DNA of 64,000 bases from Methylobacterium sp. R2-1 (GTDB lineage Bacteria; Pseudomonadota; Alphaproteobacteria; Rhizobiales; Beijerinckiaceae): NCBI RefSeq assembly GCF_014191355.1, contig NZ_JACHWM010000008.1:1-64000 (forward strand). The letters are read 5' to 3'. The notes under the pieces are model-generated. The model did no database searches. It was given only the letters and a program-made list of their open reading frames with translations, and was not told where the DNA came from. Both the position numbers and the translations under genes were made by a program. Within the stretch, counting starts at the first letter, position 1; every line of letters starts with the position of its first letter. Positions 1 to 64,000 of the stretch are shown piece after piece.

Positions 1-120
1 GCCCGACTCCGCCAGAACCTTCGTGATCGCTGCCGTCAGCGACGTTTTGCCGTGATCGACGTGTCCGATCGTGCCGATGTTGCAGTGCGGCTTCGTACGG
101 GAGAACTTTTCCTTACCCAT
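1..120 (-). CDS. tuf: Elongation factor Tu, N-terminal 40 residues (cut by window edge)
   Basis: EF-Tu carries aminoacyl-tRNA to the ribosome as a GTP complex. Only the first 40 codons lie in the window; the rest runs off the left edge. Reading the minus strand from the ATG at 120 gives [20 protein letters not shown] followed by the G1 loop VDHGKTSLT, which is diagnostic of EF-Tu. It follows fusA by 54 bases on the same strand, the standard last position of the str operon. Proteobacteria often carry a second tuf copy elsewhere, so this may be tufA or tufB. Confidence 0.97.
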
Positions 121-174
121 CAGGGCCTCCTAATCGTCTGTGTCGTTGATCGAAGAAGCGTGACGCCCGCGCCC

Positions 175-2250
175 TTAGGCGTACTTGGCGATGACCTTGT
201 CGGCCTCGCCGCGCGGCACTTCCTCGTAATGGTCGAACTGCATCGTGAAGTTGGCGCGGCCCTGGGAGAAGGAGCGCAGCTGGTTCACGTAGCCGAACAT
301 GTTGGCCAGCGGCACCATCGCGTTGATGACGTTGGCGTTGCCCCGCATGTCCTGGCCCTGGATCTGGCCGCGGCGGGAGTTGAGGTCGCCGATGACCGAA
401 CCGGTATACTCTTCCGGCGAGACGACCTCGACCTTCATCACCGGCTCGAGCAGCACCGAGCCGCCCTTCTGCAGCGCCTCACGGAAGGCAGCGCGGGAGG
501 CGATTTCGAAGGCGAGCGCCGAGGAGTCGACGTCGTGGTAGGCGCCATCGATCAGCTCGACCTTCACGTCGACCACCGGGAAGCCGGCGAGCACGCCCGC
601 ACCGAGGACCGAGTTGAGGCCCTTCTCGACGCCAGGGATGTACTCCTTCGGCACCGCGCCACCGACGATCTTCGACTCGAACGAGAAGCCGGCACCCGGC
701 TCGTTCGGCTCGACCACGAACTTCACCCGAGCGAACTGACCGGTACCGCCGGTCTGCTTCTTGTGGGTGTAGTCGATCTCCTGACGGCGGGTCAGCTTCT
801 CGCGGTAGGCGACCTGCGGCTGGCCGATATTCGCGTCGACCTTGTAGGTGCGGCGCAGGATGTCGACCTTGATGTCCAGGTGGAGCTCGCCCATCCCCTT
901 GAGGATGGTCTGGCCCGATTCCTGGTCCGTGGAGACGCGGAAGGACGGGTCCTCGGCAGCGAGCTTCGAGAGCGCGATGCCGAGCTTCTCCTGGTCGGCC
1001 TTCGACTTCGGCTCGACGGCGATCTCGATGACGGGCTCGGGGAACTCCATCTTCTCGAGGATCACAGCCTTGTTCGGATCGCACAGGGTGTCACCGGTGC
1101 GGGTGTCCTTGAGACCGGCCAGCGCGACGATGTCGCCAGCGAAGGCCTCCTTGACGTCCTCACGGTTGTTGGCGTGCATCAGGAGCATGCGGCCGACGCG
1201 CTCCTTCTTGTCGCGCGACGAGTTGATGACGTTGGCGCCCGACTCGACCTTGCCGGAATAGACGCGGCAGAAGGTGATCGTGCCGACGTGGGGATCGTCC
1301 ATGATCTTGAAGGCGAGCATGGAGAAGGGATCGCTGTCGGACGGGTGGCGAACCACCTCTTCCTCGGTCTTGAAGTCGAGGCCCTTGATCTCGCCGCGGT
1401 CGGCGGGAGACGGCAGGTAATCGACAACCGCGTCGAGGAGCGGCTGCACGCCCTTGTTCTTGAAGGCCGAGCCGCACAGCACCGGATGGAAGGCACGAAG
1501 CTGCACCGCCTTGCGCACGAGTTTGCGCAGGGTTTCCTCGTCCGGCTCGACGCCGTCGAGATAGGAGGTCATCGCGTCGTCGTCGAGCTCGACGCAGGCC
1601 TCGATCATCTTGGTGCGGTATTCGGCGGCCTGATCGGCGAGATCAGCCGGAATCTCCTCCTCGGAGAAGTTGGCGCCGAGCGCCTCACCCGACCATACGA
1701 TCGCCTTCATCTTGATGAGGTCGATCACGCCCTTGAAGCTTGACTCGGCACCGATCGGCAGCTGCAGGCAAACCGGCTTGCCGGCCACACGGCTGATGAT
1801 GTCGGCAACGCACTTGAAGAAGTCGGCGCCGATCTTGTCCATCTTGTTGACGAACACGACGCGCGGCACGTCGTACTTGTCGGCCTGACGCCACACGGTC
1901 TCGGTCTGGGGCTCGACGCCCTGGTTGCCGTCGAGCACGCACACGGCTCCGTCGAGCACGCGGAGCGAGCGCTCCACCTCGATCGTGAAGTCGACGTGGC
2001 CGGGGGTGTCGATGATGTTCAGACGCTTGTCGCGCCAGAAGCAGGTGGTCGCAGCCGAGGTGATCGTGATGCCACGCTCCTGCTCCTGCTCCATCCAGTC
2101 CATCGTGGCGGCGCCCTCATGGACTTCGCCGATCTTATGGGACTTGCCGGTGTAGTAGAGGATCCGCTCGGTCGTCGTGGTCTTGCCGGCATCGATGTGG
2201 GCCATGATGCCGAAGTTGCGGTAGTCCTCGATCGCGTGCGTGCGGGGCAT
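175..2250 (-). CDS. fusA: Elongation factor G
   Basis: EF-G is the GTPase that drives ribosome translocation and, with RRF, ribosome recycling. The 691-residue product has the usual full length. The G domain shows the G1 loop [15 protein letters not shown] near residue 17, the switch I segment ending [11 protein letters not shown], the G3 motif DTPGHVDF near residue 82, the G4 motif NKMDK and the G5 segment GSAFKNKG. The later EF-G domains are intact, including the domain IV sequence [12 protein letters not shown] and the C-terminal NMFGY segment. It starts 63 bases after rpsG and precedes tuf, so it is part of the str operon. Nothing unusual is seen. Confidence 0.98.
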
Positions 2251-2313
2251 CGGGGTCTCTCCGGGAGAAAGCAGGCTTGGAGCGCAGCCCGGTGGCCGCG
2301 CTCGACAGGCGAA

Positions 2314-2784
2314 TTACCAGCGGTAGTGCGAGAAGGCGCGGTTGGCCTCGGCCATCCGGTGGGTGTCTTCGCGCTTCTTGACGGCGTTGCCGCGGTTGTT
2401 GGCGGCATCGAGCAGCTCGGCGGAGAGACGCTCGACCATGGTCCGGTCGTTGCGGCCGCGGGCGGCCTGGATCAGCCAACGGATGGCGAGAGCCTGGCGG
2501 CGCTCGGTGCGGACCTCGACGGGGACCTGATAGGTCGCGCCGCCGACGCGGCGGGAGCGGACCTCGATCGCCGGGGCGACGTTGTCGAGCGCGGCGCGGA
2601 ACACCTCGATCGGGTTGGCGCGGGCGCGGCTCTCGACGAGGTCGAAGGCGCCGTAGACGATCCGCTCAGCCGTCGACTTCTTGCCCTCGTACATGATCGA
2701 ATTCATGAACTTGGTGAGGACGATGTCGCCGTACTTGGCGTCCGGGATGATCTCGCGCTTCTCGGCTGAGTGACGACGGGACAT
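2314..2784 (-). CDS. rpsG: 30S ribosomal protein S7
   Basis: S7 nucleates assembly of the 30S head by binding 16S rRNA and contacts E-site tRNA. The 156-residue product has the normal bacterial length. It begins [20 protein letters not shown] and carries the family signature around [16 protein letters not shown], the [11 protein letters not shown] segment, and the terminal [13 protein letters not shown] block. It lies 108 bases after rpsL and 63 bases before fusA. In enterobacteria S7 represses its own operon by binding the rpsL-rpsG spacer; the longer 108-base spacer here could have a similar role, but no conserved structure was established. Confidence 0.98.
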
Positions 2785-2892
2785 TTTTTCGACTCTCGAA
2801 AAATATGGTCTTAAGCACCTCGCGCAGGCCGCCTTGAGCTGATCGCCGGCGACATCCTTACGAGGCCGTGGAAAGCCTTCGGTCCGAAAAGA

Positions 2893-3264
2893 TTACTTCG
2901 GACGCTTGGCGCCGTACTTCGAACGGCGCTGCTTGCGGTTCTTGACGCCCTGCGTGTCGAGCACGCCGCGCAGGATGTGGTAGCGCACACCCGGAAGGTC
3001 CTTCACGCGGCCGCCGCGGATCATGACCACGGAGTGCTCTTGAAGGTTGTGGCCCTCGCCCGGGATGTAGCCGATCACTTCGAAGCCGTTGGTCAGGCGC
3101 ACCTTGGCGACCTTACGCAGAGCCGAGTTCGGCTTCTTCGGGGTCGTGGTGTAGACGCGCGTGCAGACGCCGCGCTTCTGCGGGCAGGCGTTGAGCGCCG
3201 GCACCTTGTTGCGCGCCTTCTGCGCCTTGCGCGGCTGGGCGATCAGCTGGTTGATCGTCGGCAT
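2893..3264 (-). CDS. rpsL: 30S ribosomal protein S12
   Basis: S12 lies at the decoding centre and controls translational accuracy. The 123-residue product begins [20 protein letters not shown] and has the family motifs [20 protein letters not shown] and [12 protein letters not shown]. The lysines that mutate to give streptomycin resistance in other bacteria (TPKKPNSA and RVKDLPG) are both wild type here, so the gene predicts a streptomycin-sensitive ribosome. It is the first gene of the str operon, with a leader region of up to about 390 bases before the next gene upstream. Confidence 0.98.
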
Positions 3265-3653
3265 CCTGTGCCCTCTTCATCCGGCCGCACGGGGCGGCCA
3301 CCGTCTGAAACCTGTCGAAGCCCCTTGCGGAGCGGTCGGTCCGCGAGCGAACCCGCGGCAAAACGAATAGCGCCAGAGGCCGATAAAGGCCTTTGGCGAT
3401 GGTGAGGCAGAGGATCACGCCGTGAAACGACGCGTTCTTACCCGCTGATCTGACGAGTACGTCAGGGTGTGATGCCGGTATCGGTCTGACGACGGTTGCC
3501 GAAGCCCCTGGCTTCGACCCGAAAGCGACTCTCGATCCACCGGAGTGGCGCGCTTCTACGCGGGAGGGTCGGCGCCGTCAATGGCCGGAGAGGATAAAGT
3601 TCGATGAACGGGCGGTCGATCTTCGGCCAAGCTAATTCTCGGCTGGAACACCG
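3265..3653. other. Non-coding leader/promoter region of the str operon
   Basis: This stretch holds no convincing gene. It separates the 3' end of the SMC-like gene from rpsL and should contain the str promoter and leader, reading leftwards. A 6-base-arm inverted repeat (CTGACG AGTA CGTCAG) lies at 3450-3465. No clear -35/-10 pair could be assigned by eye. Confidence 0.6.
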
Positions 3654-6600
3654 CTATTCGGCCGCGTCTGAAAGGCGAAACGCCTCGATTCCGCGCCGCT
3701 CCGGGTTGATTTCGGCGAGCGCCCGCTTCGCGGTTTCCAATGGATGCTCCGCCTCGATTCGGACGGAGGCGAGATCGGGGCTCTTGTAGACGGTGACGAC
3801 GGTGTCCATCACCTCGGTCAGGGTGGTGCGCTTGTCCTCCGGCGCTGCGATCAGAAGCTGCAGGCCCCAGGCGCGGAAAAGATCGACGAGCGACTGGCTG
3901 TTGCGCACGTCGAGCTTGGAGAACGCCTCGTCCAAGAGGCAGAGACCGAGCCCCGGCGTCTCGTCGCCGGGTCGGTCGCCGGGATAGTAGGCGGAGGACA
4001 TGGAGGCGGCGATCGCCACGTAGAACGGCGCCTGCGCCTCGCCGCCGGAGCCACGGAGCGCACGACTCGACAGAGTGGTGCGATTGCCCGCCCGGTCGCG
4101 CATGCCGATCTCGTAGACGAAGTAGTTGCGGTAGTCGGCCAATCGCGCCGCGCTCTCCTCACCCTCGATCAGTGCGGTGATCTCGGCAAGCGCCGCGGCG
4201 AGCGGGTTCTTGTCCGGGCCGTCCTCGGGCGCATGATCGAGGCTTGGCAGCACGGCCTGCGCCGCGTCGGGCGAACGGGCCACCTCGGTGGCGAGCGCGT
4301 GGACGGCGGCGTAGCGGCGGTCCACCTCCGCCTCGAAGGCGTAGGTCTGGCCCGTAAAAGTCTGCGAGGCGAGGCGCTCGTTGAGCGCGTCGAGCCTGGC
4401 GCGCATCCGCTCGAACTTGTCGGCGAGCCGGGTCAGCAGATCCTCCGTCATCAGGCGGCGCATCTCGGCCTCCGCCCGGAGCGACTGGTCGCGGTAGCGG
4501 CGCAGCTCATGGCCGGCCACCTCGTCCCGCTCGCGCACGGCCCAGGCATAACCGAAGGAGGCCGGCTGCTCGCCCGACCCCAGCGGATTCTCGACGCGCC
4601 AGGCGGCGCAGTACTCGGCCAGGTCGCGCTCGGCGGCACGGCCCTGGTTGCGTACGCTGTCCGCTGCCTCGCGGGCGGAGGCACGGGCCTGCGAGGCGAG
4701 GGAGGCCAACGCCTTGGTGTCGAGCGCGGCGCGGTCGGCGCGGGCTCCGGCGATGCCGGCCACCGTATCCGGGACGTCGGCGGGAACGGTGCCGGTGAGG
4801 CGGATGCGCACCGTGTCGCCGGAGGTCCAGCGCTTGAGCGCCGTGCGGTAGGCCAGGAATGCGGCGCGCGCCGCCTCCCTTCCCTGTGCGACCCGAGCCT
4901 TCAGCCCTGCCTCCTCAGCGAGCAGGCCGTCGCGCTTGGGCTCCAGCACCTGCACCAGTTCGGTCAGGTAGGCGGAGCGCTCCTTCTGAAGCTCCTTCAG
5001 CTCCGCCTCGATCACGCCGGCATCGGCGCGGGCGACGGTTTCCTGCTCGGTGGCGAGGCTGCGGCGGCGGCCCTCGATGGCGTCAGCCTCTTCGCGCAGG
5101 GCCCCAAGATCGACAGGTGCCTCAGTGAGCCGGCTCCGCAGCAGCGCAGCGATCCGGGCAGCCTCGCGCATCACCGTTGCCTCGGCCCGCAGGGTCCGCG
5201 CCTCCTCGCGCGCCTCGTCCAGGCGACGGCGGGTCTCGGCGGTGGGCCCGCGCTGGCCGCGTGTCATCATCAGCGGCACGGGACGCACCACCGAATAGGC
5301 CATCCCCGAGGTCGAGCGCCCGCTCGGCGCCACCGCACGGCTCATGGTCCGGAGCGCCGCGTCGTCGGGCGCGAGGTCGTAGCCGCCGAGCCGGGCGGCG
5401 AGAAACGCCTCGGCGTGATCGCTGTCGGTCTCGATCAGGCCCATCGGCCCGTCATCGAAGCGGCGCGCCGCGCGGCGGGCGGTGTCGGTGGTCTTCACCA
5501 GCAGGCAGCGGAAGAACTGGTTCTTTCGCGATTCGAGCAGGGCGAAGGCGCGGTCGAGGCGGTCGGGCTCGACCACCAGGGCTTCGCGGGCGCGGCCCAA
5601 GAGCCCTTCCAGCGCCGGGCCCCATTTCGGATCGACGATCTCGGCAAGTTCGCAGATCGGCGCCGCCTCGATCCCGAGCCGGCCCAACTCCTCGCGAAAG
5701 GCCTCCGTGTCCGAGGACAGGCGCGCGGCCGAGGCGCGGCCGGCCCCGACCTGCACGTCGAGCCCCCGGACCTCGTTCTCGCGCTCGCGGGCCTTGAGGG
5801 CGAGTTCTTCCGCTTCCTCTTCCAGAGCGTCAGACACGTCGGGCATCTGCGCCAGCCCGTCGAGCAGACCCTTCAACGGCCCGTCCGCGCGTAAAATGTC
5901 CTCCGGCGGCGCCTCGCGGCGGAGCCCCGAGCGGGCGCAGGCCTCGACGATACGTGCCGCCCCCAGATCGATCCGGCGCAAGGGGCCACTGATCGCACTG
6001 AGGCGGCCGGCATCCTGTACGAGGCCGACGATGGCGGCGACGCGGTTCGTCAGGTCGCGCCGGTCGCGAGCGACCATGGCGAGGCCGGCATGGGAGGCGG
6101 CGAGCCGCGCCTCCGCCGCACTTCCGACGATCAGCGCCTTACGGGCGGCGATCTCGGCGTCGATCTCGCGCACGAAGCTCTGGCTCGTCGCCACACTCTC
6201 GCGGGCGATGCGCAGGCGCTCGCTCGTCTCGGAGAGCAGGCCGCGGGCCTCCGCATGATCGAGGATGCGGCGGCGCAGGTCGGCCCCGGCGGCGCGCATC
6301 TCGTCGAGGGCAGCGGTGAGGCTCGCGCGCGCCCAGTTCTCGTAGCGCTCGCAGATGCGCGAGAGATGCGCGAGGCGCTTCTCCAATTCCTCGATGGTCT
6401 CCAGAAGCCGCCGCCAGGTCTCGATCGACTGGCGGATGCGGGCGACGTCGAGCGGCTCGGCCTCCAGCACGAAGCTGCGCACGAAGGCGCTGGTGTCGAA
6501 GATCGGCTTGAACGCCACTGCGTTGGAGAAGGTGCGCAGGAACTGGCGCGGGTCGGGGACCGCCGCGCCCTCGCGCAGGGTCGCCAGAACGGCGGCGGTG

Positions 6601-7133
6601 AAGCGTTCGCCGGAGGTGCGGAACTCCTCGAAGCTGTCAGCGCGGCGGCGAAGATCCGCAGCGACCTCGGTCCAGGGAGCGACGAAGCTGCCTTCGCTCG
6701 TCTCCCGCACGTAATCGGCGATCTCGAAACGGTGACCGATAGCGACGAAGCGGGAGAGTGTCTCCTCCTTCGGCTCCTCCGAGCGGGCGGCGAGTGCCAG
6801 CCCCACCGTAACGATCCGCCCGCTCGCGGGATTCTCGAACACGAGCGCGATGAGGGTCTCGCAGGCCTCCCGCGTCGGACGCCCGCCCTCGGCCGGGTCG
6901 CTGATCCAGCCGAGGCAGTAGTCGCGCACGGTGCGAGCGCTGCGGCCCGAGGCGGAGGCATTCAGTGCCAGACGGCTCGCGTTGTTGCCCGCGAGCACGG
7001 TACCGACCGCGTCGAAGATCGTGGACTTGCCCGCCCCCGTAGGACCGACGAGCGCCGCCGCGCCCCGGATCCGGATCTGCTCGCGCCGGATGAGGTACCA
7101 ATTCGAGATCGCGATGTCGGTGAGACGGTACAC
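3654..7133 (-). CDS. SMC-like ATPase of a MukB/MksF/JetC (Wadjet) system
   Basis: This is the large ATPase subunit of a MukBEF/MksBEF/Wadjet-type SMC complex. Such complexes bind and extrude DNA; Wadjet versions recognise and cleave closed circular plasmids. From the GTG at 7133 the product has 1159 residues. The Walker A loop GPTGAGKST is at residues 30-38, just after an N-terminal strand reading ISNWYLIRREQIRIRG. Charged, Ala/Leu/Arg-rich coiled-coil segments fill the middle. The C-terminal head has the signature GSGGEAQAPFYVAIAAS and Walker B LCLLDEAFSKLD near residue 1067. This matches JetC/MksF in length and order, and differs from canonical Smc in lacking an obvious SMC hinge and having MukB-like head motifs. 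An upstream TTG at 7202 is an alternative start. Its presumed partners are 5 kb away (12169-14229) rather than adjacent. The plus-strand reading frames across it are shadows. Confidence 0.88.
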   Translation of the reverse strand: MYRLTDIAISNWYLIRREQIRIRGAAALVGPTGAGKSTIFDAVGTVLAGNNASRLALNASASGRSARTVRDYCLGWISDPAEGGRPTREACETLIALVFENPASGRIVTVGLALAARSEEPKEETLSRFVAIGHRFEIADYVRETSEGSFVAPWTEVAADLRRRADSFEEFRTSGERFTAAVLATLREGAAVPDPRQFLRTFSNAVAFKPIFDTSAFVRSFVLEAEPLDVARIRQSIETWRRLLETIEELEKRLAHLSRICERYENWARASLTAALDEMRAAGADLRRRILDHAEARGLLSETSERLRIARESVATSQSFVREIDAEIAARKALIVGSAAEARLAASHAGLAMVARDRRDLTNRVAAIVGLVQDAGRLSAISGPLRRIDLGAARIVEACARSGLRREAPPEDILRADGPLKGLLDGLAQMPDVSDALEEEAEELALKARERENEVRGLDVQVGAGRASAARLSSDTEAFREELGRLGIEAAPICELAEIVDPKWGPALEGLLGRAREALVVEPDRLDRAFALLESRKNQFFRCLLVKTTDTARRAARRFDDGPMGLIETDSDHAEAFLAARLGGYDLAPDDAALRTMSRAVAPSGRSTSGMAYSVVRPVPLMMTRGQRGPTAETRRRLDEAREEARTLRAEATVMREAARIAALLRSRLTEAPVDLGALREEADAIEGRRRSLATEQETVARADAGVIEAELKELQKERSAYLTELVQVLEPKRDGLLAEEAGLKARVAQGREAARAAFLAYRTALKRWTSGDTVRIRLTGTVPADVPDTVAGIAGARADRAALDTKALASLASQARASAREAADSVRNQGRAAERDLAEYCAAWRVENPLGSGEQPASFGYAWAVRERDEVAGHELRRYRDQSLRAEAEMRRLMTEDLLTRLADKFERMRARLDALNERLASQTFTGQTYAFEAEVDRRYAAVHALATEVARSPDAAQAVLPSLDHAPEDGPDKNPLAAALAEITALIEGEESAARLADYRNYFVYEIGMRDRAGNRTTLSSRALRGSGGEAQAPFYVAIAASMSSAYYPGDRPGDETPGLGLCLLDEAFSKLDVRNSQSLVDLFRAWGLQLLIAAPEDKRTTLTEVMDTVVTVYKSPDLASVRIEAEHPLETAKRALAEINPERRGIEAFRLSDAAE

Positions 7134-7680
7134 CGGCCCGGCCGCCTGTCCCCGAGATTGAACGAGAGACAGGGCAATGGACGCTGCGCCCCGCTCACGC
7201 AAGGGCGGGGTCGTCCGATGGCGTGGGCGCGTCGATGGACACGGCCCGAAGGCGCCAAAAACCGGGGTCTCGATTTATTCGAGCGGCCGGGGCGACGCTA
7301 CAACAATCACCGACCCGTGATTTGACGAAGCAACACCGATTCGAGACCAGATCTGGCCGGACGTGGGACAGCGCTCGACGCTTTGAACAACTGCTTCAGC
7401 TTGCCTTCAACGGCAGGTTCACGAAGGCCGGTCGATTACTGCTTTTCGACCACCCTATGCGTACTCTGCCACATGCGAGAACCATCAATTTTGACAAAAA
7501 CTCAATACGATCCATGCCATACGGTGGGATGCGTTCCGCATCTGTCCAGAACATCGATCGTCGAAATGCCCGCCCGCCGTCCTCGCCTAACTTACGGGGT
7601 TCTTTTCATTGTCGCTTCGATTGTGCTGTGGGGCACAGCATCGTGGATGGCAGGCACCATCATTTGGGTCTGAAGTCGGT
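7134..7680. other. Mostly non-coding interval upstream of the SMC-like gene
   Basis: About 550 bases lie between the 5' end of the SMC-like gene and a small convergent-side membrane gene. The DNA is less GC-rich than its surroundings between about 7300 and 7660. The only candidate gene is a 35-codon frame at 7566-7673. The promoter for the SMC-like gene should be here, but no box was recognised. Confidence 0.5.
7566..7673 (+). CDS. Possible 35-residue single-pass membrane peptide
   Basis: This short frame starts MPARRPRLTYGVLFIVASIV and encodes a basic N-terminus followed by one hydrophobic helix of about 20 residues ending at ASWMAGTIIWV. That shape is typical of small bacterial membrane peptides. 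There is no good ribosome-binding site just upstream, and the frame could be chance. It faces the small membrane gene at 7681-7908 tail to tail. Confidence 0.25.
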   Translation: MPARRPRLTYGVLFIVASIVLWGTASWMAGTIIWV

Positions 7681-7908
7681 TCAGATATCTTTCTTGTAAG
7701 CGATATACCCTCCGAATACATAACCTCCCTGCAGCGCGCAGAGGGAGGCGGCGATCATTAGAAGGTCAGGCAGCACAAACTGGCCGCTGTGAAGGTGATA
7801 AAGAGTCCGTACAACAATAATAAAGGAACTCGCGACGGCAAGCATTCCCCAGTGATAGAACAGGCCGATCAGCAAGCCGGCGATGACGAAAAGCGGGATC
7901 GCTAACAC
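7681..7908 (-). CDS. Small hydrophobic protein, two to three membrane segments
   Basis: The 75-residue product is almost wholly hydrophobic. One helix spans MLAIPLFVIAGLLIGLFYHW, a second spans MLAVASSFIIVVRTLYHLH, and a third weaker one covers LLMIAASLCALQGGYVFGGY, with a basic KKD tail. No known family was recognised. It stands alone between the SMC-like gene and the MarR-GNAT gene, and the DNA around it is less GC-rich than the window average. Function unknown; the composition makes a real membrane protein likely. Confidence 0.55.
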   Translation of the reverse strand: MLAIPLFVIAGLLIGLFYHWGMLAVASSFIIVVRTLYHLHSGQFVLPDLLMIAASLCALQGGYVFGGYIAYKKDI

Positions 7909-8286
7909 TGGACCATGCCCCTATCCTGCCGGATCGGCATCTGAGAGCCTTTTCGTGGAGATCTTTCCTTAGGCTATCGTCGCACCGGACTGCACGCAAA
8001 GGGACGCGTGGCGTAAAACTAGGCGGATTTTGCAGGTTTCCCTTTATCGGACGGCATCGTTAACGAACCGATCACCCTGAGGATGGGTGTCTGGCCAGGG
8101 GTGCGCCGCCATGGCGCTTCGTCGTATCGACCTGCGCATCAGCATACCCGGCAAGCTTCGGAGGCGCATGGGTCGTCCCCCTGGTACGCCTCGGGTATCC
8201 ACGGCTTCTCCGGTCGCGGTGCCGATCCGTTCAGCCCATCCGAGCCTTTAGTTGACTCCGTCAACTTTCTCGTTGATGCTGAGGCC
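7909..8286. other. Divergent intergenic region with MarR-type operator
   Basis: This 378-base region lies between two divergent genes. It holds a palindrome at 8250-8266, listed separately, immediately before the MarR-GNAT start. An open frame runs through the region in phase with the MarR-GNAT gene, but it has no ribosome-binding site and no protein-like composition. Confidence 0.55.
8250..8266. promoter_or_regulatory. Perfect 17-bp palindrome, probable MarR operator
   Basis: The sequence AGTTGAC TCC GTCAACT is a perfect inverted repeat with 7-base arms. It ends 20 bases before the ATG of a MarR-GNAT regulator. MarR-family repressors usually bind palindromes of this size over their own promoter, so autoregulation is the simple reading. 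Confidence 0.65.
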
Positions 8287-9252
8287 ATGACCGATGCCAG
8301 CGCCGAAGACGTCATCGCCAGAGTCCGCCGCTTCAACCGGTTCTACACGGGGCTCGTCGGCGCGCTCGACGATCAGTTCCTCGGCTGCGACGTCACGCTT
8401 CCGGACGCACGCCTGCTGTTCGAGATCGCCACGCACGACCCAGCGGAGGAGCTGATCACCGCGCGCGCGGTGCAGGCGACGCTCGGCATGGATGCGGGCT
8501 ATGTCAGCCGGATCCTGGCCCGTTTCGAGCAGCGGGGCTGGATCACCCGTGCCCGCGGCGCGGATGCGCGCGCCCGGCCGATCCAGCTGACCGAAGCCGG
8601 GCGCAGGGCGTTCGAGGAGGTGGACGGACGGCAGCGCGCGGCCGTCGCAAGCCTCGTCGGGGGACTCGATTCCGTCCAGAAAGCGGATCTGGCGGAGGCG
8701 ATGGCGCGCGTGCGCCTCTTACTGCAACCCGACTCTGTTCCAGGCTTCACGATCCGCCCGTTCCGCACCGGCGATATGGGCTTGATCGCGGCTCGGCAAT
8801 CGATGCTCTACGCCCAGAGCCACGATTGGGGCCGCGGCCTGGAAATCGTCGAGGGCGAGGCCACCACCAACTTCCTGCGGAATTATAAGCCGGGGCGCGA
8901 ACAGTGCTGGATCGCGGAGATCGACGGCGTGCTGGCGGGGTCCGTCTTCCTCACCGATGAAGGCGACGGTACCGCGCGGCTGCGCCTCCTCTATGTCGAG
9001 CCTTTCGCACGCCGCCGCGGCATTGGCGATACGCTGGTCGAGACCTGCATCGGGTTCGCCCGCGAGACGGGCTATGCCCGCCTGACGCTGTGGACCCACA
9101 CGGTTCTGGAAAGCGCCCGGCGTATCTATGCCCGCCACGGCTTCGCCTGCGTTGAGACCGCGACCCATACCGCCTTCGGCATGCCGGTCGAGGGCGAAAT
9201 CTGGGTGCTGCCCCTGGGCGAGCCGGTGGAGGGACCGGGGCGGGCCGCGTGA
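8287..9252 (+). CDS. MarR-family regulator fused to a GNAT acetyltransferase
   Basis: The 321-residue product joins two domains. Residues 1 to about 145 form a MarR winged helix, with recognition region TLGMDAGYVSRILARFEQRG and wing ITRARGADARARPIQLTEAG. From about residue 153 (GFTIRPFRTGDMGLIAARQ) to the end is a GNAT acetyltransferase, with the acetyl-CoA loop ARRRGIGDTLVE and the motif B segment YARHGFACVET. MarR-GNAT fusions are known, but their substrates are mostly undefined. The ATG at 8287 was chosen because the MarR domain begins there and an operator-like palindrome lies 20 bases upstream. Its neighbours on the right are an esterase and a dioxygenase homologue on the opposite strand. 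Confidence 0.85.
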   Translation: MTDASAEDVIARVRRFNRFYTGLVGALDDQFLGCDVTLPDARLLFEIATHDPAEELITARAVQATLGMDAGYVSRILARFEQRGWITRARGADARARPIQLTEAGRRAFEEVDGRQRAAVASLVGGLDSVQKADLAEAMARVRLLLQPDSVPGFTIRPFRTGDMGLIAARQSMLYAQSHDWGRGLEIVEGEATTNFLRNYKPGREQCWIAEIDGVLAGSVFLTDEGDGTARLRLLYVEPFARRRGIGDTLVETCIGFARETGYARLTLWTHTVLESARRIYARHGFACVETATHTAFGMPVEGEIWVLPLGEPVEGPGRAA

Positions 9253-9274
9253 CGGGGGCGCTGCCCCCGCCACG
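9248..9274 (+). terminator. Hairpin overlapping the stop codon of the MarR-GNAT gene
   Basis: An 11-pair stem with one mismatch (CGTGACGGGGGC / GCCCCCGCCACG, 3-base loop) includes the TGA stop. No run of T follows, so it is a weak or factor-assisted terminator at best. Confidence 0.45.
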
Positions 9275-9351
9275 TCTTACGAGCATCTCGCAGAGCACCT
9301 GATCATGGTTTCTCCGGCGGTCGCATCGGGCAGCGGTGCCGCGAGGACCAT

Positions 9352-9981
9352 TCACCCGCCAAAATTCTTGGCGAGCCACGCCCCGGAGGCAGCGAGGTCG
9401 GCCTGGGACAGCCCGTGCCCGGCCGGATTGACCGTGTGAGTCACCGAGGCGCCCGCCAGCCGGAGGCTGGAGGCGAGCCGCTCGGCATTGTCGGCGGGCA
9501 CGATCGGGTCGAGGGCGCCCGAGAGCAGCAGTACCGGGCGGCCGGCGAGATCGGCCGGCGGACTCTCGGCGAGCGGCACCATCGCCCGCAGCAGCACCGC
9601 ACCCGCGAGCACCTCCGGATGCAACAGGAGTGTCGCGGCTGCGATGTTGGCTCCGTTCGAGAATCCGACCGCCACCGGCGCCGTAAGACCGTAGGCTGCC
9701 CGCGCCTGCGCGACGAAGGCTGCGAGGTCGCCGGCCCGGCGACGGACATCCGCCTCGTCGAACACGCCCTCCGCGAGACGGCGGAAGAAGCGCGGCATGC
9801 CGTTCTCCAGAACCGGCCCGCGGGGCGAGAGCAGCGCGGAGCCGGGCGACAGGGTGCGGCCGAGGGGAAGCAGGTCGGTCTCGTCGCCACCCGTACCGTG
9901 CAGCAGCAGGAGCGGCGGCGCGCTCCCGTCGGTGCCGGGCTCGAAGCGGTGGACAAAGTCGAAGGTGACGCCGTTCGTCAT
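9352..9981 (-). CDS. Phospholipase/carboxylesterase-type alpha/beta hydrolase (MhqD-like)
   Basis: The 209-residue protein is a single-domain alpha/beta hydrolase of the phospholipase/carboxylesterase group. The nucleophile elbow GFSNGAN puts Ser108 at the centre. Asp158 in GALDPIVPAD and His189 in PAGHGLS complete the triad, and the oxyanion segment is LLLHGTGGDETD near residue 28. No signal peptide is seen, so it is probably cytoplasmic. It follows a glyoxalase-fold dioxygenase homologue by 77 bases on the same strand. In Bacillus the corresponding pair MhqD/MhqO is induced by quinones and other electrophiles; a similar role here is inferred from the pairing. Confidence 0.82.
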   Translation of the reverse strand: MTNGVTFDFVHRFEPGTDGSAPPLLLLHGTGGDETDLLPLGRTLSPGSALLSPRGPVLENGMPRFFRRLAEGVFDEADVRRRAGDLAAFVAQARAAYGLTAPVAVGFSNGANIAAATLLLHPEVLAGAVLLRAMVPLAESPPADLAGRPVLLLSGALDPIVPADNAERLASSLRLAGASVTHTVNPAGHGLSQADLAASGAWLAKNFGG

Positions 9982-10058
9982 GGCTGTCTCCGTTCATTAC
10001 TGAGGGTGATGCGACCGCCCGGAAATGATCCGGGCGGTCGCGGGGGCGTGCGGCGGGG

Positions 10059-10988
10059 TCAGGCGACCTTCGGCAGCACCGCCTCGATCTGCCCGCGATG
10101 CGGCTCGAGGAAGGGCGGCAGCTTCAGCCCGGTCCCGAGTTCCGCCGCCGGCTCATCGACGGCGAAACCGGGCGCGTCGGTGGCGATCTCGAACAGCACA
10201 CCGCCGGGCTCGCGGAAGTAGACCGAGCGGAAGTACTGCCGATCGCGCTGCTCGGTCACGGATAGGCCGTGCCGATCGCTCAGCCGCTCCGTCATCGCCG
10301 CCTGCGCCGCGTCGTCGGCGGCGCGGAAGGCAATGTGGTGGACCGAGCCCGCCCCCTGCCGCCCGGGCAGGAAGTCGCCGACCGCCCGGAGCGTCACGAA
10401 CCCACCGAGCCCCGCCCCACTCGTCAGCCGGATCTGGCTGCCCTCGCGGGCGGCCTCCTCGAAGCCGAGCACGTCGGTGAGGATCGCGGCGGTGGTCTCC
10501 GCCCCTCGCAGCAGCAGGGTGACACCGTGGAAGCCGCGGATCGCGGCCTCCGGCGCGATGTCACCGGGGACCCAGGCCGGCTCGGCTTCCGCCCCCTCGA
10601 CCCCAACGAGCGCCAGCGGCATCCCGTCGGGATCGCGGAAGCGCAGCACCGTCTCGCCGAAGACCGTCACCGGCGCCTCATGAGAGACGTTCAGCGAGAC
10701 GAAGCGGTGCGTCCAGGTGCCGATCGCGGCGCGCGGCACGCGGAAGGCAGTCTCCGAGACCTGCCCGATGCCGACCCGGCCGGGGGCGGCCTGTGCGATG
10801 GGGAAGAAGGTCAGGATCGTGCCGGGCGCGCCCACCTCGTCGCCGAAATAGAGGTGGTAGGTGCCCGGATCGTCGAAGTTGACGGTCTTCTTCACCAGCC
10901 GCAGGCCGAGCACGCGCGTGTAGAAGTCGATGGTGCGGGCCGTATCGCTCGCAAATGCCGTGACGTGGTGGATGCCGTGCGTGCTCAT
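10059..10988 (-). CDS. Ring-cleaving dioxygenase homologue of the glyoxalase (VOC) fold, MhqO-like
   Basis: The 309-residue protein has two vicinal-oxygen-chelate modules. The first begins GIHHVTAFASD with metal ligand His8 and includes FYTRVLGLRLVKKTVNFDDP. The second, from about residue 150, has RGFHGVTLLL, SVHHIAF with a ligand His near 217, and VLFEIATD with Glu267. This is the pattern of the MhqO/LinE-like family, often annotated as a ring-cleaving dioxygenase. The ATG at 10988 fits the family start, although the frame stays open further upstream. It is divergent from a LysR gene across a palindromic spacer and followed by an esterase, so the three genes probably form one inducible unit. 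Confidence 0.83.
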   Translation of the reverse strand: MSTHGIHHVTAFASDTARTIDFYTRVLGLRLVKKTVNFDDPGTYHLYFGDEVGAPGTILTFFPIAQAAPGRVGIGQVSETAFRVPRAAIGTWTHRFVSLNVSHEAPVTVFGETVLRFRDPDGMPLALVGVEGAEAEPAWVPGDIAPEAAIRGFHGVTLLLRGAETTAAILTDVLGFEEAAREGSQIRLTSGAGLGGFVTLRAVGDFLPGRQGAGSVHHIAFRAADDAAQAAMTERLSDRHGLSVTEQRDRQYFRSVYFREPGGVLFEIATDAPGFAVDEPAAELGTGLKLPPFLEPHRGQIEAVLPKVA

Positions 10989-11092
10989 GGTGCGGATCTC
11001 CTGTCGGTAGTAATCGCCGCGGGGATCCGTGTTCGGTCCGGGCTGCGATCGGTGTGAGCCCAATCTGGCCCTTGCCTAAGCCCGTGAAAATG

Positions 11093-11116
11093 GAAACGAT
11101 TGAAACGTATCGTTTC
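11093..11116. promoter_or_regulatory. Palindrome between the dioxygenase and LysR genes, probable LysR site
   Basis: GAAACGAT and ATCGTTTC form perfect 8-base arms separated by 8 bases; the spacer itself begins TGAAACG, repeating part of the arm. It lies 12 bases before the LysR start and about 105 bases before the divergent dioxygenase start, the usual place for a LysR recognition site. Confidence 0.65.
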
Positions 11117-11128
11117 TGGATTTGATCA

Positions 11129-12070
11129 ATGGCGAAGCTCCCCGATTTCGAGGCCTGGGCCGTGTTCGCGGTGGTAGCCGACGGCCTCTCCTTCGCCCGC
11201 GCGGCGGAGGAACTGGGGCTGTCGAAGGCGACGGTCTCGAAGGCGGTGGCGCGGCTGGAGACCCGGCTCGGCGCGCGGCTGTTCCACCGCACCTCCCGCC
11301 GCCTCGCCCTGACGGAGGCCGGGCGCGCGGCTCGGGAAGACGCGGCGGGGTTGCTCGCCGCCGGAGAGGCGGCGGAGGCCCGCGCCCTTGACGCCAACGG
11401 CGTGCCGCGGGGCCGGGTGCGGCTCGCGGCACCGATGTCCTTCGGCGTCGCCCATCTCGCGCCGGTGCTGCCGGAATTTCTGGCTTCGCACCGCGAGGTC
11501 TCGGTCGACCTGCACCTGTCCGACGCGCTGGTCGATCTCGTCGGCGGCGGCTTCGATCTCGGCCTGCGGATCGCGGCGCTGCCCGATTCCTCGCTGCGGG
11601 TGCGGCGGCTCTGCGGCGTGCGTCGCTCGCTCGTGGCCACGCCCGCCTATCTCGAGCGGCACGGACCGCCACAGCATCCGGAGGATCTGAAGGCCCGCGC
11701 CTGCCTCGGCTACGCCTACCTGCCGACGCCGGACCGATGGCCCTTCACCAACGCCGCGGGTGAGACGGTCACCATCGTTCCCGAAGGCCCCTTACGGGCC
11801 AACAACGCCGACGCCCTGGCGCCAGCCCTGCGCGCCGGGCTCGGGCTGGCGGTGCAGCCGGATTTCACGATCTGGGAGGATCTGAAGTCAGGTCGCCTCG
11901 AACGAGTCATGCCGGACTGGCAGCCGCCGCCGATCGCCCTCAACCTCGTGATGCCACCGGGCCTTCCGCGGCCGGCGCGGGTCACGGCGCTGATCGCCTT
12001 CCTGGAGCGGGCTTTCTCCACCGCGCCCTGGGCGCAGGAAGAGGCTTCGCCTCAGATCGGTTTGCGTTGA
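11129..12070 (+). CDS. LysR-family transcriptional regulator
   Basis: The 313-residue product has the N-terminal LysR helix-turn-helix (residues 8-65: FAVVADGLSFARAAEELGLS, then KATVSKAVARLETRLGARLF) and a type 2 periplasmic-binding-like effector domain from about residue 92. It belongs to the DhcR/AaeR-like group that has LSKATVSKAVARLE in the recognition helix. It is transcribed away from the dioxygenase and esterase genes across a 24-base palindrome, so it most likely regulates them in response to an aromatic or quinone-like compound. Its stop codon lies inside a strong hairpin. Confidence 0.88.
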   Translation: MAKLPDFEAWAVFAVVADGLSFARAAEELGLSKATVSKAVARLETRLGARLFHRTSRRLALTEAGRAAREDAAGLLAAGEAAEARALDANGVPRGRVRLAAPMSFGVAHLAPVLPEFLASHREVSVDLHLSDALVDLVGGGFDLGLRIAALPDSSLRVRRLCGVRRSLVATPAYLERHGPPQHPEDLKARACLGYAYLPTPDRWPFTNAAGETVTIVPEGPLRANNADALAPALRAGLGLAVQPDFTIWEDLKSGRLERVMPDWQPPPIALNLVMPPGLPRPARVTALIAFLERAFSTAPWAQEEASPQIGLR

Positions 12071-12096
12071 TCCCGCCCCTCGGTCGGGATCAACGC
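12064..12096 (+). terminator. 12-pair hairpin at the 3' end of the LysR gene
   Basis: GCGTTGATCCCG and CGGGATCAACGC are a perfect 12-base inverted repeat with a 9-base loop, including the LysR stop codon. No T run follows. Confidence 0.6.
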
Positions 12097-12132
12097 GCAC
12101 GGCGGACGAAAGCCGCCACGCATTCGCGTGGG

Positions 12133-12165
12133 CGAACGGCGATGAGACGGGCTCATCGCCGTTCG
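12133..12165 (-). terminator. 14-pair hairpin directly after the jetB-like gene
   Basis: CGAACGGCGATGAG and CTCATCGCCGTTCG pair perfectly over 14 bases with a 5-base loop, ending 4 bases from the stop of the jetB-like gene. Together with the LysR hairpin it forms a double block between jetB and the genes to its left, so read-through from jetAB into jetC 5 kb away is unlikely. Confidence 0.65.
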
Positions 12166-12168
12166 GTC

Positions 12169-12804
12169 TCAGGCGCCCCTCCCCTCCCCGGCGGAGGCCC
12201 AGGCGCGAACCTGATCCATCCAAGCATCCGGCGAGAGCACGGTGATGCCCGGCATCACCATCAGCGGTGTCACCCGCTCAGCCCGGTCGCGCTCGCCCAG
12301 CCGCAGGGCGCCCTTGCGGGCGAATAGGCGCAGGATCTCGATCAGGCGTGCCTCGTCGGGCGGTTCTGTCCGCGCGGCAGAGCGGATCGCGTCGGCGATG
12401 TCGTCGGTGGTGCATTCCACCGTGCCGTCGGTGGAGACGCGGTGGTCGCGCAGGCCCTCCTCGTAGGCGAGCCGGAGCGCCAGCAGCACCAGCGTCTCGT
12501 CCTTGCGCAGGCGCTCACCCTGGGCGTCGTGGCGCACGCCGTCCGGCGGCAGGGCGAGGAACACCATCTGGTCGCGATGGGCGACCTCGAAACGGTAGCC
12601 GAGACAGGCGAAGTAATCGCGGAAGAACGGCGCGTAGTGCCGGGCGAGCTCATAGGACCGGCCGATGCCGGTGGTCGCGGCGTAGATGCACTGGCTCTTC
12701 AGCATCACCTGAAGCGCGCGGATCAGTTCCTCCTCGCTCGGCGCGGAACTGCCGGGTGGGGGCATTTCCTCGCCGTCGAGGATGGCGCGGAAGGGTTCGA
12801 GCAT
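12169..12804 (-). CDS. JetB/MksE-like subunit (DUF4194 type) of the SMC system
   Basis: The 211-residue protein resembles the DUF4194/MksE (JetB) accessory subunit, which binds the kleisin of MksBEF and Wadjet complexes through winged-helix domains. Supporting features are the segment RALQVMLKSQCIYAATTGIG near residue 30, the paired-helix region RSYELARHYAPFFRDYFACL, and the later block DETLVLLALRLAYEEGLRDH followed by an acidic stretch and IEILRLFARKGALRLGERD. It begins 12 bases after the jetA-like gene on the same strand, so the two are co-transcribed. It is followed by a strong hairpin. No function outside an SMC complex is expected. Family assignment rests on pattern recognition, not a search. 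Confidence 0.8.
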   Translation of the reverse strand: MLEPFRAILDGEEMPPPGSSAPSEEELIRALQVMLKSQCIYAATTGIGRSYELARHYAPFFRDYFACLGYRFEVAHRDQMVFLALPPDGVRHDAQGERLRKDETLVLLALRLAYEEGLRDHRVSTDGTVECTTDDIADAIRSAARTEPPDEARLIEILRLFARKGALRLGERDRAERVTPLMVMPGITVLSPDAWMDQVRAWASAGEGRGA

Positions 12805-12816
12805 CGTCTTGTCCGT

Positions 12817-14229
12817 TCAGCCTGCTTTGCCGGCTCCGCGCCGGGCGGCGGGGGGCGGTACGCGCTCGATCATGAAGTCCGGGCAGTCGAGCCAGCCGTT
12901 AGAGACGCGGCCCTCGATCCGGGCGACGCGGTAGCGGCTGCGCAGCATGCCGTCGAACAGCACGTCGATCTCGCGCAGGCGCTGGAACACGACGAAGGCA
13001 TCGACGTCATCCACTTGGATGTCGGAGCCGCGCAACGCCTTCATCTGCACGAGCCGGGCATCGAGATAGGCGACGATGCGCTCCGGCGTCACCGTGATGC
13101 GGCGGCGGAATTCGTCCTTGGCGGCGATGAACGCCTCGATCGCCGGATCGACGTCGATCTCGGGCAGCGGCTCGTACTCGATGATCCGGCGCGGCATGCG
13201 CGGGTTGGTGAGCTGCGGCGGTCCGATCGGCGGACGCAGCAGCGACACCTGGGGTAAGGGCAGCCCGGCAAGGTCGTCCTCGCCCGCTCCGATCGCGCGA
13301 AGCGCCGCCGCCGCCCGCTCGATCCGGGCGGAATCGCGCGGATCGCGGTAGCGGAGCGCGGCCGAGATGCGCCGCTCCAGTCGCGCCACCACCTCGGCCA
13401 CGGCGTCGAGATGCGGGTCGAGCCCTTCGAAGATCGAGAGGATCTCGACGAGGTCGGTGCGCACCATGCGTTCGGCCGCGGTGATGTCGGCGGCGCGGCC
13501 CTCCCGCAGATTACCCTCCGCCAGCGCCCTGAGCGTCAATGGATCGCGCAGGGCGCGGCTCGCCTCGCGTACGATGCCGGAGCGGAAGCGGAATGGGTTG
13601 AAGCGGGTGTGCAGCGTCCGGTAATCGGAGACGAGGTGGCGCTCGACGAACTCCTCGAAGTAGAGGCGGAAGGCCGCGCCGAGATCCGGCTCGCGCAGGA
13701 TTCGCTCTTCGAGCTTGCGCATGGCGCCGGCCAGCCCGCGCAGGTGGCCGAGGAAGGTGCGCGAGGCCTTGGCCGCGTTGCGCAGCGCCTCCGAGCGGTC
13801 GGCGGGGCTGGCGATGGCGCTTTCCAGCGCGCTCAGGACTTCAAGCACGGCGCCGCCGTAGGAGCGGGTCTCGCCGCGCTCGATCCGAGCCAGCTCCTCG
13901 ATCAAGAGCCGTGCGTCGGGGTCGAAATCGACCACCGGCACGTAGCGCTCGCGCCGCTCCACCAGCCAGCCCGCCTCGATCAGCCGCCGGAAGACCGCCG
14001 AGCGCCGCTCGATCGGATCGACGGGCGTGGCCTCGTCGTCGGCGATCTCGGCCTGACTCCAGCCGGCGGAAAAGTCGCCGATCGCGGCCAGCAGCTCGCT
14101 CTTGCGCAGAGGCTCGGCGGCGTCGCCGAATACGCGCGCATGCAGGTGCAGCAGCAGGGCCGCGTTGAAGGCGCGGCTCGGCGAGGCGAGCGGGCGGAAG
14201 AGGTCGTCGGCGAGGTGAGTGAACAGCAT
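12817..14229 (-). CDS. JetA/MksB-like kleisin subunit (DUF5716 type) of the SMC system
   Basis: The 470-residue protein matches the JetA family, the kleisin-like subunit of Wadjet/MksBEF complexes. Its N-terminus, MLFTHLADDLFRPLASPSRA, is typical of the family and leads into a winged-helix region (FRRLIEAGWLVERRERYVPVV). A long central helical part carries ALESAIASPADRSEALRNA and FVERHLVSDYRTLHTRFNPF. The C-terminal domain holds FVVFQRLREIDVLFDGMLRS. The ATG at 14229 was chosen over an upstream in-frame start at 14274, because the extra 15 residues are Gly-rich and unlike the family. It leads the pair jetA-jetB and is divergent from a HAD phosphatase. Confidence 0.82.
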   Translation of the reverse strand: MLFTHLADDLFRPLASPSRAFNAALLLHLHARVFGDAAEPLRKSELLAAIGDFSAGWSQAEIADDEATPVDPIERRSAVFRRLIEAGWLVERRERYVPVVDFDPDARLLIEELARIERGETRSYGGAVLEVLSALESAIASPADRSEALRNAAKASRTFLGHLRGLAGAMRKLEERILREPDLGAAFRLYFEEFVERHLVSDYRTLHTRFNPFRFRSGIVREASRALRDPLTLRALAEGNLREGRAADITAAERMVRTDLVEILSIFEGLDPHLDAVAEVVARLERRISAALRYRDPRDSARIERAAAALRAIGAGEDDLAGLPLPQVSLLRPPIGPPQLTNPRMPRRIIEYEPLPEIDVDPAIEAFIAAKDEFRRRITVTPERIVAYLDARLVQMKALRGSDIQVDDVDAFVVFQRLREIDVLFDGMLRSRYRVARIEGRVSNGWLDCPDFMIERVPPPAARRGAGKAG

Positions 14230-14360
14230 GATGGGACGATCACGACCACAACCTGCTCCGCCACCGCCGGTCAATGCTCGTGCCGCTCCATCCCCTTATG
14301 CATCGAGCGGGACATGCACCCGTTGTCCCTGCGGCCGGCACCCGATGGAGTTGTCATAAC

Positions 14361-15035
14361 ATGCGCATCGAAACCGTGTTCTTGTTCGATCTCGACGGCA
14401 CGCTGGTCGACAGCGTCTACCAGCACGTGCTCGCCTGGAAGGAGGCACTTGATGAGGAGGGGATTCCGCTCTCGGTCTGGCGCATCCACCGCAAAATCGG
14501 GATGAGCGGCGGGCTGTTCACCAACCAGCTCCTGCGCGAGACCGGGCTCGACATCGACCCGGAGCGGATCGATCGGCTGCGGCGCTTGCATGCGGAGGCT
14601 TATGGTCGCCTCTCCAAGGGCGTCGTCCCACTGCCCGGCGCCAAGGCGCTGCTCGCGACGCTCACCGACAATCGCATTCCCTGGGCGATCGCCACCAGCG
14701 GGCGGATGGAGACGGCCGGCCACAACCTCGTGGCTCTCGGAGTCGATCCCGCTCAGGTGCCGGTGGTGACTCGAGACCTCGTGAAATACGCCAAGCCCGA
14801 TCCCGACCTGTTCCTCGCAGCCGCCGAGCGGCTGAACGCGCCGATCGAGCATGCGGTGATCGTCGGCGATTCGATCTGGGACATGTTGGCGGCCCGCCGC
14901 TGCCGCGGACTCGGGGTCGGCCTGCTCTCGGGCGGGTACGGCACGGAGGAGCTGGAACGCTCCGGCGCCGTCAGGGTCTACGACGATCCCGCCATGCTTC
15001 TGGAACATCTCGACGAGGTCGGCGGCCGGCGCTGA
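14361..15035 (+). CDS. HAD-superfamily phosphatase (phosphoglycolate/beta-phosphoglucomutase-like)
   Basis: The 224-residue protein is a class I HAD hydrolase. Motif I FDLDGTLVDS gives the nucleophile Asp10 and the acid Asp12. Motif II is ATSGRMET, motif III is the lysine in YAKPDPDLF, and motif IV is VGDSIWDMLAA. The helical cap between motifs I and II (IHRKIGMSGGLFTNQLLRE) resembles the phosphoglycolate phosphatase/beta-phosphoglucomutase group. The substrate cannot be read from the sequence. It starts 131 bases from the divergent jetA-like gene. Confidence 0.88.
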   Translation: MRIETVFLFDLDGTLVDSVYQHVLAWKEALDEEGIPLSVWRIHRKIGMSGGLFTNQLLRETGLDIDPERIDRLRRLHAEAYGRLSKGVVPLPGAKALLATLTDNRIPWAIATSGRMETAGHNLVALGVDPAQVPVVTRDLVKYAKPDPDLFLAAAERLNAPIEHAVIVGDSIWDMLAARRCRGLGVGLLSGGYGTEELERSGAVRVYDDPAMLLEHLDEVGGRR

Positions 15036-15259
15036 ACGCGACGGAGGCGATGCGGCCAAGTTGAGCCCGGCGGCCACGCTGCCTAACGCGGTCTGTCAGC
15101 CCATGAAGCAATCCTGACAACTGGATGAACGGCTGCTTGCACCTTCGTTCATGCGACAGGATGCAACGTGAGCTTCGGCACATTGAGAGTGAACCGAAAC
15201 CATGACGCGCTCGTTGGGGTGCCAATGGATCGGCGATCCACCTCTTTCGGAGAGACTTG

Positions 15260-15640
15260 ATGAAAAAGCTTGCGATTCTGTCCGCGGTGGCCGTCCTCGG
15301 CGTGGGCGTCCTGTCCTCGACCGATGCCGAGGCCCGTTGGCGCGGCCGTGGCGGTGGTGGCGCTATCGCGGCCGGTGTGATCGGCGGCCTTGCGGCTGGC
15401 GCGCTCGTGGGTGCGGCCGCTTCGAACGCCTACGGCTACGGCGGTTACGGCTACGGCGGTGGTTACGGGTACGATTACGGCTATGCCCGCCCGGTCGCCA
15501 ACTATGGGTACGGCTACGCCCGTCCCGCCTATGGCTACCGCAGCGTCGGCTACTACGACGGCGGCTACTACGCCCCGCGCCGCGCCTATGGCGGCTATTC
15601 CTGGGGTGGTCCGGCCTACGATTACGGCTACGGCTGGTAA
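15260..15640 (+). CDS. Exported glycine/tyrosine-rich protein
   Basis: The 126-residue product has a clear signal peptide (MKKLAILSAVAVLGVGVLSS, cleavage probably after TDAEA). After that come a Gly/Ala hydrophobic stretch resembling a glycine zipper (GVIGGLAAGALVGAAASNAY) and a tail of about 70 residues dominated by Gly-Tyr repeats (YGYGGYGYGGGYGYDYGYA). Such proteins are common in Methylobacterium and related genera and have no assigned function. The ATG at 15260 follows a GGAGAG ribosome-binding site. A good terminator follows at 15674. Confidence 0.8.
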   Translation: MKKLAILSAVAVLGVGVLSSTDAEARWRGRGGGGAIAAGVIGGLAAGALVGAAASNAYGYGGYGYGGGYGYDYGYARPVANYGYGYARPAYGYRSVGYYDGGYYAPRRAYGGYSWGGPAYDYGYGW

Positions 15641-15673
15641 GTCTCTCCGCCGTCATCGGCACTTATGACGACG

Positions 15674-15704
15674 CGGCCGCGCCCCATCCGGGCGCGGCCG
15701 TTTT
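15674..15704 (+). terminator. Rho-independent terminator
   Basis: CGGCCGCGCCC and GGGCGCGGCCG form an 11-pair stem with a 5-base loop, followed by TTTT. It ends the Gly/Tyr-rich gene and may also serve the convergent lyase gene. Confidence 0.85.
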
Positions 15705-15710
15705 CGCAAT

Positions 15711-16601
15711 TCAGGCCGCGGCATCGCGGGCAGCGATAGTCTCGGACCAGACCACAGCGCGGCGCGCCATGCCGATATGCTGGCGCTCGTACATGCGGCC
15801 CTCGACCTTGATCGCCGCGCGCTTGGCGTTCTCCGGAAGGTTGAAAGCCTCGATCACGAGGCGGGCACGGCGCACCTCCTCCTCCGTCGGGGCGAACGAG
15901 GTGTTGGCGGGCTCGATCTGGTTGGGATGGATCAGCGTCTTGCCATCGAAGCCGAGGTCGCGCGCCTGCCGGCACTCCTCGCGGCAGCCCTCCGGATCGG
16001 CGATGTCGTTCCACACGCCGTCGAGGATGATCAGCCCTTCGGCGCGGGCGGCAGCCAGGGTCAGCATCATCCACGGCAGCATCGGCACGCGTCCGCGGAC
16101 CAGTTGCGCCCAGGTGTCCTTGGCCAGATCGTTGGTGCCGAGCACGAATCCGGTCAGCCGGTTGCGGCGGTCGCGGCGCGCCTTGGCGATCTCGTGGATG
16201 TTGAGGATCGCCGCCGGGGTTTCGATCATCGCCCAGACAGCGATGGAATCGGGCGCCTCAAGCGCTTCCAGCGCGTCGGCCACGCTCTCCAGCACAGCCG
16301 GCGACGAAACCTTGGGCATCAGGATCACGTCCGGCTTGGCCTGGATCGCGGCGCGCAAGTCGCCGTCCCCCCAGGGTGTCTGCGGCGCGTTCACCCGGAT
16401 CACGAGTTCGCGATGACCGTAGCCTCCACTCTTCACCGCGGCGCAGACCTGCTCGCGGGCCAGCTCCTTTTCTTCCATGGAGACGGCGTCCTCGAGATCG
16501 AGGATCAGCGAGTCGGCGGGCAGCGTCTTCGCTTTCTCAAGCGCGCGCTGGTTCGATCCCGGCATGTAGAGAACGCTGCGGCGCAACCGCAAATCGGACA
16601 T
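15711..16601 (-). CDS. HpcH/HpaI-family CoA-ester lyase (CitE/malyl-CoA lyase-like)
   Basis: The 296-residue protein belongs to the CitE/malyl-CoA lyase group, TIM-barrel enzymes that split or make beta-hydroxyacyl-CoA thioesters with Mg2+. Recognisable segments are RSVLYMPGSNQRALEKA, the metal-binding ILDLEDAVSMEEK, VIRVNAPQTPWG, PKVSSPAVLE, AMIETPAAILN, LGTNDLAKD and KTLIHPNQIEP. The substrate is uncertain: malyl-, citramalyl- and citryl-CoA lyases and malyl-CoA thioesterases share these motifs. The serine cycle of methylotrophs needs a malyl-CoA lyase, but the serine-cycle genes are not nearby, so this is probably a paralogue. The ATG at 16601 matches the family start. Confidence 0.82.
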   Translation of the reverse strand: MSDLRLRRSVLYMPGSNQRALEKAKTLPADSLILDLEDAVSMEEKELAREQVCAAVKSGGYGHRELVIRVNAPQTPWGDGDLRAAIQAKPDVILMPKVSSPAVLESVADALEALEAPDSIAVWAMIETPAAILNIHEIAKARRDRRNRLTGFVLGTNDLAKDTWAQLVRGRVPMLPWMMLTLAAARAEGLIILDGVWNDIADPEGCREECRQARDLGFDGKTLIHPNQIEPANTSFAPTEEEVRRARLVIEAFNLPENAKRAAIKVEGRMYERQHIGMARRAVVWSETIAARDAAA

Positions 16602-16779
16602 GTCTCGTCTCCTCCCGGGAGCCGGTGAGTGGCGCCGCGCGCCGCCTCCCACCCTCATTTGAATGCATAATACGGATGATCCCGATCGGTTGGAAGCGGC
16701 CGGAAGCGAGGCTACTTAAACGCGGGTGCCCGGCAACCGCCAGAGGGCGCGTTCCCCGCGGTGTTTTGGAGAGTGTCCG

Positions 16780-17169
16780 ATGCCCTTGATGCGTTTCGAC
16801 CTGATCGAGGGCCGCAGTGACGCGGAGTTGAAGGCTCTGCTCGACGCCGCGCACGAGGCTATGCTCGAAGCCTTCCAGGTACCACCGGGCGACCGCTACC
16901 AGATCGTGACCGAGCACAAGCCGTCACGGATGATCGTCGAGGATACCGGCCTCGACATCCCCCGCACACGGGACGTGGTGGTGGTGCAGATGATCACCCG
17001 GCCGCGCGGACGCGAGAAGAAGGAGCTATTCTACCGACTGCTGACCGAGAAGCTGCAGGCGGCCTGCGGCATCGCTCCCGCCGACGTGATGGTCTCGACG
17101 GTGGAGAACACCGACGAGGATTGGTCGTTCGGGCACGGCCGGGCGCAGTTCCTCACCGGAGAATTGTAA
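16780..17169 (+). CDS. Tautomerase-superfamily protein
   Basis: The 129-residue protein starts Met-Pro (MPLMRFDLIEGRSDAELKAL), giving the N-terminal catalytic proline of the 4-oxalocrotonate tautomerase superfamily. At 129 residues it is the longer two-unit kind (Tautomerase_2-like). The second unit carries RGREKKELFYRLLTEKLQ and a terminal VENTDEDWSFGHGRAQF. The physiological substrate is unknown. A start at 16780 is fixed by the catalytic proline. Its 3' end overlaps the convergent LysR gene by 17 bases. Confidence 0.85.
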   Translation: MPLMRFDLIEGRSDAELKALLDAAHEAMLEAFQVPPGDRYQIVTEHKPSRMIVEDTGLDIPRTRDVVVVQMITRPRGREKKELFYRLLTEKLQAACGIAPADVMVSTVENTDEDWSFGHGRAQFLTGEL

Positions 17170-18064
17170 GCTCCGGCCGCCTGCCCTCCGCCACCAGCCA
17201 GTCGATGAGGGCGGTGAGCGCGGGCGACTTGTCGACGTCGAAGGGCGTCAGGGCGAAGTAGGCGGCCCGCTCGACGTAGATCTCCGGGAACGGCGCCACG
17301 AGCTGGTTCGCGGCAACCATCCTGTCGAGGGTTGGGAACGGCCCGATGCCGAGGCCGGCGCCGTCCTCCAGCGCCTGCAGGGTTACGAAGAAGTGGTCGA
17401 ACACCCGGCGGCGCACGCCGCCGGGAAGCACGAGGCCGGCTGCGGCGAGCCAGTCGATCCAATCGCCCGGCCGGGTCTCGGTGCCGAGGAGGACGTGGCT
17501 CTCGAGATCGCGCAAGGTCGCGAGCGGCTTGCTCCGCAACAGGGCGGGGCTTGCCACCAGGGTATCCGTTTCTGTCAGGAAGAGCACCGCGCGGTGCTGC
17601 GGCCACGGCTCGGGACCGCGACGGACCGCGAGATCGAACCCGCCGCGCAGCGCGTCCTGCAGGGTCGTCGTGGTCGTGACCCTGACTTCCGTGCCGGGAC
17701 GGGCCGCGTGGAAGTCGTCGAGGCGTGGGATCAGCCAGCGCATGGCGAAGGTCGCGGGCGCACTGACCCGCAGGACCCGCGGTGCCTGGGGCCGCCCGCA
17801 GGCATCCGCCGCTGCCGTGAGCCGGTCGAACGACAGGCTGATTTCCTCGGCGAAGACGCGGGCCGCCGGCGTCGCCACCATCCGCCGCCCGACCCGCACG
17901 AACAGCCGCTGCCCGAGCCACGCCTCAAGGGCGGCGATCTGCCGGCTCACCGCCCCGTGCGTCAGACCGAGTTCGAGACCGGCCTGAGCGTAGCTGCCAG
18001 CCCTGGCCGCGACCTCGAACACTTGCAGTGCGTGGAGCGGCGGCAACCGGCGCATCTCCCCCAC
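17153..18064 (-). CDS. LysR-family transcriptional regulator (GcvA-like)
   Basis: The 303-residue protein begins MGEMRRLPPLHALQVFEVAA and has the GcvA-type helix-turn-helix (LGLTHGAVSRQIAALEAWLG) followed by RLFVRVGRRMVATPAARVFA. The effector-binding domain runs from about residue 95. Its 3' end overlaps the convergent tautomerase gene by 17 bases, and it is divergent from an MFS exporter at 18173. It may control either, but the divergent exporter is the more usual target. No clear palindrome was seen in the 108-base gap. Confidence 0.87.
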   Translation of the reverse strand: MGEMRRLPPLHALQVFEVAARAGSYAQAGLELGLTHGAVSRQIAALEAWLGQRLFVRVGRRMVATPAARVFAEEISLSFDRLTAAADACGRPQAPRVLRVSAPATFAMRWLIPRLDDFHAARPGTEVRVTTTTTLQDALRGGFDLAVRRGPEPWPQHRAVLFLTETDTLVASPALLRSKPLATLRDLESHVLLGTETRPGDWIDWLAAAGLVLPGGVRRRVFDHFFVTLQALEDGAGLGIGPFPTLDRMVAANQLVAPFPEIYVERAAYFALTPFDVDKSPALTALIDWLVAEGRRPELTILR

Positions 18065-18172
18065 CCTTCTATCCGTGAGAAAACCGCACAGAACCCGTGC
18101 GGAGAGAGGCTCTCATCCAGCCAAACTCACGAGTCTAAGTTCCCCGCGCAAGCGTCAGCGAGGACCTTTCGT

Positions 18173-19399
18173 GTGAACCAAGCCGTCCGACTCGATGGAT
18201 CGATGCACGGCGATCGCGCGCGCCTCGATCTCAAGCGACGCAGCCTCGGCGGGGCGTGCCTCGCCCACGCCCTGCACGACGGCTACACCGATCTGCTCTA
18301 CGTGATGCTGCCGGTCTGGCAGGCGGAATTCGGCCTCGGTTATGCCGGGCTCGCCGTTCTGCGCAGCCTCTACTACGCGACCATGGGCGGGCTGCAGGTG
18401 CCTGCCGACCGGCTGGCGGCGCGATGGCCGATCCGCGCTGGCCTCGCCGTCTCGACCCTGGTTGCCGCCGCGGGCTTCTGCGTGATGGCGCTGAGCGCTA
18501 GCCTGGCCGGGCTCTGCGCCGGGTTGGTGCTCGCCGGGGTCGGCGCGAGCATCCAGCATCCGCGCGCCTCGCACCTCGTCGCGCAGGCCTATGGCGGCTC
18601 GGCGCGTGGACCCCTCGGGATCTACAATTTTGCCGGCGATCTCGGGAAGGCCCTGTTTCCGGTCGCCGTCGCGCTGCTGCTCGGTATTCTCGCCTGGCGT
18701 CCGGTCGCCGGGCTGATGGCAGGGGTCGGCCTTGCCGCAGCTTTGGCGCTCGTCCTCGTCCTGCCGCGGGGATCGCTCGACGCGGCACCGGCGCGGGCCC
18801 ATCGAATCGGCGGCGAGGGCCGGGGCTTCTCCCTCCTGATGACGGTCGGCGCCCTCGACACGGCCACGCGGATGGGCACCCTGTTGTTCCTGCCCTTCCT
18901 TCTGGAAGCGAAGGGCGGCACGGGCACGACCACCGGGCTCGCCCTCGCCCTGGTCTTTTCCGGCGGCGCCTTCGGCAAGGCGGTATGCGGCTGGCTCGGC
19001 GAGCGCCTGGGTGTCGTGACCTGCGTCCTCGCGACGGAGACCGCCACCGCCCTGCTGGTCGCCGCGCTACTGCTGCTGCCGCTCGGGCCGACCCTGGTCG
19101 TGCTGCCCCTCGTCGGACTGGTCCTCAACGGCACCTCCTCGGTGCTCTACGGCACGGTGCCGGACCTCGCGCCGCGCGGCGACGTCGGCCGGGCCTTCGC
19201 TCTGTTCTATACCGCCGTGATCGGATCGGGCGGGCTCGCGCCGATCGCCTACGGGGCGCTGGGCGATCGAATGGGATCGGGAGTCGGTCTCTTGGCGGCC
19301 GCTGCCACGGCGCTCACCATTGTTCCGCTCGTGCTTTGCTTGCGCCGGCCACTCGCCCGGATCGAGCGCGAGGCTGAACAAGAACAAGCGCGACTTTAG
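18173..19399 (+). CDS. MFS transporter, fosmidomycin-resistance (Fsr)-like
   Basis: This is a 12-segment major facilitator permease of about 408 residues. It resembles the Fsr group in its opening ACLAHALHDGYTDLLYVMLP, then LQVPADRLAARWPIRAGLAV as the loop 2-3 region and QHPRASHLVAQAYGG as the fourth-segment motif. Fsr-type carriers export drugs and small metabolites; the substrate here is unknown. The GTG at 18173 follows AGGAC at 18161 and is preferred; the ATG at 18203 is an alternative. An open frame continues 780 bases further upstream across the LysR gene, but that is the LysR shadow. It is divergent from the LysR regulator. Confidence 0.82.
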   Translation: MNQAVRLDGSMHGDRARLDLKRRSLGGACLAHALHDGYTDLLYVMLPVWQAEFGLGYAGLAVLRSLYYATMGGLQVPADRLAARWPIRAGLAVSTLVAAAGFCVMALSASLAGLCAGLVLAGVGASIQHPRASHLVAQAYGGSARGPLGIYNFAGDLGKALFPVAVALLLGILAWRPVAGLMAGVGLAAALALVLVLPRGSLDAAPARAHRIGGEGRGFSLLMTVGALDTATRMGTLLFLPFLLEAKGGTGTTTGLALALVFSGGAFGKAVCGWLGERLGVVTCVLATETATALLVAALLLLPLGPTLVVLPLVGLVLNGTSSVLYGTVPDLAPRGDVGRAFALFYTAVIGSGGLAPIAYGALGDRMGSGVGLLAAAATALTIVPLVLCLRRPLARIEREAEQEQARL

Positions 19400-19508
19400 G
19401 GCCCGATTTTCTTTGTACGGCCAAGTCACGCCACCGAATCAGGTCAACCTTTCGTCAAGATCGAAGGCCAAGGGCGTCCCCGAACTGCTTTTCGAAGGGA
19501 CGAACCGG

Positions 19509-19874
19509 ATGCGAAACACCTGCCTTGGCGCCTGCGCCGGCCTCGCGTTGCTCGCGGGATTGTCCGCTCCGGCGCAGGCCGAGAACCGGACCGCGATGGG
19601 CGTCGGCGCCGGTGCCGTGGCCGGCGCGCTCGTGGCCGGGCCGGTCGGTGCCGTGGTGGGTGCGGTGGCCGGCGGTGTCATCGGCTCGAACAGCGGCGCG
19701 CGTCCCCGCTCCGCCCGCAAACGCCGCGCCGCCCTGCGCCGGTCGGTCCGTGCCCCCCGCCGCGCGGCCATGGCCGAGCCGGCCGCCATCCGTTCCGAGG
19801 CGCCCCGCGCCATGACCACGGGCGGCACGGGCAGCGCAGCGCCGCTTCGCTCGGGCTGGCAGGACCCGCGCTGA
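19509..19874 (+). CDS. Exported glycine-zipper protein with basic tail
   Basis: The 121-residue product has a signal peptide (MRNTCLGACAGLALLAGLSA, cleavage near AQA). Next is a glycine-zipper stretch (VGAGAVAGALVAGPVGAVVG) like that of small outer-membrane or inner-membrane stress proteins. The C-terminal half is very basic (RPRSARKRRAALRRSV). No function is known. The ATG at 19509 is preceded by a weak GGGACG region. Confidence 0.65.
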   Translation: MRNTCLGACAGLALLAGLSAPAQAENRTAMGVGAGAVAGALVAGPVGAVVGAVAGGVIGSNSGARPRSARKRRAALRRSVRAPRRAAMAEPAAIRSEAPRAMTTGGTGSAAPLRSGWQDPR

Positions 19875-20018
19875 GCCCGGATCGGGCTGGCCGCCGGGAC
19901 TGTCGCTTTCACGCCACAGCCAGGGAAATGCGCAAGCGTGACCGGTCCGGTGCCATTTTCATGACGCGATGCGGCGCGCAGGATCAGCCTCGTGCAATCG
20001 TCCGAGAGCGAGGAAGCG

Positions 20019-20246
20019 ATGGCTGATCCGAGCGCCGACCCGAACCGAACGGACCGACTGCAGACGGTGCCCCGCCTCGAGCGGCCCGCCGTCAGCCGGG
20101 TGACCAAGGGTGTCGCCTCCGCCATCGGCAAGCGCCTCTCCGTCGACAAGGACAGCGCCCTGCCCGATCGCCTCGCCTTCCTCGTGGATCGTCTCCAGGC
20201 CGGACCTCTCGGCCGCACCTCCCTCAAGCATCGTCGAGTTGCCTGA
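20019..20246 (+). CDS. Conserved hypothetical 75-residue protein
   Basis: The predicted product begins MADPSADPNRTDRLQTVPRL and ends in a basic tail. It has no membrane segment or recognisable domain. The ATG at 20019 follows AGGAAG; a GTG at 19992 is an alternative. Its stop codon abuts the ATG of the next gene, so the two are almost certainly translated together. Confidence 0.5.
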   Translation: MADPSADPNRTDRLQTVPRLERPAVSRVTKGVASAIGKRLSVDKDSALPDRLAFLVDRLQAGPLGRTSLKHRRVA

Positions 20247-20528
20247 ATGTCCAAGTTCGATCGCGCCCTCAGCGACGCCACCGTAGTCCCCTTCCCCGCC
20301 GCCGCCACCGAGGCGGTCGCCGACGAGAACGTCGCCTCGATCATCGAGGTGCTTCAGGACCAGCTCAAGCTCGCCCGCGAGGGCAAGCTACGCTCGGTCG
20401 CGGTGGTGTCGGTCTCGAACGACGGCAGTGCCATCGGCACGCAGTGGTCCTGCGCCCACGGCGATGTGGCGAGCCTGATCGGCAAGCTCACGGTGCTCTC
20501 CCACGACATGATGGCCGCGCGGAACTGA
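20247..20528 (+). CDS. Conserved hypothetical 93-residue protein
   Basis: The product begins MSKFDRALSDATVVPFPAAA and has a compact, probably folded middle (ENVASIIEVLQDQLKLAREG, then VAVVSVSNDGSAIGTQWSC). The LQDQLKLAREGKLRSVAVV pattern is seen in small uncharacterised proteins of phages and alphaproteobacteria. The start directly abuts the stop of the previous gene, and a strong terminator follows 21 bases after its stop. Confidence 0.65.
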   Translation: MSKFDRALSDATVVPFPAAATEAVADENVASIIEVLQDQLKLAREGKLRSVAVVSVSNDGSAIGTQWSCAHGDVASLIGKLTVLSHDMMAARN

Positions 20529-20549
20529 TTCTTCTCAGTTCAATCAAAC

Positions 20550-20584
20550 AGAAAGGGCCGGCGGTACATCCGCCGGCCCTTTCT
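20550..20584 (+). terminator. Strong rho-independent terminator
   Basis: A perfect 15-pair stem (AGAAAGGGCCGGCGG / CCGCCGGCCCTTTCT) with loop TACAT. The A- and T-rich ends allow action in both directions. It closes the 20019-20528 pair. Confidence 0.88.
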
Positions 20585-20755
20585 CGTTCCGTGCCCTCAT
20601 CCCTGAAGCGAATGCCGGAGCCCCAATCCGCAGTGTAGCGCTGCCGGGTTGCTACGGCTCCGCGTCGCGATGACAGGAGATAAAATCTCACTGTCATCGC
20701 GAGCGTCAGCGAAACGATCCAGGCACCGCGACGGCACCCGAATCGGGCGAAAACC

Positions 20756-22336
20756 TCAGGCGAGCCCGAGCTTTTGCGCCAGTCCGATGCGCTGGAGCTT
20801 GCCGGTGGCGCCCTTGGGGATCTCGTCGAGGATCAGGATCTTGGCCGGCACCTTGAAGGCGGCGAGCCGCTCCGAGGCGAAGCCGCGGATCTCCTTCTCC
20901 ACCGCCTCGACGCCCTCGCGCAGCACGATCGCGGCTGCGACATCCTCGCCGAGCTTGTCGTGCGGCACCGCGAAGGTGACGCATTGCGACACAGCCGGAT
21001 GGTCCATCAGAACCTCGTCGACCTCGCGCGGCGAGATCTTCTCGCCGCCACGGTTGATGATCTCCTTCAGGCGCCCGGTGATCGAGAGGTAGCCCTCGGG
21101 AGAGAGCACGCCCTGGTCACCGGTGCGGAACCAGCCCTGCTTGGTGAAGGCCTCGGCATTGGCCTTCTCGTTGTTCTCGTAGCCCTTCATCACGTTGTCG
21201 CCGCGAATGACGATCTCGCCGGTCTCGCCCGCGGGCAGCGGCTCGCCGTCGATATCGACCACCGCGATCTCGGGGCCGGCCGCGATGCCGACCGAGCCCG
21301 CGTAATGAGGCTTCGGCGGCAGCGGGTTCGAGGCCATCTGGTGAGCGGCCTCGGTCATGCCGTAGGCCTCGATCACCGGTGCGCCGAAGGTCTCCTCCAG
21401 CTCCTTCATCACCTGCGGCGGCAGGGACGAGGACGAGGAGCGGATGAAGCGCAGCGGGTTCCGCGCGATGATTTCCTGGTTACGTGCGGCCCGGCCCAGG
21501 ATCGCCTGATGCATGGTCGGCACGCCGGTGTACCAAGTGGGGTTCACCTCATCCATCCAGCCGAAGAACTTCAGCGCGTTGAAGCCCGGCGTGCAGGACA
21601 CCTGGCCACCCGCCGAGAGCGGGGCGAGGATGCCGGCGATCAGGCCGTGGATGTGGAACAGCGGCATGATGTTGAGGCCGCGGTCCTCCGCCGTGAAGGC
21701 GAGCGCGGTGCGAATGTTGCGTGCCGAAGCGCAGACATTGCCCTGCGTCAGCGGCACGATCTTGGGCCGGGAGGTCGTACCGGAGGTGTGCAGCACGAGC
21801 GCAATCTCTTCCGCGCTGGCCGGACCGCCCTTCTCGGCAGGTGTGGCGCTTCCATCGGCGAAATGAAGCGAGAAGCTGCCGGCGCCCTCCTCCGGCGTCG
21901 GCCGCAGGCGGGCCACCGACACGCCGAGCTTTTCCGCGACAGCGATGGCGGGCGAGTCGGAGCCCTCGGCGACCAGCAGGAGCTTGGCTCCGAGGTCGCT
22001 CATGTAGAACTCGAACTCGTCGGCCTTGTAGCTCGGGTTGAGCGGCGCCGACGTGGTGCCGGCTGCGACCGCGATGAAGGCTGCCGCCATCTCCGGGCCG
22101 TTCGGCAGCACGATCGCCACCCGGTCGCCGCGACCGATGCCGCGGGCATTGAGGTCGGCCACGGTGCGTTCCGTCAGCGCCCGCAGGGCCTGGAACGTCA
22201 GCGGCACGCCGCCGGGGCTCGACAGGGCGGGGGCCGCATCGGCGCCGGCCTGGATCAGCTCGTGAAGAGTCGTCGCGGCCACGCTGGCCTCCTTGGAGTC
22301 GGTGGGGGGAAGGGTGGAAGTCTCGGGCAGAAGCAT
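20756..22336 (-). CDS. Acyl-CoA synthetase, probable oxalyl-CoA synthetase (AAE3/Pcs60-like)
   Basis: The 526-residue enzyme is an adenylate-forming acyl-CoA ligase. The AMP-binding motif reads HTSGTTSRPK at residues 183-192, and HTSGTTSRPKxVPLTQ is the version typical of the AAE3/Pcs60 oxalyl-CoA synthetase group. Further motifs are YGMTEAAHQMASNPLPPKPH, GWFRTGDQG, ITGRLKEIINRGGEKISP, and the catalytic lysine in PKGATGKLQR near residue 513. It is the last gene of an operon with an OxlT-like antiporter and a PanE2-type reductase. ATP-dependent activation of oxalate to oxalyl-CoA is therefore the best reading. Substrate choice is inferred from motif and context. The ATG at 22336 follows AGGGAG; a GTG at 22342 overlapping the upstream stop is an alternative. 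Confidence 0.82.
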   Translation of the reverse strand: MLLPETSTLPPTDSKEASVAATTLHELIQAGADAAPALSSPGGVPLTFQALRALTERTVADLNARGIGRGDRVAIVLPNGPEMAAAFIAVAAGTTSAPLNPSYKADEFEFYMSDLGAKLLLVAEGSDSPAIAVAEKLGVSVARLRPTPEEGAGSFSLHFADGSATPAEKGGPASAEEIALVLHTSGTTSRPKIVPLTQGNVCASARNIRTALAFTAEDRGLNIMPLFHIHGLIAGILAPLSAGGQVSCTPGFNALKFFGWMDEVNPTWYTGVPTMHQAILGRAARNQEIIARNPLRFIRSSSSSLPPQVMKELEETFGAPVIEAYGMTEAAHQMASNPLPPKPHYAGSVGIAAGPEIAVVDIDGEPLPAGETGEIVIRGDNVMKGYENNEKANAEAFTKQGWFRTGDQGVLSPEGYLSITGRLKEIINRGGEKISPREVDEVLMDHPAVSQCVTFAVPHDKLGEDVAAAIVLREGVEAVEKEIRGFASERLAAFKVPAKILILDEIPKGATGKLQRIGLAQKLGLA

Positions 22337-22338
22337 CG

Positions 22339-23346
22339 TCACGCTCCCTGGATCGCGAGGCGACCGTTGGCGCGCTCCAGGCTCTGGGCCAGGAGCCGCA
22401 TCAGGGCGAAGACGGTGTCGATATGCGGGGTTGGCGTACCGGTGAGGCGGCCGAGCTCGATCACCGAGCCGACGAGCGCTTCCAGCTCGATCGGCCGGCC
22501 GGCCTCGACGTCCTGCAGCATCGAGGTCTTATGCGGACCGACCTTCTCTGCGCCGGCGATGCGCTTTTCGATGCCGAGGCGGAAGGTGACGCCGAGCCGG
22601 TTCGCGATGACTTCCGCTTCGCGCATCATCTCGGCGGCGATCGCGCGGGTATCGGGGAAGCGGCAGATGTCCTCCAGCGTCGCGTGAGTTAGCGCGGAGA
22701 TCGGGTTGAAGCTGAGGTTGCCCCATAGCTTGAGCCAGATCTCGGCGCGGATGTCGCTGGTGACCGGCGCGCGGAAGCCCGCCTTGGCCAGCCGCTGCGA
22801 CAGGGCGAGCACCCGCTCCGACTTCGAGCCGTCCAGTTCGCCGAGACCGAAGCGGTTGCCCTCGATCACCTTCACCGTGCCGGGATCGGTGAGCACGGTC
22901 GCTGGATAGACCACCGAGCCGATGACGTGCTTCGGGTCGAGGTTGTCGGCGATGAGTCCGCCGGGATCGGCACTCTCCAGCCGCGTGCCGGCATGTTCGC
23001 CGCCGTGGCCGCCCATGAAGTACCACCACGGGATGCCGTTCTGCATCGTCACCACGACGGTGTCGGGGCCGATCAGGTGCTTGAGATCGGCGGCGATGGG
23101 CCCGACCTGGTGCGCCTTCACGGTCAGCAGCACGACCTCGTGCACGCCCGCCTCCTGCATGGAGCGGGTCGCCTTGACGGATTTCGAGTGGATCTCGGTG
23201 CCGTCCTCCTCGATCAGGCGCATGCCGTCCGCCTGGATCGCCGCCGCATTCGAGCGGGCGATGAAGGTCACGTCCTCGCCGGCCTCCGCCAGCCTCACTC
23301 CGAGATATCCGCCGATGGCGCCAGCGCCGACGATCGCGATGCTCAT
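22339..23346 (-). CDS. panE2: PanE2-type reductase, probable oxalyl-CoA reductase
   Basis: The 335-residue protein belongs to the ketopantoate reductase (PanE/ApbA) fold. It has the NADPH-binding start IAIVGAGAIGGYLGVRLAEA, the catalytic-lysine region LTVKAHQVGPIAADLK, the segment TMQNGIPWWYF, and a C-terminal helical domain with KLWGNLSFNPISALTHATLE. In M. extorquens AM1 a gene named panE2 has been reported to encode oxalyl-CoA reductase, which makes glyoxylate for assimilation. The WWYF segment and the oxalate-type neighbours support the same role here. The ATG at 23346 follows GGTGAG; a GTG at 23355 is an alternative. The downstream ligase starts within a few bases of its stop. Confidence 0.8.
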   Translation of the reverse strand: MSIAIVGAGAIGGYLGVRLAEAGEDVTFIARSNAAAIQADGMRLIEEDGTEIHSKSVKATRSMQEAGVHEVVLLTVKAHQVGPIAADLKHLIGPDTVVVTMQNGIPWWYFMGGHGGEHAGTRLESADPGGLIADNLDPKHVIGSVVYPATVLTDPGTVKVIEGNRFGLGELDGSKSERVLALSQRLAKAGFRAPVTSDIRAEIWLKLWGNLSFNPISALTHATLEDICRFPDTRAIAAEMMREAEVIANRLGVTFRLGIEKRIAGAEKVGPHKTSMLQDVEAGRPIELEALVGSVIELGRLTGTPTPHIDTVFALMRLLAQSLERANGRLAIQGA

Positions 23347-23465
23347 GTCTCTCACCCGTGCTGCCGTACGTACTGTCGTTCTTGGCTCCGCCGGCTTGTT
23401 CTTGAAACGCCGTTCGAGGCCGATTCCGTCCGGCCCGCAGAGCCCACTTTTGCTTGAGCGTGCCT

Positions 23466-24230
23466 CTAATCAAATCGGTTCGAGAGCGTTCCGATGCCTT
23501 CGATCACCACGTCGACCGTGGCGCCCTTGGGGATCGGACCCGACCCCACCGAGGTACCGCAGGCGATCACGTCGCCCGGCTCCAGTGTGAGCCCTTGCGA
23601 GAGCTGCGCCACGAGCCGGGGGACCGGGATCAGCATGTCGCTGATGGGAAAGCTCTGACGCTCGCGCCCGTTGACCAAGGTGCGCACGTTCAGCGCCTGC
23701 GGATCAAGCCCGGTCGCGATGACGGGCCCGAACGGCCCGAAGCCGTCGAGGCCCTTGGCGCGGGCCCACTGCGTGAAGCTCGCATCCGCCTTGAGGATCG
23801 CGGCGGAGGTGACGTCGTTCACGCAGGTGAAGCCGAAGACGTGATCGGCGGCCTCTTCCTCGGTGAGATCGCGCGCCGTTTTGCCGATCACGATGCCGAG
23901 TTCACCCTCGTAGAGCGCCCGTCCTGACGCTTCCGGCACCGCCACCACTGCGCCGGAGGGCCGGTAGGTGTTGGCGGGCTTGATCAGGAACAGCGGCGCC
24001 TCGGGCCGCGAAAGACCCTGCTTCTCCATGAGCGCCCCGAAGTTGTTCCACAGGGCGATCATCTTCGAGGGCCGGCAGGGCAGGTCGACGCGAACGTCCG
24101 CGAGCGGCAGCACCTGCCCGGTCGGGCTGTTCTCGCCGAACAGATCGCCCTCGCAGACCACGATCCGCTCAGCCTCGAGCCGGCCGAAGCCGTGCCTGCC
24201 GTCGTGAACGAAGCCGATCCAGCGCGTCAC
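23466..24230 (-). CDS. Fumarylacetoacetate hydrolase-family protein
   Basis: The 254-residue protein has the FAH catalytic fold. Metal ligands are visible in YEGELGIVIGK (two glutamates) and CVNDVTSA (aspartate), with KPANTYRPSG and the C-terminal GDVIACGTSVGSGP as family segments. FAH-family enzymes include acylpyruvases, decarboxylases and oxaloacetate tautomerases; which one this is cannot be read. It sits between the antiporter and the reductase in the oxalate operon, starting 11 bases after the antiporter stop, so it may handle a C2-C4 oxo-acid. The GTG at 24230 follows AGGAGAAG and is preferred over a GTG at 24245. Confidence 0.8.
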   Translation of the reverse strand: MTRWIGFVHDGRHGFGRLEAERIVVCEGDLFGENSPTGQVLPLADVRVDLPCRPSKMIALWNNFGALMEKQGLSRPEAPLFLIKPANTYRPSGAVVAVPEASGRALYEGELGIVIGKTARDLTEEEAADHVFGFTCVNDVTSAAILKADASFTQWARAKGLDGFGPFGPVIATGLDPQALNVRTLVNGRERQSFPISDMLIPVPRLVAQLSQGLTLEPGDVIACGTSVGSGPIPKGATVDVVIEGIGTLSNRFD

Positions 24231-24241
24231 GGCTCTTCTCC

Positions 24242-25552
24242 TCACTGGTTACGGGCGACGAAGCGGGCGCGCATCGGCTTCAGGACGAAGAGCGCGAGGA
24301 AGCCGGCAACGAAGGCCATGCCGGAGGCGAGATAGAACACGTTCTGCCAGGAGCCGGTGGCGGTCTGGATCGCCAGGAAGGCCGGCAGCATCAGCGAGGC
24401 CGTGCCCTTGGCGGTGTAGAGCAGGCCGGCATTGGCAGTGGCGTTCTTGTCGCCGTAGGTGTCGGCGCAGGTCGAGGGAAACAGCGAGTAGATCTCGCCC
24501 CAGGCGAAGAACACGAGGCCGGTGAGCAGCACGAAGGCGATCGGCGAGTGGGCGAACATGCCGAGCGCCAAGATGCCCGCGCCCTCGATCATGAAGGCGA
24601 CGAACATCGTGTTCTCACGCCCGATCCGGTCGGAGATCCAGCCGAAGACCGGCCGTGTCACGCCGTTGAGCACCCGGTCGATGGTGAGCGCGAAGGTGAG
24701 CGCCGGCAGCGTCAGGCCCATGAGCGAGACGGGGATCGTGTCGACGTGGAAGTCCTTGGCGATGGGCGCAAGCGAGGCCGTGGCCATCAGGCCGCCCGCG
24801 GCCATCATCACGAACATCGCGTACATCAGCCAGAAGATCGGCGTGCGCACCATCTCGGCGGACGAGTACTGGCGGCGGCTCGTGGCGTTGGGGGAGACGC
24901 GGCCGGCGAGCATCCGGTCCTTGTAGGCGGCGCTCGGCGAGGAGAGCAGCACGGCAGCAACCATCACCACGAGGCCCTGGCCGAGGCCGAAGACAAGGAA
25001 GGTGTGCTCGTAGCCGCTATCGCGGATCATCGCGGCGATCGGGATCACGGTGAGCGCCGAGCCCGCGCCGAAGCCGGCGGCGGTGAGGCCGGCGGCCAGC
25101 CCGCGGCGATCCGGGAACCACTTGAGGGCGTTGCCGACGCAGGTGCCGTAAACCGCGCCCGCGCCGATGCCGCTGATGGCGGCGGCCAGGTAGAGGAACC
25201 ACAAAGAGTCGGCGACCGAGTTCATCGCCCAGCCGACGGCGCAGAGGATGCCGCCGAACAATGTGACAACCTTCGGGCCGTACTTGTCGACGAACCAGCC
25301 CTCGATCGGAACGAGCCAGGTTTCGGTGAGAACGAAGATCGTGAAAGCGACCTGAATCGCCGGCTTGCCCCACTGGTACTTGTCGTTGATCGGATTGACG
25401 AACAGCGTCCAGCCATACTGCAGGTTGGCGATCATCGACATGCACAGCACGCCGAGGATGAGCTGTCCCCAGCGGCCACCTACGGGCGAATCGGCTCGTG
25501 ATGGGGAATAGGTGCTGGCGCCGGGCAATGGATCGGCGGCTTGAACGGCCAT
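24242..25552 (-). CDS. Oxalate/formate antiporter-type MFS transporter (OxlT-like)
   Basis: The 436-residue protein has 12 membrane segments and OxlT-family landmarks: QYGWTLFVNPINDKYQW in the first loop, GPKVVTLFGGILCAVGW, and GTCVGNALKWFPDRRGLAAG. Oxalobacter OxlT depends on an arginine in helix 8 and a lysine in helix 11. Both have counterparts here, at R300 (NGVTRPVFGW) and K382 (LLYTAKGTAS), so a dicarboxylate substrate is likely. It is the first gene of the oxalate operon. The ATG at 25552 was chosen because upstream residues are not transporter-like. Confidence 0.85.
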   Translation of the reverse strand: MAVQAADPLPGASTYSPSRADSPVGGRWGQLILGVLCMSMIANLQYGWTLFVNPINDKYQWGKPAIQVAFTIFVLTETWLVPIEGWFVDKYGPKVVTLFGGILCAVGWAMNSVADSLWFLYLAAAISGIGAGAVYGTCVGNALKWFPDRRGLAAGLTAAGFGAGSALTVIPIAAMIRDSGYEHTFLVFGLGQGLVVMVAAVLLSSPSAAYKDRMLAGRVSPNATSRRQYSSAEMVRTPIFWLMYAMFVMMAAGGLMATASLAPIAKDFHVDTIPVSLMGLTLPALTFALTIDRVLNGVTRPVFGWISDRIGRENTMFVAFMIEGAGILALGMFAHSPIAFVLLTGLVFFAWGEIYSLFPSTCADTYGDKNATANAGLLYTAKGTASLMLPAFLAIQTATGSWQNVFYLASGMAFVAGFLALFVLKPMRARFVARNQ

Positions 25553-25762
25553 GGAGCGGTCCCTGATCTCACATTTTCTTGGCGGACCGGGACGGCTGCC
25601 CGGCTTAGCCATAATGGAATTTTGGATACCGCATACGTAACCGCTCGTGACCCGAGCTCTGACAGGAAAATATTTGGCCGCTGCGCAGATATTTTTTGAA
25701 CGGCTTCGCGAAATGAATGCATTTTGCCGCCCGTGTGGGGTGGGCATCCTTATCATAGGAGT

Positions 25763-25788
25763 GGAACCAAGCGCCTGAGCGATCCGTT
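25763..25788 (+). promoter_or_regulatory. EcfG-type general stress promoter of the CsbD gene
   Basis: GGAAC at 25763-25767 and CGTT at 25785-25788 are separated by 17 bases. This matches the alphaproteobacterial EcfG consensus (GGAAC, 16-17 bases, CGTT). It lies 54 bases before the ATG of a CsbD gene, a classic stress gene. Confidence 0.78.
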
Positions 25789-25842
25789 CAGCTTGCAGAG
25801 AACGCCGTGAGACGGCGCAGAACCAACGAACGGAGAGATGCG

Positions 25843-26046
25843 ATGAGCAGCACGACCGACAAGATCAAGGGTGCCGCCAACGAAGTCACCGGCAACGTCA
25901 AGCAGGGCGTCGGCAACGTGACCGGCAACGACAAGCTGCAGGCCGAGGGCAAGGCGCAGGAACTGGAAGGCAAGACCCAGCGGACCGTCGGCGAGGCCAA
26001 GGAGGGCGTGAAGAACGCTGCCGATGCGGTGAAGAGCAAGCTCTGA
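25843..26046 (+). CDS. CsbD-family stress protein
   Basis: The 67-residue hydrophilic protein starts MSSTTDKIKGAANEVTGNVK and carries the repeat-like family pattern KGAANEVTGNVKQGVGNVTG and NDKLQAEGKAQELEGKTQRT. CsbD proteins accumulate under general stress; their molecular role is not known. An EcfG-type promoter lies upstream and a terminator follows, so it is a single-gene unit. The ATG at 25843 follows GGAGAG. Confidence 0.93.
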   Translation: MSSTTDKIKGAANEVTGNVKQGVGNVTGNDKLQAEGKAQELEGKTQRTVGEAKEGVKNAADAVKSKL

Positions 26047-26089
26047 GAGCTGAATTCGTCGCGATTTTCCCAGCAGGGAGCCGACCGCC

Positions 26090-26124
26090 GAAGCCGCACC
26101 CGACCGGGTGCGGCTTCTTTATTT
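26090..26124 (+). terminator. Rho-independent terminator after the CsbD gene
   Basis: A perfect 12-pair stem (GAAGCCGCACCC / GGGTGCGGCTTC, loop GACC) followed by TTTATTT. Confidence 0.9.
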
Positions 26125-26181
26125 CAAGGCTCAGCCGAAAGGTGGGCTCGGCAGAACCGATGCGATCAACGGGGATTTGTC

Positions 26182-26544
26182 ATGAACAGCGACCAGATCG
26201 AGGGCAGCCTGCGCAACCTCAAGGGCCGCGGCCGCACCGCGTTCGGCGACGTCGCGGGTCGCGCTCGCCCCCGGGTCGAGGGCGCCTATGAGCAGGTCGC
26301 GGGCGTGGCGCAGGCGGCGTATGGTCGGACCCGGGACCAAGCCGAGGGCATCTACGAGGATGGGTACCGCCTTGCCGACGAGGCCGTCTCGCGTGGCCGG
26401 CACCTGCACGATGAGGCCCGCACCCGCGGGCGTCACTTCCGCGACGAGGCATACCGACGGGGCCGCGAACTCGCCGTGCGGGCCGACGAGAACCGTGGAA
26501 CGACACTGGCCCTGGTCGCCGCGACGGCCTTCGGGCTCGGCTGA
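26182..26544 (+). CDS. CsbD-like protein with C-terminal membrane anchor
   Basis: The 120-residue product begins MNSDQIEGSLRNLKGRGRTA, which resembles the CsbD N-terminus. A charged amphipathic helical middle rich in Arg, Glu and Ala follows (GYRLADEAVSRGRHLHDEAR). It ends in a short hydrophobic stretch after RADENRGTT (LALVAATAFGLG), like the tail of DUF883/ElaB-type ribosome- or membrane-associated proteins. It lies just after the canonical CsbD gene but behind a terminator, so it needs its own promoter; none was recognised. Confidence 0.7.
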   Translation: MNSDQIEGSLRNLKGRGRTAFGDVAGRARPRVEGAYEQVAGVAQAAYGRTRDQAEGIYEDGYRLADEAVSRGRHLHDEARTRGRHFRDEAYRRGRELAVRADENRGTTLALVAATAFGLG

Positions 26545-26571
26545 CTCCTCAGCCGTCGCCACTGACGCGGC

Positions 26572-27549
26572 CTACCGATCCGCTTCCTTGGCAGCTTTCT
26601 TGGCCTCGTAGAGGGCGCGATCGGCTCGGGCGAGCAGGGCGTCGACCGTATCGTCCGGTTCTTCCGAACGGGCGGAGCCGAGGCTGGTGCTCACCCGCAC
26701 CATCCCGGCCTCCAGAGTGATGGATGCGGCGACGGCCGCGCGAACCGCCTCGGGTGCCACTTCCGCACCCTCGGGCACGATCAGGACGAACTCGTCGCCT
26801 CCGGGTCGTGCCGCGAATAGGCCATACGCGGCCGCCAGATCCGCGAGCCGGCGGCCGACTTCCCTTAGGACGCGGTCGCCCGCGGCGTGGCCGAGGCGAT
26901 CGTTGACCGGTTTGAAGCCGTCGAGATCGAGGCTGATCACGCTTGGCCGCTGCCCGACGGCCAGCCGCCCGGCGAGTTGCTCGCGCAGGTACATCCGGTT
27001 CGGCAGCCCCGTGAGGTCGTCGTGTCGGGCGATGTGGCGGAGCCGCTCGTTCGCCGCCTCCCGCTCGGTCACGTCCCGGTCGATGCCGCGATAGCCGCAC
27101 AATTCGCCGTTCGAGCCGAGCAGCGGCACGCCGCTCGTCTCCAGCATGACCAGTGTACCGTCCTTGCGCAGGTTGCGGTTGAGACGCTGGGCAAAGGGCC
27201 GCCGCTCGGCGGCGATGGCGCCGAAGATCCGCTCGACCCGCTCGGCCTCGTCCGGGGGCATGAAGTCGAAGGGCGTGCGCCCCACCACCTCCTCCGGCTC
27301 CCGGCCGAGCAGCGCGACGCATTGGCGCGATGCGTAGGTGTAGCGCCCCTGCGCATCCACCTCCCAGATCCAGTCCGAGTTCTGCTCCAGCATCTCCCGC
27401 AGACGGGCCAGTTCCCGGCGCATCGCCTCGTCCGGCTCCTCATCAGCAGCACGGGGGGCGGGCAGCATCGCAGAGGGCCGGTTCGGAGAATTCGTGTTCA
27501 CGGACGTTCGGTACTGGCCACTGGGACGATCCAACAACTCTTGGTACAT
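26572..27549 (-). CDS. PAS-domain diguanylate cyclase
   Basis: The 325-residue cytoplasmic protein has a PAS domain at about residues 52-163 (NSDWIWEVDAQGRYTYAS to GYRGIDRDVTERE) and a GGDEF domain from about 170. The catalytic motif is intact: ARPGGDEFVLI places GGDEF at residues 250-254, and the metal-binding SLDLDGFKPVNDRLGH is present. It should make cyclic di-GMP from two GTP in response to a signal sensed by PAS. No membrane segment is seen. The first 27 residues are low complexity, so a later start at 27468 is possible. It is divergent from the creatininase-family gene. Confidence 0.88.
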   Translation of the reverse strand: MYQELLDRPSGQYRTSVNTNSPNRPSAMLPAPRAADEEPDEAMRRELARLREMLEQNSDWIWEVDAQGRYTYASRQCVALLGREPEEVVGRTPFDFMPPDEAERVERIFGAIAAERRPFAQRLNRNLRKDGTLVMLETSGVPLLGSNGELCGYRGIDRDVTEREAANERLRHIARHDDLTGLPNRMYLREQLAGRLAVGQRPSVISLDLDGFKPVNDRLGHAAGDRVLREVGRRLADLAAAYGLFAARPGGDEFVLIVPEGAEVAPEAVRAAVAASITLEAGMVRVSTSLGSARSEEPDDTVDALLARADRALYEAKKAAKEADR

Positions 27550-27626
27550 CTTGACTAACGAGCGGTTGAGACCGGAAGCGTCCGAGATCTGCGAGCCCGA
27601 ACGCCCGCGACAACGGAGACGACAGC

Positions 27627-28403
27627 ATGCCGGCGCGATCCTGGCTCGACCTCACGACGGCGGAGATCCGCGCCCGCGATATGGGCCGGACAATCGCGGT
27701 GCTCCCGGTCGCCGCGGTGGAGCAGCACGGACCGCATCTGCCGCTCGGCACCGACACGCTGATCGCGGAAGGATATCTGGAGCGGGTGGCGCGGCTCGTG
27801 CCGGCGGCGCTCGACGTTCTGCTCCTGCCGGTCCAGGCGATCGGCAAGTCGGACGAGCACGATGCCTTTCCCGGAACCCTGACCCTGACCGGAGCGACCG
27901 CGCTCGCCGCCTGGACCGAAATCGGCGCGAGCCTGCACCGGGCGGGCTGCGCGAAGCTCGTCATCGTCTCCTCCCACGGCGGCAACAGCGCGCTCATCGA
28001 TCTCGTGGCAGGCGAGCTGCGCGGGCGTTTCGGTATGGTCGCGGTCACGACCTCGTGGAGCCGCCTCGGCCTGCCCGAGGGGCTGTTTCCGGACGAAGAG
28101 ATCCGCCACGGCATCCATGCCGGCGGCATTGAGACCGCGCTGATGCTGGCGCTGCGGCCCGACCTCGTGCGGCGGGACCGGATCGAGAACTTCGAGCCTC
28201 GCACGGTGGCGATGGTGCGCGATTTCACGCTGTTGCGCGCCGGTCGCCCAGCGGCATTCGCCTGGAAGACGGAAGACCTCCACTCGTCCGGCGCCCTGGG
28301 CGACGCCCGCCTCGGCACGGCGGAAGCCGGCGAGGCCGCACTCGATCACGGCGCGCGCACCTTCGTGCGGCTGCTGGAGGAGGTGGATCGGTTCTCGCTG
28401 TAG
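27627..28403 (+). CDS. Creatininase-family metal-dependent amidohydrolase
   Basis: The 258-residue protein has the family's metal ligands: Glu32 and His34 in VEQHGPHLPLGTDT, Asp43 in the same block, His117 in SSHGGNSALI, and Glu169 in HAGGIETALM. The family includes creatininase, the MftE mycofactocin peptidase and formylaminopyrimidine-type amidases. No mycofactocin genes (MftC, MftD) are near, so the substrate is open. The 77-base gap to the divergent cyclase gene probably holds both promoters. Confidence 0.85.
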   Translation: MPARSWLDLTTAEIRARDMGRTIAVLPVAAVEQHGPHLPLGTDTLIAEGYLERVARLVPAALDVLLLPVQAIGKSDEHDAFPGTLTLTGATALAAWTEIGASLHRAGCAKLVIVSSHGGNSALIDLVAGELRGRFGMVAVTTSWSRLGLPEGLFPDEEIRHGIHAGGIETALMLALRPDLVRRDRIENFEPRTVAMVRDFTLLRAGRPAAFAWKTEDLHSSGALGDARLGTAEAGEAALDHGARTFVRLLEEVDRFSL

Positions 28404-28450
28404 CGATCCGTCCTCTCACCGCCTGAGGGACGGGTGGCCGTCGGCGGACT

Positions 28451-29716
28451 TCAGCTGCCCGGCCGCCGAACCGTTCGGATGAAGGTTTCCACAGCGTCGC
28501 AGGCCTCCGCGACGCCATCCTCCTGCGCCATCCGCGCCCTGGCCGCCGTGCAGGCCTGAGCGACGCGCGGGTCGGTCAGCAACCGGCGCAGCGTGGGCGC
28601 GGCATGAGCCGGCGTGAAGCGGCGGCGGCTCAGGGCCGCGCCGACGCCGAGCCGCCGCAGCCAGCGCGCCTCGTCGAAGTGATCGAAGGCAACGGGGACG
28701 ACCAGTTGCGGGATACCGGCGGCGAGCGCCTGCGCGACGGTGCCGATCCCGCCATGATGGACGAGCGCCGCACAGCGGGGCAGCACGCGGCTGAACGGGG
28801 CATAGGGCACGTGCAGCACGCTCGCGGGCAGATCCGCCGGCACCTGCCCGCCCTGCGGCGCCAGAAGGATTCCGCGCCGGCCGAGTCCGGCGCAGACCCT
28901 CAGCGCGGTGCGGAAGAAGGCCTGGCTCCGGGACATGGCCGAACCGTAGGTGAAGGCGAGCGGCGGTGCCCCCTCATTCAGGAAGCGCGTGACGACAGGC
29001 GACGGCTCGGCGACGTCGCCGAAGCGATCCGCGAGCGGGAAGCCGACCTGCAGCGACTGAGGCATCCGGTGCGGCTGCGGCGCGGCGTACCATCTGGGAA
29101 AGGTGAGAAGGACGCGCTGCGGACTGCTCCACCAGCGGCGGAGTCGGCGCACCGGCGGAAGATCCAGCCTCGCCCGAAACGCGTTCAGGGCCGGCAGGGC
29201 GGCGGGCCCGATCACGAAGCGGTCCGCGCCGCGTCCGATCCAGTGCCGGAAGCGCGCCGGCAGGCGCTCGGGAAGTGGCAGGCCAGGCAGAACCGGGGGA
29301 TCGGTGCGGCTCCCGGCGAGCAGCGGCATGAGATGCACCGTGACGACGTCGAGCCCCTGTTTCTCCTGCGCCACCCGCGCCCCGAGCGCCAGCGTCGAGG
29401 CGAGCACGATGCTCTCGCCGGGTCGCGCGTTGCCGGCGAGCCAAGCATAGGTCGGCTCCGTGAGGGCGGAGACGTGGCGGAACATCGTCCTGACGCCGCG
29501 CCAGGGGCGCCAGAGTTCGGTCTCGGCCGCGGCGAGGCGGTAATCCGCATCTGTCCCGAGGGCGAAGAACGGCAGGCTCGCCCGCGCGGCCATCGCGGCG
29601 AAGGGAGCGGGTGCTGCCAATGTGACCGCGTGCCCCCGCCGCCGCAGCTCGGTCGCGATGGCGAGAAGCGGCAGAACATCGCCGTGGCTGCCGACGGCAA
29701 CGATGAAAACGCGCAT
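28451..29716 (-). CDS. Family 1 (UGT-type) glycosyltransferase
   Basis: The 421-residue protein is a GT-B fold glycosyltransferase of the UDP-glucuronosyl/macrolide transferase group. The N-terminal acceptor domain starts MRVFIVAVGSHGDVLPLLAI. The C-terminal donor domain has VPYAPFSRVLPRCAALVHHG followed by GIGTVAQALAAGIPQLVVPV and FDHFDEARWL, the family's nucleotide-sugar binding signature. Acceptors of this group are usually sterols, hopanoids, carotenoids or macrolides; hopanoid-like or carotenoid lipids are plausible in this genus but not shown here. The ATG at 29716 is preferred over a GTG at 29725. Confidence 0.87.
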   Translation of the reverse strand: MRVFIVAVGSHGDVLPLLAIATELRRRGHAVTLAAPAPFAAMAARASLPFFALGTDADYRLAAAETELWRPWRGVRTMFRHVSALTEPTYAWLAGNARPGESIVLASTLALGARVAQEKQGLDVVTVHLMPLLAGSRTDPPVLPGLPLPERLPARFRHWIGRGADRFVIGPAALPALNAFRARLDLPPVRRLRRWWSSPQRVLLTFPRWYAAPQPHRMPQSLQVGFPLADRFGDVAEPSPVVTRFLNEGAPPLAFTYGSAMSRSQAFFRTALRVCAGLGRRGILLAPQGGQVPADLPASVLHVPYAPFSRVLPRCAALVHHGGIGTVAQALAAGIPQLVVPVAFDHFDEARWLRRLGVGAALSRRRFTPAHAAPTLRRLLTDPRVAQACTAARARMAQEDGVAEACDAVETFIRTVRRPGS

Positions 29717-29766
29717 CGACCTCACGGCTGGCTTGCGCTCGTCACCCGCGGGGACGAGCGTCCGGA

Positions 29767-31050
29767 TCAGAGTGGAAGGGCGGGCTCACGTTCGCGGCAC
29801 GTGGCAGGGGCGAGCACCTGCTCGCGCAGCCGCCGCGGGCCCAGGGTCATCGCGAAAAAGTCGTAGGCGCCGGGCCGCTCGTTCGCGAGGAGGAACTGGA
29901 AATGCATCCGGAACGGGCGGAAGCGCACCCGCCGGTAGGTCTCCGGGCAAAGAAGTTCGCGAAAGCGCGCCGAGCGCACGAGAGGATTGGCGACCGGCTG
30001 ACCACACAAGCGGAGCTTGAGGTCGTTCAGCGGATTGAAGCCCGGGAAGTTCATCCAGTCCTGCGGCGCGTGGAAATCGCACCACACGACGCGCCGCTCC
30101 GTGATGAGGCGCGCAATCTCGGCCCGCAGGCGCGCGGCCGCGGGCTGCATCGCCACGAGCGGCAGCCCGGACCCGAGCGTCACCAGCGACAGGCTCGCAC
30201 CCGAGGTGCCGACCGAAGCGTCGCGGGCAAGCACCCGGGCCGCGACCTCGGCCGCGGTCAGCCCGCCGGAGGAATGGCCGACGATCATCACCTCGTCGGT
30301 CGGCTGCCCGGTCTCGGCTCGCACAGCAAGGGAGGACAGGATGTGCTCGGCAAAGGCATCGAGACGCCGCTCGTAATCCGGCCGCCAGCCCTGGCCGTGC
30401 TGCCAGTTGAACACCCAATCGTTCAGGAGCTGCCAGAAGAAGACGCGGTTCAGGAAGACCTCGATGGCCTTGATCCAGACGATGCCCGCGACGACGCTCA
30501 GCGGCAGCGAGACCCAGAGCGGCAGTCCGAGGCTGTGGCCGAACCCGTCACCCAGATAGGCATGCACCGTCACCCCGATGGCGACGGACAACGCGGTGAG
30601 GAGGATCACCATCACGAACGGATAGAGGATGACGTTCCCGTACTTCCAATTCAGCCGGTAGAAGCGGAACAGCAGGCCGCTCAGGATCGTCTGCAGCGTG
30701 CCCGCGACGAGGAGCGCGATGCTGAGGAAGCGGGAGCGGGCGAAGTCGCGGGCGACGATATCGTCCCACAGGAGCACGTCGTATCGGGTCTCCGCCCCGT
30801 CCTCCTGCTCCGGCGCAGTGACGGTCCAGCTCTGAACCAGGCCGTCCTGGCTCAGGTGAGCGCGGGAGATCTCCCGCTTGCCGCCATCGAACCGCTTCGT
30901 GTAGCGGGCCCATTCCCGCACGAACAGCAATCGGTAGCGCGTCCGCGCTTCTGGATCGTAACCGGGAATATAGAAGACGTAGCGGTGGCGCACCGTTCCG
31001 AGCCGCGCCTCCTGCAGATCCGGCGGCGTGAAACTCAACGAGTTGCGCAT
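29767..31050 (-). CDS. Membrane-embedded alpha/beta hydrolase of unfamiliar architecture
   Basis: The 427-residue protein has an N-terminal domain beginning with a beta strand and loop RHRYVFYIPGYDPEARTRYR. Three hydrophobic segments follow at about 106-128, 138-165 and 176-197. The C-terminal hydrolase part has the nucleophile elbow GHSSGG with Ser260. The residue pair HRYVFYIPGYDP resembles the oxyanion region of an alpha/beta hydrolase, so the membrane segments seem to be inserted into the hydrolase fold. No named family was recognised. It follows the glycosyltransferase promoter region tail to head on the same strand, 50 bases upstream of that gene, so they may form an operon. Confidence 0.65.
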   Translation of the reverse strand: MRNSLSFTPPDLQEARLGTVRHRYVFYIPGYDPEARTRYRLLFVREWARYTKRFDGGKREISRAHLSQDGLVQSWTVTAPEQEDGAETRYDVLLWDDIVARDFARSRFLSIALLVAGTLQTILSGLLFRFYRLNWKYGNVILYPFVMVILLTALSVAIGVTVHAYLGDGFGHSLGLPLWVSLPLSVVAGIVWIKAIEVFLNRVFFWQLLNDWVFNWQHGQGWRPDYERRLDAFAEHILSSLAVRAETGQPTDEVMIVGHSSGGLTAAEVAARVLARDASVGTSGASLSLVTLGSGLPLVAMQPAAARLRAEIARLITERRVVWCDFHAPQDWMNFPGFNPLNDLKLRLCGQPVANPLVRSARFRELLCPETYRRVRFRPFRMHFQFLLANERPGAYDFFAMTLGPRRLREQVLAPATCREREPALPL

Positions 31051-31323
31051 ACGTCCGAATGCCCCATCCGGATGACTGCTCTCACGCCGTGGTCGAGCAG
31101 GTCCGCCGCACACCGAGAGAGCCTTAAACCTCGCCCAAATGCACTATCATTCGTTACGACTCTAGGAGACGTGAAAAGAGCGCATGCGTCTTGAGCTCGA
31201 TACCGTTTTCAGGCGATGCATAACGATCGAATGGCGCGATCGCATCTCGGACAGGCGGTCCAACACCGAGCACGACAGGGATGGCGGGTTGGGCCTGACC
31301 ATGCTGTCAGATCGGGAGCTCAA

Positions 31324-31399
31324 TGGTGCCGGTTGCGGGACTCGAACTCGCGACCTACCGCTTACAAGGCGGTTGCTCTACCAACTGAGCTAAACCGGC
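31324..31399 (-). tRNA. tRNA-Thr (anticodon TGT)
   Basis: Reading the minus strand gives a full cloverleaf. The acceptor stem GCCGGTT pairs with AACCGGC, the D arm is GCTC...GAGC, and the anticodon stem is ACCGC with loop CTTGTAA, giving anticodon TGT for ACA codons. The T arm loop is TTCGAGT, and the CCA end is encoded. The T stem (GCGAG against CCCGC) has one A-C mismatch, and the rest pairs normally. Confidence 0.93.
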
Positions 31400-31711
31400 A
31401 TCGCTCAATCCGCTATCAGCCTGTCCCAGACGGCGCAAGCGCATCCCGGGCGGCTCTCTCTGCTTTCATAGGCCGTGAGCCGTATATTGCGCGCAACTGA
31501 CCTTCGGCTCCTCCGCCGATTTCAAGCATTCGGCCTGGGGCGGCTTCGCGTCATTCGCAGCTAGTCCCGCTAACCATCCGATTCATAGAGCATCGTTCCC
31601 TACATCGGTCATGGCCCTCCCGATACGAAGGGATGGGAACGGCTGCCGTCAGGCTGCCTCAGGAACCGGTTCCGGGGTATCAGGCAGGGAGGCGTCGGCG
31701 AGGCCTTCCTG
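31400..31711. other. Intergenic region with no recognised feature
   Basis: This stretch of 312 bases lies between tRNA-Thr and the DUF167 gene. It must contain the tRNA promoter, reading leftwards. No repeat, hairpin or gene stood out. Confidence 0.6.
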
Positions 31712-32047
31712 ATGCAAAGCCCCTTCACCCTCGACACGGACGGCCTCGTTCTCGCCGTGCGGCTGACACCGCGGGCAAGTCGCACCGGCCTCGACGGCGT
31801 GCGCACGGAGGCGGATGGGCGTCCCATCCTGTCCCTGCGCGTGGCAGCGCCTCCGGTCGATGGCGCCGCCAACGCGGCCCTCATCGCCTTCGTCGCCAGG
31901 AGCCTCGGGCTGCGCAAGGCCGAGGTGACGCTCCTCTCCGGCGAGACCTCCCGCACCAAGCGACTGCATCTCTCGGGCGATCCGCAGGGTCTCGCCACGC
32001 GAGTGAGAGCTTGGCTCGCCGGAGAGTTAACCCGGGCGGAGCGCTAG
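31712..32047 (+). CDS. DUF167 (YggU-family) protein
   Basis: The 111-residue protein has the family pattern AVRLTPRASRTGLDGV, followed by LSLRVAAPPVDGAANAALIA and SGETSRTKRLHLSG. These are small conserved cytoplasmic proteins of unknown function with a single alpha-beta fold. The ATG at 31712 is preceded by GGCGAGG. It is convergent with cmk, 21 bases away. Confidence 0.9.
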   Translation: MQSPFTLDTDGLVLAVRLTPRASRTGLDGVRTEADGRPILSLRVAAPPVDGAANAALIAFVARSLGLRKAEVTLLSGETSRTKRLHLSGDPQGLATRVRAWLAGELTRAER

Positions 32048-32068
32048 GCCCGCCGGAGCGGGCGCGCC

Positions 32069-34258
<2,190 letters not shown>

Positions 34259-34281
34259 AAGTCGGACGGGGATAGGATCGT

Positions 34282-34313
34282 GCCTCCCGAGTTGCGAGCC
34301 TCCCGAGTTGCGA
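34282..34313. repeat. 16-bp direct repeat, two perfect copies
   Basis: GCCTCCCGAGTTGCGA is repeated twice without a gap. It lies 24 bases from the 11-bp array. Confidence 0.85.
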
Positions 34314-34551
34314 GGCATGGCGCTTTCGCTCGCCTCAGGTCCGGCAGCCGTCGCGTCTCGCACCCTGGCTCCGAATCTGCTGGCACCGAGTGGTAAGCTG
34401 CAGGTCGGGATGCGTCTGCTCCGGCTCATCGGCCTTCTCTGCGCACACGACATGCCTCTGTCGGACGGATCCTGTGCGAAAGGCGTGTCGGACCGGCATT
34501 GACGCCTATCGACCGCTCGACAAATCGCAACATAAGTTTATGCTGGTGGTC

Positions 34552-34806
34552 ATGACGCCCGTGATCCAGTGCCTGCGCAAGGTCGATCATGCTTCCGCCG
34601 TCGCCGATTCGACGGCCGCCGAGCGCGTTCTTCAAGCCCTGGATGAGCTGGAAAGCGCCTATCGCCGACCCAGCGAGCGCATCGTCGCTCTCGAAGCGGT
34701 CCTGCATGAGTTCGACCGCGCCGGTCGGGTGAACGACACGCCGTTCAGCCGCCTCCTGCGCCTCACCGTCGAGCGGCGCCAGAACAAGTGGTCGCGCTAC
34801 GCCTGA
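34552..34806 (+). CDS. Small conserved hypothetical protein
   Basis: The 84-residue product begins MTPVIQCLRKVDHASAVADS and has a helical, charged sequence (LDELESAYRRPSERIVALEA) with no membrane segment or known domain. The ATG at 34552 follows TGGTGG; an upstream ATG at 34540 is possible. Function unknown. Confidence 0.6.
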   Translation: MTPVIQCLRKVDHASAVADSTAAERVLQALDELESAYRRPSERIVALEAVLHEFDRAGRVNDTPFSRLLRLTVERRQNKWSRYA

Positions 34807-34964
34807 CGCGGTTCCTCTCTCCGTTCACGGCCGTCCTCGCCGAACCTCCCGCGCGGGATGCGACACAGCGCGCGACATGCCGTTTGACATGGGCTGAGGC
34901 TGCGACTAACGGGGCCGCTCTCCCGGATCCTTTCCCCCTTATCCGTCCCCAGAGGTTTGCAGCC

Positions 34965-35342
34965 GTGGCTAGACCGGAACTCGGCGTCAAACGCCAGTGC
35001 ATGAATTGCGGTGCCAAGTTCTACGATCTCGACCGTGATCCGGCGACCTGCCCGAAATGCGGCACGATCTACCAAGTCGCGACCTCCCGCGTCGCCCCGC
35101 CCGTCGCCAGCCGCGCGGCGGATGAAGACGAGGACGAGGACGAGAAGGGCGGTCCGGAGATCGTCTCCCTCGACGAGGCCGAAGCCAGCGAGGACGATGC
35201 CGATATCAGCGTGGATGACGACGAGGGCGGTGACGACGCCGCCAGCGCTACGGACGACGACACCTTCCTGGAGGAAGAGGACGGCGACGACGACGTCTCC
35301 GACCTGATCGACAACGACTCGGACGGCGACGAGGAGGGCTGA
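34965..35342 (+). CDS. TIGR02300-type protein: zinc ribbon with acidic tail
   Basis: The 125-residue protein starts at GTG 34965, after AGAGG. The first 35 residues form a zinc ribbon (C12-x2-C15 and C29-x2-C32, in KRQCMNCGAKFYDLDRDPAT followed by CPKC). The rest is strongly acidic, with runs of Asp and Glu (residues about 52-60 and 100-125). This domain pair is widespread and conserved in alphaproteobacteria as a protein of unknown function. Confidence 0.9.
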   Translation: MARPELGVKRQCMNCGAKFYDLDRDPATCPKCGTIYQVATSRVAPPVASRAADEDEDEDEKGGPEIVSLDEAEASEDDADISVDDDEGGDDAASATDDDTFLEEEDGDDDVSDLIDNDSDGDEEG

Positions 35343-35374
35343 CGCCCTCCCTTCCGGCGGCGGATCGAAACCGG

Positions 35375-36121
35375 TCAGCCGCCGAAGCGCTCGGTGCGGA
35401 CCACGCCCGGCTTCACGCCGGCATCCACCAGCAGGTCGGCCACGGTGCCGACGAAGCCGTTGCCGCCGCAGACGAAAGCGTGGCGCGGCATGCCGAGGCA
35501 CTCGATCGCCGTGTCGATCATCACGCGGTCGATGCGCCGGCCGGCGGTCGCGCCCTCGCGGGTGAGGAGCAGGGTCAGGTCGAAGCCGGTCTCGTCGCGC
35601 GAGCGGGCGGCGAGTTCCGCGCGGGCGATGGCCTCGGCGGCATTGCGCACCGAGTAGATCAGTAGCATCGGCACCTCGGGCGCGCGCAGGGCCCGCTCGC
35701 GCACCATCGCCAGCAGCGGCACGACGCCGGAGCCGCCGCCGATCAGCAGCACCGGGCCGCCATCCTCCGAACCCCAGGCGAAGGCACCGACCGGTCCGCG
35801 CAGCTCGATCGCGTCGCCGACCTCGGCCACGGTGTCGAAGAAGCCCGAAACCTCACCCGCCTCCAGCCCCTCGATCATCAGCTCGATGCCGGCGGGATCG
35901 CCCGGTGCCGAGGCGATGGAGTAGCTGCGCTGCGCCTGATAGCCGTCGGGCGCGGTGAGGCGCACATCGACATGCTGGCCGGCCCGGTGCGGCCGATCGA
36001 GGGCATCGAAGCGGAAGCTCTTCACCCGCGGCGTCACGGGCGTGATCGCCCGGATCACCGTGGCCCGCCAGGGTGACGGCGAGGGCGAAGGTGGGGACGC
36101 GGCACCGTTCACGTCGGGCAA
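35375..36121 (-). CDS. FAD/NAD(P)-binding oxidoreductase (ferredoxin reductase type)
   Basis: The 248-residue protein has an N-terminal FAD-binding barrel with RSYSIASAPGDP, and an NAD(P)-binding domain with LLIGGGSGVVPLLAMVRE and CGGNGFVGTVADLL. No Fe-S or flavodoxin domain is attached, so it works as a separate electron-transfer module. It starts 5 bases after the sulfite-oxidase-like gene on the same strand. Such pairs are known in alphaproteobacteria, and the reductase probably supplies electrons to the molybdenum partner. Confidence 0.88.
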   Translation of the reverse strand: MPDVNGAASPPSPSPSPWRATVIRAITPVTPRVKSFRFDALDRPHRAGQHVDVRLTAPDGYQAQRSYSIASAPGDPAGIELMIEGLEAGEVSGFFDTVAEVGDAIELRGPVGAFAWGSEDGGPVLLIGGGSGVVPLLAMVRERALRAPEVPMLLIYSVRNAAEAIARAELAARSRDETGFDLTLLLTREGATAGRRIDRVMIDTAIECLGMPRHAFVCGGNGFVGTVADLLVDAGVKPGVVRTERFGG

Positions 36122-36126
36122 TCCTC

Positions 36127-36732
36127 TCAGTCGCCGCTGAAACGCTGCTCACGCCAGGGGTCGCCGTACATGTGGTAGCCGCGCAGTTCCCAGAACCCGG
36201 CCTCGTCCGCTTGCGTGAAGCGCAGGCCCTTTACCCATTTGGCGCTCTTCCAGAAGTAGAGGTGCGGCACGAGGAGACGCGCCGGGCCACCGTGGTCGGG
36301 CGGAATCGGCTTGCCGTCGTAGAGGGTCGCCACCATCGCCTTGCCGCCGGTGAGATCCGCGACCGGGACATTGGTGGTGTAGTCGTCATGGCTCTCTGCC
36401 AAGAGGAAGCCTGTCGGCGCCTCAAGGCCGGCCGCCACGAGGATGTCGTCGAAGCTCACGCCCTCCCAGGCGGTGTCGAACTTCGACCACTTGGTCACGC
36501 AGTGGATATCGCCGCTCCAGCGGGTACGCGGCAGCTGTGAAAACTCGTCCCAGCTCCAGCTCGCCAGCGGCCGAGAGCCCTGGCGCAGGGTGAAGCGCCA
36601 GCCGTCGGTCGAGACCCGCGGGGTCGGCCCGAGCTGGAGCACGGGGAAGTCGTCGGTGAGGTACTGGCCCGGCGGAAGCCGCTCGCGCGTCGCCGCAGCA
36701 GGGGGCCGCCCGGTAAAGCCTCGCGTCGCCAT
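36127..36732 (-). CDS. Sulfite-oxidase-like molybdopterin protein (SUOX-fold, MsrP-like)
   Basis: The 201-residue protein has the sulfite oxidase molybdopterin fold. It has the pattern PPGQYLTDDFPVLQLGPTPR at its start, WSWDEFSQLP, the Mo-binding cysteine in DIHCVTKWSKFDTAWEG, HDDYTTNVPVADL, and GGPARLLVPHLYFWKSAKWV at its end. No Tat signal is visible at the start, so unlike the periplasmic enzyme MsrP it is probably cytoplasmic. The ATG at 36732 is preferred over an upstream start. The partner reductase follows directly. The substrate is unknown; reduction of an S-oxide or N-oxide is one possibility by analogy with MsrP. Confidence 0.85.
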   Translation of the reverse strand: MATRGFTGRPPAAATRERLPPGQYLTDDFPVLQLGPTPRVSTDGWRFTLRQGSRPLASWSWDEFSQLPRTRWSGDIHCVTKWSKFDTAWEGVSFDDILVAAGLEAPTGFLLAESHDDYTTNVPVADLTGGKAMVATLYDGKPIPPDHGGPARLLVPHLYFWKSAKWVKGLRFTQADEAGFWELRGYHMYGDPWREQRFSGD

Positions 36733-36887
36733 CACGCTCCTCCGCCGTCTCGCTTGGTCGTCTTGCTGCCGGAAGCCGCGCCGGCACACCGCCCCCATTT
36801 CCGACACGAACCCCGGGGGCGGCAACGAGACTTGGCCCGAAAGCGTTCCCCACCGCCACGCTTATTCGCGAGATGCCAGGCATGTGG

Positions 36888-37388
36888 TCAGGCCGGCCGG
36901 GACAGGTCGGAGCGGGGAAGCCGCAGGATGCGCGGCCGCCAGATGCCGAGCACGACGTTGAGAACCGCGACAGCGAGGATCACCCAGAGGGTATTACGCT
37001 CGGCTGCCAGTGCGCCCGTGAGGGTGGCGGGATCGATCTCGCCCCTGAGCGCGGCGGCACTGCGCCGGGCCTCCTCCTGCATCGGTCCCTGGATGCCGAC
37101 GAAGCCGCCCTCGAACACCAGCACGCCGGTGGCGAGCTTGACCCAGGCCCAGCCCGCTTCCCGGAAACCCGGATGGAACGCTACAGCCAGCAGCCCGGCC
37201 ACCAGCGTCAAGGCGAGGGAGGGCAGGAAGATCCACGTCGCGACCGCCCCCATTGCCCCGCGCATCAGGGCGTAGCCGGCGAGCGCGTCGGGCGGCGGAG
37301 TGAGGCTCAGGAGGACGATAAGGCAGGCCATCGCCCCCATCAGCCCGACCGCCCCCATGGTGTGGAGGAACTTGAGAAGGCGTCGCAT
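36888..37388 (-). CDS. DUF2269-type membrane protein
   Basis: The 166-residue protein starts MRRLLKFLHTMGAVGLMGAM and has four hydrophobic segments (residues about 8-30, 41-70, 80-96, 135-150). The pattern of the first helix, with a His near residue 9, fits the DUF2269/predicted integral membrane family. It lies 155 bases upstream of the sulfite-oxidase-like gene on the same strand; a joint function is possible but not shown. Confidence 0.7.
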   Translation of the reverse strand: MRRLLKFLHTMGAVGLMGAMACLIVLLSLTPPPDALAGYALMRGAMGAVATWIFLPSLALTLVAGLLAVAFHPGFREAGWAWVKLATGVLVFEGGFVGIQGPMQEEARRSAAALRGEIDPATLTGALAAERNTLWVILAVAVLNVVLGIWRPRILRLPRSDLSRPA

Positions 37389-37762
37389 CCCGGTGCGCCC
37401 CCGCCGCGGCAAACCTCCGTGGATTGTAGACACGAAAGCGGACACAGCGCGAGCGGCTCCCAGCGGGACGCAACCGCCTCCGAACGGCGCGTGCGCTCAC
37501 GCGGTCGATCACAGGTCAAACCATCCGCACCGGCGAGATGGCCCGTAGGTATTCTTACTTTAGACTTGGAATAAAATGTTGTGCCGCCGCCACGACATGC
37601 TGCCGATTGGCAAAGTCCTGAAAACGATCTCGGCAAAAGCTTGCCGCCGGTGGAGCCGCATCGGTAAAGGCGCCGTACCGGTTTCGACGCGCCGGCTCTC
37701 GATATGGAACGGCAATGTGCAACGCAACGCAGGGAAAAAGGCGTCATGACAGAGGGAGGGCG
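37389..37762. other. Divergent intergenic region with iron-box-like motif
   Basis: This 374-base region separates the DUF2269 gene from the TonB receptor. The AT-rich block at 37550-37580 contains an Irr-like motif, listed separately. No other gene or repeat is seen. Confidence 0.6.
37559..37575. promoter_or_regulatory. Possible Irr (ICE-type) iron-control box
   Basis: TTTAGACTTGGAATAAA resembles the rhizobial iron control element (TTTAGAA...TTCTAAA) in its outer TTTA/TAAA arms, but the inner bases fit less well. It lies 188 bases upstream of a siderophore-type TonB receptor. Confidence 0.35.
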
Positions 37763-39928
37763 ATGCCTCGCTCCGCCACCTCAAGCGTCCTGTTCGCTTT
37801 TGCCCTGTTCGCTTTAGCCCTGTTCGCCCTTGCCTTGTCCTGGCCCCTCGACGTTCACGCCCAGACCGTCCCGCCCGAGGGCGCCGAGGCCGTCCTGTCC
37901 GAACTCTCGGTCACGGGCAGCGGCGAGCGGGCGGGCGGACCCGTCGTCGGATACCGCGCCACGCGCTCGGCCACCGCGATGCGGACGGACACGGCACTTC
38001 GCGACACGCCGCAATCGATCCAGGTCGTCCCGCGCGAGGTTCTGGTCGATCAGCAGGACGTGCGCCTCACCGACGCGCTCACCAATGTCAGCAACGTCCA
38101 GCCCGGCGGCACCATCCAAGGGCGCTCCGACACCTACATCCTGCGCGGCTTCCGCACCCAGACCTACGCCATCGACGGCCTCGTGCTGAACCCGGCCAAC
38201 GCGTTCCAGCCGGCGCAGCGCGACCTCGCCAATGTCGAGCGGGTGGAGGTTCTGAAAGGTCCGGCTTCCGTCCTCTACGGCCAGGGCGACCCCGGCGGCC
38301 TGATCAACATCGTCACGCGCCAGCCCACGCTCGCACCCTCCGCCGACGTCACCGTCCAGGGCGGCTCGTTCGGTTTCCGGCGGGTGCAGGGGTCGGTCTC
38401 GGGCGCGATCCCGAGCGTCGAAGGGCTCTCCGCCCGCTTCAGCTTCGGCACGCAGAACGAGGAGACCTTCCGCGATTTCGGCGGTCCGGAAAACTCGCGG
38501 CACTTCTTCGCGCCGGCCTTCGTCTGGACGCCCGATCCTTCGACGCGCGTCTACCTCAACGCCGAGTTCACCCGTCAGCACAGCCAGTACGATGAGGGCC
38601 TGATCGCCTTCCGCGGCCGGGTGCCGCTCGACAATGTCCGCCGCTTCTACGGCGAGCCGTGGTCGCGCTACTACGGCGAAGCGAACGCGATCACGCTGCT
38701 CGCCGAGCACGACGTCAACGAGAACCTGACCCTGCGGCAGGCGATCAACGGCCAGTGGGGATCGTTCGATCTCCTCGCGACTCGGGCGACGGGCGTGAAC
38801 GCCGCCGGCACCACGGTGACGCGGCGCCTCACCGAGGGCGACTCGATCTACCACTCGATCGACAGCCGGACCGAGGCGGTCGGGCGCTTCGTCGATCCGT
38901 TCGGGTTCCGCCACACGGCTTTGGCCGGCTTCGAGATCGTGGACGGATACCGCCACCCCTACACGACGCAGGGGACCGCGACCTCGGTCTCCTTCCTCAA
39001 CCCGATCCGGGGCTCGGTGCCGCAGATCGGCACGCTGACCCTGCAGAGCGATCTGCGGCAGAAGCTCAGCCTGTTCGGCCTCTACCTGCAGGACCAGATC
39101 GAGTTCTTCCCCGGCCTGCAAGTCGTGCTCGGGGTGCGATTCGATACAGCGGACCAACTCTATTTCCAGCGCACGCCGAGCACGCGGACGATCCCGCCGG
39201 AGCAGAACCTCACCGGGGTCTCGCCACGGGTCGGTCTCGTCTGGCGGCCGGTGGAGCCGCTCACGCTCTACGGCAGCTACACCACCTCCTTCGTCCCGCA
39301 GACCGCCAATGTCCTCAACGTCGCGAGCCCGCCCCCGGAGACCGGCGAGCAGGTTGAGGTCGGCGCGCGCTTCGACCTGATCCCCGATCAGCTCACGGTC
39401 AGTGCTGCCGCCTTCGGCATCCTGCGAGCAAACGTCGCCGCCTCCGATCCGGTCAATACCGGCTTCTCGATCATCACCGGCGAGCAGCGCGCGCAGGGAT
39501 TCGAGGCGGACATTGCCGGCGAGATCCTGCCGGGCTGGAAGATCATCGGCGGCATCGGCTATCTCGATGCCACGGTCACGAAGGATTCAACCGTCGCTGT
39601 CGGCAATCGCCTGCCCGCGGCGCCGGTCTTCAGCGCCAGCGTCTGGTCGACCTACCAGTTCCAAGGTGGCCCCCTGCGGGGCTGGGGCTTCGGCGGCGGC
39701 CTCACCTATGTCGGCGAGCGCTTCGGCGACATCACCAACACCTACAAGGTCGGCGCCTATGCCCGCCTCGACGCAGCCGTGTTCTACGAGATCGATCCGA
39801 CCTGGCGCTTCGCCGTGAACGGCCGCAATCTCACCGACCGGCGCTACATCGAGCAGCCGTTCAACCAGTTCAACAACCTGCCCGGCGCTCCGCTCACGGT
39901 GCTCGCCAGCTTGACGGCGCGCTATTGA
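37763..39928 (+). CDS. TonB-dependent siderophore receptor
   Basis: The 721-residue outer membrane receptor has a signal peptide with repeated FALFALALFALAL sequence, ending near DVHAQ. The plug domain follows (DTPQSIQVVPREVLVDQQDV, then RLTDALTNVSNVQPGG with ILRGFRTQTYAIDGLVLNP and VEVLKGPASVLYGQGDPGGL). A 22-strand barrel region ends RYIEQPFNQFNNLPGAPLTV and the aromatic terminus ARY. FpvA/FoxA-type receptors look like this; there is no extra N-terminal signalling domain, so no FecIR-type sigma signalling is expected. The ATG at 37763 follows GAGGGAGGG. A PepSY protein follows 127 bases later and is its likely partner. Confidence 0.92.
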   Translation: MPRSATSSVLFAFALFALALFALALSWPLDVHAQTVPPEGAEAVLSELSVTGSGERAGGPVVGYRATRSATAMRTDTALRDTPQSIQVVPREVLVDQQDVRLTDALTNVSNVQPGGTIQGRSDTYILRGFRTQTYAIDGLVLNPANAFQPAQRDLANVERVEVLKGPASVLYGQGDPGGLINIVTRQPTLAPSADVTVQGGSFGFRRVQGSVSGAIPSVEGLSARFSFGTQNEETFRDFGGPENSRHFFAPAFVWTPDPSTRVYLNAEFTRQHSQYDEGLIAFRGRVPLDNVRRFYGEPWSRYYGEANAITLLAEHDVNENLTLRQAINGQWGSFDLLATRATGVNAAGTTVTRRLTEGDSIYHSIDSRTEAVGRFVDPFGFRHTALAGFEIVDGYRHPYTTQGTATSVSFLNPIRGSVPQIGTLTLQSDLRQKLSLFGLYLQDQIEFFPGLQVVLGVRFDTADQLYFQRTPSTRTIPPEQNLTGVSPRVGLVWRPVEPLTLYGSYTTSFVPQTANVLNVASPPPETGEQVEVGARFDLIPDQLTVSAAAFGILRANVAASDPVNTGFSIITGEQRAQGFEADIAGEILPGWKIIGGIGYLDATVTKDSTVAVGNRLPAAPVFSASVWSTYQFQGGPLRGWGFGGGLTYVGERFGDITNTYKVGAYARLDAAVFYEIDPTWRFAVNGRNLTDRRYIEQPFNQFNNLPGAPLTVLASLTARY

Positions 39929-39941
39929 GGGCGGCTCGTCT

Positions 39942-40022
39942 AAGTGTCTCTCACAAAACGCCCGCTGCGCCGTCGCGTCCAGAGAGAGTGCTCCCGAGAC
40001 CCGGGAGCTTTGCGAGACACTT
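39942..40022. repeat. Nested inverted repeats between receptor and PepSY gene
   Basis: Nine-base arms AAGTGTCTC (39942-39950) and GAGACACTT (40014-40022) are 63 bases apart. Inside them lies a second hairpin of GCTCCCG and CGGGAGC type at about 39990-40008. The whole could fold into a single stem-loop. No T run follows. Confidence 0.55.
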
Positions 40023-40055
40023 CAAGAACCGAACGAGTTCAATTTTCGGAACGTC

Positions 40056-41261
40056 ATGCCGTCTGCCTTCTCTCCCACCCGCACCGTGTTGTTCCGACTG
40101 CACTGGGCGCTCGGCCTCACCGCCGGACTCGTGCTCGCGCTGATGGGAGTGACGGGCGCCCTCATGAGCTACGAGGACGCGATCACCGCCCTGGCCAACC
40201 GCGACCGGGTGCAGGTCGCGGCTGCGCAGGATCGGCCGCCGCTCGCGCCCTCGGCCCTGGCAGCACGGATCGAGGCGCAGCTTCAGGGGCAGCGGGTCGC
40301 CGCGCTGACCCTGTCGGGCAATCCCGTTCAGAGCGCCGTGGCGCGCTTTGCCCGCAACCGGGCCGGCGGCGAGCGGCCCTCCCCTGTCTACGCCGACCCC
40401 AACGACGGAACCGTGCTCGGCCCCGTGCGGCTCGAAGCGTTCTTCGGCACCGTGCGGGCCCTGCACCGCTGGCTGCTGCTTCCCGGCGAGGGCAAGGGCT
40501 GGGGCCGCACGATCACCGGAGCCTGTGCCATCGCGCTCCTCATCTTCCTCGGCAGCGGGCTGTACCTGCGCTGGCCCGGACGGCACGGCTGGCGGGTCTG
40601 GCTCCGGCCGAACCTCGCCCGGCCTGGCCGGGCCCGTTGGTGGTCGCTGCACGCGGTTGCGGGGACGTGGCTGCTGCCGGTCTACGCGGTGACCGCCCTG
40701 TCGGGCCTGTGGTGGTCCTACGAGGGATATCGCGCGGGCGCGACATGGCTCCTCACGGGGCAAGTCACGGGGCAAGTCACGGGGCCCGCGCCGAAGGAAC
40801 GATCGGCGGGGCGCTCAGCCGACCGCACGCCTGATCGCAGCGCGCCCGAAGGCGCACCGGCGATCGACACGGCCTGGGCTGACTTCTCGGCCACGCATGC
40901 GGCAGCCCTCGCGACCCTGACCCTGCCGGGACCCGAGGCGGCAGCGATCCGCATTCGCTGGTACGCCCCGGATGCGACGCTCCGCAACGAGGCCACCTAC
41001 GACGCCCGCACCGGTGCCCCGCTCAACGACCAGCGCGCCGCTGAATCGGGTCTCGGCCAGCGCATCGCCGACAACATGCTCGAGGTGCATCGGGGCCGCT
41101 TCTTCGGCGCGCCCGCCGCCCTGCTGTTCTGCCTTGCTGCGCTCGCGCTCCCCGGCTTCTTCGCCACCGGGCTGACGCTCTACGCGTTGCGGCGCCGGAC
41201 CGGGCGGCGACGGGCTCCAGACCGCTCAGCTCGTCCGGCCGAGGCGTCCGCACGAGGATGA
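40056..41261 (+). CDS. PepSY-associated membrane protein (siderophore reductase type)
   Basis: The 401-residue protein has four to five membrane helices. The first is RLHWALGLTAGLVLALMGVT, followed by the PepSY-type periplasmic region. A second comes near GACAIALLIFLGSGLYLRWP, a third at WLLPVYAVTALSGLWWSY, and the last at LLFCLAALALPGFFATGL. In Pseudomonas, FpvG-like PepSY proteins reduce iron in the siderophore complex in the periplasm; the receptor neighbour supports that role. A 12-base tandem GGGGCAAGTCAC in the coding part gives repeated TGQVTGQVTG residues. The ATG at 40056 is supported by its protein-like start. Confidence 0.85.
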   Translation: MPSAFSPTRTVLFRLHWALGLTAGLVLALMGVTGALMSYEDAITALANRDRVQVAAAQDRPPLAPSALAARIEAQLQGQRVAALTLSGNPVQSAVARFARNRAGGERPSPVYADPNDGTVLGPVRLEAFFGTVRALHRWLLLPGEGKGWGRTITGACAIALLIFLGSGLYLRWPGRHGWRVWLRPNLARPGRARWWSLHAVAGTWLLPVYAVTALSGLWWSYEGYRAGATWLLTGQVTGQVTGPAPKERSAGRSADRTPDRSAPEGAPAIDTAWADFSATHAAALATLTLPGPEAAAIRIRWYAPDATLRNEATYDARTGAPLNDQRAAESGLGQRIADNMLEVHRGRFFGAPAALLFCLAALALPGFFATGLTLYALRRRTGRRRAPDRSARPAEASARG

Positions 41262-41346
41262 CGGCGCGTCAGCGCCTCCGCGATCATCGAACTCAGGTTC
41301 CGGGCCGGGGTTCTCGCAAAGACACGAGAGGGATTGGGGGCCGGAA

Positions 41347-42078
41347 ATGGGTGTTACATCAACGCGAAACCTCCTGCTTCAGGCGCTGCCGCCGGGAGAA
41401 CTGGAACAGCTCCTGCCGCAGTTCGAGCGTGTCGAGGTCCAGAAAGGCGACATCCTCTGGTCTGTCGGCGATCCGCTCGATTTCGTCTATTTCCCGGAAG
41501 CCGGTCTCTCGTCGAACGTCGCCGTGACGGGTGAGGGACGGCGAATCGAGGTTGGCTGCTTCGGCTACGAGGGCATGGTCAGCACGGCCAGCGTTTTGAA
41601 CGTGGATCGCGCCCCGCACGAGCTTCTGGTCCAGGTCGGTGGTCCCTGGCTGCGGATCGGGGCCGAAGCCTTCCGCGACGCTCTCCGGATCAGCCCTGCC
41701 CTGCACGACCTGTTGATGCGCTACACCCACACCATGATCATGACCGTGAGCCAAACGGCCATGTCGAACGGCGCCTACTCCGTCGAGGAGCGGCTGGCCC
41801 GCTGGATCCTCATGGCGCACGACCGGCTCGAGGGCGACGAACTCGCGCTCACCCATGACTTCCTATCGATCATGCTGGCGACGCAGCGATCGACCGTGAC
41901 GCTGGCGATCCAGGCGCTCGAGGGCTACGGCGCGATTCAGGCCAGGCGCGCCCTGATCATCATCCGCGACCGCGGCATGCTCTGCGACCTGGCGGGCAAC
42001 AGCTACGGTCCCGCCGAAGCCGAGTACGAGCGCCTGATCGGCCCCTTCCGGAAGACGGTGGCCGCATCTCACGGCTGA
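41347..42078 (+). CDS. Crp/Fnr-family transcriptional regulator
   Basis: The 243-residue protein has a cyclic-nucleotide-binding-like N-terminal beta roll (QALPPGELEQLLPQFERVEV to WLRIGAEAFRDALR). The C-terminal helix-turn-helix reads ALTHDFLSIMLATQRSTVTL, then AIQALEGYGAIQARRA. No Fnr-type cysteines are seen at the N-terminus, so it is not a classic oxygen sensor. The ligand is unknown. It is convergent with the hybrid kinase gene that follows. Confidence 0.88.
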   Translation: MGVTSTRNLLLQALPPGELEQLLPQFERVEVQKGDILWSVGDPLDFVYFPEAGLSSNVAVTGEGRRIEVGCFGYEGMVSTASVLNVDRAPHELLVQVGGPWLRIGAEAFRDALRISPALHDLLMRYTHTMIMTVSQTAMSNGAYSVEERLARWILMAHDRLEGDELALTHDFLSIMLATQRSTVTLAIQALEGYGAIQARRALIIIRDRGMLCDLAGNSYGPAEAEYERLIGPFRKTVAASHG

Positions 42079-42097
42079 GGGCGCTTGACAGCCACGC

Positions 42098-43903
42098 CTA
42101 CACCAATCCCACCGTCTCCTTCGGGAACCGCATCGAGAACACGGCGCCCCGCCCCGCGCCATCGGAAAACGCCTCGGCGCGGCCACCGTGGAGTTCGGCG
42201 ATGCGCTTGACGATGGAGAGGCCCAGCCCCGTCGAACCCTCGCCGCCGGTGGGCTTGGCCGACAGGCGCTGATAACGACCGAACAGGCGGCCGGCATCCT
42301 CCGGGGACAGGCCTGGGCCCTGATCGGCCACCGCGCAGACGTAGTTGCCCCCCTCCTCCCGCACGCTCACCGTGATCGCTCCGCCGGGATAGGAATACTT
42401 GATCGCGTTCGAGACGAGGTTGTCGAGCGCCTCGCGCAGCCGCTCGGCGTCGCCACAGAGATGGAGCGGGGCAGCCAGATTCGTGGTCAGGCTCTGGCCC
42501 TTCGATTCGGCAAGCGGCCGGTTGGCTTCGCAGACCTCGCGGGCAAGACCGGCCAGATCCACGGGCTCGCGCCGCAGGGTGATGTCGAGGGCATCGTTCA
42601 TGGCGTCGGCCATGAGGCTGTCGATCATGTCGATCAGGCGCGTGGCCGAGGTGCGGATGTGATCGACCTGGGTCCGCATCGCAGCCCGCGCATTCTCCGA
42701 GCCGGAAGTCTCCCCCTGGTCGAGACCGATCAGGTCGGTCAGCATCTCGGACCGGCCCAGGATCACCGAGAGCGGGTTCTTCAGGTCGTGGGCGATGGTG
42801 CCCAGGATCTCGGTCTTGAGGCTGTTGGCCCGGCGCAGGTCCGAGCGCTGCATGTCGAGGCGCCGGTTGGCGCGGATGAGCTCGGCGGTGCGCTCGACCA
42901 CCCGCTGCTCCAGGGTGACGTTGGCGCGCTGCAGCCGCTCGTAGAGAATCACGTTGTCGAAGGCGACCGAGAGACGTCCCGCCAGCAGGGTGATCAGCGC
43001 GCGGTCGGTATCGGAGAGCGGGCGGTCGGTGTCGATCAGCGCGACGATCTCGCTGCCGCTCGCGGTCTGCACGTAGAGCGTGGAGAGGTGATCGCCGAAG
43101 CTGTGGCGGCGCGCGGCGAAGGCCTGCTCGACCAGGGGCTGGATGCCGGGGTCGAGCGGCCAGCCGGGATCGCGGCCGACATAGCCGCCGTAGAGCCCTG
43201 AGCCGGCGAGCACGCAGAAGCCGCCCTCGCGACGGTCTCCGGCCTCGCGCTTGTCCTCGCGCTCATCCTCGCGCAGCACGAGGATACCGGCGCAATCCAC
43301 GTTGAGGAGCGAGGCGACCTGGGTCAGCACCCCTTCGGCGAGCCGCTGCATCGACTTATGGTCGAGCAGCATCGGCGCGGCGTCGATGATGATTTCGAGG
43401 CCGCGCCGGGTCTCGTCGAGCCGCCGGAGCTGCTGGTAGGCTCGGAGCGCCGCGGTGAGGCTGGTGAAGAGCTTGTCGGCGGTGAGTTCGGTCTTCGCCT
43501 TGTAGTCGTTGATGTCGTAATCGACGATGACGCGCCGTTCCGGCGCCTGCCCCGGCTGGCCGGTGCGCAGGATGATGCGGACGGTCTCTTCCTTCAGGTC
43601 CCGGCGGATGTAGTCGACGAGCTTGAGGCCGGCATCGTCGGTCTCCATCACCACGTCGAGGAGCACGATGGCGACGTCGCGCCGCTCGGCGAGCAGCGCC
43701 CGCGCCTCCTGCGCGGAGTGGGCGGAGAGGATATCGAGGCCCCGCCCGTCGAGGCTGTAGCCGGCGAGCGCGTAACGGGTGCCCTCGTGGACAGCCGGGT
43801 CGTCGTCGATCACCGCGATCGTCCAGGTGCCGGCGCGGGCCGGCGCTTCCGCCGCCTCGTCGGGGATGAGTTCAAGCCAGTCGTCGTCCATCGCGTCACT
43901 CAT
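42098..43903 (-). CDS. Hybrid receiver-DUF3369-histidine kinase
   Basis: The 601-residue protein begins with a receiver domain (IAVIDDDPAVHEGTRYALAG, phosphorylatable Asp in IVLLDVVMETDDAG, Lys in NDYKAKTEL). A DUF3369 domain follows (residues about 150-330, including MLLDHKSMQRLAEGVLTQVA). The C-terminal part is a histidine kinase, with H-box EILGTIAHDLKNPLSVILGR and N-box DNLVSNAIKYSYPGG, and with DQGPGLSPEDAGRLFGRYQR and GSTGLGLSIVKRIAELH. The order receiver-first, kinase-last is seen in alphaproteobacterial signalling proteins; the input is unknown. The ATG at 43903 is preceded by AAAGG. It is divergent from an OmpR-type regulator. Confidence 0.9.
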   Translation of the reverse strand: MSDAMDDDWLELIPDEAAEAPARAGTWTIAVIDDDPAVHEGTRYALAGYSLDGRGLDILSAHSAQEARALLAERRDVAIVLLDVVMETDDAGLKLVDYIRRDLKEETVRIILRTGQPGQAPERRVIVDYDINDYKAKTELTADKLFTSLTAALRAYQQLRRLDETRRGLEIIIDAAPMLLDHKSMQRLAEGVLTQVASLLNVDCAGILVLREDEREDKREAGDRREGGFCVLAGSGLYGGYVGRDPGWPLDPGIQPLVEQAFAARRHSFGDHLSTLYVQTASGSEIVALIDTDRPLSDTDRALITLLAGRLSVAFDNVILYERLQRANVTLEQRVVERTAELIRANRRLDMQRSDLRRANSLKTEILGTIAHDLKNPLSVILGRSEMLTDLIGLDQGETSGSENARAAMRTQVDHIRTSATRLIDMIDSLMADAMNDALDITLRREPVDLAGLAREVCEANRPLAESKGQSLTTNLAAPLHLCGDAERLREALDNLVSNAIKYSYPGGAITVSVREEGGNYVCAVADQGPGLSPEDAGRLFGRYQRLSAKPTGGEGSTGLGLSIVKRIAELHGGRAEAFSDGAGRGAVFSMRFPKETVGLV

Positions 43904-44318
43904 CGCGTGAAGGCCTTTCGCGCTCTTCGAGGCCACCCGCCTGCCTTTGCTGCCCGCATCAGCGTAACGAGTGCTCTCTCGTCACTCTTGGTGAGGCGGC
44001 GCGTGCGGTTGTGCCGTTCGAAATCACACACGGCGATGTTTAGCGAGAACTTGCGAAGAAATCTTATCGAAAGGCGGATGGTCTCAACACATCACTCGCC
44101 GGCACATGTCGGGTGGCTTCAATGATCGCGTGCACGACCGCTGTCACACGCTCCGTAAGAGCCGTTGATTGCCGCCTCGGCGGCGTCGCCAAGTCCGGTT
44201 CGATCGGGCATGGTGAGAGCGAAAGCTGTCGCGTTCGGCCAAGTGTGCGCTTTTCGATTCGAGGGAAGATCGAGGTGACGACACGGTTCTCTTCACCCAA
44301 TCCGGCAGGCGACCGCCC
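43904..44318. other. Divergent promoter region between two signalling genes
   Basis: This stretch of 415 bases separates the hybrid kinase and the OmpR-type regulator. No gene, tRNA or clear palindrome was recognised. It presumably carries both promoters. Confidence 0.6.
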
Positions 44319-45068
44319 ATGACGGTGACCGGCCCCCACATCGCCGTCGTCGACGACGAGGCGGATGCCCGCGCCATGGTCGGCGATTACCTGCGCCTGC
44401 ACGGCTTCGACGTGGCCCTGTGCGAGGGCGGGCGGGCGCTGCGGGCGCATCTGCAGATCCGCACACCGGACCTGATCGTGCTCGACCTCAACATGCCCGA
44501 GGAGGACGGCCTTTCCATCGTGCGGGACCTGAAGGCGCGCAGCCCGATCCCGATCATCATGCTGACGGCGACGGCCAGCCCGATCGACCGGGTGGTGGGA
44601 CTCGAACTCGGCGCGGACGACTACCTGCCCAAGCCCTGCGAGCTGCGTGAACTCGTCGCCCGGGTGCGCTCGGTGTTGCGGCGGGCGCAAGGTGCGCCCC
44701 CGGCTTCTACCCTGGCGTCGGCGAAGGCCCCGGCACCCGAACCGGCGGTGTCCTCGCGAACCATCCGGTTCGGAACGAAGTGGCTCGAACTCGATGCCTT
44801 GCGCCTGCGCGACGACGCGGGCGTGGAGCAGCCGCTCACCCGTTCGGAATTCGATCTTCTCAAGGCCTTCGCCGATCATCCGAAGCGGGCTTTGTCCCGC
44901 GAGCGGCTGCTCGACCTCGCCGATGCCCGCGATCCGGACGCCTTCGACCGGGCGATCGACGTGCGAATCAATCGCATCCGCAAGAAGGTGGAGCCCGACC
45001 CGGCCAACCCGCGCTACATCCGTACCGTGCGCGGCCTCGGCTATATCTTCCGGCCCGAGGGGGATTGA
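44319..45068 (+). CDS. OmpR-family response regulator
   Basis: The 249-residue protein has a receiver domain (IAVVDDEADARAMVGDYLRL, Asp in LIVLDLNMPEEDG, Lys in DDYLPKPCELREL). A 30-residue Ala/Pro-rich linker follows, then an OmpR winged helix (LTRSEFDLLKAFADHPKRAL, FDRAIDVRINRIRKKVEPDP, and YIRTVRGLGYIFRP). Its likely partner kinase lies downstream at 45817 on the same strand, with two small genes in between. The start follows a short GGCAGGCG sequence. Confidence 0.93.
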   Translation: MTVTGPHIAVVDDEADARAMVGDYLRLHGFDVALCEGGRALRAHLQIRTPDLIVLDLNMPEEDGLSIVRDLKARSPIPIIMLTATASPIDRVVGLELGADDYLPKPCELRELVARVRSVLRRAQGAPPASTLASAKAPAPEPAVSSRTIRFGTKWLELDALRLRDDAGVEQPLTRSEFDLLKAFADHPKRALSRERLLDLADARDPDAFDRAIDVRINRIRKKVEPDPANPRYIRTVRGLGYIFRPEGD

Positions 45069-45222
45069 GGGCGCATCCGCCGCCGAATGTTTCGTCGGCG
45101 CGGTCTTCGACGCAACAAACGCCCTTGATCCGGTGATCCTGTGACCGGTGACGCAAAACGCCGGACACGCCCTCTCCCTACAACCATCCCCATCGACGAC
45201 GGCGAAGCCGCAAGGGGATGTC

Positions 45223-45480
45223 ATGCAGGGATTGGTCTCAATGATTGCCGCGAGTGCGGTGCTGTCCGCCGGCCTCGTTGCCGGCTTGGCCGCGACGGAT
45301 GCCGCCGCCCGTCCGAAGCTGGCGATGAGTGCGGCGCCCATCGAGGCGCCCACGGTCGAGGCTCCCGAGAGCGGTCCGTCGATGACGGTCTCCCCCTGTG
45401 CCGCCGCGTGGCCCTACCTGCCGGCGGCCTGCTCTGCCGATGGGCGCAAGGTGCGCATCATTGCTCTCACCGGACGCTGA
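45223..45480 (+). CDS. Small exported protein
   Basis: The 85-residue product begins MQGLVSMIAASAVLSAGLVA, a signal peptide, with a probable cleavage near ATDAAA. The remainder is Pro/Ala-rich and ends with two cysteines (SPCAAAWPYLPAACSADGRK). No family was recognised. The ATG at 45223 follows AGGGGAT. It may be linked to the signalling operon around it. Confidence 0.55.
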   Translation: MQGLVSMIAASAVLSAGLVAGLAATDAAARPKLAMSAAPIEAPTVEAPESGPSMTVSPCAAAWPYLPAACSADGRKVRIIALTGR

Positions 45481-45491
45481 GGAAGGCCGCC

Positions 45492-45695
45492 ATGCCGCAC
45501 TTCTCGAAGGAGGCCCTGGAGACCTCGCCGGAGGCGCTGGCCAACCTGCGGGAGATCCTGCACGGGCGCCAGCAGGGCGGCCGCACCGGCCGGACCGTGC
45601 AGACGACGCCGACCAAGGAGGGGCGTTTCGGCACCTCCGGCGGCCGAGGCTCGCCGGAGCGCAAGCGGCGCCACACGTCCACGGCGGGGGTATGA
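45492..45695 (+). CDS. Small hydrophilic hypothetical protein
   Basis: The 67-residue product begins MPHFSKEALETSPEALANLR, with a basic Gly/Arg-rich tail (GGRGSPERKRRHTSTAGV). It starts 11 bases after the previous gene and follows GGAAGG. No domain is recognised and its reality is moderately likely. Confidence 0.5.
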   Translation: MPHFSKEALETSPEALANLREILHGRQQGGRTGRTVQTTPTKEGRFGTSGGRGSPERKRRHTSTAGV

Positions 45696-45816
45696 GGACA
45701 GCTTCGGGGGCCATCCCCACCAAGACGGGGGCGAGGCCCTTGTCCGGAGCCGCTTTTCCGGCGACGATCCCGCCGCGACGAAAGACGCTCCCGAGGGAGC
45801 CCGCGACGGGGCGAGG

Positions 45817-48096
45817 ATGCGGGTCGGCCGGAAGATTGCCCTGGTCGGCGGTGTCCCGATCCTCGTCGCCGCGGCCATCGCGGCGGCGGGCTGGTTCCTG
45901 CTCACCCAGGGCGAGCGGGCCCGGGCCGGCGCCCTGCTCGCCGCCCGCGTCTATCACGATCTCACCCTGGCGCGGTTGGTCCGCGACGACTTCGTCGCCG
46001 CCCGCGCCGATGCACGCGCCGCCTTCGAGACGCGGTTCTTCGACCTGACCGACAGAGCCGGCCGCGGCCTGGCCACTCTTCAGAATCAAGCTCGCACCCG
46101 GGGACAGGCCGAGCGGGCCGCCGCCGCACGCCAATCCCTCGACCGCTACGTGGAGCGGATGCGCGATTTCTCCGCGGTCGCCCGCGAGAATGACGGTCTC
46201 ATCGCCGAGATGAGCCGGCGCGCGAGCCGCCTGACCGACCTCGCCGAGCAGGCCCGCGAGCGGCAGCAAACCTCGAACGTCGACCTTGCCTGGACGCTGA
46301 CGGGAAAAGTGAACCGGCTGCGCGCGACCCGTGACGCCGTGACGGGGCTCAACGCCGTGCTGGCCGCCGCGTGGCAGCTCGCCCTCGCCAGGGAACGCGG
46401 CGCCCCCCCTGGGACCGAGCGCTCTGAGCGAACCCGCCTCGTTCATGCCGGCCGCGACCTTGCGGCGGCCCTGCGCGCCACCTCTCGCGAGACCGAGGCC
46501 GCGGAAGCTGAACGTTTGACCGCCCTCGACTCGGCCGCGAGCGATCGGTTGACCGAGTGGGGCGAGCGCCTCCTCAAGATCGTGACGTCCGAGCAGCGCA
46601 CGCTCGACGACGAGGTGGCACAGCTCCTCACCTACGCAGGAGAGGCCAACGCGACGGAGCAGGCGACGCAGAACATCGGCATCACGACGCTCAAGCTTGG
46701 GCAGCGCACCGCCGAGGCGCTGGCACGCCGGGATGCGGAGGCCGTCTCCGCCATGCTCGGCGAGGGCGAGCGGCTCTCGGCGAGCGCGTCCGCGCTGCCG
46801 ATCTCACCGCTGATCCAGTCCGAGATGATCGAGGCCATCGACGGCTGGCGCGCGCGGCTCGCCACCACCGTCGACGGACTCAAGCGGCAGAACGCGATGA
46901 TAGCCGAGATGGACGGTCTCGCTGCGGGCTTGAGCGAGGCCGCCCGCGCGCTGAACGACGACGCCGTCGAGGATGCCGACCGGTTCGGCACCTTCCTGGG
47001 CCAGCTTCTCCTCGCCGGCGCGGCTGTCGGCCTGCTGCTCGGAGCGCTGGTCGCGCTGGCCGTGGCCCGCTCGATCCTCGTGCCGCTGCGTCAGCTCCAG
47101 GGCGACATGATCGCGCTCGCCGCCGACCCGAAGGCGGAGGGGCTCTCCGGCACGCAGCGCACGGACGAACTCGGCGACATCGCCCGGGCGACGAATTTCT
47201 TCGTGACCGAGATCGGCCGGCGCGAACGGGCATTGCGGCGGGCCAAGGACCAGGCGGACAATGCCCTTCAAGATCTCCATCAGGCCCAGGACGACCTGAT
47301 CCGCGCGGAAAAACTTGCCTCGCTGGGGCAGCTCGTGGCCGGCGTCGCCCACGAGATCAACACGCCGCTCGGCATCGCGCTGACCACCGCGACGCTGGTA
47401 CGCGACGAGACGCGGGCCTTTCAGGGCTTGGTCACGGCGGGCACGCTGTCGCGCTCGCGCCTGACCCATTTCGTCGATCGAGTCGGGGAAGGGTCGCAAT
47501 TGCTCTGCGCGAACCTGACCCGCGCCGCCGACCTCGTTCACGGCTTCAAGCAGGTGGCGGTGGACCGGGCGAGCGACGAGCGCCGACGTTTTGATCTCGA
47601 CGTCTGGCTCGGCGAATTGCTCGCGAGCCTCCAGCCGATGCTGCGCAAGGGCGGCCACAGGATCGAGCGCGACGACCCATCCGGCATCGTCGTGGACACC
47701 TATCCCGGCGTGCTGGCGCAGGTCGTCACCAATCTCGTCGCCAACGCCGTCGTGCACGGCTTCGCCGGTGCCGAGCGGCCCGGAACCATCACGGTGCGGG
47801 TCTCGCATGCCGGATCTCTCGTGCGGCTGGAGGTGAGCGACGACGGCGGCGGCATCGCGCCGGAGCATCTCGGGCGGATCTTCGACCCGTTCTTCACCAC
47901 CGCCCGCTCCCACGGCAGCACCGGGCTCGGCATGCACATCGTGCACAACCTCGTAACGGCTAAGCTCCAGGGCCGCATCGCCGTCGAGAGCGAGCCGGGC
48001 CGGGGCACGCTCGTGCGGCTCGAATTCCCGCGGGCACCCGGCGAGGTCGAGCGGACGGGCACCGCCCGCCGGCCCGCCGGAGCGCAGGCACCATGA
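45817..48096 (+). CDS. Membrane sensor histidine kinase
   Basis: The 759-residue protein has a first membrane helix at about residues 8-30 and a second at about 388-414 (LLLAGAAVGLLLGALVALAV). The 355-residue stretch between them is predicted to be helical and periplasmic. A HAMP-like region (SILVPLRQLQGDMIALAADP) and a coiled coil follow. The kinase core has the H-box LGQLVAGVAHEINTPLGIAL with its His near residue 512, N-box NLVANAVVHGF, and ATP-lid VSDDGGGIAPEHLGRIFDPF. Its stop overlaps the start of a substrate-binding protein by 4 bases (ATGA). With the OmpR-type regulator at 44319 it probably forms a two-component pair. Confidence 0.9.
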   Translation: MRVGRKIALVGGVPILVAAAIAAAGWFLLTQGERARAGALLAARVYHDLTLARLVRDDFVAARADARAAFETRFFDLTDRAGRGLATLQNQARTRGQAERAAAARQSLDRYVERMRDFSAVARENDGLIAEMSRRASRLTDLAEQARERQQTSNVDLAWTLTGKVNRLRATRDAVTGLNAVLAAAWQLALARERGAPPGTERSERTRLVHAGRDLAAALRATSRETEAAEAERLTALDSAASDRLTEWGERLLKIVTSEQRTLDDEVAQLLTYAGEANATEQATQNIGITTLKLGQRTAEALARRDAEAVSAMLGEGERLSASASALPISPLIQSEMIEAIDGWRARLATTVDGLKRQNAMIAEMDGLAAGLSEAARALNDDAVEDADRFGTFLGQLLLAGAAVGLLLGALVALAVARSILVPLRQLQGDMIALAADPKAEGLSGTQRTDELGDIARATNFFVTEIGRRERALRRAKDQADNALQDLHQAQDDLIRAEKLASLGQLVAGVAHEINTPLGIALTTATLVRDETRAFQGLVTAGTLSRSRLTHFVDRVGEGSQLLCANLTRAADLVHGFKQVAVDRASDERRRFDLDVWLGELLASLQPMLRKGGHRIERDDPSGIVVDTYPGVLAQVVTNLVANAVVHGFAGAERPGTITVRVSHAGSLVRLEVSDDGGGIAPEHLGRIFDPFFTTARSHGSTGLGMHIVHNLVTAKLQGRIAVESEPGRGTLVRLEFPRAPGEVERTGTARRPAGAQAP

Positions 48097-49733
48097 GACG
48101 CCGCGCGAGAGATCGCATCGGATACCGCGTCCGGGCCGCGGCCACCGTGGCCGTCATGCTGGCCGCCGTCACCGGAGCCTCGCCGGGGCAGGCGCGCACC
48201 CTGGTCTATTGCTCGGAGGGAAACCCGGAATCGCTCGATCCCGGCCTCGTCACCACGACGACGGCGATGAGTGCGGCGTGGCAGATGTTCAACAGCCTCG
48301 TCGAGTTCGCCCCCGGCACCACCGATTTGCGGCCGGCGCTCGCCGAGTCGTGGCAGGTCTCCGACGGAGGGCGGACCTACGACTTCACCCTGCGGGCGGG
48401 GGTGCGCTTTCACGCCAATGCCGGCTTCACGCCGAGCCGCCCGCTCAATGCCGACGACGTGCTGTTCAGCTTCCTCCGCCAGTGGAAGCCGGACCATCCC
48501 TATCATCGGGTCGGCGGCGACTTCGCCTATTTCCGCGATCTCGGCCTCGCCGGCCTGATCGAGGGAATCGAACGGCTCGACGAACGCCGGGTCCGCTTCC
48601 GGCTCAAGGAGCCGGACGCGACCTTCCTGCCCAACCTCGCCCAGGCCTTCGGCAGCATCCTGTCGGCGGAGTACGCCGAGCAACTCGCCCGCCGAGGTGT
48701 GCCGGAAGAGCTGGCCCGCGCGCCGGTCGGCACAGGGCCGTTCCGCTTCGTCGATTACCGCCCCGACGTGGCGGTGCGCTATCGCAGCTTCCCGGAGTAC
48801 TGGCGCCGGGCAGCGGCAGCCGAGGCGGAAACCGTCGAGGCGCTGGTTTTCTCGATCACGCCGAACACGGCCGTGCGACTGACCAAGCTCAAGGCGGGCG
48901 AATGCCATGTGATGGCCTTTCCCGGCACGGCGGATCTCGATGCGGTGCGGACCGACCCCGACCTCGCACTGGTATCGGGCGAGGAACTGAACATCGCCTA
49001 TCTCGCCCTCAATACCGCGCGCCCGCCGATGACCGATCCGCGCGTGCGCCGCGCCATCAACCTCGCCATTGACCGGCGCGCCATCGTCGAGGCCGTCTAC
49101 GGACCGGCCGGCACGGTGGCACATAACCCCTTGCCGCCGTCGAGCTGGGCCTTCCACCGCGACCTGCCTGAGCCCCCCTTCGACCGCGAGGCCGCCGCTC
49201 GCCTGCTCGCCGAGGCCGGACTCGCCGAGGGGTTCGAGACCGATCTCTGGTTCCTGCCGGTCAGCCGGCCCTACAACCCCAACGGACGGCGCGTGGCGGA
49301 TATGATCCGCGTTGACCTCTCCCGCATCGGCGTCCGCGCCCGGCTGGTCACCCGCGATTGGACTGCATACCGGGCCGCACTCTACGGTGGCGAGCCGACG
49401 ATGATGCTCTACGGCTGGACCAGCGACAACGGCGACCCAGACAACTTCATGAACGTGCTGCTCGGCTGCCGGGCCGCGGAACCGGGAGGCGCCAATCTCG
49501 CCCGCTGGTGCGATCCCGGCTACGATGCGGCGGTACAGGCCGCCCGCCGGACCGACGATCGTGAGGTTCGCACTCGGCTCTACAGGGATGCGCAAGTCCG
49601 TTTCCGCGAGGCCGCCCCCTGGGTGCCACTCGCCCACACCCTCGTCCACATGGCGATCCGGCGCACGGTGAACGGCTTCCGGACAGATCCGCTCGGGCGC
49701 ACCCTGTTCGAGGGTGTGACGTTGACGGAGTAA
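48093..49733 (+). CDS. Peptide/nickel-type ABC substrate-binding protein, orphan
   Basis: The 546-residue protein belongs to the DppA/OppA family (SBP_bac_5). It has a twin-Arg-like and hydrophobic start (RRRARDRIGYRVRAAATVAV, then VMLAAVTGASPGQAR). The mature part has TLVYCSEGNPESLDPGLVTT, FNSLVEFAPGTTDLRPALAE and the family motif LTVRAGVRFH-like FTLRAGVRFHANAGFTPSRP, with DPRVRRAINLAIDRRAIVEA later. No permease or ATPase is nearby. It is translationally coupled to the kinase (ATGA overlap), so it may act as a periplasmic ligand-capture partner for that sensor rather than as a transporter part. Confidence 0.88.
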   Translation: MRRRARDRIGYRVRAAATVAVMLAAVTGASPGQARTLVYCSEGNPESLDPGLVTTTTAMSAAWQMFNSLVEFAPGTTDLRPALAESWQVSDGGRTYDFTLRAGVRFHANAGFTPSRPLNADDVLFSFLRQWKPDHPYHRVGGDFAYFRDLGLAGLIEGIERLDERRVRFRLKEPDATFLPNLAQAFGSILSAEYAEQLARRGVPEELARAPVGTGPFRFVDYRPDVAVRYRSFPEYWRRAAAAEAETVEALVFSITPNTAVRLTKLKAGECHVMAFPGTADLDAVRTDPDLALVSGEELNIAYLALNTARPPMTDPRVRRAINLAIDRRAIVEAVYGPAGTVAHNPLPPSSWAFHRDLPEPPFDREAAARLLAEAGLAEGFETDLWFLPVSRPYNPNGRRVADMIRVDLSRIGVRARLVTRDWTAYRAALYGGEPTMMLYGWTSDNGDPDNFMNVLLGCRAAEPGGANLARWCDPGYDAAVQAARRTDDREVRTRLYRDAQVRFREAAPWVPLAHTLVHMAIRRTVNGFRTDPLGRTLFEGVTLTE

Positions 49734-49748
49734 TGTTTTGCGGTGCCG

Positions 49749-49767
49749 TATCTCGCATTGCGGGATA
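49749..49767. promoter_or_regulatory. Near-perfect palindrome upstream of the BoxR-like gene
   Basis: TATCTCGCA T TGCGGGATA has 9-base arms with one mismatch. It ends 260 bases before the BoxR-like start and 16 bases after the stop of the binding-protein gene. It is a candidate operator; the protein that binds it is not known. Confidence 0.45.
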
Positions 49768-50027
49768 GCATATATTATCCACCGGCGAGTGCGCATGGAT
49801 GCCACGCTTGGGAGGTGGGTTGCGCTGCAGCCTGCCAATCTCCAGATGTGCGCCTTCCCCGCCATAACCCGCGCGCTCTGGCCCGCGTGTTCCTGCGGGT
49901 GTCGCTCGGACGGGAAACCGGACGAACGGACGGTGTCCTGAGCGGGAGGTGGGGACCTCGACGGGGACGCCCGGCAAGGATGTGGATCGAGGCGGGCGTC
50001 GGAAAGGACGATGAGGTGAGTGAGGCC

Positions 50028-50927
50028 ATGACCGACGCGGCCGAACAAGAGGCGAGTTTCCTCAACGAACTCGGCCGACGTGTGCGTCACGCCCGGACGG
50101 TGCGCGGACTGTCGCGCAAGCTGCTCTCGCAGGCCTCAGGCCTGTCCGAGCGCTACATCGCCCAACTCGAGAGCGGCCAGGGGAACGTTTCGATCATCCT
50201 GCTGCGGCGTGTCGCCAACGCGATGGGGATGCGGCTCGACGATCTCGTTTCGAGCCAGGAAGCCTCCTCCGACTGGCGCGTCATCCGCGACCTCCTCGAC
50301 CAGGCGAGCCCGGACCAGATTGCCCTGGCCAAGTCGGCGCTTGCGGGCTCAACCGGCGCGGAAGCGCGCACGGTCCGGCGGCGCGTGGCGCTGGTGGGCC
50401 TGCGTGGCGCCGGCAAATCGACGCTCGGCCGGATGGCGGCCGCCCATCTCGGCTGGCGCTTCGTGGAGCTCAACACCGAGATCGAGCGCGAGAACGGCTT
50501 GTCGGTGCGCGAAATCTTCGCGATCTACGGTCAGGAAGGCTATCGGCGGCTTGAGCAGAAGGCCCTGCGTGGCCTCGCCGAGCAGCCGGGCCCGATGGTG
50601 CTCGCCACCGGCGGCAGCATCGTCGCCGAGCCGCTGACCTACGACCTGCTCCTGTCTTCCTTCTACACGATCTGGCTACAGGCCCGGCCCGAGGAGCATC
50701 TTCAGCGGGTGCGTGACCAGGGCCATGTCGAGGGCAAGGGCGACCCCGCCTGGGTGCTGGACGACCTGCGCGCCGTGCTGCTCAGCCGCGAGCCGCTCTA
50801 TGCCCGGGCGTCGGCCGTCGTGGACACCTCCGACGTCCCGGTCGAGATCATGGCCGCGCGCTTGATCGAGGTGATCGAAACCCGCGTCAGCGGCAACGAC
50901 AACGGCGGCAAGCGCCCGGCCGCGTGA
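50028..50927 (+). CDS. BoxR-like regulator: XRE domain fused to shikimate kinase domain
   Basis: The 299-residue protein has an N-terminal XRE helix-turn-helix (NELGRRVRHARTVRGLSRKL, SGLSERYIAQLESGQG). From about residue 118 a shikimate-kinase-like domain follows (RRVALVGLRGAGKSTLGRMA), with ATP-binding GLRGAGKST, FVELNTEIERENGLSVREIF and LATGGSIVAEPLTYDLL. This architecture is that of BoxR, which represses benzoyl-CoA epoxidation genes in other bacteria and senses benzoyl-CoA. No box genes are present in this window. The ATG at 50028 follows GAGGTGAGTGAGG and matches the family length. Confidence 0.88.
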   Translation: MTDAAEQEASFLNELGRRVRHARTVRGLSRKLLSQASGLSERYIAQLESGQGNVSIILLRRVANAMGMRLDDLVSSQEASSDWRVIRDLLDQASPDQIALAKSALAGSTGAEARTVRRRVALVGLRGAGKSTLGRMAAAHLGWRFVELNTEIERENGLSVREIFAIYGQEGYRRLEQKALRGLAEQPGPMVLATGGSIVAEPLTYDLLLSSFYTIWLQARPEEHLQRVRDQGHVEGKGDPAWVLDDLRAVLLSREPLYARASAVVDTSDVPVEIMAARLIEVIETRVSGNDNGGKRPAA

Positions 50928-51182
50928 CAGCGGCGCCACCCAGGGTGAAGCACGACCTCTTGATGCGGCGCCGGGTTACACCAAGCTGTAAGGCTTGCGC
51001 CGGCGCGGGCGAAGACACTTCTCTCGCTCGCCGCACGCGCGATACGGGTCGTATCCACTTGCCCTGCCCGGCGGCATAATCCGTCCCGCCAAAGCGACGG
51101 GGCTCGAACACTCTGCCGGCCGCGACGCGTGTCGCGGTCTCAGGCCGGATGGACAGCCGGCGCATCCGTCGAGGAGGAATGC

Positions 51183-52043
51183 ATGTCCGCCAGTCCGTCG
51201 CTCAGCCCGGCCTCCGGGCGCGAAGGGATCGCCGGTATTGTCGATCCGCTCTGGATGCGCGTGCGCACCGAAGCGGAGTCGGTGGTGCGCGACGAACCGC
51301 AACTCGCCTCGTTCTTCGTGGCGACCATCCTCAACCATCCGAGCCTGGAGGCGGCGGTGGCCTACCGCGTCGCCACCCGACTCGGCCACGCCTCGCTCTC
51401 GACCGAACTCGTCGCCCACGGCTTCCACGAGGCGCTCCAGGACGATGCCCGCATCGGCCAGAGCATGCGCGCCGACATCCTCGCCGTGATGGATCGTGAC
51501 CCGGCGACGACCCGAGCGCTCGAGCCGCTGCTCTATTTCAAGGGCTTCCACGCGATCCAGGCGCACCGTCTCGCCCACTGGTACTGGGGCCAAGGCCGGC
51601 GCGATCTCGCGCTCTACCTCCAGAGCCGGTCGTCGGAGGTGTTCCAGACCGATATCCACCCGGCGGCCCGGATCGGGCGCGGGGTGTTCTTCGATCATGC
51701 CACCGGCCTCGTTGTCGGCTCCACCGCGGTGATCGAGGACGACGTCTCGATCCTGCACGCGGTGACGCTCGGCGGCACGGGCAAGCATGGGGGCGACCGC
51801 CACCCGAAGATCCGCCGCGGCGTCATGATCGGTGCGGGCGCCAAGATCCTCGGCAACATCGAGGTCGGGGCCTGCGCCCGGGTCGCGGCGGGCTCCGTCG
51901 TGCTCCGCTCGGTGCCGCCGCACACCACGGTGGTCGGCGTGCCGGCGCGTGTCGTGGGTGCTGCCGGCTGTGCCGAGCCGGCCCGCTCGATGGACCAGCT
52001 CGTGGCGATGAGCGAGTTCGTCGATATCGCCGGCGGAATCTGA
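51183..52043 (+). CDS. cysE: Serine O-acetyltransferase
   Basis: CysE makes O-acetylserine, the entry step of cysteine synthesis. The 286-residue product has the N-terminal helical domain (DPLWMRVRTEAESVVRDEPQ, then ATILNHPSLEAAVAYRVATR). The left-handed beta helix follows, with DIHPAARIGRGVFFDHATGL, the loop GGTGKHGGDRHPKI and the repeat IGAGAKILGNIEVGACARVA. The ATG at 51183 follows GAGGAGG. It lies downstream of the BoxR-like gene, with no obvious link. Confidence 0.95.
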   Translation: MSASPSLSPASGREGIAGIVDPLWMRVRTEAESVVRDEPQLASFFVATILNHPSLEAAVAYRVATRLGHASLSTELVAHGFHEALQDDARIGQSMRADILAVMDRDPATTRALEPLLYFKGFHAIQAHRLAHWYWGQGRRDLALYLQSRSSEVFQTDIHPAARIGRGVFFDHATGLVVGSTAVIEDDVSILHAVTLGGTGKHGGDRHPKIRRGVMIGAGAKILGNIEVGACARVAAGSVVLRSVPPHTTVVGVPARVVGAAGCAEPARSMDQLVAMSEFVDIAGGI

Positions 52044-52179
52044 AGCCGCTCCCTGCCTCCGGCGGGTTGCCTGCCCTCCCGCGACGTGGCAAGCCGCCGA
52101 CGACCATCCGAAGCCCCATCCGCGCTGCCGCCGGGATCGCGCGTCCCGGCATGCACCGCCTCGCAAGAAGGTTGACGGC

Positions 52180-52395
52180 GTGACCAAGACCGAAGTCGCC
52201 AAGCTGCAGGACTACCTGCGCCGCAAGTTCGCCAACGCCAACATCCGCGTGGTCGCGATGAAGACCGGTGACTCCGCCGAGGTGTTCATCGGCGACGAGT
52301 CGATCGGCGTTCTCGCCGACGACAAGGAGGACGGCGACGATTCCTTCACCTTCCGGATGGCGATCCTCGATATCGACCTCGAAGAGGAGGCCTGA
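52180..52395 (+). CDS. DUF3126 family protein
   Basis: The 71-residue protein begins at GTG 52180 and has the conserved body KLQDYLRRKFANANIRVVAM followed by GDSAEVFIGDESIGVLADD and an acidic end. The family is small, conserved in alphaproteobacteria and of unknown function. Confidence 0.88.
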   Translation: MTKTEVAKLQDYLRRKFANANIRVVAMKTGDSAEVFIGDESIGVLADDKEDGDDSFTFRMAILDIDLEEEA

Positions 52396-52553
52396 GGCTC
52401 GCCTCGTTCCGATCACGGGTCCGATCACGGAACATCGCGCCGTCCCGGGCATCGCACCTGTGGGCGGCGTTAGCGTTAACGAAACGTCTTTCTTAACAAG
52501 ACGTAAACCATCGGCCAGACTGCGCGCCACATCCTGAGAAGGAGCGTCGCGTC

Positions 52554-52883
52554 ATGACCCTGAGCCCCACTTCCCTCGAATCCATTCAGGCGCTCATCGT
52601 CGGCCTCGCGCTGGCGGGGCTGCTCGCGAGTGCCTTCGAATACGCCACGAACCGGCGGGCGAGCTTCCGCTTGCTGGAGGCCGGCGGCGTCACCGCGCTC
52701 GCCGCGCTGCCGATGATCGCGGTGGTCGCGCCCTTCATCATCCTGCGCAACACCCTGCGGGGCCGTCGCTTCGAACAGCGGCCGATCCCGTTCGTGATGG
52801 TCGCGACGATGATCGCCTGCGGCTGGAGCCTGCTCTCGGGCCAGATCGCTCTCGGCATGGCCCACCGGCTAGCCGGCCTGTAG
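52554..52883 (+). CDS. Conserved small membrane protein
   Basis: The 109-residue protein has three hydrophobic segments (SIQALIVGLALAGLLASAFE, VTALAALPMIAVVAPFIIL, and VMVATMIACGWSLLSGQIAL). The family has no assigned function but is conserved in Rhizobiales. The ATG at 52554 follows GAAGGAG. A weak 7-base inverted repeat (ACGTCTT/AAGACGT) lies at 52484-52504 upstream. Confidence 0.75.
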   Translation: MTLSPTSLESIQALIVGLALAGLLASAFEYATNRRASFRLLEAGGVTALAALPMIAVVAPFIILRNTLRGRRFEQRPIPFVMVATMIACGWSLLSGQIALGMAHRLAGL

Positions 52884-52905
52884 TCCCGGGCGCCGGAATC
52901 GAGGA

Positions 52906-53538
52906 CTACTGCCGCACCCACATCACCCGCGCCATCCAGGCGACGTCGGTGAGTGGCACCATGCGATCCTCGTGGTCGGGATTGAGCGAAGCCAGTTCGA
53001 TGGTGCGGGCGGTGCGGCGGCGCAGCTCCTTGGCCAGCACCTCGCCGCTGTTGAGCCGGGCAACGACCCGGTCACCCTTGCGAATGCCGGCATTCGGGGC
53101 AACGATCAGCACATCACCGTCACGGTAGAGCGGCAGCATCGAATCGCCCTGCACCTCCAGGGCGAAGGCGTGATCTCCGCCGAGATCGGGGAACTCGATC
53201 TCATCCCAGCCGGGGCCGCCCGTTGGAATACCTTCCTCGGTGAACAGGCGGCCCGAGCCGGCCTGGGTCAGGCCGATCAGCGGCACCATCGTCCGGGTCG
53301 GCGCCTGCTCCGAACCGACCAGGTGCAGGAAGTCGTCGAGGCTGGCGCCGGTGGCGGCGAGCACCTTCGCGATCGATTCGGTGGAGGGCCACCGCTTGCG
53401 CCCATCGGGACCGACTCGCTTCGAGCGGTTGAAGCTCGTGGCGTCGAGGCCCGCACGCCGGGCGAGGCCCGAGGCGGAGAAGCCGTGGCGCTCGGCCAAC
53501 CGGTCGATCGCAGTCCAAATCTGCTCGTGCGACAGCAT
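52906..53538 (-). CDS. S24-family repressor-like protein (LexA/CI-type peptidase)
   Basis: The 210-residue protein joins an N-terminal helix-turn-helix (FSASGLARRAGLDATSFNRS) to a C-terminal S24 serine peptidase fold. The catalytic Ser is in LEVQGDSMLPLYRDGDVLIV and the Lys in VVARLNSGEVLAKELRRR. The nearby LEVQGDSM pattern is typical of phage-repressor-like stress regulators, but no other phage gene is present here, so it is probably a host gene. The ATG at 53538, after TTTGAGG, gives the compact form; a start at 53574 is possible. Confidence 0.88.
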   Translation of the reverse strand: MLSHEQIWTAIDRLAERHGFSASGLARRAGLDATSFNRSKRVGPDGRKRWPSTESIAKVLAATGASLDDFLHLVGSEQAPTRTMVPLIGLTQAGSGRLFTEEGIPTGGPGWDEIEFPDLGGDHAFALEVQGDSMLPLYRDGDVLIVAPNAGIRKGDRVVARLNSGEVLAKELRRRTARTIELASLNPDHEDRMVPLTDVAWMARVMWVRQ

Positions 53539-53761
53539 AGCGGCCTCAAACCGGCGCGTGTGCCGTTGAGACATACGGCCTAAAGTTAGGAAACTAGAAC
53601 CCGCTGAACCCGGACGCAATCGGGGCATCCGGAGAGGCCAGTGTCGCATCTGAGTGGCCTGCGGTGAAGGCGCGGCACTCCGTATCAGGTCACACACGGC
53701 ATCGGTTGCCGCGCGGAAGCGTGCGTTCTATCGCTCCGGAAGGTTTACCCCCGGAGACCGG

Positions 53762-54112
53762 ATGGCCCTCGTCTACAAGATCTGTCAGCGCGACCTCTGG
53801 CGGGAAGCCGAGGCCCTCGGTCGCTTCACCGGCGCACCCGTCGATCACGCCGACGGCTTCATCCACTTCTCGACCGCCGAGCAGGTCGCCGAGACGGCCG
53901 CCCGTCATTTTTCCGGGCAGGAGAGTCTGCTGCTCGTGGCAGTCGAGGCCGCGGATCTCGGGCCGGCGCTCCGCTTCGAGCCGTCGCGGGGCGGCGCGCT
54001 GTTCCCGCACCTCTACGGTGACCTTCCCTTGAGCGCCGTGCGCTCCGTAGCCGACCTGCCCCTCGGAGCGGACGGGCGGCACGCCTTCCCGGCGGAGATA
54101 CCGCAGGCATGA
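53762..54112 (+). CDS. DUF952 family protein
   Basis: The 116-residue protein starts [20 protein letters not shown] and carries the family motif [20 protein letters not shown] and the terminal [14 protein letters not shown]. The family resembles glutathione S-transferase-like small proteins of unknown role. Its stop overlaps the pyrD start by 4 bases (ATGA), an arrangement common in alphaproteobacteria. Confidence 0.92.
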
Positions 54113-55185
54113 TCGACGCGCTCTTCCCCCTCGCCCGGCCGCTGCTGCATGGGCTCGACGCCGAGACGGCGCACGACCTGACGATTCGCGGCCTCTCGCT
54201 GCTGCCACCGCGCCAGCCGCCGGCCGACGACGCGGCGCTGGCGGTCGAGATGTTCGGGCGGCGCTTCCCCAACCCGGTCGGCCTCGCCGCCGGGTTCGAC
54301 AAGGGCGCTCGGGTGGCCGATGCGCTGCTGGGCCTCGGCTTCGGTTTCGTCGAGGTCGGCGGAGTCGTGCCGCAGCCGCAGCCCGGCAATCCGCGCCCAA
54401 GGGTGTTCCGGCTTCCGCGCGACCGGGCGGTGATCAACCGCTTCGGCCTCAACAGCGAGGGGCTCGACGTGGTGGCTGACCGGCTCAAGGCCCGCACCGG
54501 CCGTGATGGGATCGTCGGCGTCAATATCGGCGCCAACAAGGAGTCGCAGGATCGGCTCGCCGACTACGTCGCCTGCACCGAACGGCTCGCGCCGCATGTC
54601 GCCTTCATCACCGTCAACGTCTCCTCGCCCAACACGCCGGGCCTGCGCGACCTTCAGGGCGAAGCCTTCCTCGACGACCTGCTGGCGCGCGTCGTCGCCG
54701 CCCGCGACGCCAGCGGATCGAGCGCCGCGGTGCTGCTCAAGATCGCGCCCGACATCGCGCTCGAAGGGCTCGACGCGATGACGGCGACGGCGCTCCGGCG
54801 CGGCATCCAGGGCCTCGTCGTCTCGAACACGACGATCGCGCGGCCCGCGACCCTCACAGAGTCCGCTGTGGCGAGGGAGACCGGCGGCTTGTCCGGCCGG
54901 CCCCTGTTCGGACCGGCGACGCGGCTCCTGGCCGAGACCTATCTGCGCGTCGGCGACCGGATCCCGCTGGTCGGTGTCGGCGGCATCGATTCGGCGGAGG
55001 CCGCCTGGACCAAGATCCGGGCCGGTGCGCGCCTCGTCCAGCTCTACTCCGCCCTCGTCTATGAGGGGCCAGGGCTGGTCGGAACGATCAAGCGCGGCCT
55101 GAGCCAGCGGCTGCGGGCGGAGGGACTGACAAGCCTCGCCCCTGTCGTCGGGCGCGACGCGGCGGAGATCGCACGGGGTGCCTGA
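54109..55185 (+). CDS. pyrD: Dihydroorotate dehydrogenase (quinone), class 2
   Basis: This membrane-associated FMN enzyme oxidises dihydroorotate to orotate with quinone in pyrimidine synthesis. The 358-residue product has the class 2 N-terminal helix ([20 protein letters not shown]), [32 protein letters not shown], the catalytic Ser region [16 protein letters not shown], and the FMN phosphate site [19 protein letters not shown]. It is translationally coupled to the DUF952 gene. Confidence 0.96.
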
Positions 55186-55588
55186 GCCGGCCCAGGGCCA
55201 ACTTTGCGGCGAGCCTTGCGCAAGATCGGCGAAGTGACAGGGCACCAGCAGCGGAATCTCCGTCCGCTCCCCGCCACACGGCGCCCGGCCGCAGCGCAAT
55301 TTCTTGCACCCGGCACTTTGTTGCAACGCATCAAAATGCCGAGCTGCGGTCTCGCAAGCTCGTTGGAAATACACTCGAGCCATTCCAGAAACAGGCATCT
55401 TATGGAATTGTATTAAATTGCCCTGCGCGGTGGGAATGCCTCCCCCATCATCGGCCACGCATCAACTCGCATCTGCGAGATGTTACTTCCCAGGTTACGG
55501 GATCTGAGACCGCTCACCCGCCAGGGGGCGAAGCGGCGGACGCGGATCGCCGAAGACATCTCCCACATCGCGAAGACCGGGCTTTCGG
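55186..55588. other. Leader/promoter region of the formate dehydrogenase operon
   Basis: This 403-base region separates pyrD from the molybdopterin oxidoreductase. It is moderately AT-rich in its middle (about 55300-55440). No gene is convincing. A sigma-54-like match near 55311 was rejected because its spacing is wrong. Confidence 0.6.
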
Positions 55589-57907
55589 ATGGACCGTTCG
55601 CAAGGCTTACCCAAGCGTTCTTCCGCCGCGGGCGGCTGGGGTGCACTGAAGAGCTGCGGCAAATTCCTCTTGGGCAGCCGTGCCCCGCTCTCCGGTGCGC
55701 GCGCCCTGCTGAGTGCCAACCAGCCCGACGGCTTCGACTGTCCGGGCTGCGCCTGGGGCGACCCGGCCCACGGCTCCTCCTTCGAGTTCTGCGAGAACGG
55801 TGTAAAGGCGGTCTCGTGGGAGGCGACCGACAAGCGTGTGACGCCGCGCTTCTTCGCCAAGCATCCGGTCTCGGAGCTGCGCGGCTGGACCGACTACGCG
55901 CTGGAGAGCGAGGGCCGCCTCACGCATCCGATGCGCTACGACGCCGAGACTGATACCTACCACGCCGTGGAGTGGGACGAAGCCTTCGCCGAGATCGGCG
56001 CGACCCTGCGCGGCCTCGACCATCCCGACCGCGTCGAGTTCTACACCTCCGGCCGCGCCTCCAACGAGGCGGCCTACCTCTACCAGCTCTTCGCCCGCGC
56101 CTACGGCACCAACAACTTTCCCGACTGCTCGAACATGTGCCACGAGGCGAGCGGCATCGCCCTCGTCCAGGCCATCGGCATCGGTAAGGGCACGGTGCTG
56201 CTCGAAGACTTCGAAAAGGCGGACGCCATCTTCGTCGTCGGCCAGAACCCCGGCACCAACCATCCGCGCATGCTGGGCGACCTGCGCCGGGCCGCGGAGC
56301 GCGGCGCGCGGGTCGTGGTGCTCAACCCCGTGCGTGAGCGCGGGCTGGAGCGCTTCGCCGATCCGCAGAACAGCGTCGAGATGCTGCGGGGCGCAAGCCG
56401 CCCGATCGCCAGCCACTACTACCAGCCGAAGCCCGGTGGCGACATGGCCGCTTTCCGCGGCATTGCCAAGGTCGTCTTCGCCCGCGACGCGGCGGCGATT
56501 GAGGCGGGCAAACCCTCGCTCCTCGACCACGCCTTCATCGCCGCACATACGAGCGCGTTCGTCGATTACCGCGCGGCGGTCGAGGCGACGGAATGGGAGG
56601 CAATCCTCGACCAGTCCGGCCTGACCCGCGAGGAGATCGAGACCGCAGCCGACGTCTATCTCGGCGCCGACAAGGTGATCGCGACCTGGGCGATGGGCGT
56701 GACTCAGCACCGCCACTCGGTCGCGACGATCCGCGAGATTGCCAACCTGTTGTTCCTTCGCGGCCACATCGGCCGCCCCGGCGCGGGCCTGTGCCCGGTG
56801 CGTGGCCATTCCAACGTGCAGGGCGATCGCACCGTCGGCATCAACGAGAAGCCACCGGTCGCGCTCCTCGAAGCGCTTGATCGCGAGTTCGGCCTCAACG
56901 CACCGCGTAAAGCAGGCCACAACGTGCTCGGCGCCATCGGTGCGATGCTCGATAGCTCATCCAAGGCTTTCATCGGCCTGGGCGGCAACTTCGTGCGCGC
57001 GACGCCGGACACCAAGCTGGTCGAGAAGGCGCTCGCAGGCTGTGAACTCACCGTCCACATCGCGACGAAGCTCAATCACTCGCACCTCGTGCCGGGCCGG
57101 GTCGCCTACCTGCTGCCCTGCCTCGGGCGCACCGAAATCGACCGCAACAGCCGGGGCAAGGTGCAAATCGTGACCGTCGAGGATTCGATGAGCATGGTCC
57201 ACGGCTCGGGTGGCATCAACAAGCCGGCCTCGCCGCATCTGCGCTCGGAGATCGGTATCATCGCCGGCATGGCCGCTGCCGCCGTCGGCTCGGAGCGGAT
57301 CGACTGGGCCGCGCTCGCCGACGATTACGACCTCATCCGCGATCTCATCGAGCGGACGATCCCGGGGTTTGCCGGCTTCAACACCCGTGTGCGCCGGCCC
57401 CGCGGCTTCATGCTGCGCAATCTCGCCGCCGAGCGGGTGTTCGAGACCGCGACCGGCCGAGCGGGTTTTTCGAGCGGACCGCTGCCGGTGGCGACCGAGC
57501 ACCAGCGCGCGAGCCTCCAGGGCGATACCTTCGTGCTGCAAACCTTCCGGAGCCACGACCAGTACAACACCACGATCTACGGCCTCGATGACCGCTACCG
57601 CGGCGTCTATGGCGAGCGCCGCGTCGTGTTCGCCAACCCGGAGGATCTCGCCGAGCTGAAGGCGCGGGCGGGCGAGCGCGTCGATCTCGTCTGCGTCCAC
57701 GCCGAGGATGGCGTCGAGCGGGTGGCGGAGGATTTTCGCCTCGTGCCCTTCGACATGCCGCGCGGTTCGCTCGCCGGTTACTACCCGGAACTCAATGTGC
57801 TGGTGCCGCTCTCGGCCTTCGGCGAGTTCTCGGACACACCAACCTCGAAGTCGGTTCTGGTCCAGGTGCGTGCCCGCGCCGCGAACGCCGTGGGCAAGGC
57901 CGCGTGA
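55589..57907 (+). CDS. fdh4A: Molybdopterin-dependent formate dehydrogenase subunit (YdeP/FdhF-like)
   Basis: The 772-residue protein is a bis-molybdopterin oxidoreductase of the YdeP/FdhF-like group. Near the N-terminus DCPGCAWGDP and FEFCENG give cysteines 51, 54 and 68 for an iron-sulfur cluster. The Mo-binding region has NFPDCSNMCHEASGIALVQA near residue 180. Later segments are VVGQNPGTNHPRMLGDLRRA, NLLFLRGHIGRPGAGLCPVR, and a C-terminal dinucleotide-binding domain with FRSHDQYNTTIYGLDDRYRG. M. extorquens AM1 has a fourth formate dehydrogenase, fdh4AB, with a large subunit of this kind and a small one downstream. The overlapping 100-residue gene here matches that arrangement. Symbol assigned by architecture, not by search. 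The ribosome-binding site is weak. Confidence 0.78.
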   Translation: MDRSQGLPKRSSAAGGWGALKSCGKFLLGSRAPLSGARALLSANQPDGFDCPGCAWGDPAHGSSFEFCENGVKAVSWEATDKRVTPRFFAKHPVSELRGWTDYALESEGRLTHPMRYDAETDTYHAVEWDEAFAEIGATLRGLDHPDRVEFYTSGRASNEAAYLYQLFARAYGTNNFPDCSNMCHEASGIALVQAIGIGKGTVLLEDFEKADAIFVVGQNPGTNHPRMLGDLRRAAERGARVVVLNPVRERGLERFADPQNSVEMLRGASRPIASHYYQPKPGGDMAAFRGIAKVVFARDAAAIEAGKPSLLDHAFIAAHTSAFVDYRAAVEATEWEAILDQSGLTREEIETAADVYLGADKVIATWAMGVTQHRHSVATIREIANLLFLRGHIGRPGAGLCPVRGHSNVQGDRTVGINEKPPVALLEALDREFGLNAPRKAGHNVLGAIGAMLDSSSKAFIGLGGNFVRATPDTKLVEKALAGCELTVHIATKLNHSHLVPGRVAYLLPCLGRTEIDRNSRGKVQIVTVEDSMSMVHGSGGINKPASPHLRSEIGIIAGMAAAAVGSERIDWAALADDYDLIRDLIERTIPGFAGFNTRVRRPRGFMLRNLAAERVFETATGRAGFSSGPLPVATEHQRASLQGDTFVLQTFRSHDQYNTTIYGLDDRYRGVYGERRVVFANPEDLAELKARAGERVDLVCVHAEDGVERVAEDFRLVPFDMPRGSLAGYYPELNVLVPLSAFGEFSDTPTSKSVLVQVRARAANAVGKAA

Positions 57908-58206
57908 GCGAGCCCCCCGCCGATGCCGAGACCTTTCTCGCCGCGACCGACACAATCGCGGCTTTGCGTCCGGAACTAAACCTGTTGGAGGCCGGCATCC
58001 TTGCCGGCCTGCATCTCGGGCTGGCCGCGGACAGCCGGAGCTTCGCCCGCATCTTCGGCGTCGAGCACGCCCTGGTGCTGCGCGCGGTGGAGGGCCTCGC
58101 CAGCGAAGCTCTCCTCACCGTGACCGCCCGCGATGGCCGCACCCAGCGCACCCGCTATGAGGCGAGTGCAACCGGCAGCGCGATGCTGACGGCGCTTGCC
58201 GCCTGA
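57904..58206 (+). CDS. fdh4B: Small partner of the formate dehydrogenase (Fdh4B-like)
   Basis: The 100-residue product starts at GTG 57904, overlapping the fdh4A stop by 4 bases (GTGA). It begins MSEPPADAETFLAATDTIAA and contains a winged-helix-like pattern (LEAGILAGLHLGLAADSRSF, VLRAVEGLASEALLTV) without metal ligands. Its fixed link to the large subunit suggests a structural or assembly role. The symbol follows the AM1 gene order and is an inference. Confidence 0.7.
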   Translation: MSEPPADAETFLAATDTIAALRPELNLLEAGILAGLHLGLAADSRSFARIFGVEHALVLRAVEGLASEALLTVTARDGRTQRTRYEASATGSAMLTALAA

Positions 58207-58228
58207 ACCACGCTCGTCGGGGCAACCG

Positions 58229-60196
58229 TCAGGCCGTGCTCATCTCGCCGAACCGCTCATCCAGCGGCAATTCGATCGCGCAGCGCAGCCGTGTCTCGCC
58301 GAGTTCGTAACGGGTCTTGGCGTTGAGCGCGTAGGGCATCGCCCGCTCGATCAGTTCGCGTCCGTAGCCACGGCGCGTCGGACTGCGCTCCTCGCGCGGC
58401 CGGCTGATGCCCTCCTCGATCCACTCGATCAGCAGGCTCCCGCCGCCCTGATCGTCTCGAGCGGCCCGCCATGTCACCGAGAGGCGGCCGTGTTCGGTCG
58501 TCAGGGCACCGTACTTGCGGGCGTTGGTGGCCAGTTCGTGCATGGCGAGCGCAAGGGTCTGCACCGACGCCTTGCGCAGGTGCACCGGCGGGCCGGCGAT
58601 ATGGATCCGGTCCGCGAAGTCGCCGCCTCCGAGCGCCTCCAACTCGGTCCGGATCAGGGTGCGGAGGGTGATCGGCTCCTGTTCCGAGCGCGACAGCAAT
58701 CCCTGAACCCGCGACAGGGCAGCCAGCCGGTCGTTGAACTGCTCGCGGAAGCGCTCGGTCGGGCCGGTCTGCACCATGGTCTGGTGGGCGATGGAACGCA
58801 CGACGCCGAGCAGGTTGCGGGTGCGGTGCTGCAATTCGGCGACGAGAACGGCCTGACGCTCCTGCAGATCGTGCAGGTCGTGGATGTCCATGGCGGCGCC
58901 GATCCACTGTGTGACCTGCCCCTCGGCATCGACGATCGGCGCCTGCCGTACGAGGAACCAGCGGTACTCCCCGTCATGCCGGCGGATACGCTGCTGTACC
59001 TCGATCAGCCGCTGCCGCTCGCGTCCGACGCGGAAAGCCTCGCGCGCCGCATCGCGGTCGTCCGGGTGGACCGCCTCGAGCCAACCGCCGACCTGAGACT
59101 GCTGCAGGTTCTGACCGGTATAGGTGAGCCAAGCCTCGTTGAGCGAGTTGTGCTGCCCGCTCTCATCGGAGCGCCACAGCAGGACGGGAATGAGGCTGGC
59201 CAGCGCGCGAAAGCGTTCCTCGCTCTCGCGCAGGGCCGCCTGCGCGATGTTATCGCGAAGCCGCAGCACCTCCTCCTGCGCCGCCTTCCAGGCCGAGATC
59301 TCCTTGGTGGTGGTAGCGACCCCGTCACCGAGCTTGACCGCGCATTGGAAGAACCAACCGTCGAACTGCTCGTGGACGTAGCGGCGCTCCGCGGTCGCAG
59401 GCTGGCCGGTCTCCGTCACGCGCTTGAAGGTGTCGAAGATGCCCTCCTGCACCACGCCAGGATTGCGTTCGAGCAAGCTCTGCCCACGCACCTCACCGTA
59501 TCGGCTCTCGGAGGTATGGTTGTTCAGGAGCCACTGGAAGTCGACGATCTCGCCGGCCGGGTCGCGCACGGCCTCGAAGACCTGGATCATGTCCATGGAG
59601 CTGTCCATGGTCGCCTTGAGCAGGTCGCGGCTTGCCTGAAGCTCCGCCGTCCGCTCCCGAACCTGCCGTTCCAGTTCGGCCCGGAAACGTGCTTCGCTCT
59701 CGCGCAGGGCGCGGTCCGCCAGCACCCGAACCGTGGTTTCGAGCAGGGTGACCAGGATGCCCGCGATGTCTCCCGTCTCATCCCGGAGCGGGCTGTAGGT
59801 CAGCGTGAACCACGCATCCTCGACGCGGCCCGCCCGAGACAGGGGATAGAGCGCGTCCTCGAAGGTGAAGGTCTCGCCGTTCCAGACCCGCTCGTAGATC
59901 GGCGCGTTGATGTGCCAGACCTCGGGCCAGCAGTCGCGTGACGGCTGACCGAGCCCGGCCGGGTGCTTCAATCCCATCAGATCACGGAAGCCGTCGTTGT
60001 AGATCTGGATCAGGTCCGGGCCCCACAGCGCGATCATGGGGAAGCCGCAGCCGAGGAGCAGGCTGATCGTGGCCCTCAGGCTGGGCGGCCATGTCTCCGC
60101 GGCGCCGAGCGCCGTCGCCGACCAGTCATAGGTCCGGATCCGCTCGGCCATCTCGCCACGATCCGATCGGGCAGGTGGAATGCCGCTCCCATCCAT
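58229..60196 (-). CDS. HWE-family histidine kinase with several PAS-type domains
   Basis: The 655-residue cytoplasmic protein has three or four PAS-like sensory regions. The first contains RDCWPEVWHINAPIYERVWN, the second DSSMDMIQVFEAVRDPAGEI, and a third FRALASLIPVLLWRSDESGQ ending at YRWFLVRQAPIVD. A C-terminal HWE kinase core follows, with His in VAELQHRTRNLLGVVRSIAH, the N-box HELATNARKYGAL, and the family W-x-E in LLIEWIEEGISRP. HWE kinases often feed the general stress response in alphaproteobacteria; no partner is nearby. The ATG at 60196 follows GAAGG. It is convergent with fdh4B. Confidence 0.9.
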   Translation of the reverse strand: MDGSGIPPARSDRGEMAERIRTYDWSATALGAAETWPPSLRATISLLLGCGFPMIALWGPDLIQIYNDGFRDLMGLKHPAGLGQPSRDCWPEVWHINAPIYERVWNGETFTFEDALYPLSRAGRVEDAWFTLTYSPLRDETGDIAGILVTLLETTVRVLADRALRESEARFRAELERQVRERTAELQASRDLLKATMDSSMDMIQVFEAVRDPAGEIVDFQWLLNNHTSESRYGEVRGQSLLERNPGVVQEGIFDTFKRVTETGQPATAERRYVHEQFDGWFFQCAVKLGDGVATTTKEISAWKAAQEEVLRLRDNIAQAALRESEERFRALASLIPVLLWRSDESGQHNSLNEAWLTYTGQNLQQSQVGGWLEAVHPDDRDAAREAFRVGRERQRLIEVQQRIRRHDGEYRWFLVRQAPIVDAEGQVTQWIGAAMDIHDLHDLQERQAVLVAELQHRTRNLLGVVRSIAHQTMVQTGPTERFREQFNDRLAALSRVQGLLSRSEQEPITLRTLIRTELEALGGGDFADRIHIAGPPVHLRKASVQTLALAMHELATNARKYGALTTEHGRLSVTWRAARDDQGGGSLLIEWIEEGISRPREERSPTRRGYGRELIERAMPYALNAKTRYELGETRLRCAIELPLDERFGEMSTA

Positions 60197-60626
60197 CCCG
60201 TACCTTCGCACAGCCTTCCGCACCGTATTCCGCAGACGGAACGGGCGGCACGGCCCGCAGTCTCACCGAGATCGTTACGGGAATTCCTCAGGCTGGCAAT
60301 AGATGGAATCAATGCGTCCGGCCTCCTACCTCCAACAATTTCGCATCGCATCCGTAGATACGACCACTCTGCGCTGCACTCAGAAAACATCATTTATGAT
60401 GTCTGAATGATCATGGCCGCTGCCCGAGTCTTTCAGGCTCCAGAACGCTAAAACTGAGCGGAAGTCGCAAACGGCTTCCATCCATCGTTCCGCGACCTGT
60501 GGCTCGGCCGGACCGCTGCCCCCGACGTCGAAGCCGGGAGGGCCGAGGCCGGAAGGCCCGAGGCGATAGGAGCGCCGCTTGGACGGTGCGCCTAGATCGC
60601 TTCGAGCACAGGCGGCTTTCCGGTCT
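60197..60626. other. Intergenic region with no recognised feature
   Basis: This 430-base region lies upstream of the HWE kinase and downstream of the TonB receptor, both on the minus strand. It includes a locally AT-rich part around 60330-60410. No gene, tRNA or clear terminator was seen. Confidence 0.6.
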
Positions 60627-62771
60627 TCAGAACCGCGCCGTGAGGAAGAGCCGCACGTTGCGGCCCGGCAGGACCACCTCGTCCTTACGGAAGGAGGCGG
60701 CGTTGCGGATCACATCGTCGAGGAGGTTCGTGCCGCGCAGGCCCAGCGTCACCTCGCTCAGGCCGTGGACCGCCGGATCGAGCGGGCGGCTATAGGCGAC
60801 CTCCGCCTTGAGGTCGTTGTAGCCAGGGGTCGGCGTCTCCAGCGCCCCCGTCTGGGTCTGTGCGAAGGCGTGCAGCAGGCTCACCTGGGCGAACCAGCCG
60901 TCCGCCCGCAGGAAGACGCCGCCGCCGACGCGGTGGGGCGGGATGCGCGGCACGAAGCTGCCGTCATCGAACTGCGCCCGTACGAAGTCGTACTGGGCGC
61001 TGATCCCGGCGAAACCGTCGCCGACCGGCACAAGGTCGATCTGGCTGGCGATCTCGGCGCCGGCGAAGGTGGCGCCGGCCTGCGAGTAGACGACCTGCCG
61101 CAGATCGCCGCCACGGAGGCCGCAGCTATCGAAGGTGTCGCCGCAGGTGAAGCCGGTCAGGCGCTTGTAGACGAAGCCGGTATAGCGGGTGACGTAGCCG
61201 GTGGCGTCGAGGCGGAACGGCCCGTCCGCCCGCCGGATCGCCAGCTCGACGGTGCGGGCGCGCTCCAGCTTGAGATTCGGGTCGCCGATCTCGAAGGTCG
61301 CGGACGCCTCGTGCGGCCCGCGCGAGAACAGCTCGGGCGAGGTCGGGGCGCGCTCGACATAGGAGCCGGTCAGGCTCGCGACGAAGCCGTAGGGCAGGTC
61401 CTGAAGCGCACCGAAGCTGGCGCTCTTCGGGGCGAAGCGGCGGATGCGGCGTGATTCCACCGGCTCATCGCCGGGACCGTCGGGCAGGAAGTCCGACGGA
61501 AACAGCGCCTGGGTGCCGGCGACGCGGTTGCCCTCGATCCGACCCGCCGCCTGGAACCGCAGGCCGCCGCCGAGCGCCAGTTCCTCGAACAGATAGGCCG
61601 CCTGAACCCGCGTGTCGGTGGGACGCAGCAGCCCCCCTTCCGCTCCCGAGATGCGGAGCTTGCGCCGGTCGGCCTGGACGCCGAGCTGGCCGCTCAGGGT
61701 GCCGAACGCCGTCTCGACCGGCACGTGGTCGAACTCGATCCGTCCCTCCGCCGCCCGGTTCTTGAACACCGCCGCGATCTCCTCGACGCCGTTCGCGTCG
61801 GTGCCGAACTCGTTGTGCCGGTAGTTCGAGCCTCCCGCCCAGAACCGGATCGCCGCGAACGGTCCGTCCAGCGGCCGGTACTCCCCTCGCGCCTGGAGCT
61901 TGTCCTGCACCGGATCGAGGCGGGTGCGCTGCGCCGCGGCGCTGAGACCGGGGATGCCGTAGACCGAATCGAAGTGACTGAAGGACAGGCCGACGAAGCC
62001 GCGGTCGAACAGGTAGGAGGTGCCGAAGGCTCCACCCTGCGACTCGTTGAAGGAGTTGCGCTGGATGCCGAGCGGCGTGTTGTAGTCGTCCGCCACGCTC
62101 TTGAAGGCGTCCGCATGGACAGCGACGTTGCCGCTGCCGGCATCGACGGTCGCGGCCCCGTTGCGGCCGTTATCGACGGCCGAATAGCCGGTCGTCACCC
62201 GTCCCGCGATGCCGCCGGGCGGGATGCTCGTCGGGATGCGGTTGTTCTCGACCGAGACGACGCCACCGACCGCCTGGGAACCGTAGCGCAGGCCGGCGGG
62301 CCCGCGGATCACCTCGATACGGTCGTTGATCAGCGGGTTGATCGGGACGGCATGGTCCTCGCCGAGATCGGACATGTCCTGCACGCCGGTGCCGTTCTCG
62401 AGGATGCGGACGCGGTGATTGTCGAGGCCGCGGATGATCGGCCGCGAGGCCGAGCCCGGTGCAAAGGTGGTCGCCGACAGGCCCGGCTTGTCGAACAGAG
62501 CCTCGCCGAGCGAGGTCGGCTGCGAGCGGGCCAGTTCGCCACCCGAGACGACGGTCACCGTCGAGAAGCGGTCGGTCACCACCGGCAGCACGTCTACCGA
62601 ACCGGCCGGGTTCGGCGTCGGTCCCGCCGCTGCGCCCTCGCGCCGACCCGGCTTGTCCGAGACCACGCTGATCTCGTCCAGAGACACTTCCTCGGCCTGG
62701 AGCGGCGCTCCGACGAGACCGGCGATGCCGATCCCGGCCCAACAGCCAAGCCCATAGCGCTTTCTCGACAT
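60627..62771 (-). CDS. TonB-dependent receptor, ZnuD-like (probable zinc uptake)
   Basis: The 714-residue receptor has a signal peptide (MSRKRYGLGCWAGIGIAGLV, cleavage near QAEE). The TonB-plug domain includes QPTSLGEALFDKPGLSATTF and PIIRGLDNHRVRILENGTGV. A barrel follows, ending VVLPGRNVRLFLTARF. It resembles ZnuD in the loop SFSHFDSVYGIPG, the segment FKNRAAEGRIEFDHVPVE and GTLSGQLGVQADRRKLRIS. It lacks the His-rich loop of Neisseria ZnuD. A perfect palindrome 19 bases upstream suggests metal-responsive control. The substrate is inferred. Confidence 0.8.
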   Translation of the reverse strand: MSRKRYGLGCWAGIGIAGLVGAPLQAEEVSLDEISVVSDKPGRREGAAAGPTPNPAGSVDVLPVVTDRFSTVTVVSGGELARSQPTSLGEALFDKPGLSATTFAPGSASRPIIRGLDNHRVRILENGTGVQDMSDLGEDHAVPINPLINDRIEVIRGPAGLRYGSQAVGGVVSVENNRIPTSIPPGGIAGRVTTGYSAVDNGRNGAATVDAGSGNVAVHADAFKSVADDYNTPLGIQRNSFNESQGGAFGTSYLFDRGFVGLSFSHFDSVYGIPGLSAAAQRTRLDPVQDKLQARGEYRPLDGPFAAIRFWAGGSNYRHNEFGTDANGVEEIAAVFKNRAAEGRIEFDHVPVETAFGTLSGQLGVQADRRKLRISGAEGGLLRPTDTRVQAAYLFEELALGGGLRFQAAGRIEGNRVAGTQALFPSDFLPDGPGDEPVESRRIRRFAPKSASFGALQDLPYGFVASLTGSYVERAPTSPELFSRGPHEASATFEIGDPNLKLERARTVELAIRRADGPFRLDATGYVTRYTGFVYKRLTGFTCGDTFDSCGLRGGDLRQVVYSQAGATFAGAEIASQIDLVPVGDGFAGISAQYDFVRAQFDDGSFVPRIPPHRVGGGVFLRADGWFAQVSLLHAFAQTQTGALETPTPGYNDLKAEVAYSRPLDPAVHGLSEVTLGLRGTNLLDDVIRNAASFRKDEVVLPGRNVRLFLTARF

Positions 62772-62789
62772 AAAACCTCGCCCTCTTAG

Positions 62790-62807
62790 TTATAGCTAAT
62801 GCTATAA
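62790..62807. promoter_or_regulatory. Perfect 18-bp palindrome upstream of the ZnuD-like gene, possible Zur box
   Basis: TTATAGC TAAT GCTATAA is a perfect inverted repeat, 18 bases before the receptor ATG. Its AT-rich, TTATA-flanked form resembles alphaproteobacterial Zur boxes and stands out in this GC-rich DNA. Confidence 0.6.
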
Positions 62808-62856
62808 TTTCGAGCGTGGCCGTTGTCGAGCCGGAACGCGTGGCCGGAACGCGAAA

Positions 62857-62886
62857 GCGCGCCGCCCTCGATCGAGAGCGGCGCGC
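62857..62886 (-). terminator. Hairpin downstream of ftsK
   Basis: GCGCGCCGC and GCGGCGCGC pair over 9 bases, enclosing a second 10-base palindrome CTCGATCGAG. It lies 36 bases past the ftsK stop. On the minus strand it is followed by TTTC, so it is a weak intrinsic terminator. Confidence 0.6.
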
Positions 62887-62922
62887 CGGAGCGATGTTCG
62901 GTTTGATCGGTGAGGCGGCGGA

Positions 62923-64000
62923 TCAGTAATCCTGCGCTTCGGCCTCCACCAGGATCTCGCGTTTGCCGGCGTGGTTGGCCGGCCCGACGAGACCTTCGGT
63001 CTCCATCCGCTCCATCAGCGAGGCGGCGCGGTTGTAGCCGATCTGCAGGCGGCGCTGGATGTAGGAGGTGGAGGCCTTCTTGTCCCGCAGCACGACCGCG
63101 ACCGCCTGCTCGTAGAGGTCGCCGCCCTCCCCGCCACCGAACTGGCCGGCGTCGAAGACAGGGCCGTCCTCGGATGCGGCGGCGCCGGCCGGGATCTCGC
63201 CCTCCTCCGCCGTCACCGCCTCGAGGTAGGACGGCCGACCCTGGCGCTTGAGATGCGCCACCACACTCTCGACCTCGGAGTCCGAGCAGAACGGCCCGTG
63301 CACGCGCGTCGTGCGCCCGCCGCCGGCCATGAACAGCATGTCGCCCTGACCCAGCAACTGCTCCGCGCCCATCTCGCCCAGGATGGTGCGGCTATCGATC
63401 TTGCTCGTCACCTGGAAGGAGATCCGGGTCGGGAAGTTCGCCTTGATCGTGCCGGTGATGACGTCCACGCTCGGACGCTGCGTCGCCATGATCAGGTGGA
63501 TGCCCGCCGCGCGCGCCATCTGCGCCAGCCGCTGGATCGCCCCCTCGATGTCCTTGCCCGCCACCATCATCAGATCGGCCATCTCGTCGACCACGATCAC
63601 GATGTAGGGTAGCGGGTTGAGGTCCATGACCTCGTCTTCATAGACCGCCTCACCGGTGGTGCGGTCGAAGCCGGTCTGGACCGTGCGAGTCAGGGTCTCA
63701 CCGCGGGCACGGGCCTCTTCGAGGCGTGCATTGAAGCCGTCGATGTTCCGGACACCGACTTTGGACATCTTCTTGTAGCGCTCCTCCATCTCGCGCACGG
63801 CCCATTTGAGGGCGATGACCGCCTTCTTCGGGTCGGTGACGACGGGGGAGAGCAGGTGCGGGATGCCGTCGTAGACCGACAGCTCCAGCATCTTGGGATC
63901 GACCATGATCAGGCGGCACTCCTCCGGCTTGAGCCGGTAGAGCAGCGACAGGATCATGGTGTTGATGGCTACCGACTTGCCCGAGCCCGTGGTGCCGGCG
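62923..64000 (-). CDS. ftsK: DNA translocase FtsK, C-terminal part (cut by window edge)
   Basis: FtsK pumps DNA at the division septum to complete chromosome segregation. About 359 C-terminal residues are present; the N-terminal membrane part is off the right edge. The Walker A loop [14 protein letters not shown] lies at the very edge (63958-64000). Next come [20 protein letters not shown], Walker [18 protein letters not shown], and [20 protein letters not shown]. The C-terminal winged-helix gamma domain reads [20 protein letters not shown]. This gamma domain reads the orienting FtsK sequences. Canonical in every visible part. Confidence 0.96.

Follow-up and report, generated by a model that had tools for sequence, protein, structure and literature searches.

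The jetA, jetB and jetC genes of Methylobacterium sp. R2-1 appear to encode a Wadjet-derived, MksBEF-like complex without a nuclease, and it is quite probable that this complex became the resident and only condensin of most Methylobacterium lineages, with the loss of SMC-ScpAB. A more specific history, which we consider fairly likely, is that a former anti-plasmid weapon lost its nuclease and now serves as the only chromosomal condensin outside the basal clade of the genus, in a replacement separate from that of MukBEF. If true, the genus would offer a natural test of defence SMCs giving rise to housekeeping SMCs: with one clade holding SMC-ScpAB and the other only nuclease-free JetABC, the step would be testable in the tractable M. 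extorquens. A search of the available literature found no paper joining Methylobacterium with MksB, none joining Methylobacterium, ScpA and condensin, and none joining Methylorubrum extorquens with Wadjet.

Identity of the jet genes

The window is the whole stretch of DNA analysed, 64,000 nucleotides of contig NZ_JACHWM010000008.1, and it holds the following jet genes.

3654..7133, minus strand: jetC, mksB-like SMC ATPase (PADLOC PDLC00506; PF13555 and PF13558 above cut-off; GTG start at 7133 likely)
12169..12804, minus strand: jetB, mksE-like KITE subunit (PADLOC PDLC00475, 390 bits; PF13835, 67 bits)
12817..14229, minus strand: jetA, mksF-like kleisin (PADLOC PDLC00466, 744.8 bits; PF18982, 223.7 bits; ATG start at 14229)

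The initial annotation had placed all three genes in the Wadjet/MksBEF family, and PADLOC and Pfam profile searches agree. The type I Wadjet profiles JetA1, JetB1 and JetC1 of PADLOC are matched over nearly full length, with jetC reaching 1943.7 bits to PDLC00506 (JetC1) across the full model, while in Pfam DUF4194 (PF13835) is matched by JetB at 2e-18 and PF18982 by JetA at 4e-66. The same annotation described JetA and JetB as full-length and JetC as having Walker A and B motifs, which is confirmed by the profile coverage and by the GPTGAGKST (Walker A) and LLDEA (Walker-B-type) motifs in the JetC translation. The open frame of jetC covers 3654-7202, and the GTG start at 7133 is favoured by five relatives whose early stop in this frame lies at query residue 17 or 19, ahead of residue 24. 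The open frame of jetA covers 12817-14274, and 12 bp lie between the jetA stop and the jetB start. As had been reported, jetC and jetB are about 5 kb apart on the same (minus) strand. A second complete jetABCD set elsewhere in the genome had been named as a possible source of the partners; none was found, each of JetA, JetB and JetC having a single match and DUF4194 being matched by JetB alone. The second-best AAA_29 match in this genome (L002) is an AAA_23 protein.

Some likeness to the MukBEF of enterobacteria is suggested by the predicted JetA model, which is of middling quality and has MukF and JetA kleisins as its best matches at similar Z. In contrast, the sequence profiles favour Jet1, no Muk family name is found among the Pfam matches of the locus proteins, and the lineage differs. 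A sequence search of the PDB found relatives of JetC, no match for JetA and, for JetB, nothing beyond insignificant unrelated rows.

Absence of a JetD nuclease

JetD_C (formerly DUF2220) was not matched in the R2-1 genome or in any of the 111 genus genomes by a domain search with a positive C. glutamicum control, and the same search recovered JetD next to the jetC genes of four distant alphaproteobacteria. Judged by its gene content, the locus is not a complete Wadjet system, because no JetD was found in the genome or the genus. It shares the JetA1, JetB1 and JetC1 profiles with Wadjet type I (JetABCD / MksBEFG / EptABCD) but differs in that no JetD was detected, that 91 of the 111 genus genomes have it, and that its genes are dispersed, jetB and jetC standing some 5 kb apart rather than in a contiguous jetABCD operon. 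The set of a kleisin, a KITE subunit and a Muk-like SMC with JetD_C not found is that of a nuclease-free MksBEF. The initial annotation had overlooked the absence of JetD and of SMC-ScpAB. The NCBI names of the genus JetA proteins, which are anti-phage ones, would mislead, as no nuclease was found.

The nearest relatives whose neighbourhoods were read carry contiguous jetABC on plasmids, namely Rhizobium leguminosarum pRlX5 and a Salipiger plasmid, and no JetD was found in the neighbouring frames tested of either. In the JetA tree the JetD-bearing systems are grouped (0.986), and the order of the remaining systems differs from that of the JetC tree. Aureimonas JetA is 44-47% identical.

It is very improbable that the system is a complete Wadjet with an unrelated or highly diverged nuclease encoded elsewhere. 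JetA, JetB and JetC do score best on Wadjet type I models, and with the jet genes already dispersed a fourth gene could be too; however, JetD_C is found in 0 of 111 genomes, and in the plasmid relatives with contiguous jetABC the tested frames likewise yielded no JetD. Nor was a conserved fourth neighbour seen in the compared loci: in a comparison of ten representative loci with 71 loci, using open frames of 90 residues or longer, the jet genes alone kept their linkage across clades. Candidate fourth subunits, counted without the jet genes and any frame that overlaps one, were matched in 29 loci at most. The one exception is L128:6771-7505, with 47 loci; this frame overlaps the jetA start on the opposite strand, and its matches may merely mirror jetA.

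Distribution of Jet and SMC-ScpAB

Strong JetC matches occur in 91 of the 111 genus genomes, not counting four weaker ones with E between 7e-4 and 1e-3, and JetA is found in the same 91. Of the 20 Jet-negative genomes, 19 have canonical SMC, whole or fragmentary (13 above the family cut-off and 6 as frames or pieces under it, with five candidates scored per genome), versus 1/91 Jet-positive genomes. ScpA, whose detection is weak in several genomes, occurs in 17/20 versus 1/91, and ScpB in 19/20 (G081 through an orphan-type copy) versus 2/91 (one orphan-type). The best TIGR02168 match in the R2-1 genome reaches 46.1 bits, where the cut-off is 567, and neither ScpA nor ScpB is matched there; SMC was also not found in G000, G086, G019 and G107. 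Outside the genus, SMC is present in both tested genomes of other genera of the same family (G204 and G323), and the four distant JetC carriers have SMC together with JetD. The SMC of G064 is a 59-residue piece at a contig edge, accompanied by a partial ScpB.

The former position of scpAB can be compared between two genomes. In the Jet-less relative G106, ScpA and ScpB sit between nagZ and tatA, and in the complete Jet genome G091 scpAB is missing, with 242 bp from the nagZ stop to the tatA start in this one genome. The smc flanks from G106, used in a search that was checked, found no counterpart around the G086 origin and none in 140 kb of G019; 1.2 Mb of G091 gave a single weak match, at 26%.

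The near-exclusive occurrence of Jet and SMC-ScpAB is the ground on which we infer that JetABC acts in chromosome organisation as a condensin. SMC-ScpAB is retained by the other Methylobacterium clade, and the same job is proposed here for JetABC, although JetC belongs to a different SMC family. The MksBEF of Pseudomonas aeruginosa is a close known system according to the available text of PMC7485682, a likeness drawn here at the level of the system. It acts beside SMC-ScpAB, whereas no SMC-ScpAB was found with the Methylobacterium JetABC, and the genes of the latter are often not tightly clustered. A precedent is described in the accessible part of PMC10586767, by which MukBEF apparently replaced Smc-ScpAB in an ancestor.

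It is unlikely that JetABC still serves in defence or plasmid control as a device that does not cut DNA but, say, compacts or silences small circular molecules, with the SMC loss being unrelated. The plasmid-borne jetABC of R. leguminosarum and Salipiger, with no JetD in the neighbouring frames tested, and the anti-phage name given by NCBI fit such a role; on the other hand, genes that are carried by 91/111 genomes, co-varying and dispersed are unlike the sporadic distribution of Wadjet described in the portion of PMC10586767 consulted, and they are near-exclusive with SMC-ScpAB.

The genome with both systems

SMC-ScpAB in Jet-carrying genomes was found only in G077, the sole Jet-positive genome of 91 with SMC. 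Where it can be aligned, this SMC is 38-46% identical to a pair of SMC frames from the other clade, and its nearest database proteins are 80-93% identical. The comparison uses L072, L073 and L193 only; L071, L074, L075 and L076 are left out, the frame taken from each being its longest open one and not that of SMC. The tetranucleotides of the G077 SMC and ScpAB stretches correlate at 0.53-0.71 with its own jet stretches, and those jet stretches at 0.82-0.95 with the ones of two close species; these values are to be read beside stretches of other genus genomes that fall to 0.67 and a G077 SMC stretch that reaches 0.74 with G019. The listed contamination is 4%. The SMC contigs look foreign, but the composition is suggestive only. 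G077 was kept in the counts despite possible contamination.

Maintenance of the jet genes

The distances of JetA, JetB and JetC co-vary across 60 sets (r 0.96-0.97, with 0/500 shuffles as high), and r is 0.90-0.95 for the rows of six split genomes. The dN/dS values of the jet genes against four relatives are 0.015-0.26, and as measured by substitution they show maintenance rather than special constraint, because the passenger genes have similar values (0.067-0.27). By the Walker A pattern alone, GPTGAGKS is kept in 116 of 127 jetC rows (some genomes appear twice), and the remaining 11 come from frames truncated at the stop that precedes the start or at the edge of a contig. In the fetched loci that were checked, stops within JetA and JetB matches affect the last residues only. 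An internal stop near residue 813-818 is found in jetC of G007, and jetC of G131 and jetA of G090 are each in two pieces; all three are Jet genomes without SMC. If these disruptions are real, the complex is dispensable in those genomes.

Such copies, together with G081, in which these searches found neither SMC, ScpA nor Jet, lend something to the idea that JetABC is accessory and that SMC-ScpAB was lost for another reason, with folding left to ParABS, other factors or nothing. This idea is quite improbable in view of the near-exclusive Jet/SMC distribution and the maintenance of the jet genes.

The preferred reading, JetABC as a resident condensin, would begin with descent from a type I Wadjet system comprising the JetC motor, the JetA kleisin and the JetB KITE subunit without JetD. 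The SMC-bearing Methylobacterium clade, apparently the published group C, would have branched off first, after which JetABC would have become the resident chromosomal condensin and SMC-ScpAB would have been lost. Acting alone, JetABC would most probably fold and segregate the chromosome through ATP-driven loop extrusion, as is thought for P. aeruginosa MksBEF alongside SMC, and may be essential. Once fixed and vertically inherited, the jet genes would no longer have had to stay together in a single operon and could then have been split several times by local rearrangements, the 5-kb gap of the window being one case.

Gene order and the split in the window

For the 91 genus genomes that carry them, the distance from jetA to jetC is <0.9 kb in 9, 0.9-6 kb in 66 and larger in 2 (one of 2.49 Mb), and the two genes lie on different contigs in 14. 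The interval fits jetB alone in 9/91. The surroundings of the split in the window are as follows.

2893..3264, minus strand: rpsL, the next gene downstream of jetC (PF00164), then rpsG (TIGR01029) and fusA (TIGR00484)
8083..9252, plus strand: MarR-GNAT fusion (PF12802, PF00583), start at 8083 or about 8287
9248-9274: inverted repeat
9352..9981, minus strand: MhqD-like esterase (NF047577 at 139.9 bits, under its cut-off of 325; alpha/beta hydrolase families)
10011..10041, no strand: perfect 13-bp inverted repeat between the VOC and MhqD genes
10059..10988, minus strand: VOC / glyoxalase-family enzyme (PF00903, 69.8 bits; open frame 10059-11063, the start at 10988 being a reading)
11093..11116, no strand: operator-like palindrome GAAACGAT-N8-ATCGTTTC between the LysR and VOC genes
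11129..12070, plus strand: LysR-family regulator, divergent from the VOC gene (PF03466, PF00126)
12064-12096: inverted repeat
12133..12165, minus strand: terminator-like perfect 14-bp inverted repeat directly past the jetB stop codon

The four unrelated genes noted earlier between jetB and jetC are thus present. Two operator-like palindromes and two hairpins had also been described; repeats do occur, but the scan of the intergenic stretches found five, and the hairpins are ordinary terminator- and operator-like repeats. Rfam at gathering thresholds gave zero matches in 1-20000.

The jetB-jetC gap looks like a clade-level rearrangement of a once tight cluster, because 9/91 genomes leave space for jetB alone between jetA and jetC, and because the LysR-VOC-MhqD trio adjoins jetC downstream in three genomes of another clade (L101, L112 and L146). 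The earlier idea of insertion into an ancestral operon is supported in part, as to the split from a tight cluster, and a mere insertion of foreign DNA is too simple as the whole story, given the position of the trio in those three genomes and the several different kinds of jet gene separation across the genus loci. As the inverted repeat at 12133-12165 sits directly past the jetB stop, jetC is probably transcribed separately from jetAB. Of the loci read, those of Methylorubrum and its close relatives are the only ones with the rpsL-rpsG-fusA neighbourhood of jetC.

Jet Genes of the Window and Their Neighbourhood

The three jet genes lie on the minus strand of the window, and the separation described in the initial annotation holds: about 5 kb lies between jetB, the KITE subunit, and jetC, the SMC ATPase.

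12817-14229, minus strand: jetA (kleisin)
12169-12804, minus strand: jetB
3654-7133, minus strand: jetC; rpsL, rpsG, and fusA come next

Type I Wadjet models cover almost the entire length of JetA, JetB, and JetC, in agreement with the family proposed for them, and the four unrelated genes reported from the gap encode a LysR regulator, a VOC enzyme, an MhqD-like esterase, and a MarR-GNAT protein. The best matches of the predicted JetA structure model (middling confidence, pLDDT 70) are MukF and JetA kleisins. A perfect 14-bp inverted repeat is located directly 3' of jetB. The palindrome GAAACGAT (window 11093-11116) is located between the divergent LysR and VOC genes, and is perhaps an operator of a quinone-type detoxification module that includes the MhqD-like esterase.

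Absence of the Nuclease JetD

A strong JetC match was obtained in 91 of the 111 genus genomes, four further matches at E 7e-4 to 1e-3 being left out, and JetA occurs in the identical 91 (Jet-positive; the other 20 are Jet-negative). The nuclease-domain profile JetD_C matched neither the window's genome nor any of the 111 genus genomes, and it did match the positive control, a Corynebacterium glutamicum genome. At 1e-20, the JetC model identified 6 of 385 class genomes, two within the genus and four outside, and jetD adjoins jetC in all four of the latter. The same arrangement is present on a Microvirga plasmid and, by its annotation, on an Erythrobacter plasmid.

Among loci with the neighbourhood read, the nearest kin of the Methylobacterium genes are L217, on the Rhizobium leguminosarum megaplasmid pRlX5 (JetA 43%, JetB 44%, JetC 39%), and L218, on a large Salipiger plasmid (JetA 37%, JetB 36%, JetC 32%), each with jetABC in a row. 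JetD was not found in the frames examined within ~5 kb of jetABC, either at L217 (six frames by Pfam, two by PADLOC) or at L218 (three frames by Pfam, two by PADLOC). In the unrooted JetC tree of 15 sequences, both branch between Methylobacterium and the systems that carry JetD (0.997); the unrooted JetA tree of 22 sequences holds the JetD-bearing group together (0.986), with the others in a different order. Because these nearest relatives show no JetD and are placed in this way, the loss of JetD probably preceded the arrival of the jet genes in Methylobacterium or was complete by then. JetA proteins of Aureimonas and Antarcticirhabdus (P0101, P0105, P0110, P0120) are 44-47% identical to that of the window.

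Distribution of the Standard Condensin SMC-ScpAB

Of the 20 Jet-negative genomes, 19 have SMC (profile SMC_prok_B), 13 with matches above the family cut-off and six with frames or pieces below it (G024, G132, G133, G068, G061, and G064, the last called solely from a contig-edge piece of 59 residues). A single Jet-positive genome out of 91, the M. hispanicum assembly G077, has both systems; its SMC and ScpAB contigs, C20 and C4 (loci L193 and L195), look foreign and are possibly contamination. In the other 90, the SMC_prok_B search found no SMC, the best match (1.9e-14) falling within the coiled coil. ScpA occurs in 18 of the 111 genomes (17 Jet-negative and G077), and ScpB in 21 (19 Jet-negative, all except G092, plus G077 and G107), the copies of G081 and G107 being of orphan type. 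The parts present, the absences, and the evolutionary pattern are what these genomes show. SMC is also present in two same-family genomes of other genera and in the four distant JetC carriers described above; the same test as used for the other genera did not find it in G000, G086, G019, or G107.

In the SMC genome G106, ScpA and ScpB sit between nagZ and tatA. In one Jet genome, the single-contig G091, the missing scpAB was observed directly: 242 bp separate the nagZ end from tatA, with nothing between. The site of the lost smc was not located by comparing the smc flanks of G106 with stretches of G086, G019, and G091. An orphan ScpB-like gene occupies 11518-12378 of L184 (G081, contig C203), the 18 kb examined there showing no recognisable ScpA or SMC, and similar second-type copies occur in G012, G015, and G107.

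In a RecN+RecF tree of ten genomes (outgroup G323), G081 falls with the SMC genomes, apart from all five Jet genomes sampled. Published phylogenomics places Methylobacterium group C, including M. aquaticum, as basal, and we infer that the SMC-bearing clade is this group; among the named Jet loci are those of Methylorubrum species and of deep-branching species such as M. soli and M. trifolii. The Jet versus SMC distribution is largely one evolutionary event, and the genome count is therefore not a count of independent tests. G081 is the only Jet-negative genome without SMC; neither SMC-ScpA nor JetABC was found in it, at a listed completeness of 100%. Assemblies of three Jet genomes without SMC carry a disrupted jet gene. 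One of them is G007, whose jetC (locus L188) has an internal stop near residue 813-818 and in which no SMC was found.

Proposed Role of JetABC

In the available portions of PMC12287153 and PMC10586767, Wadjet JetABC is the loop-extruding, DNA-measuring part and JetD the cutter. Pseudomonas aeruginosa MksBEF, as far as described in the portions available of PMC10586767 and PMC7485682, is probably JetABCD minus JetD and organises the chromosome alongside SMC. By that reasoning, Methylobacterium JetABC most likely extrudes chromosomal loops; this motor activity and a role as condensin are inferred. Whereas MksBEF of P. aeruginosa has SMC beside it, the Methylobacterium complex does not. Counting against such a role are G081, apparently devoid of both systems, G077 with its two systems (possibly a contaminant effect), the three disrupted jet genes, the failure to locate the smc site, and the observation of missing scpAB in a single genome. 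In the open-licence PMC literature, no paper was found that combines Methylobacterium with MksB, Methylobacterium with both ScpA and condensin, or Methylorubrum extorquens with Wadjet, and none of the matches listed ties MksBEF to the host order or family names. At least three papers mention Methylobacterium together with MukB and condensin, under titles on unrelated subjects. Smc, ScpA, and condensin do not occur in the main text of the genus comparative-genomics paper PMC8561711, and the portions available of the open-licence PMC literature yielded no description of a genus-level swap of SMC-ScpAB for a nuclease-free Wadjet.

Separation and Maintenance of the Jet Cluster

Gene adjacency in relatives, by which the split was to be dated, does occur: the jetA and jetC alignments are <0.9 kb apart in 9 of the 91 genomes. 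Another 23 genomes have a distance of 0.9-2 kb, 30 have 2-4 kb, 13 have 4-6 kb, and two exceed 6 kb (12.4 kb and 2.49 Mb); the remaining 14 have the two genes on separate contigs, some of which may be explained by assembly breaks. Differing arrangements show that the jet cluster was separated more than once: M. gregans, M. hispanicum, and G086 have jetA apart from jetB-jetC, M. brachythecii, M. gnaphalii, and G109 have jetC apart from jetA-jetB, and three other genomes carry the LysR-VOC-MhqD trio downstream of jetC. Among the loci read, rpsL adjoins jetC, as in the window, only in Methylorubrum and close kin.

JetA, JetB, and JetC distances co-vary (r 0.96-0.97 across 60 complete three-protein sets; 0 of 500 shuffles), and this persists for the rows of six split genomes (r 0.90-0.95). 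At the sequence level, dN/dS values of 0.015-0.26 against four relatives indicate that the jet genes are maintained; those of the passenger genes are similar (0.067-0.27).
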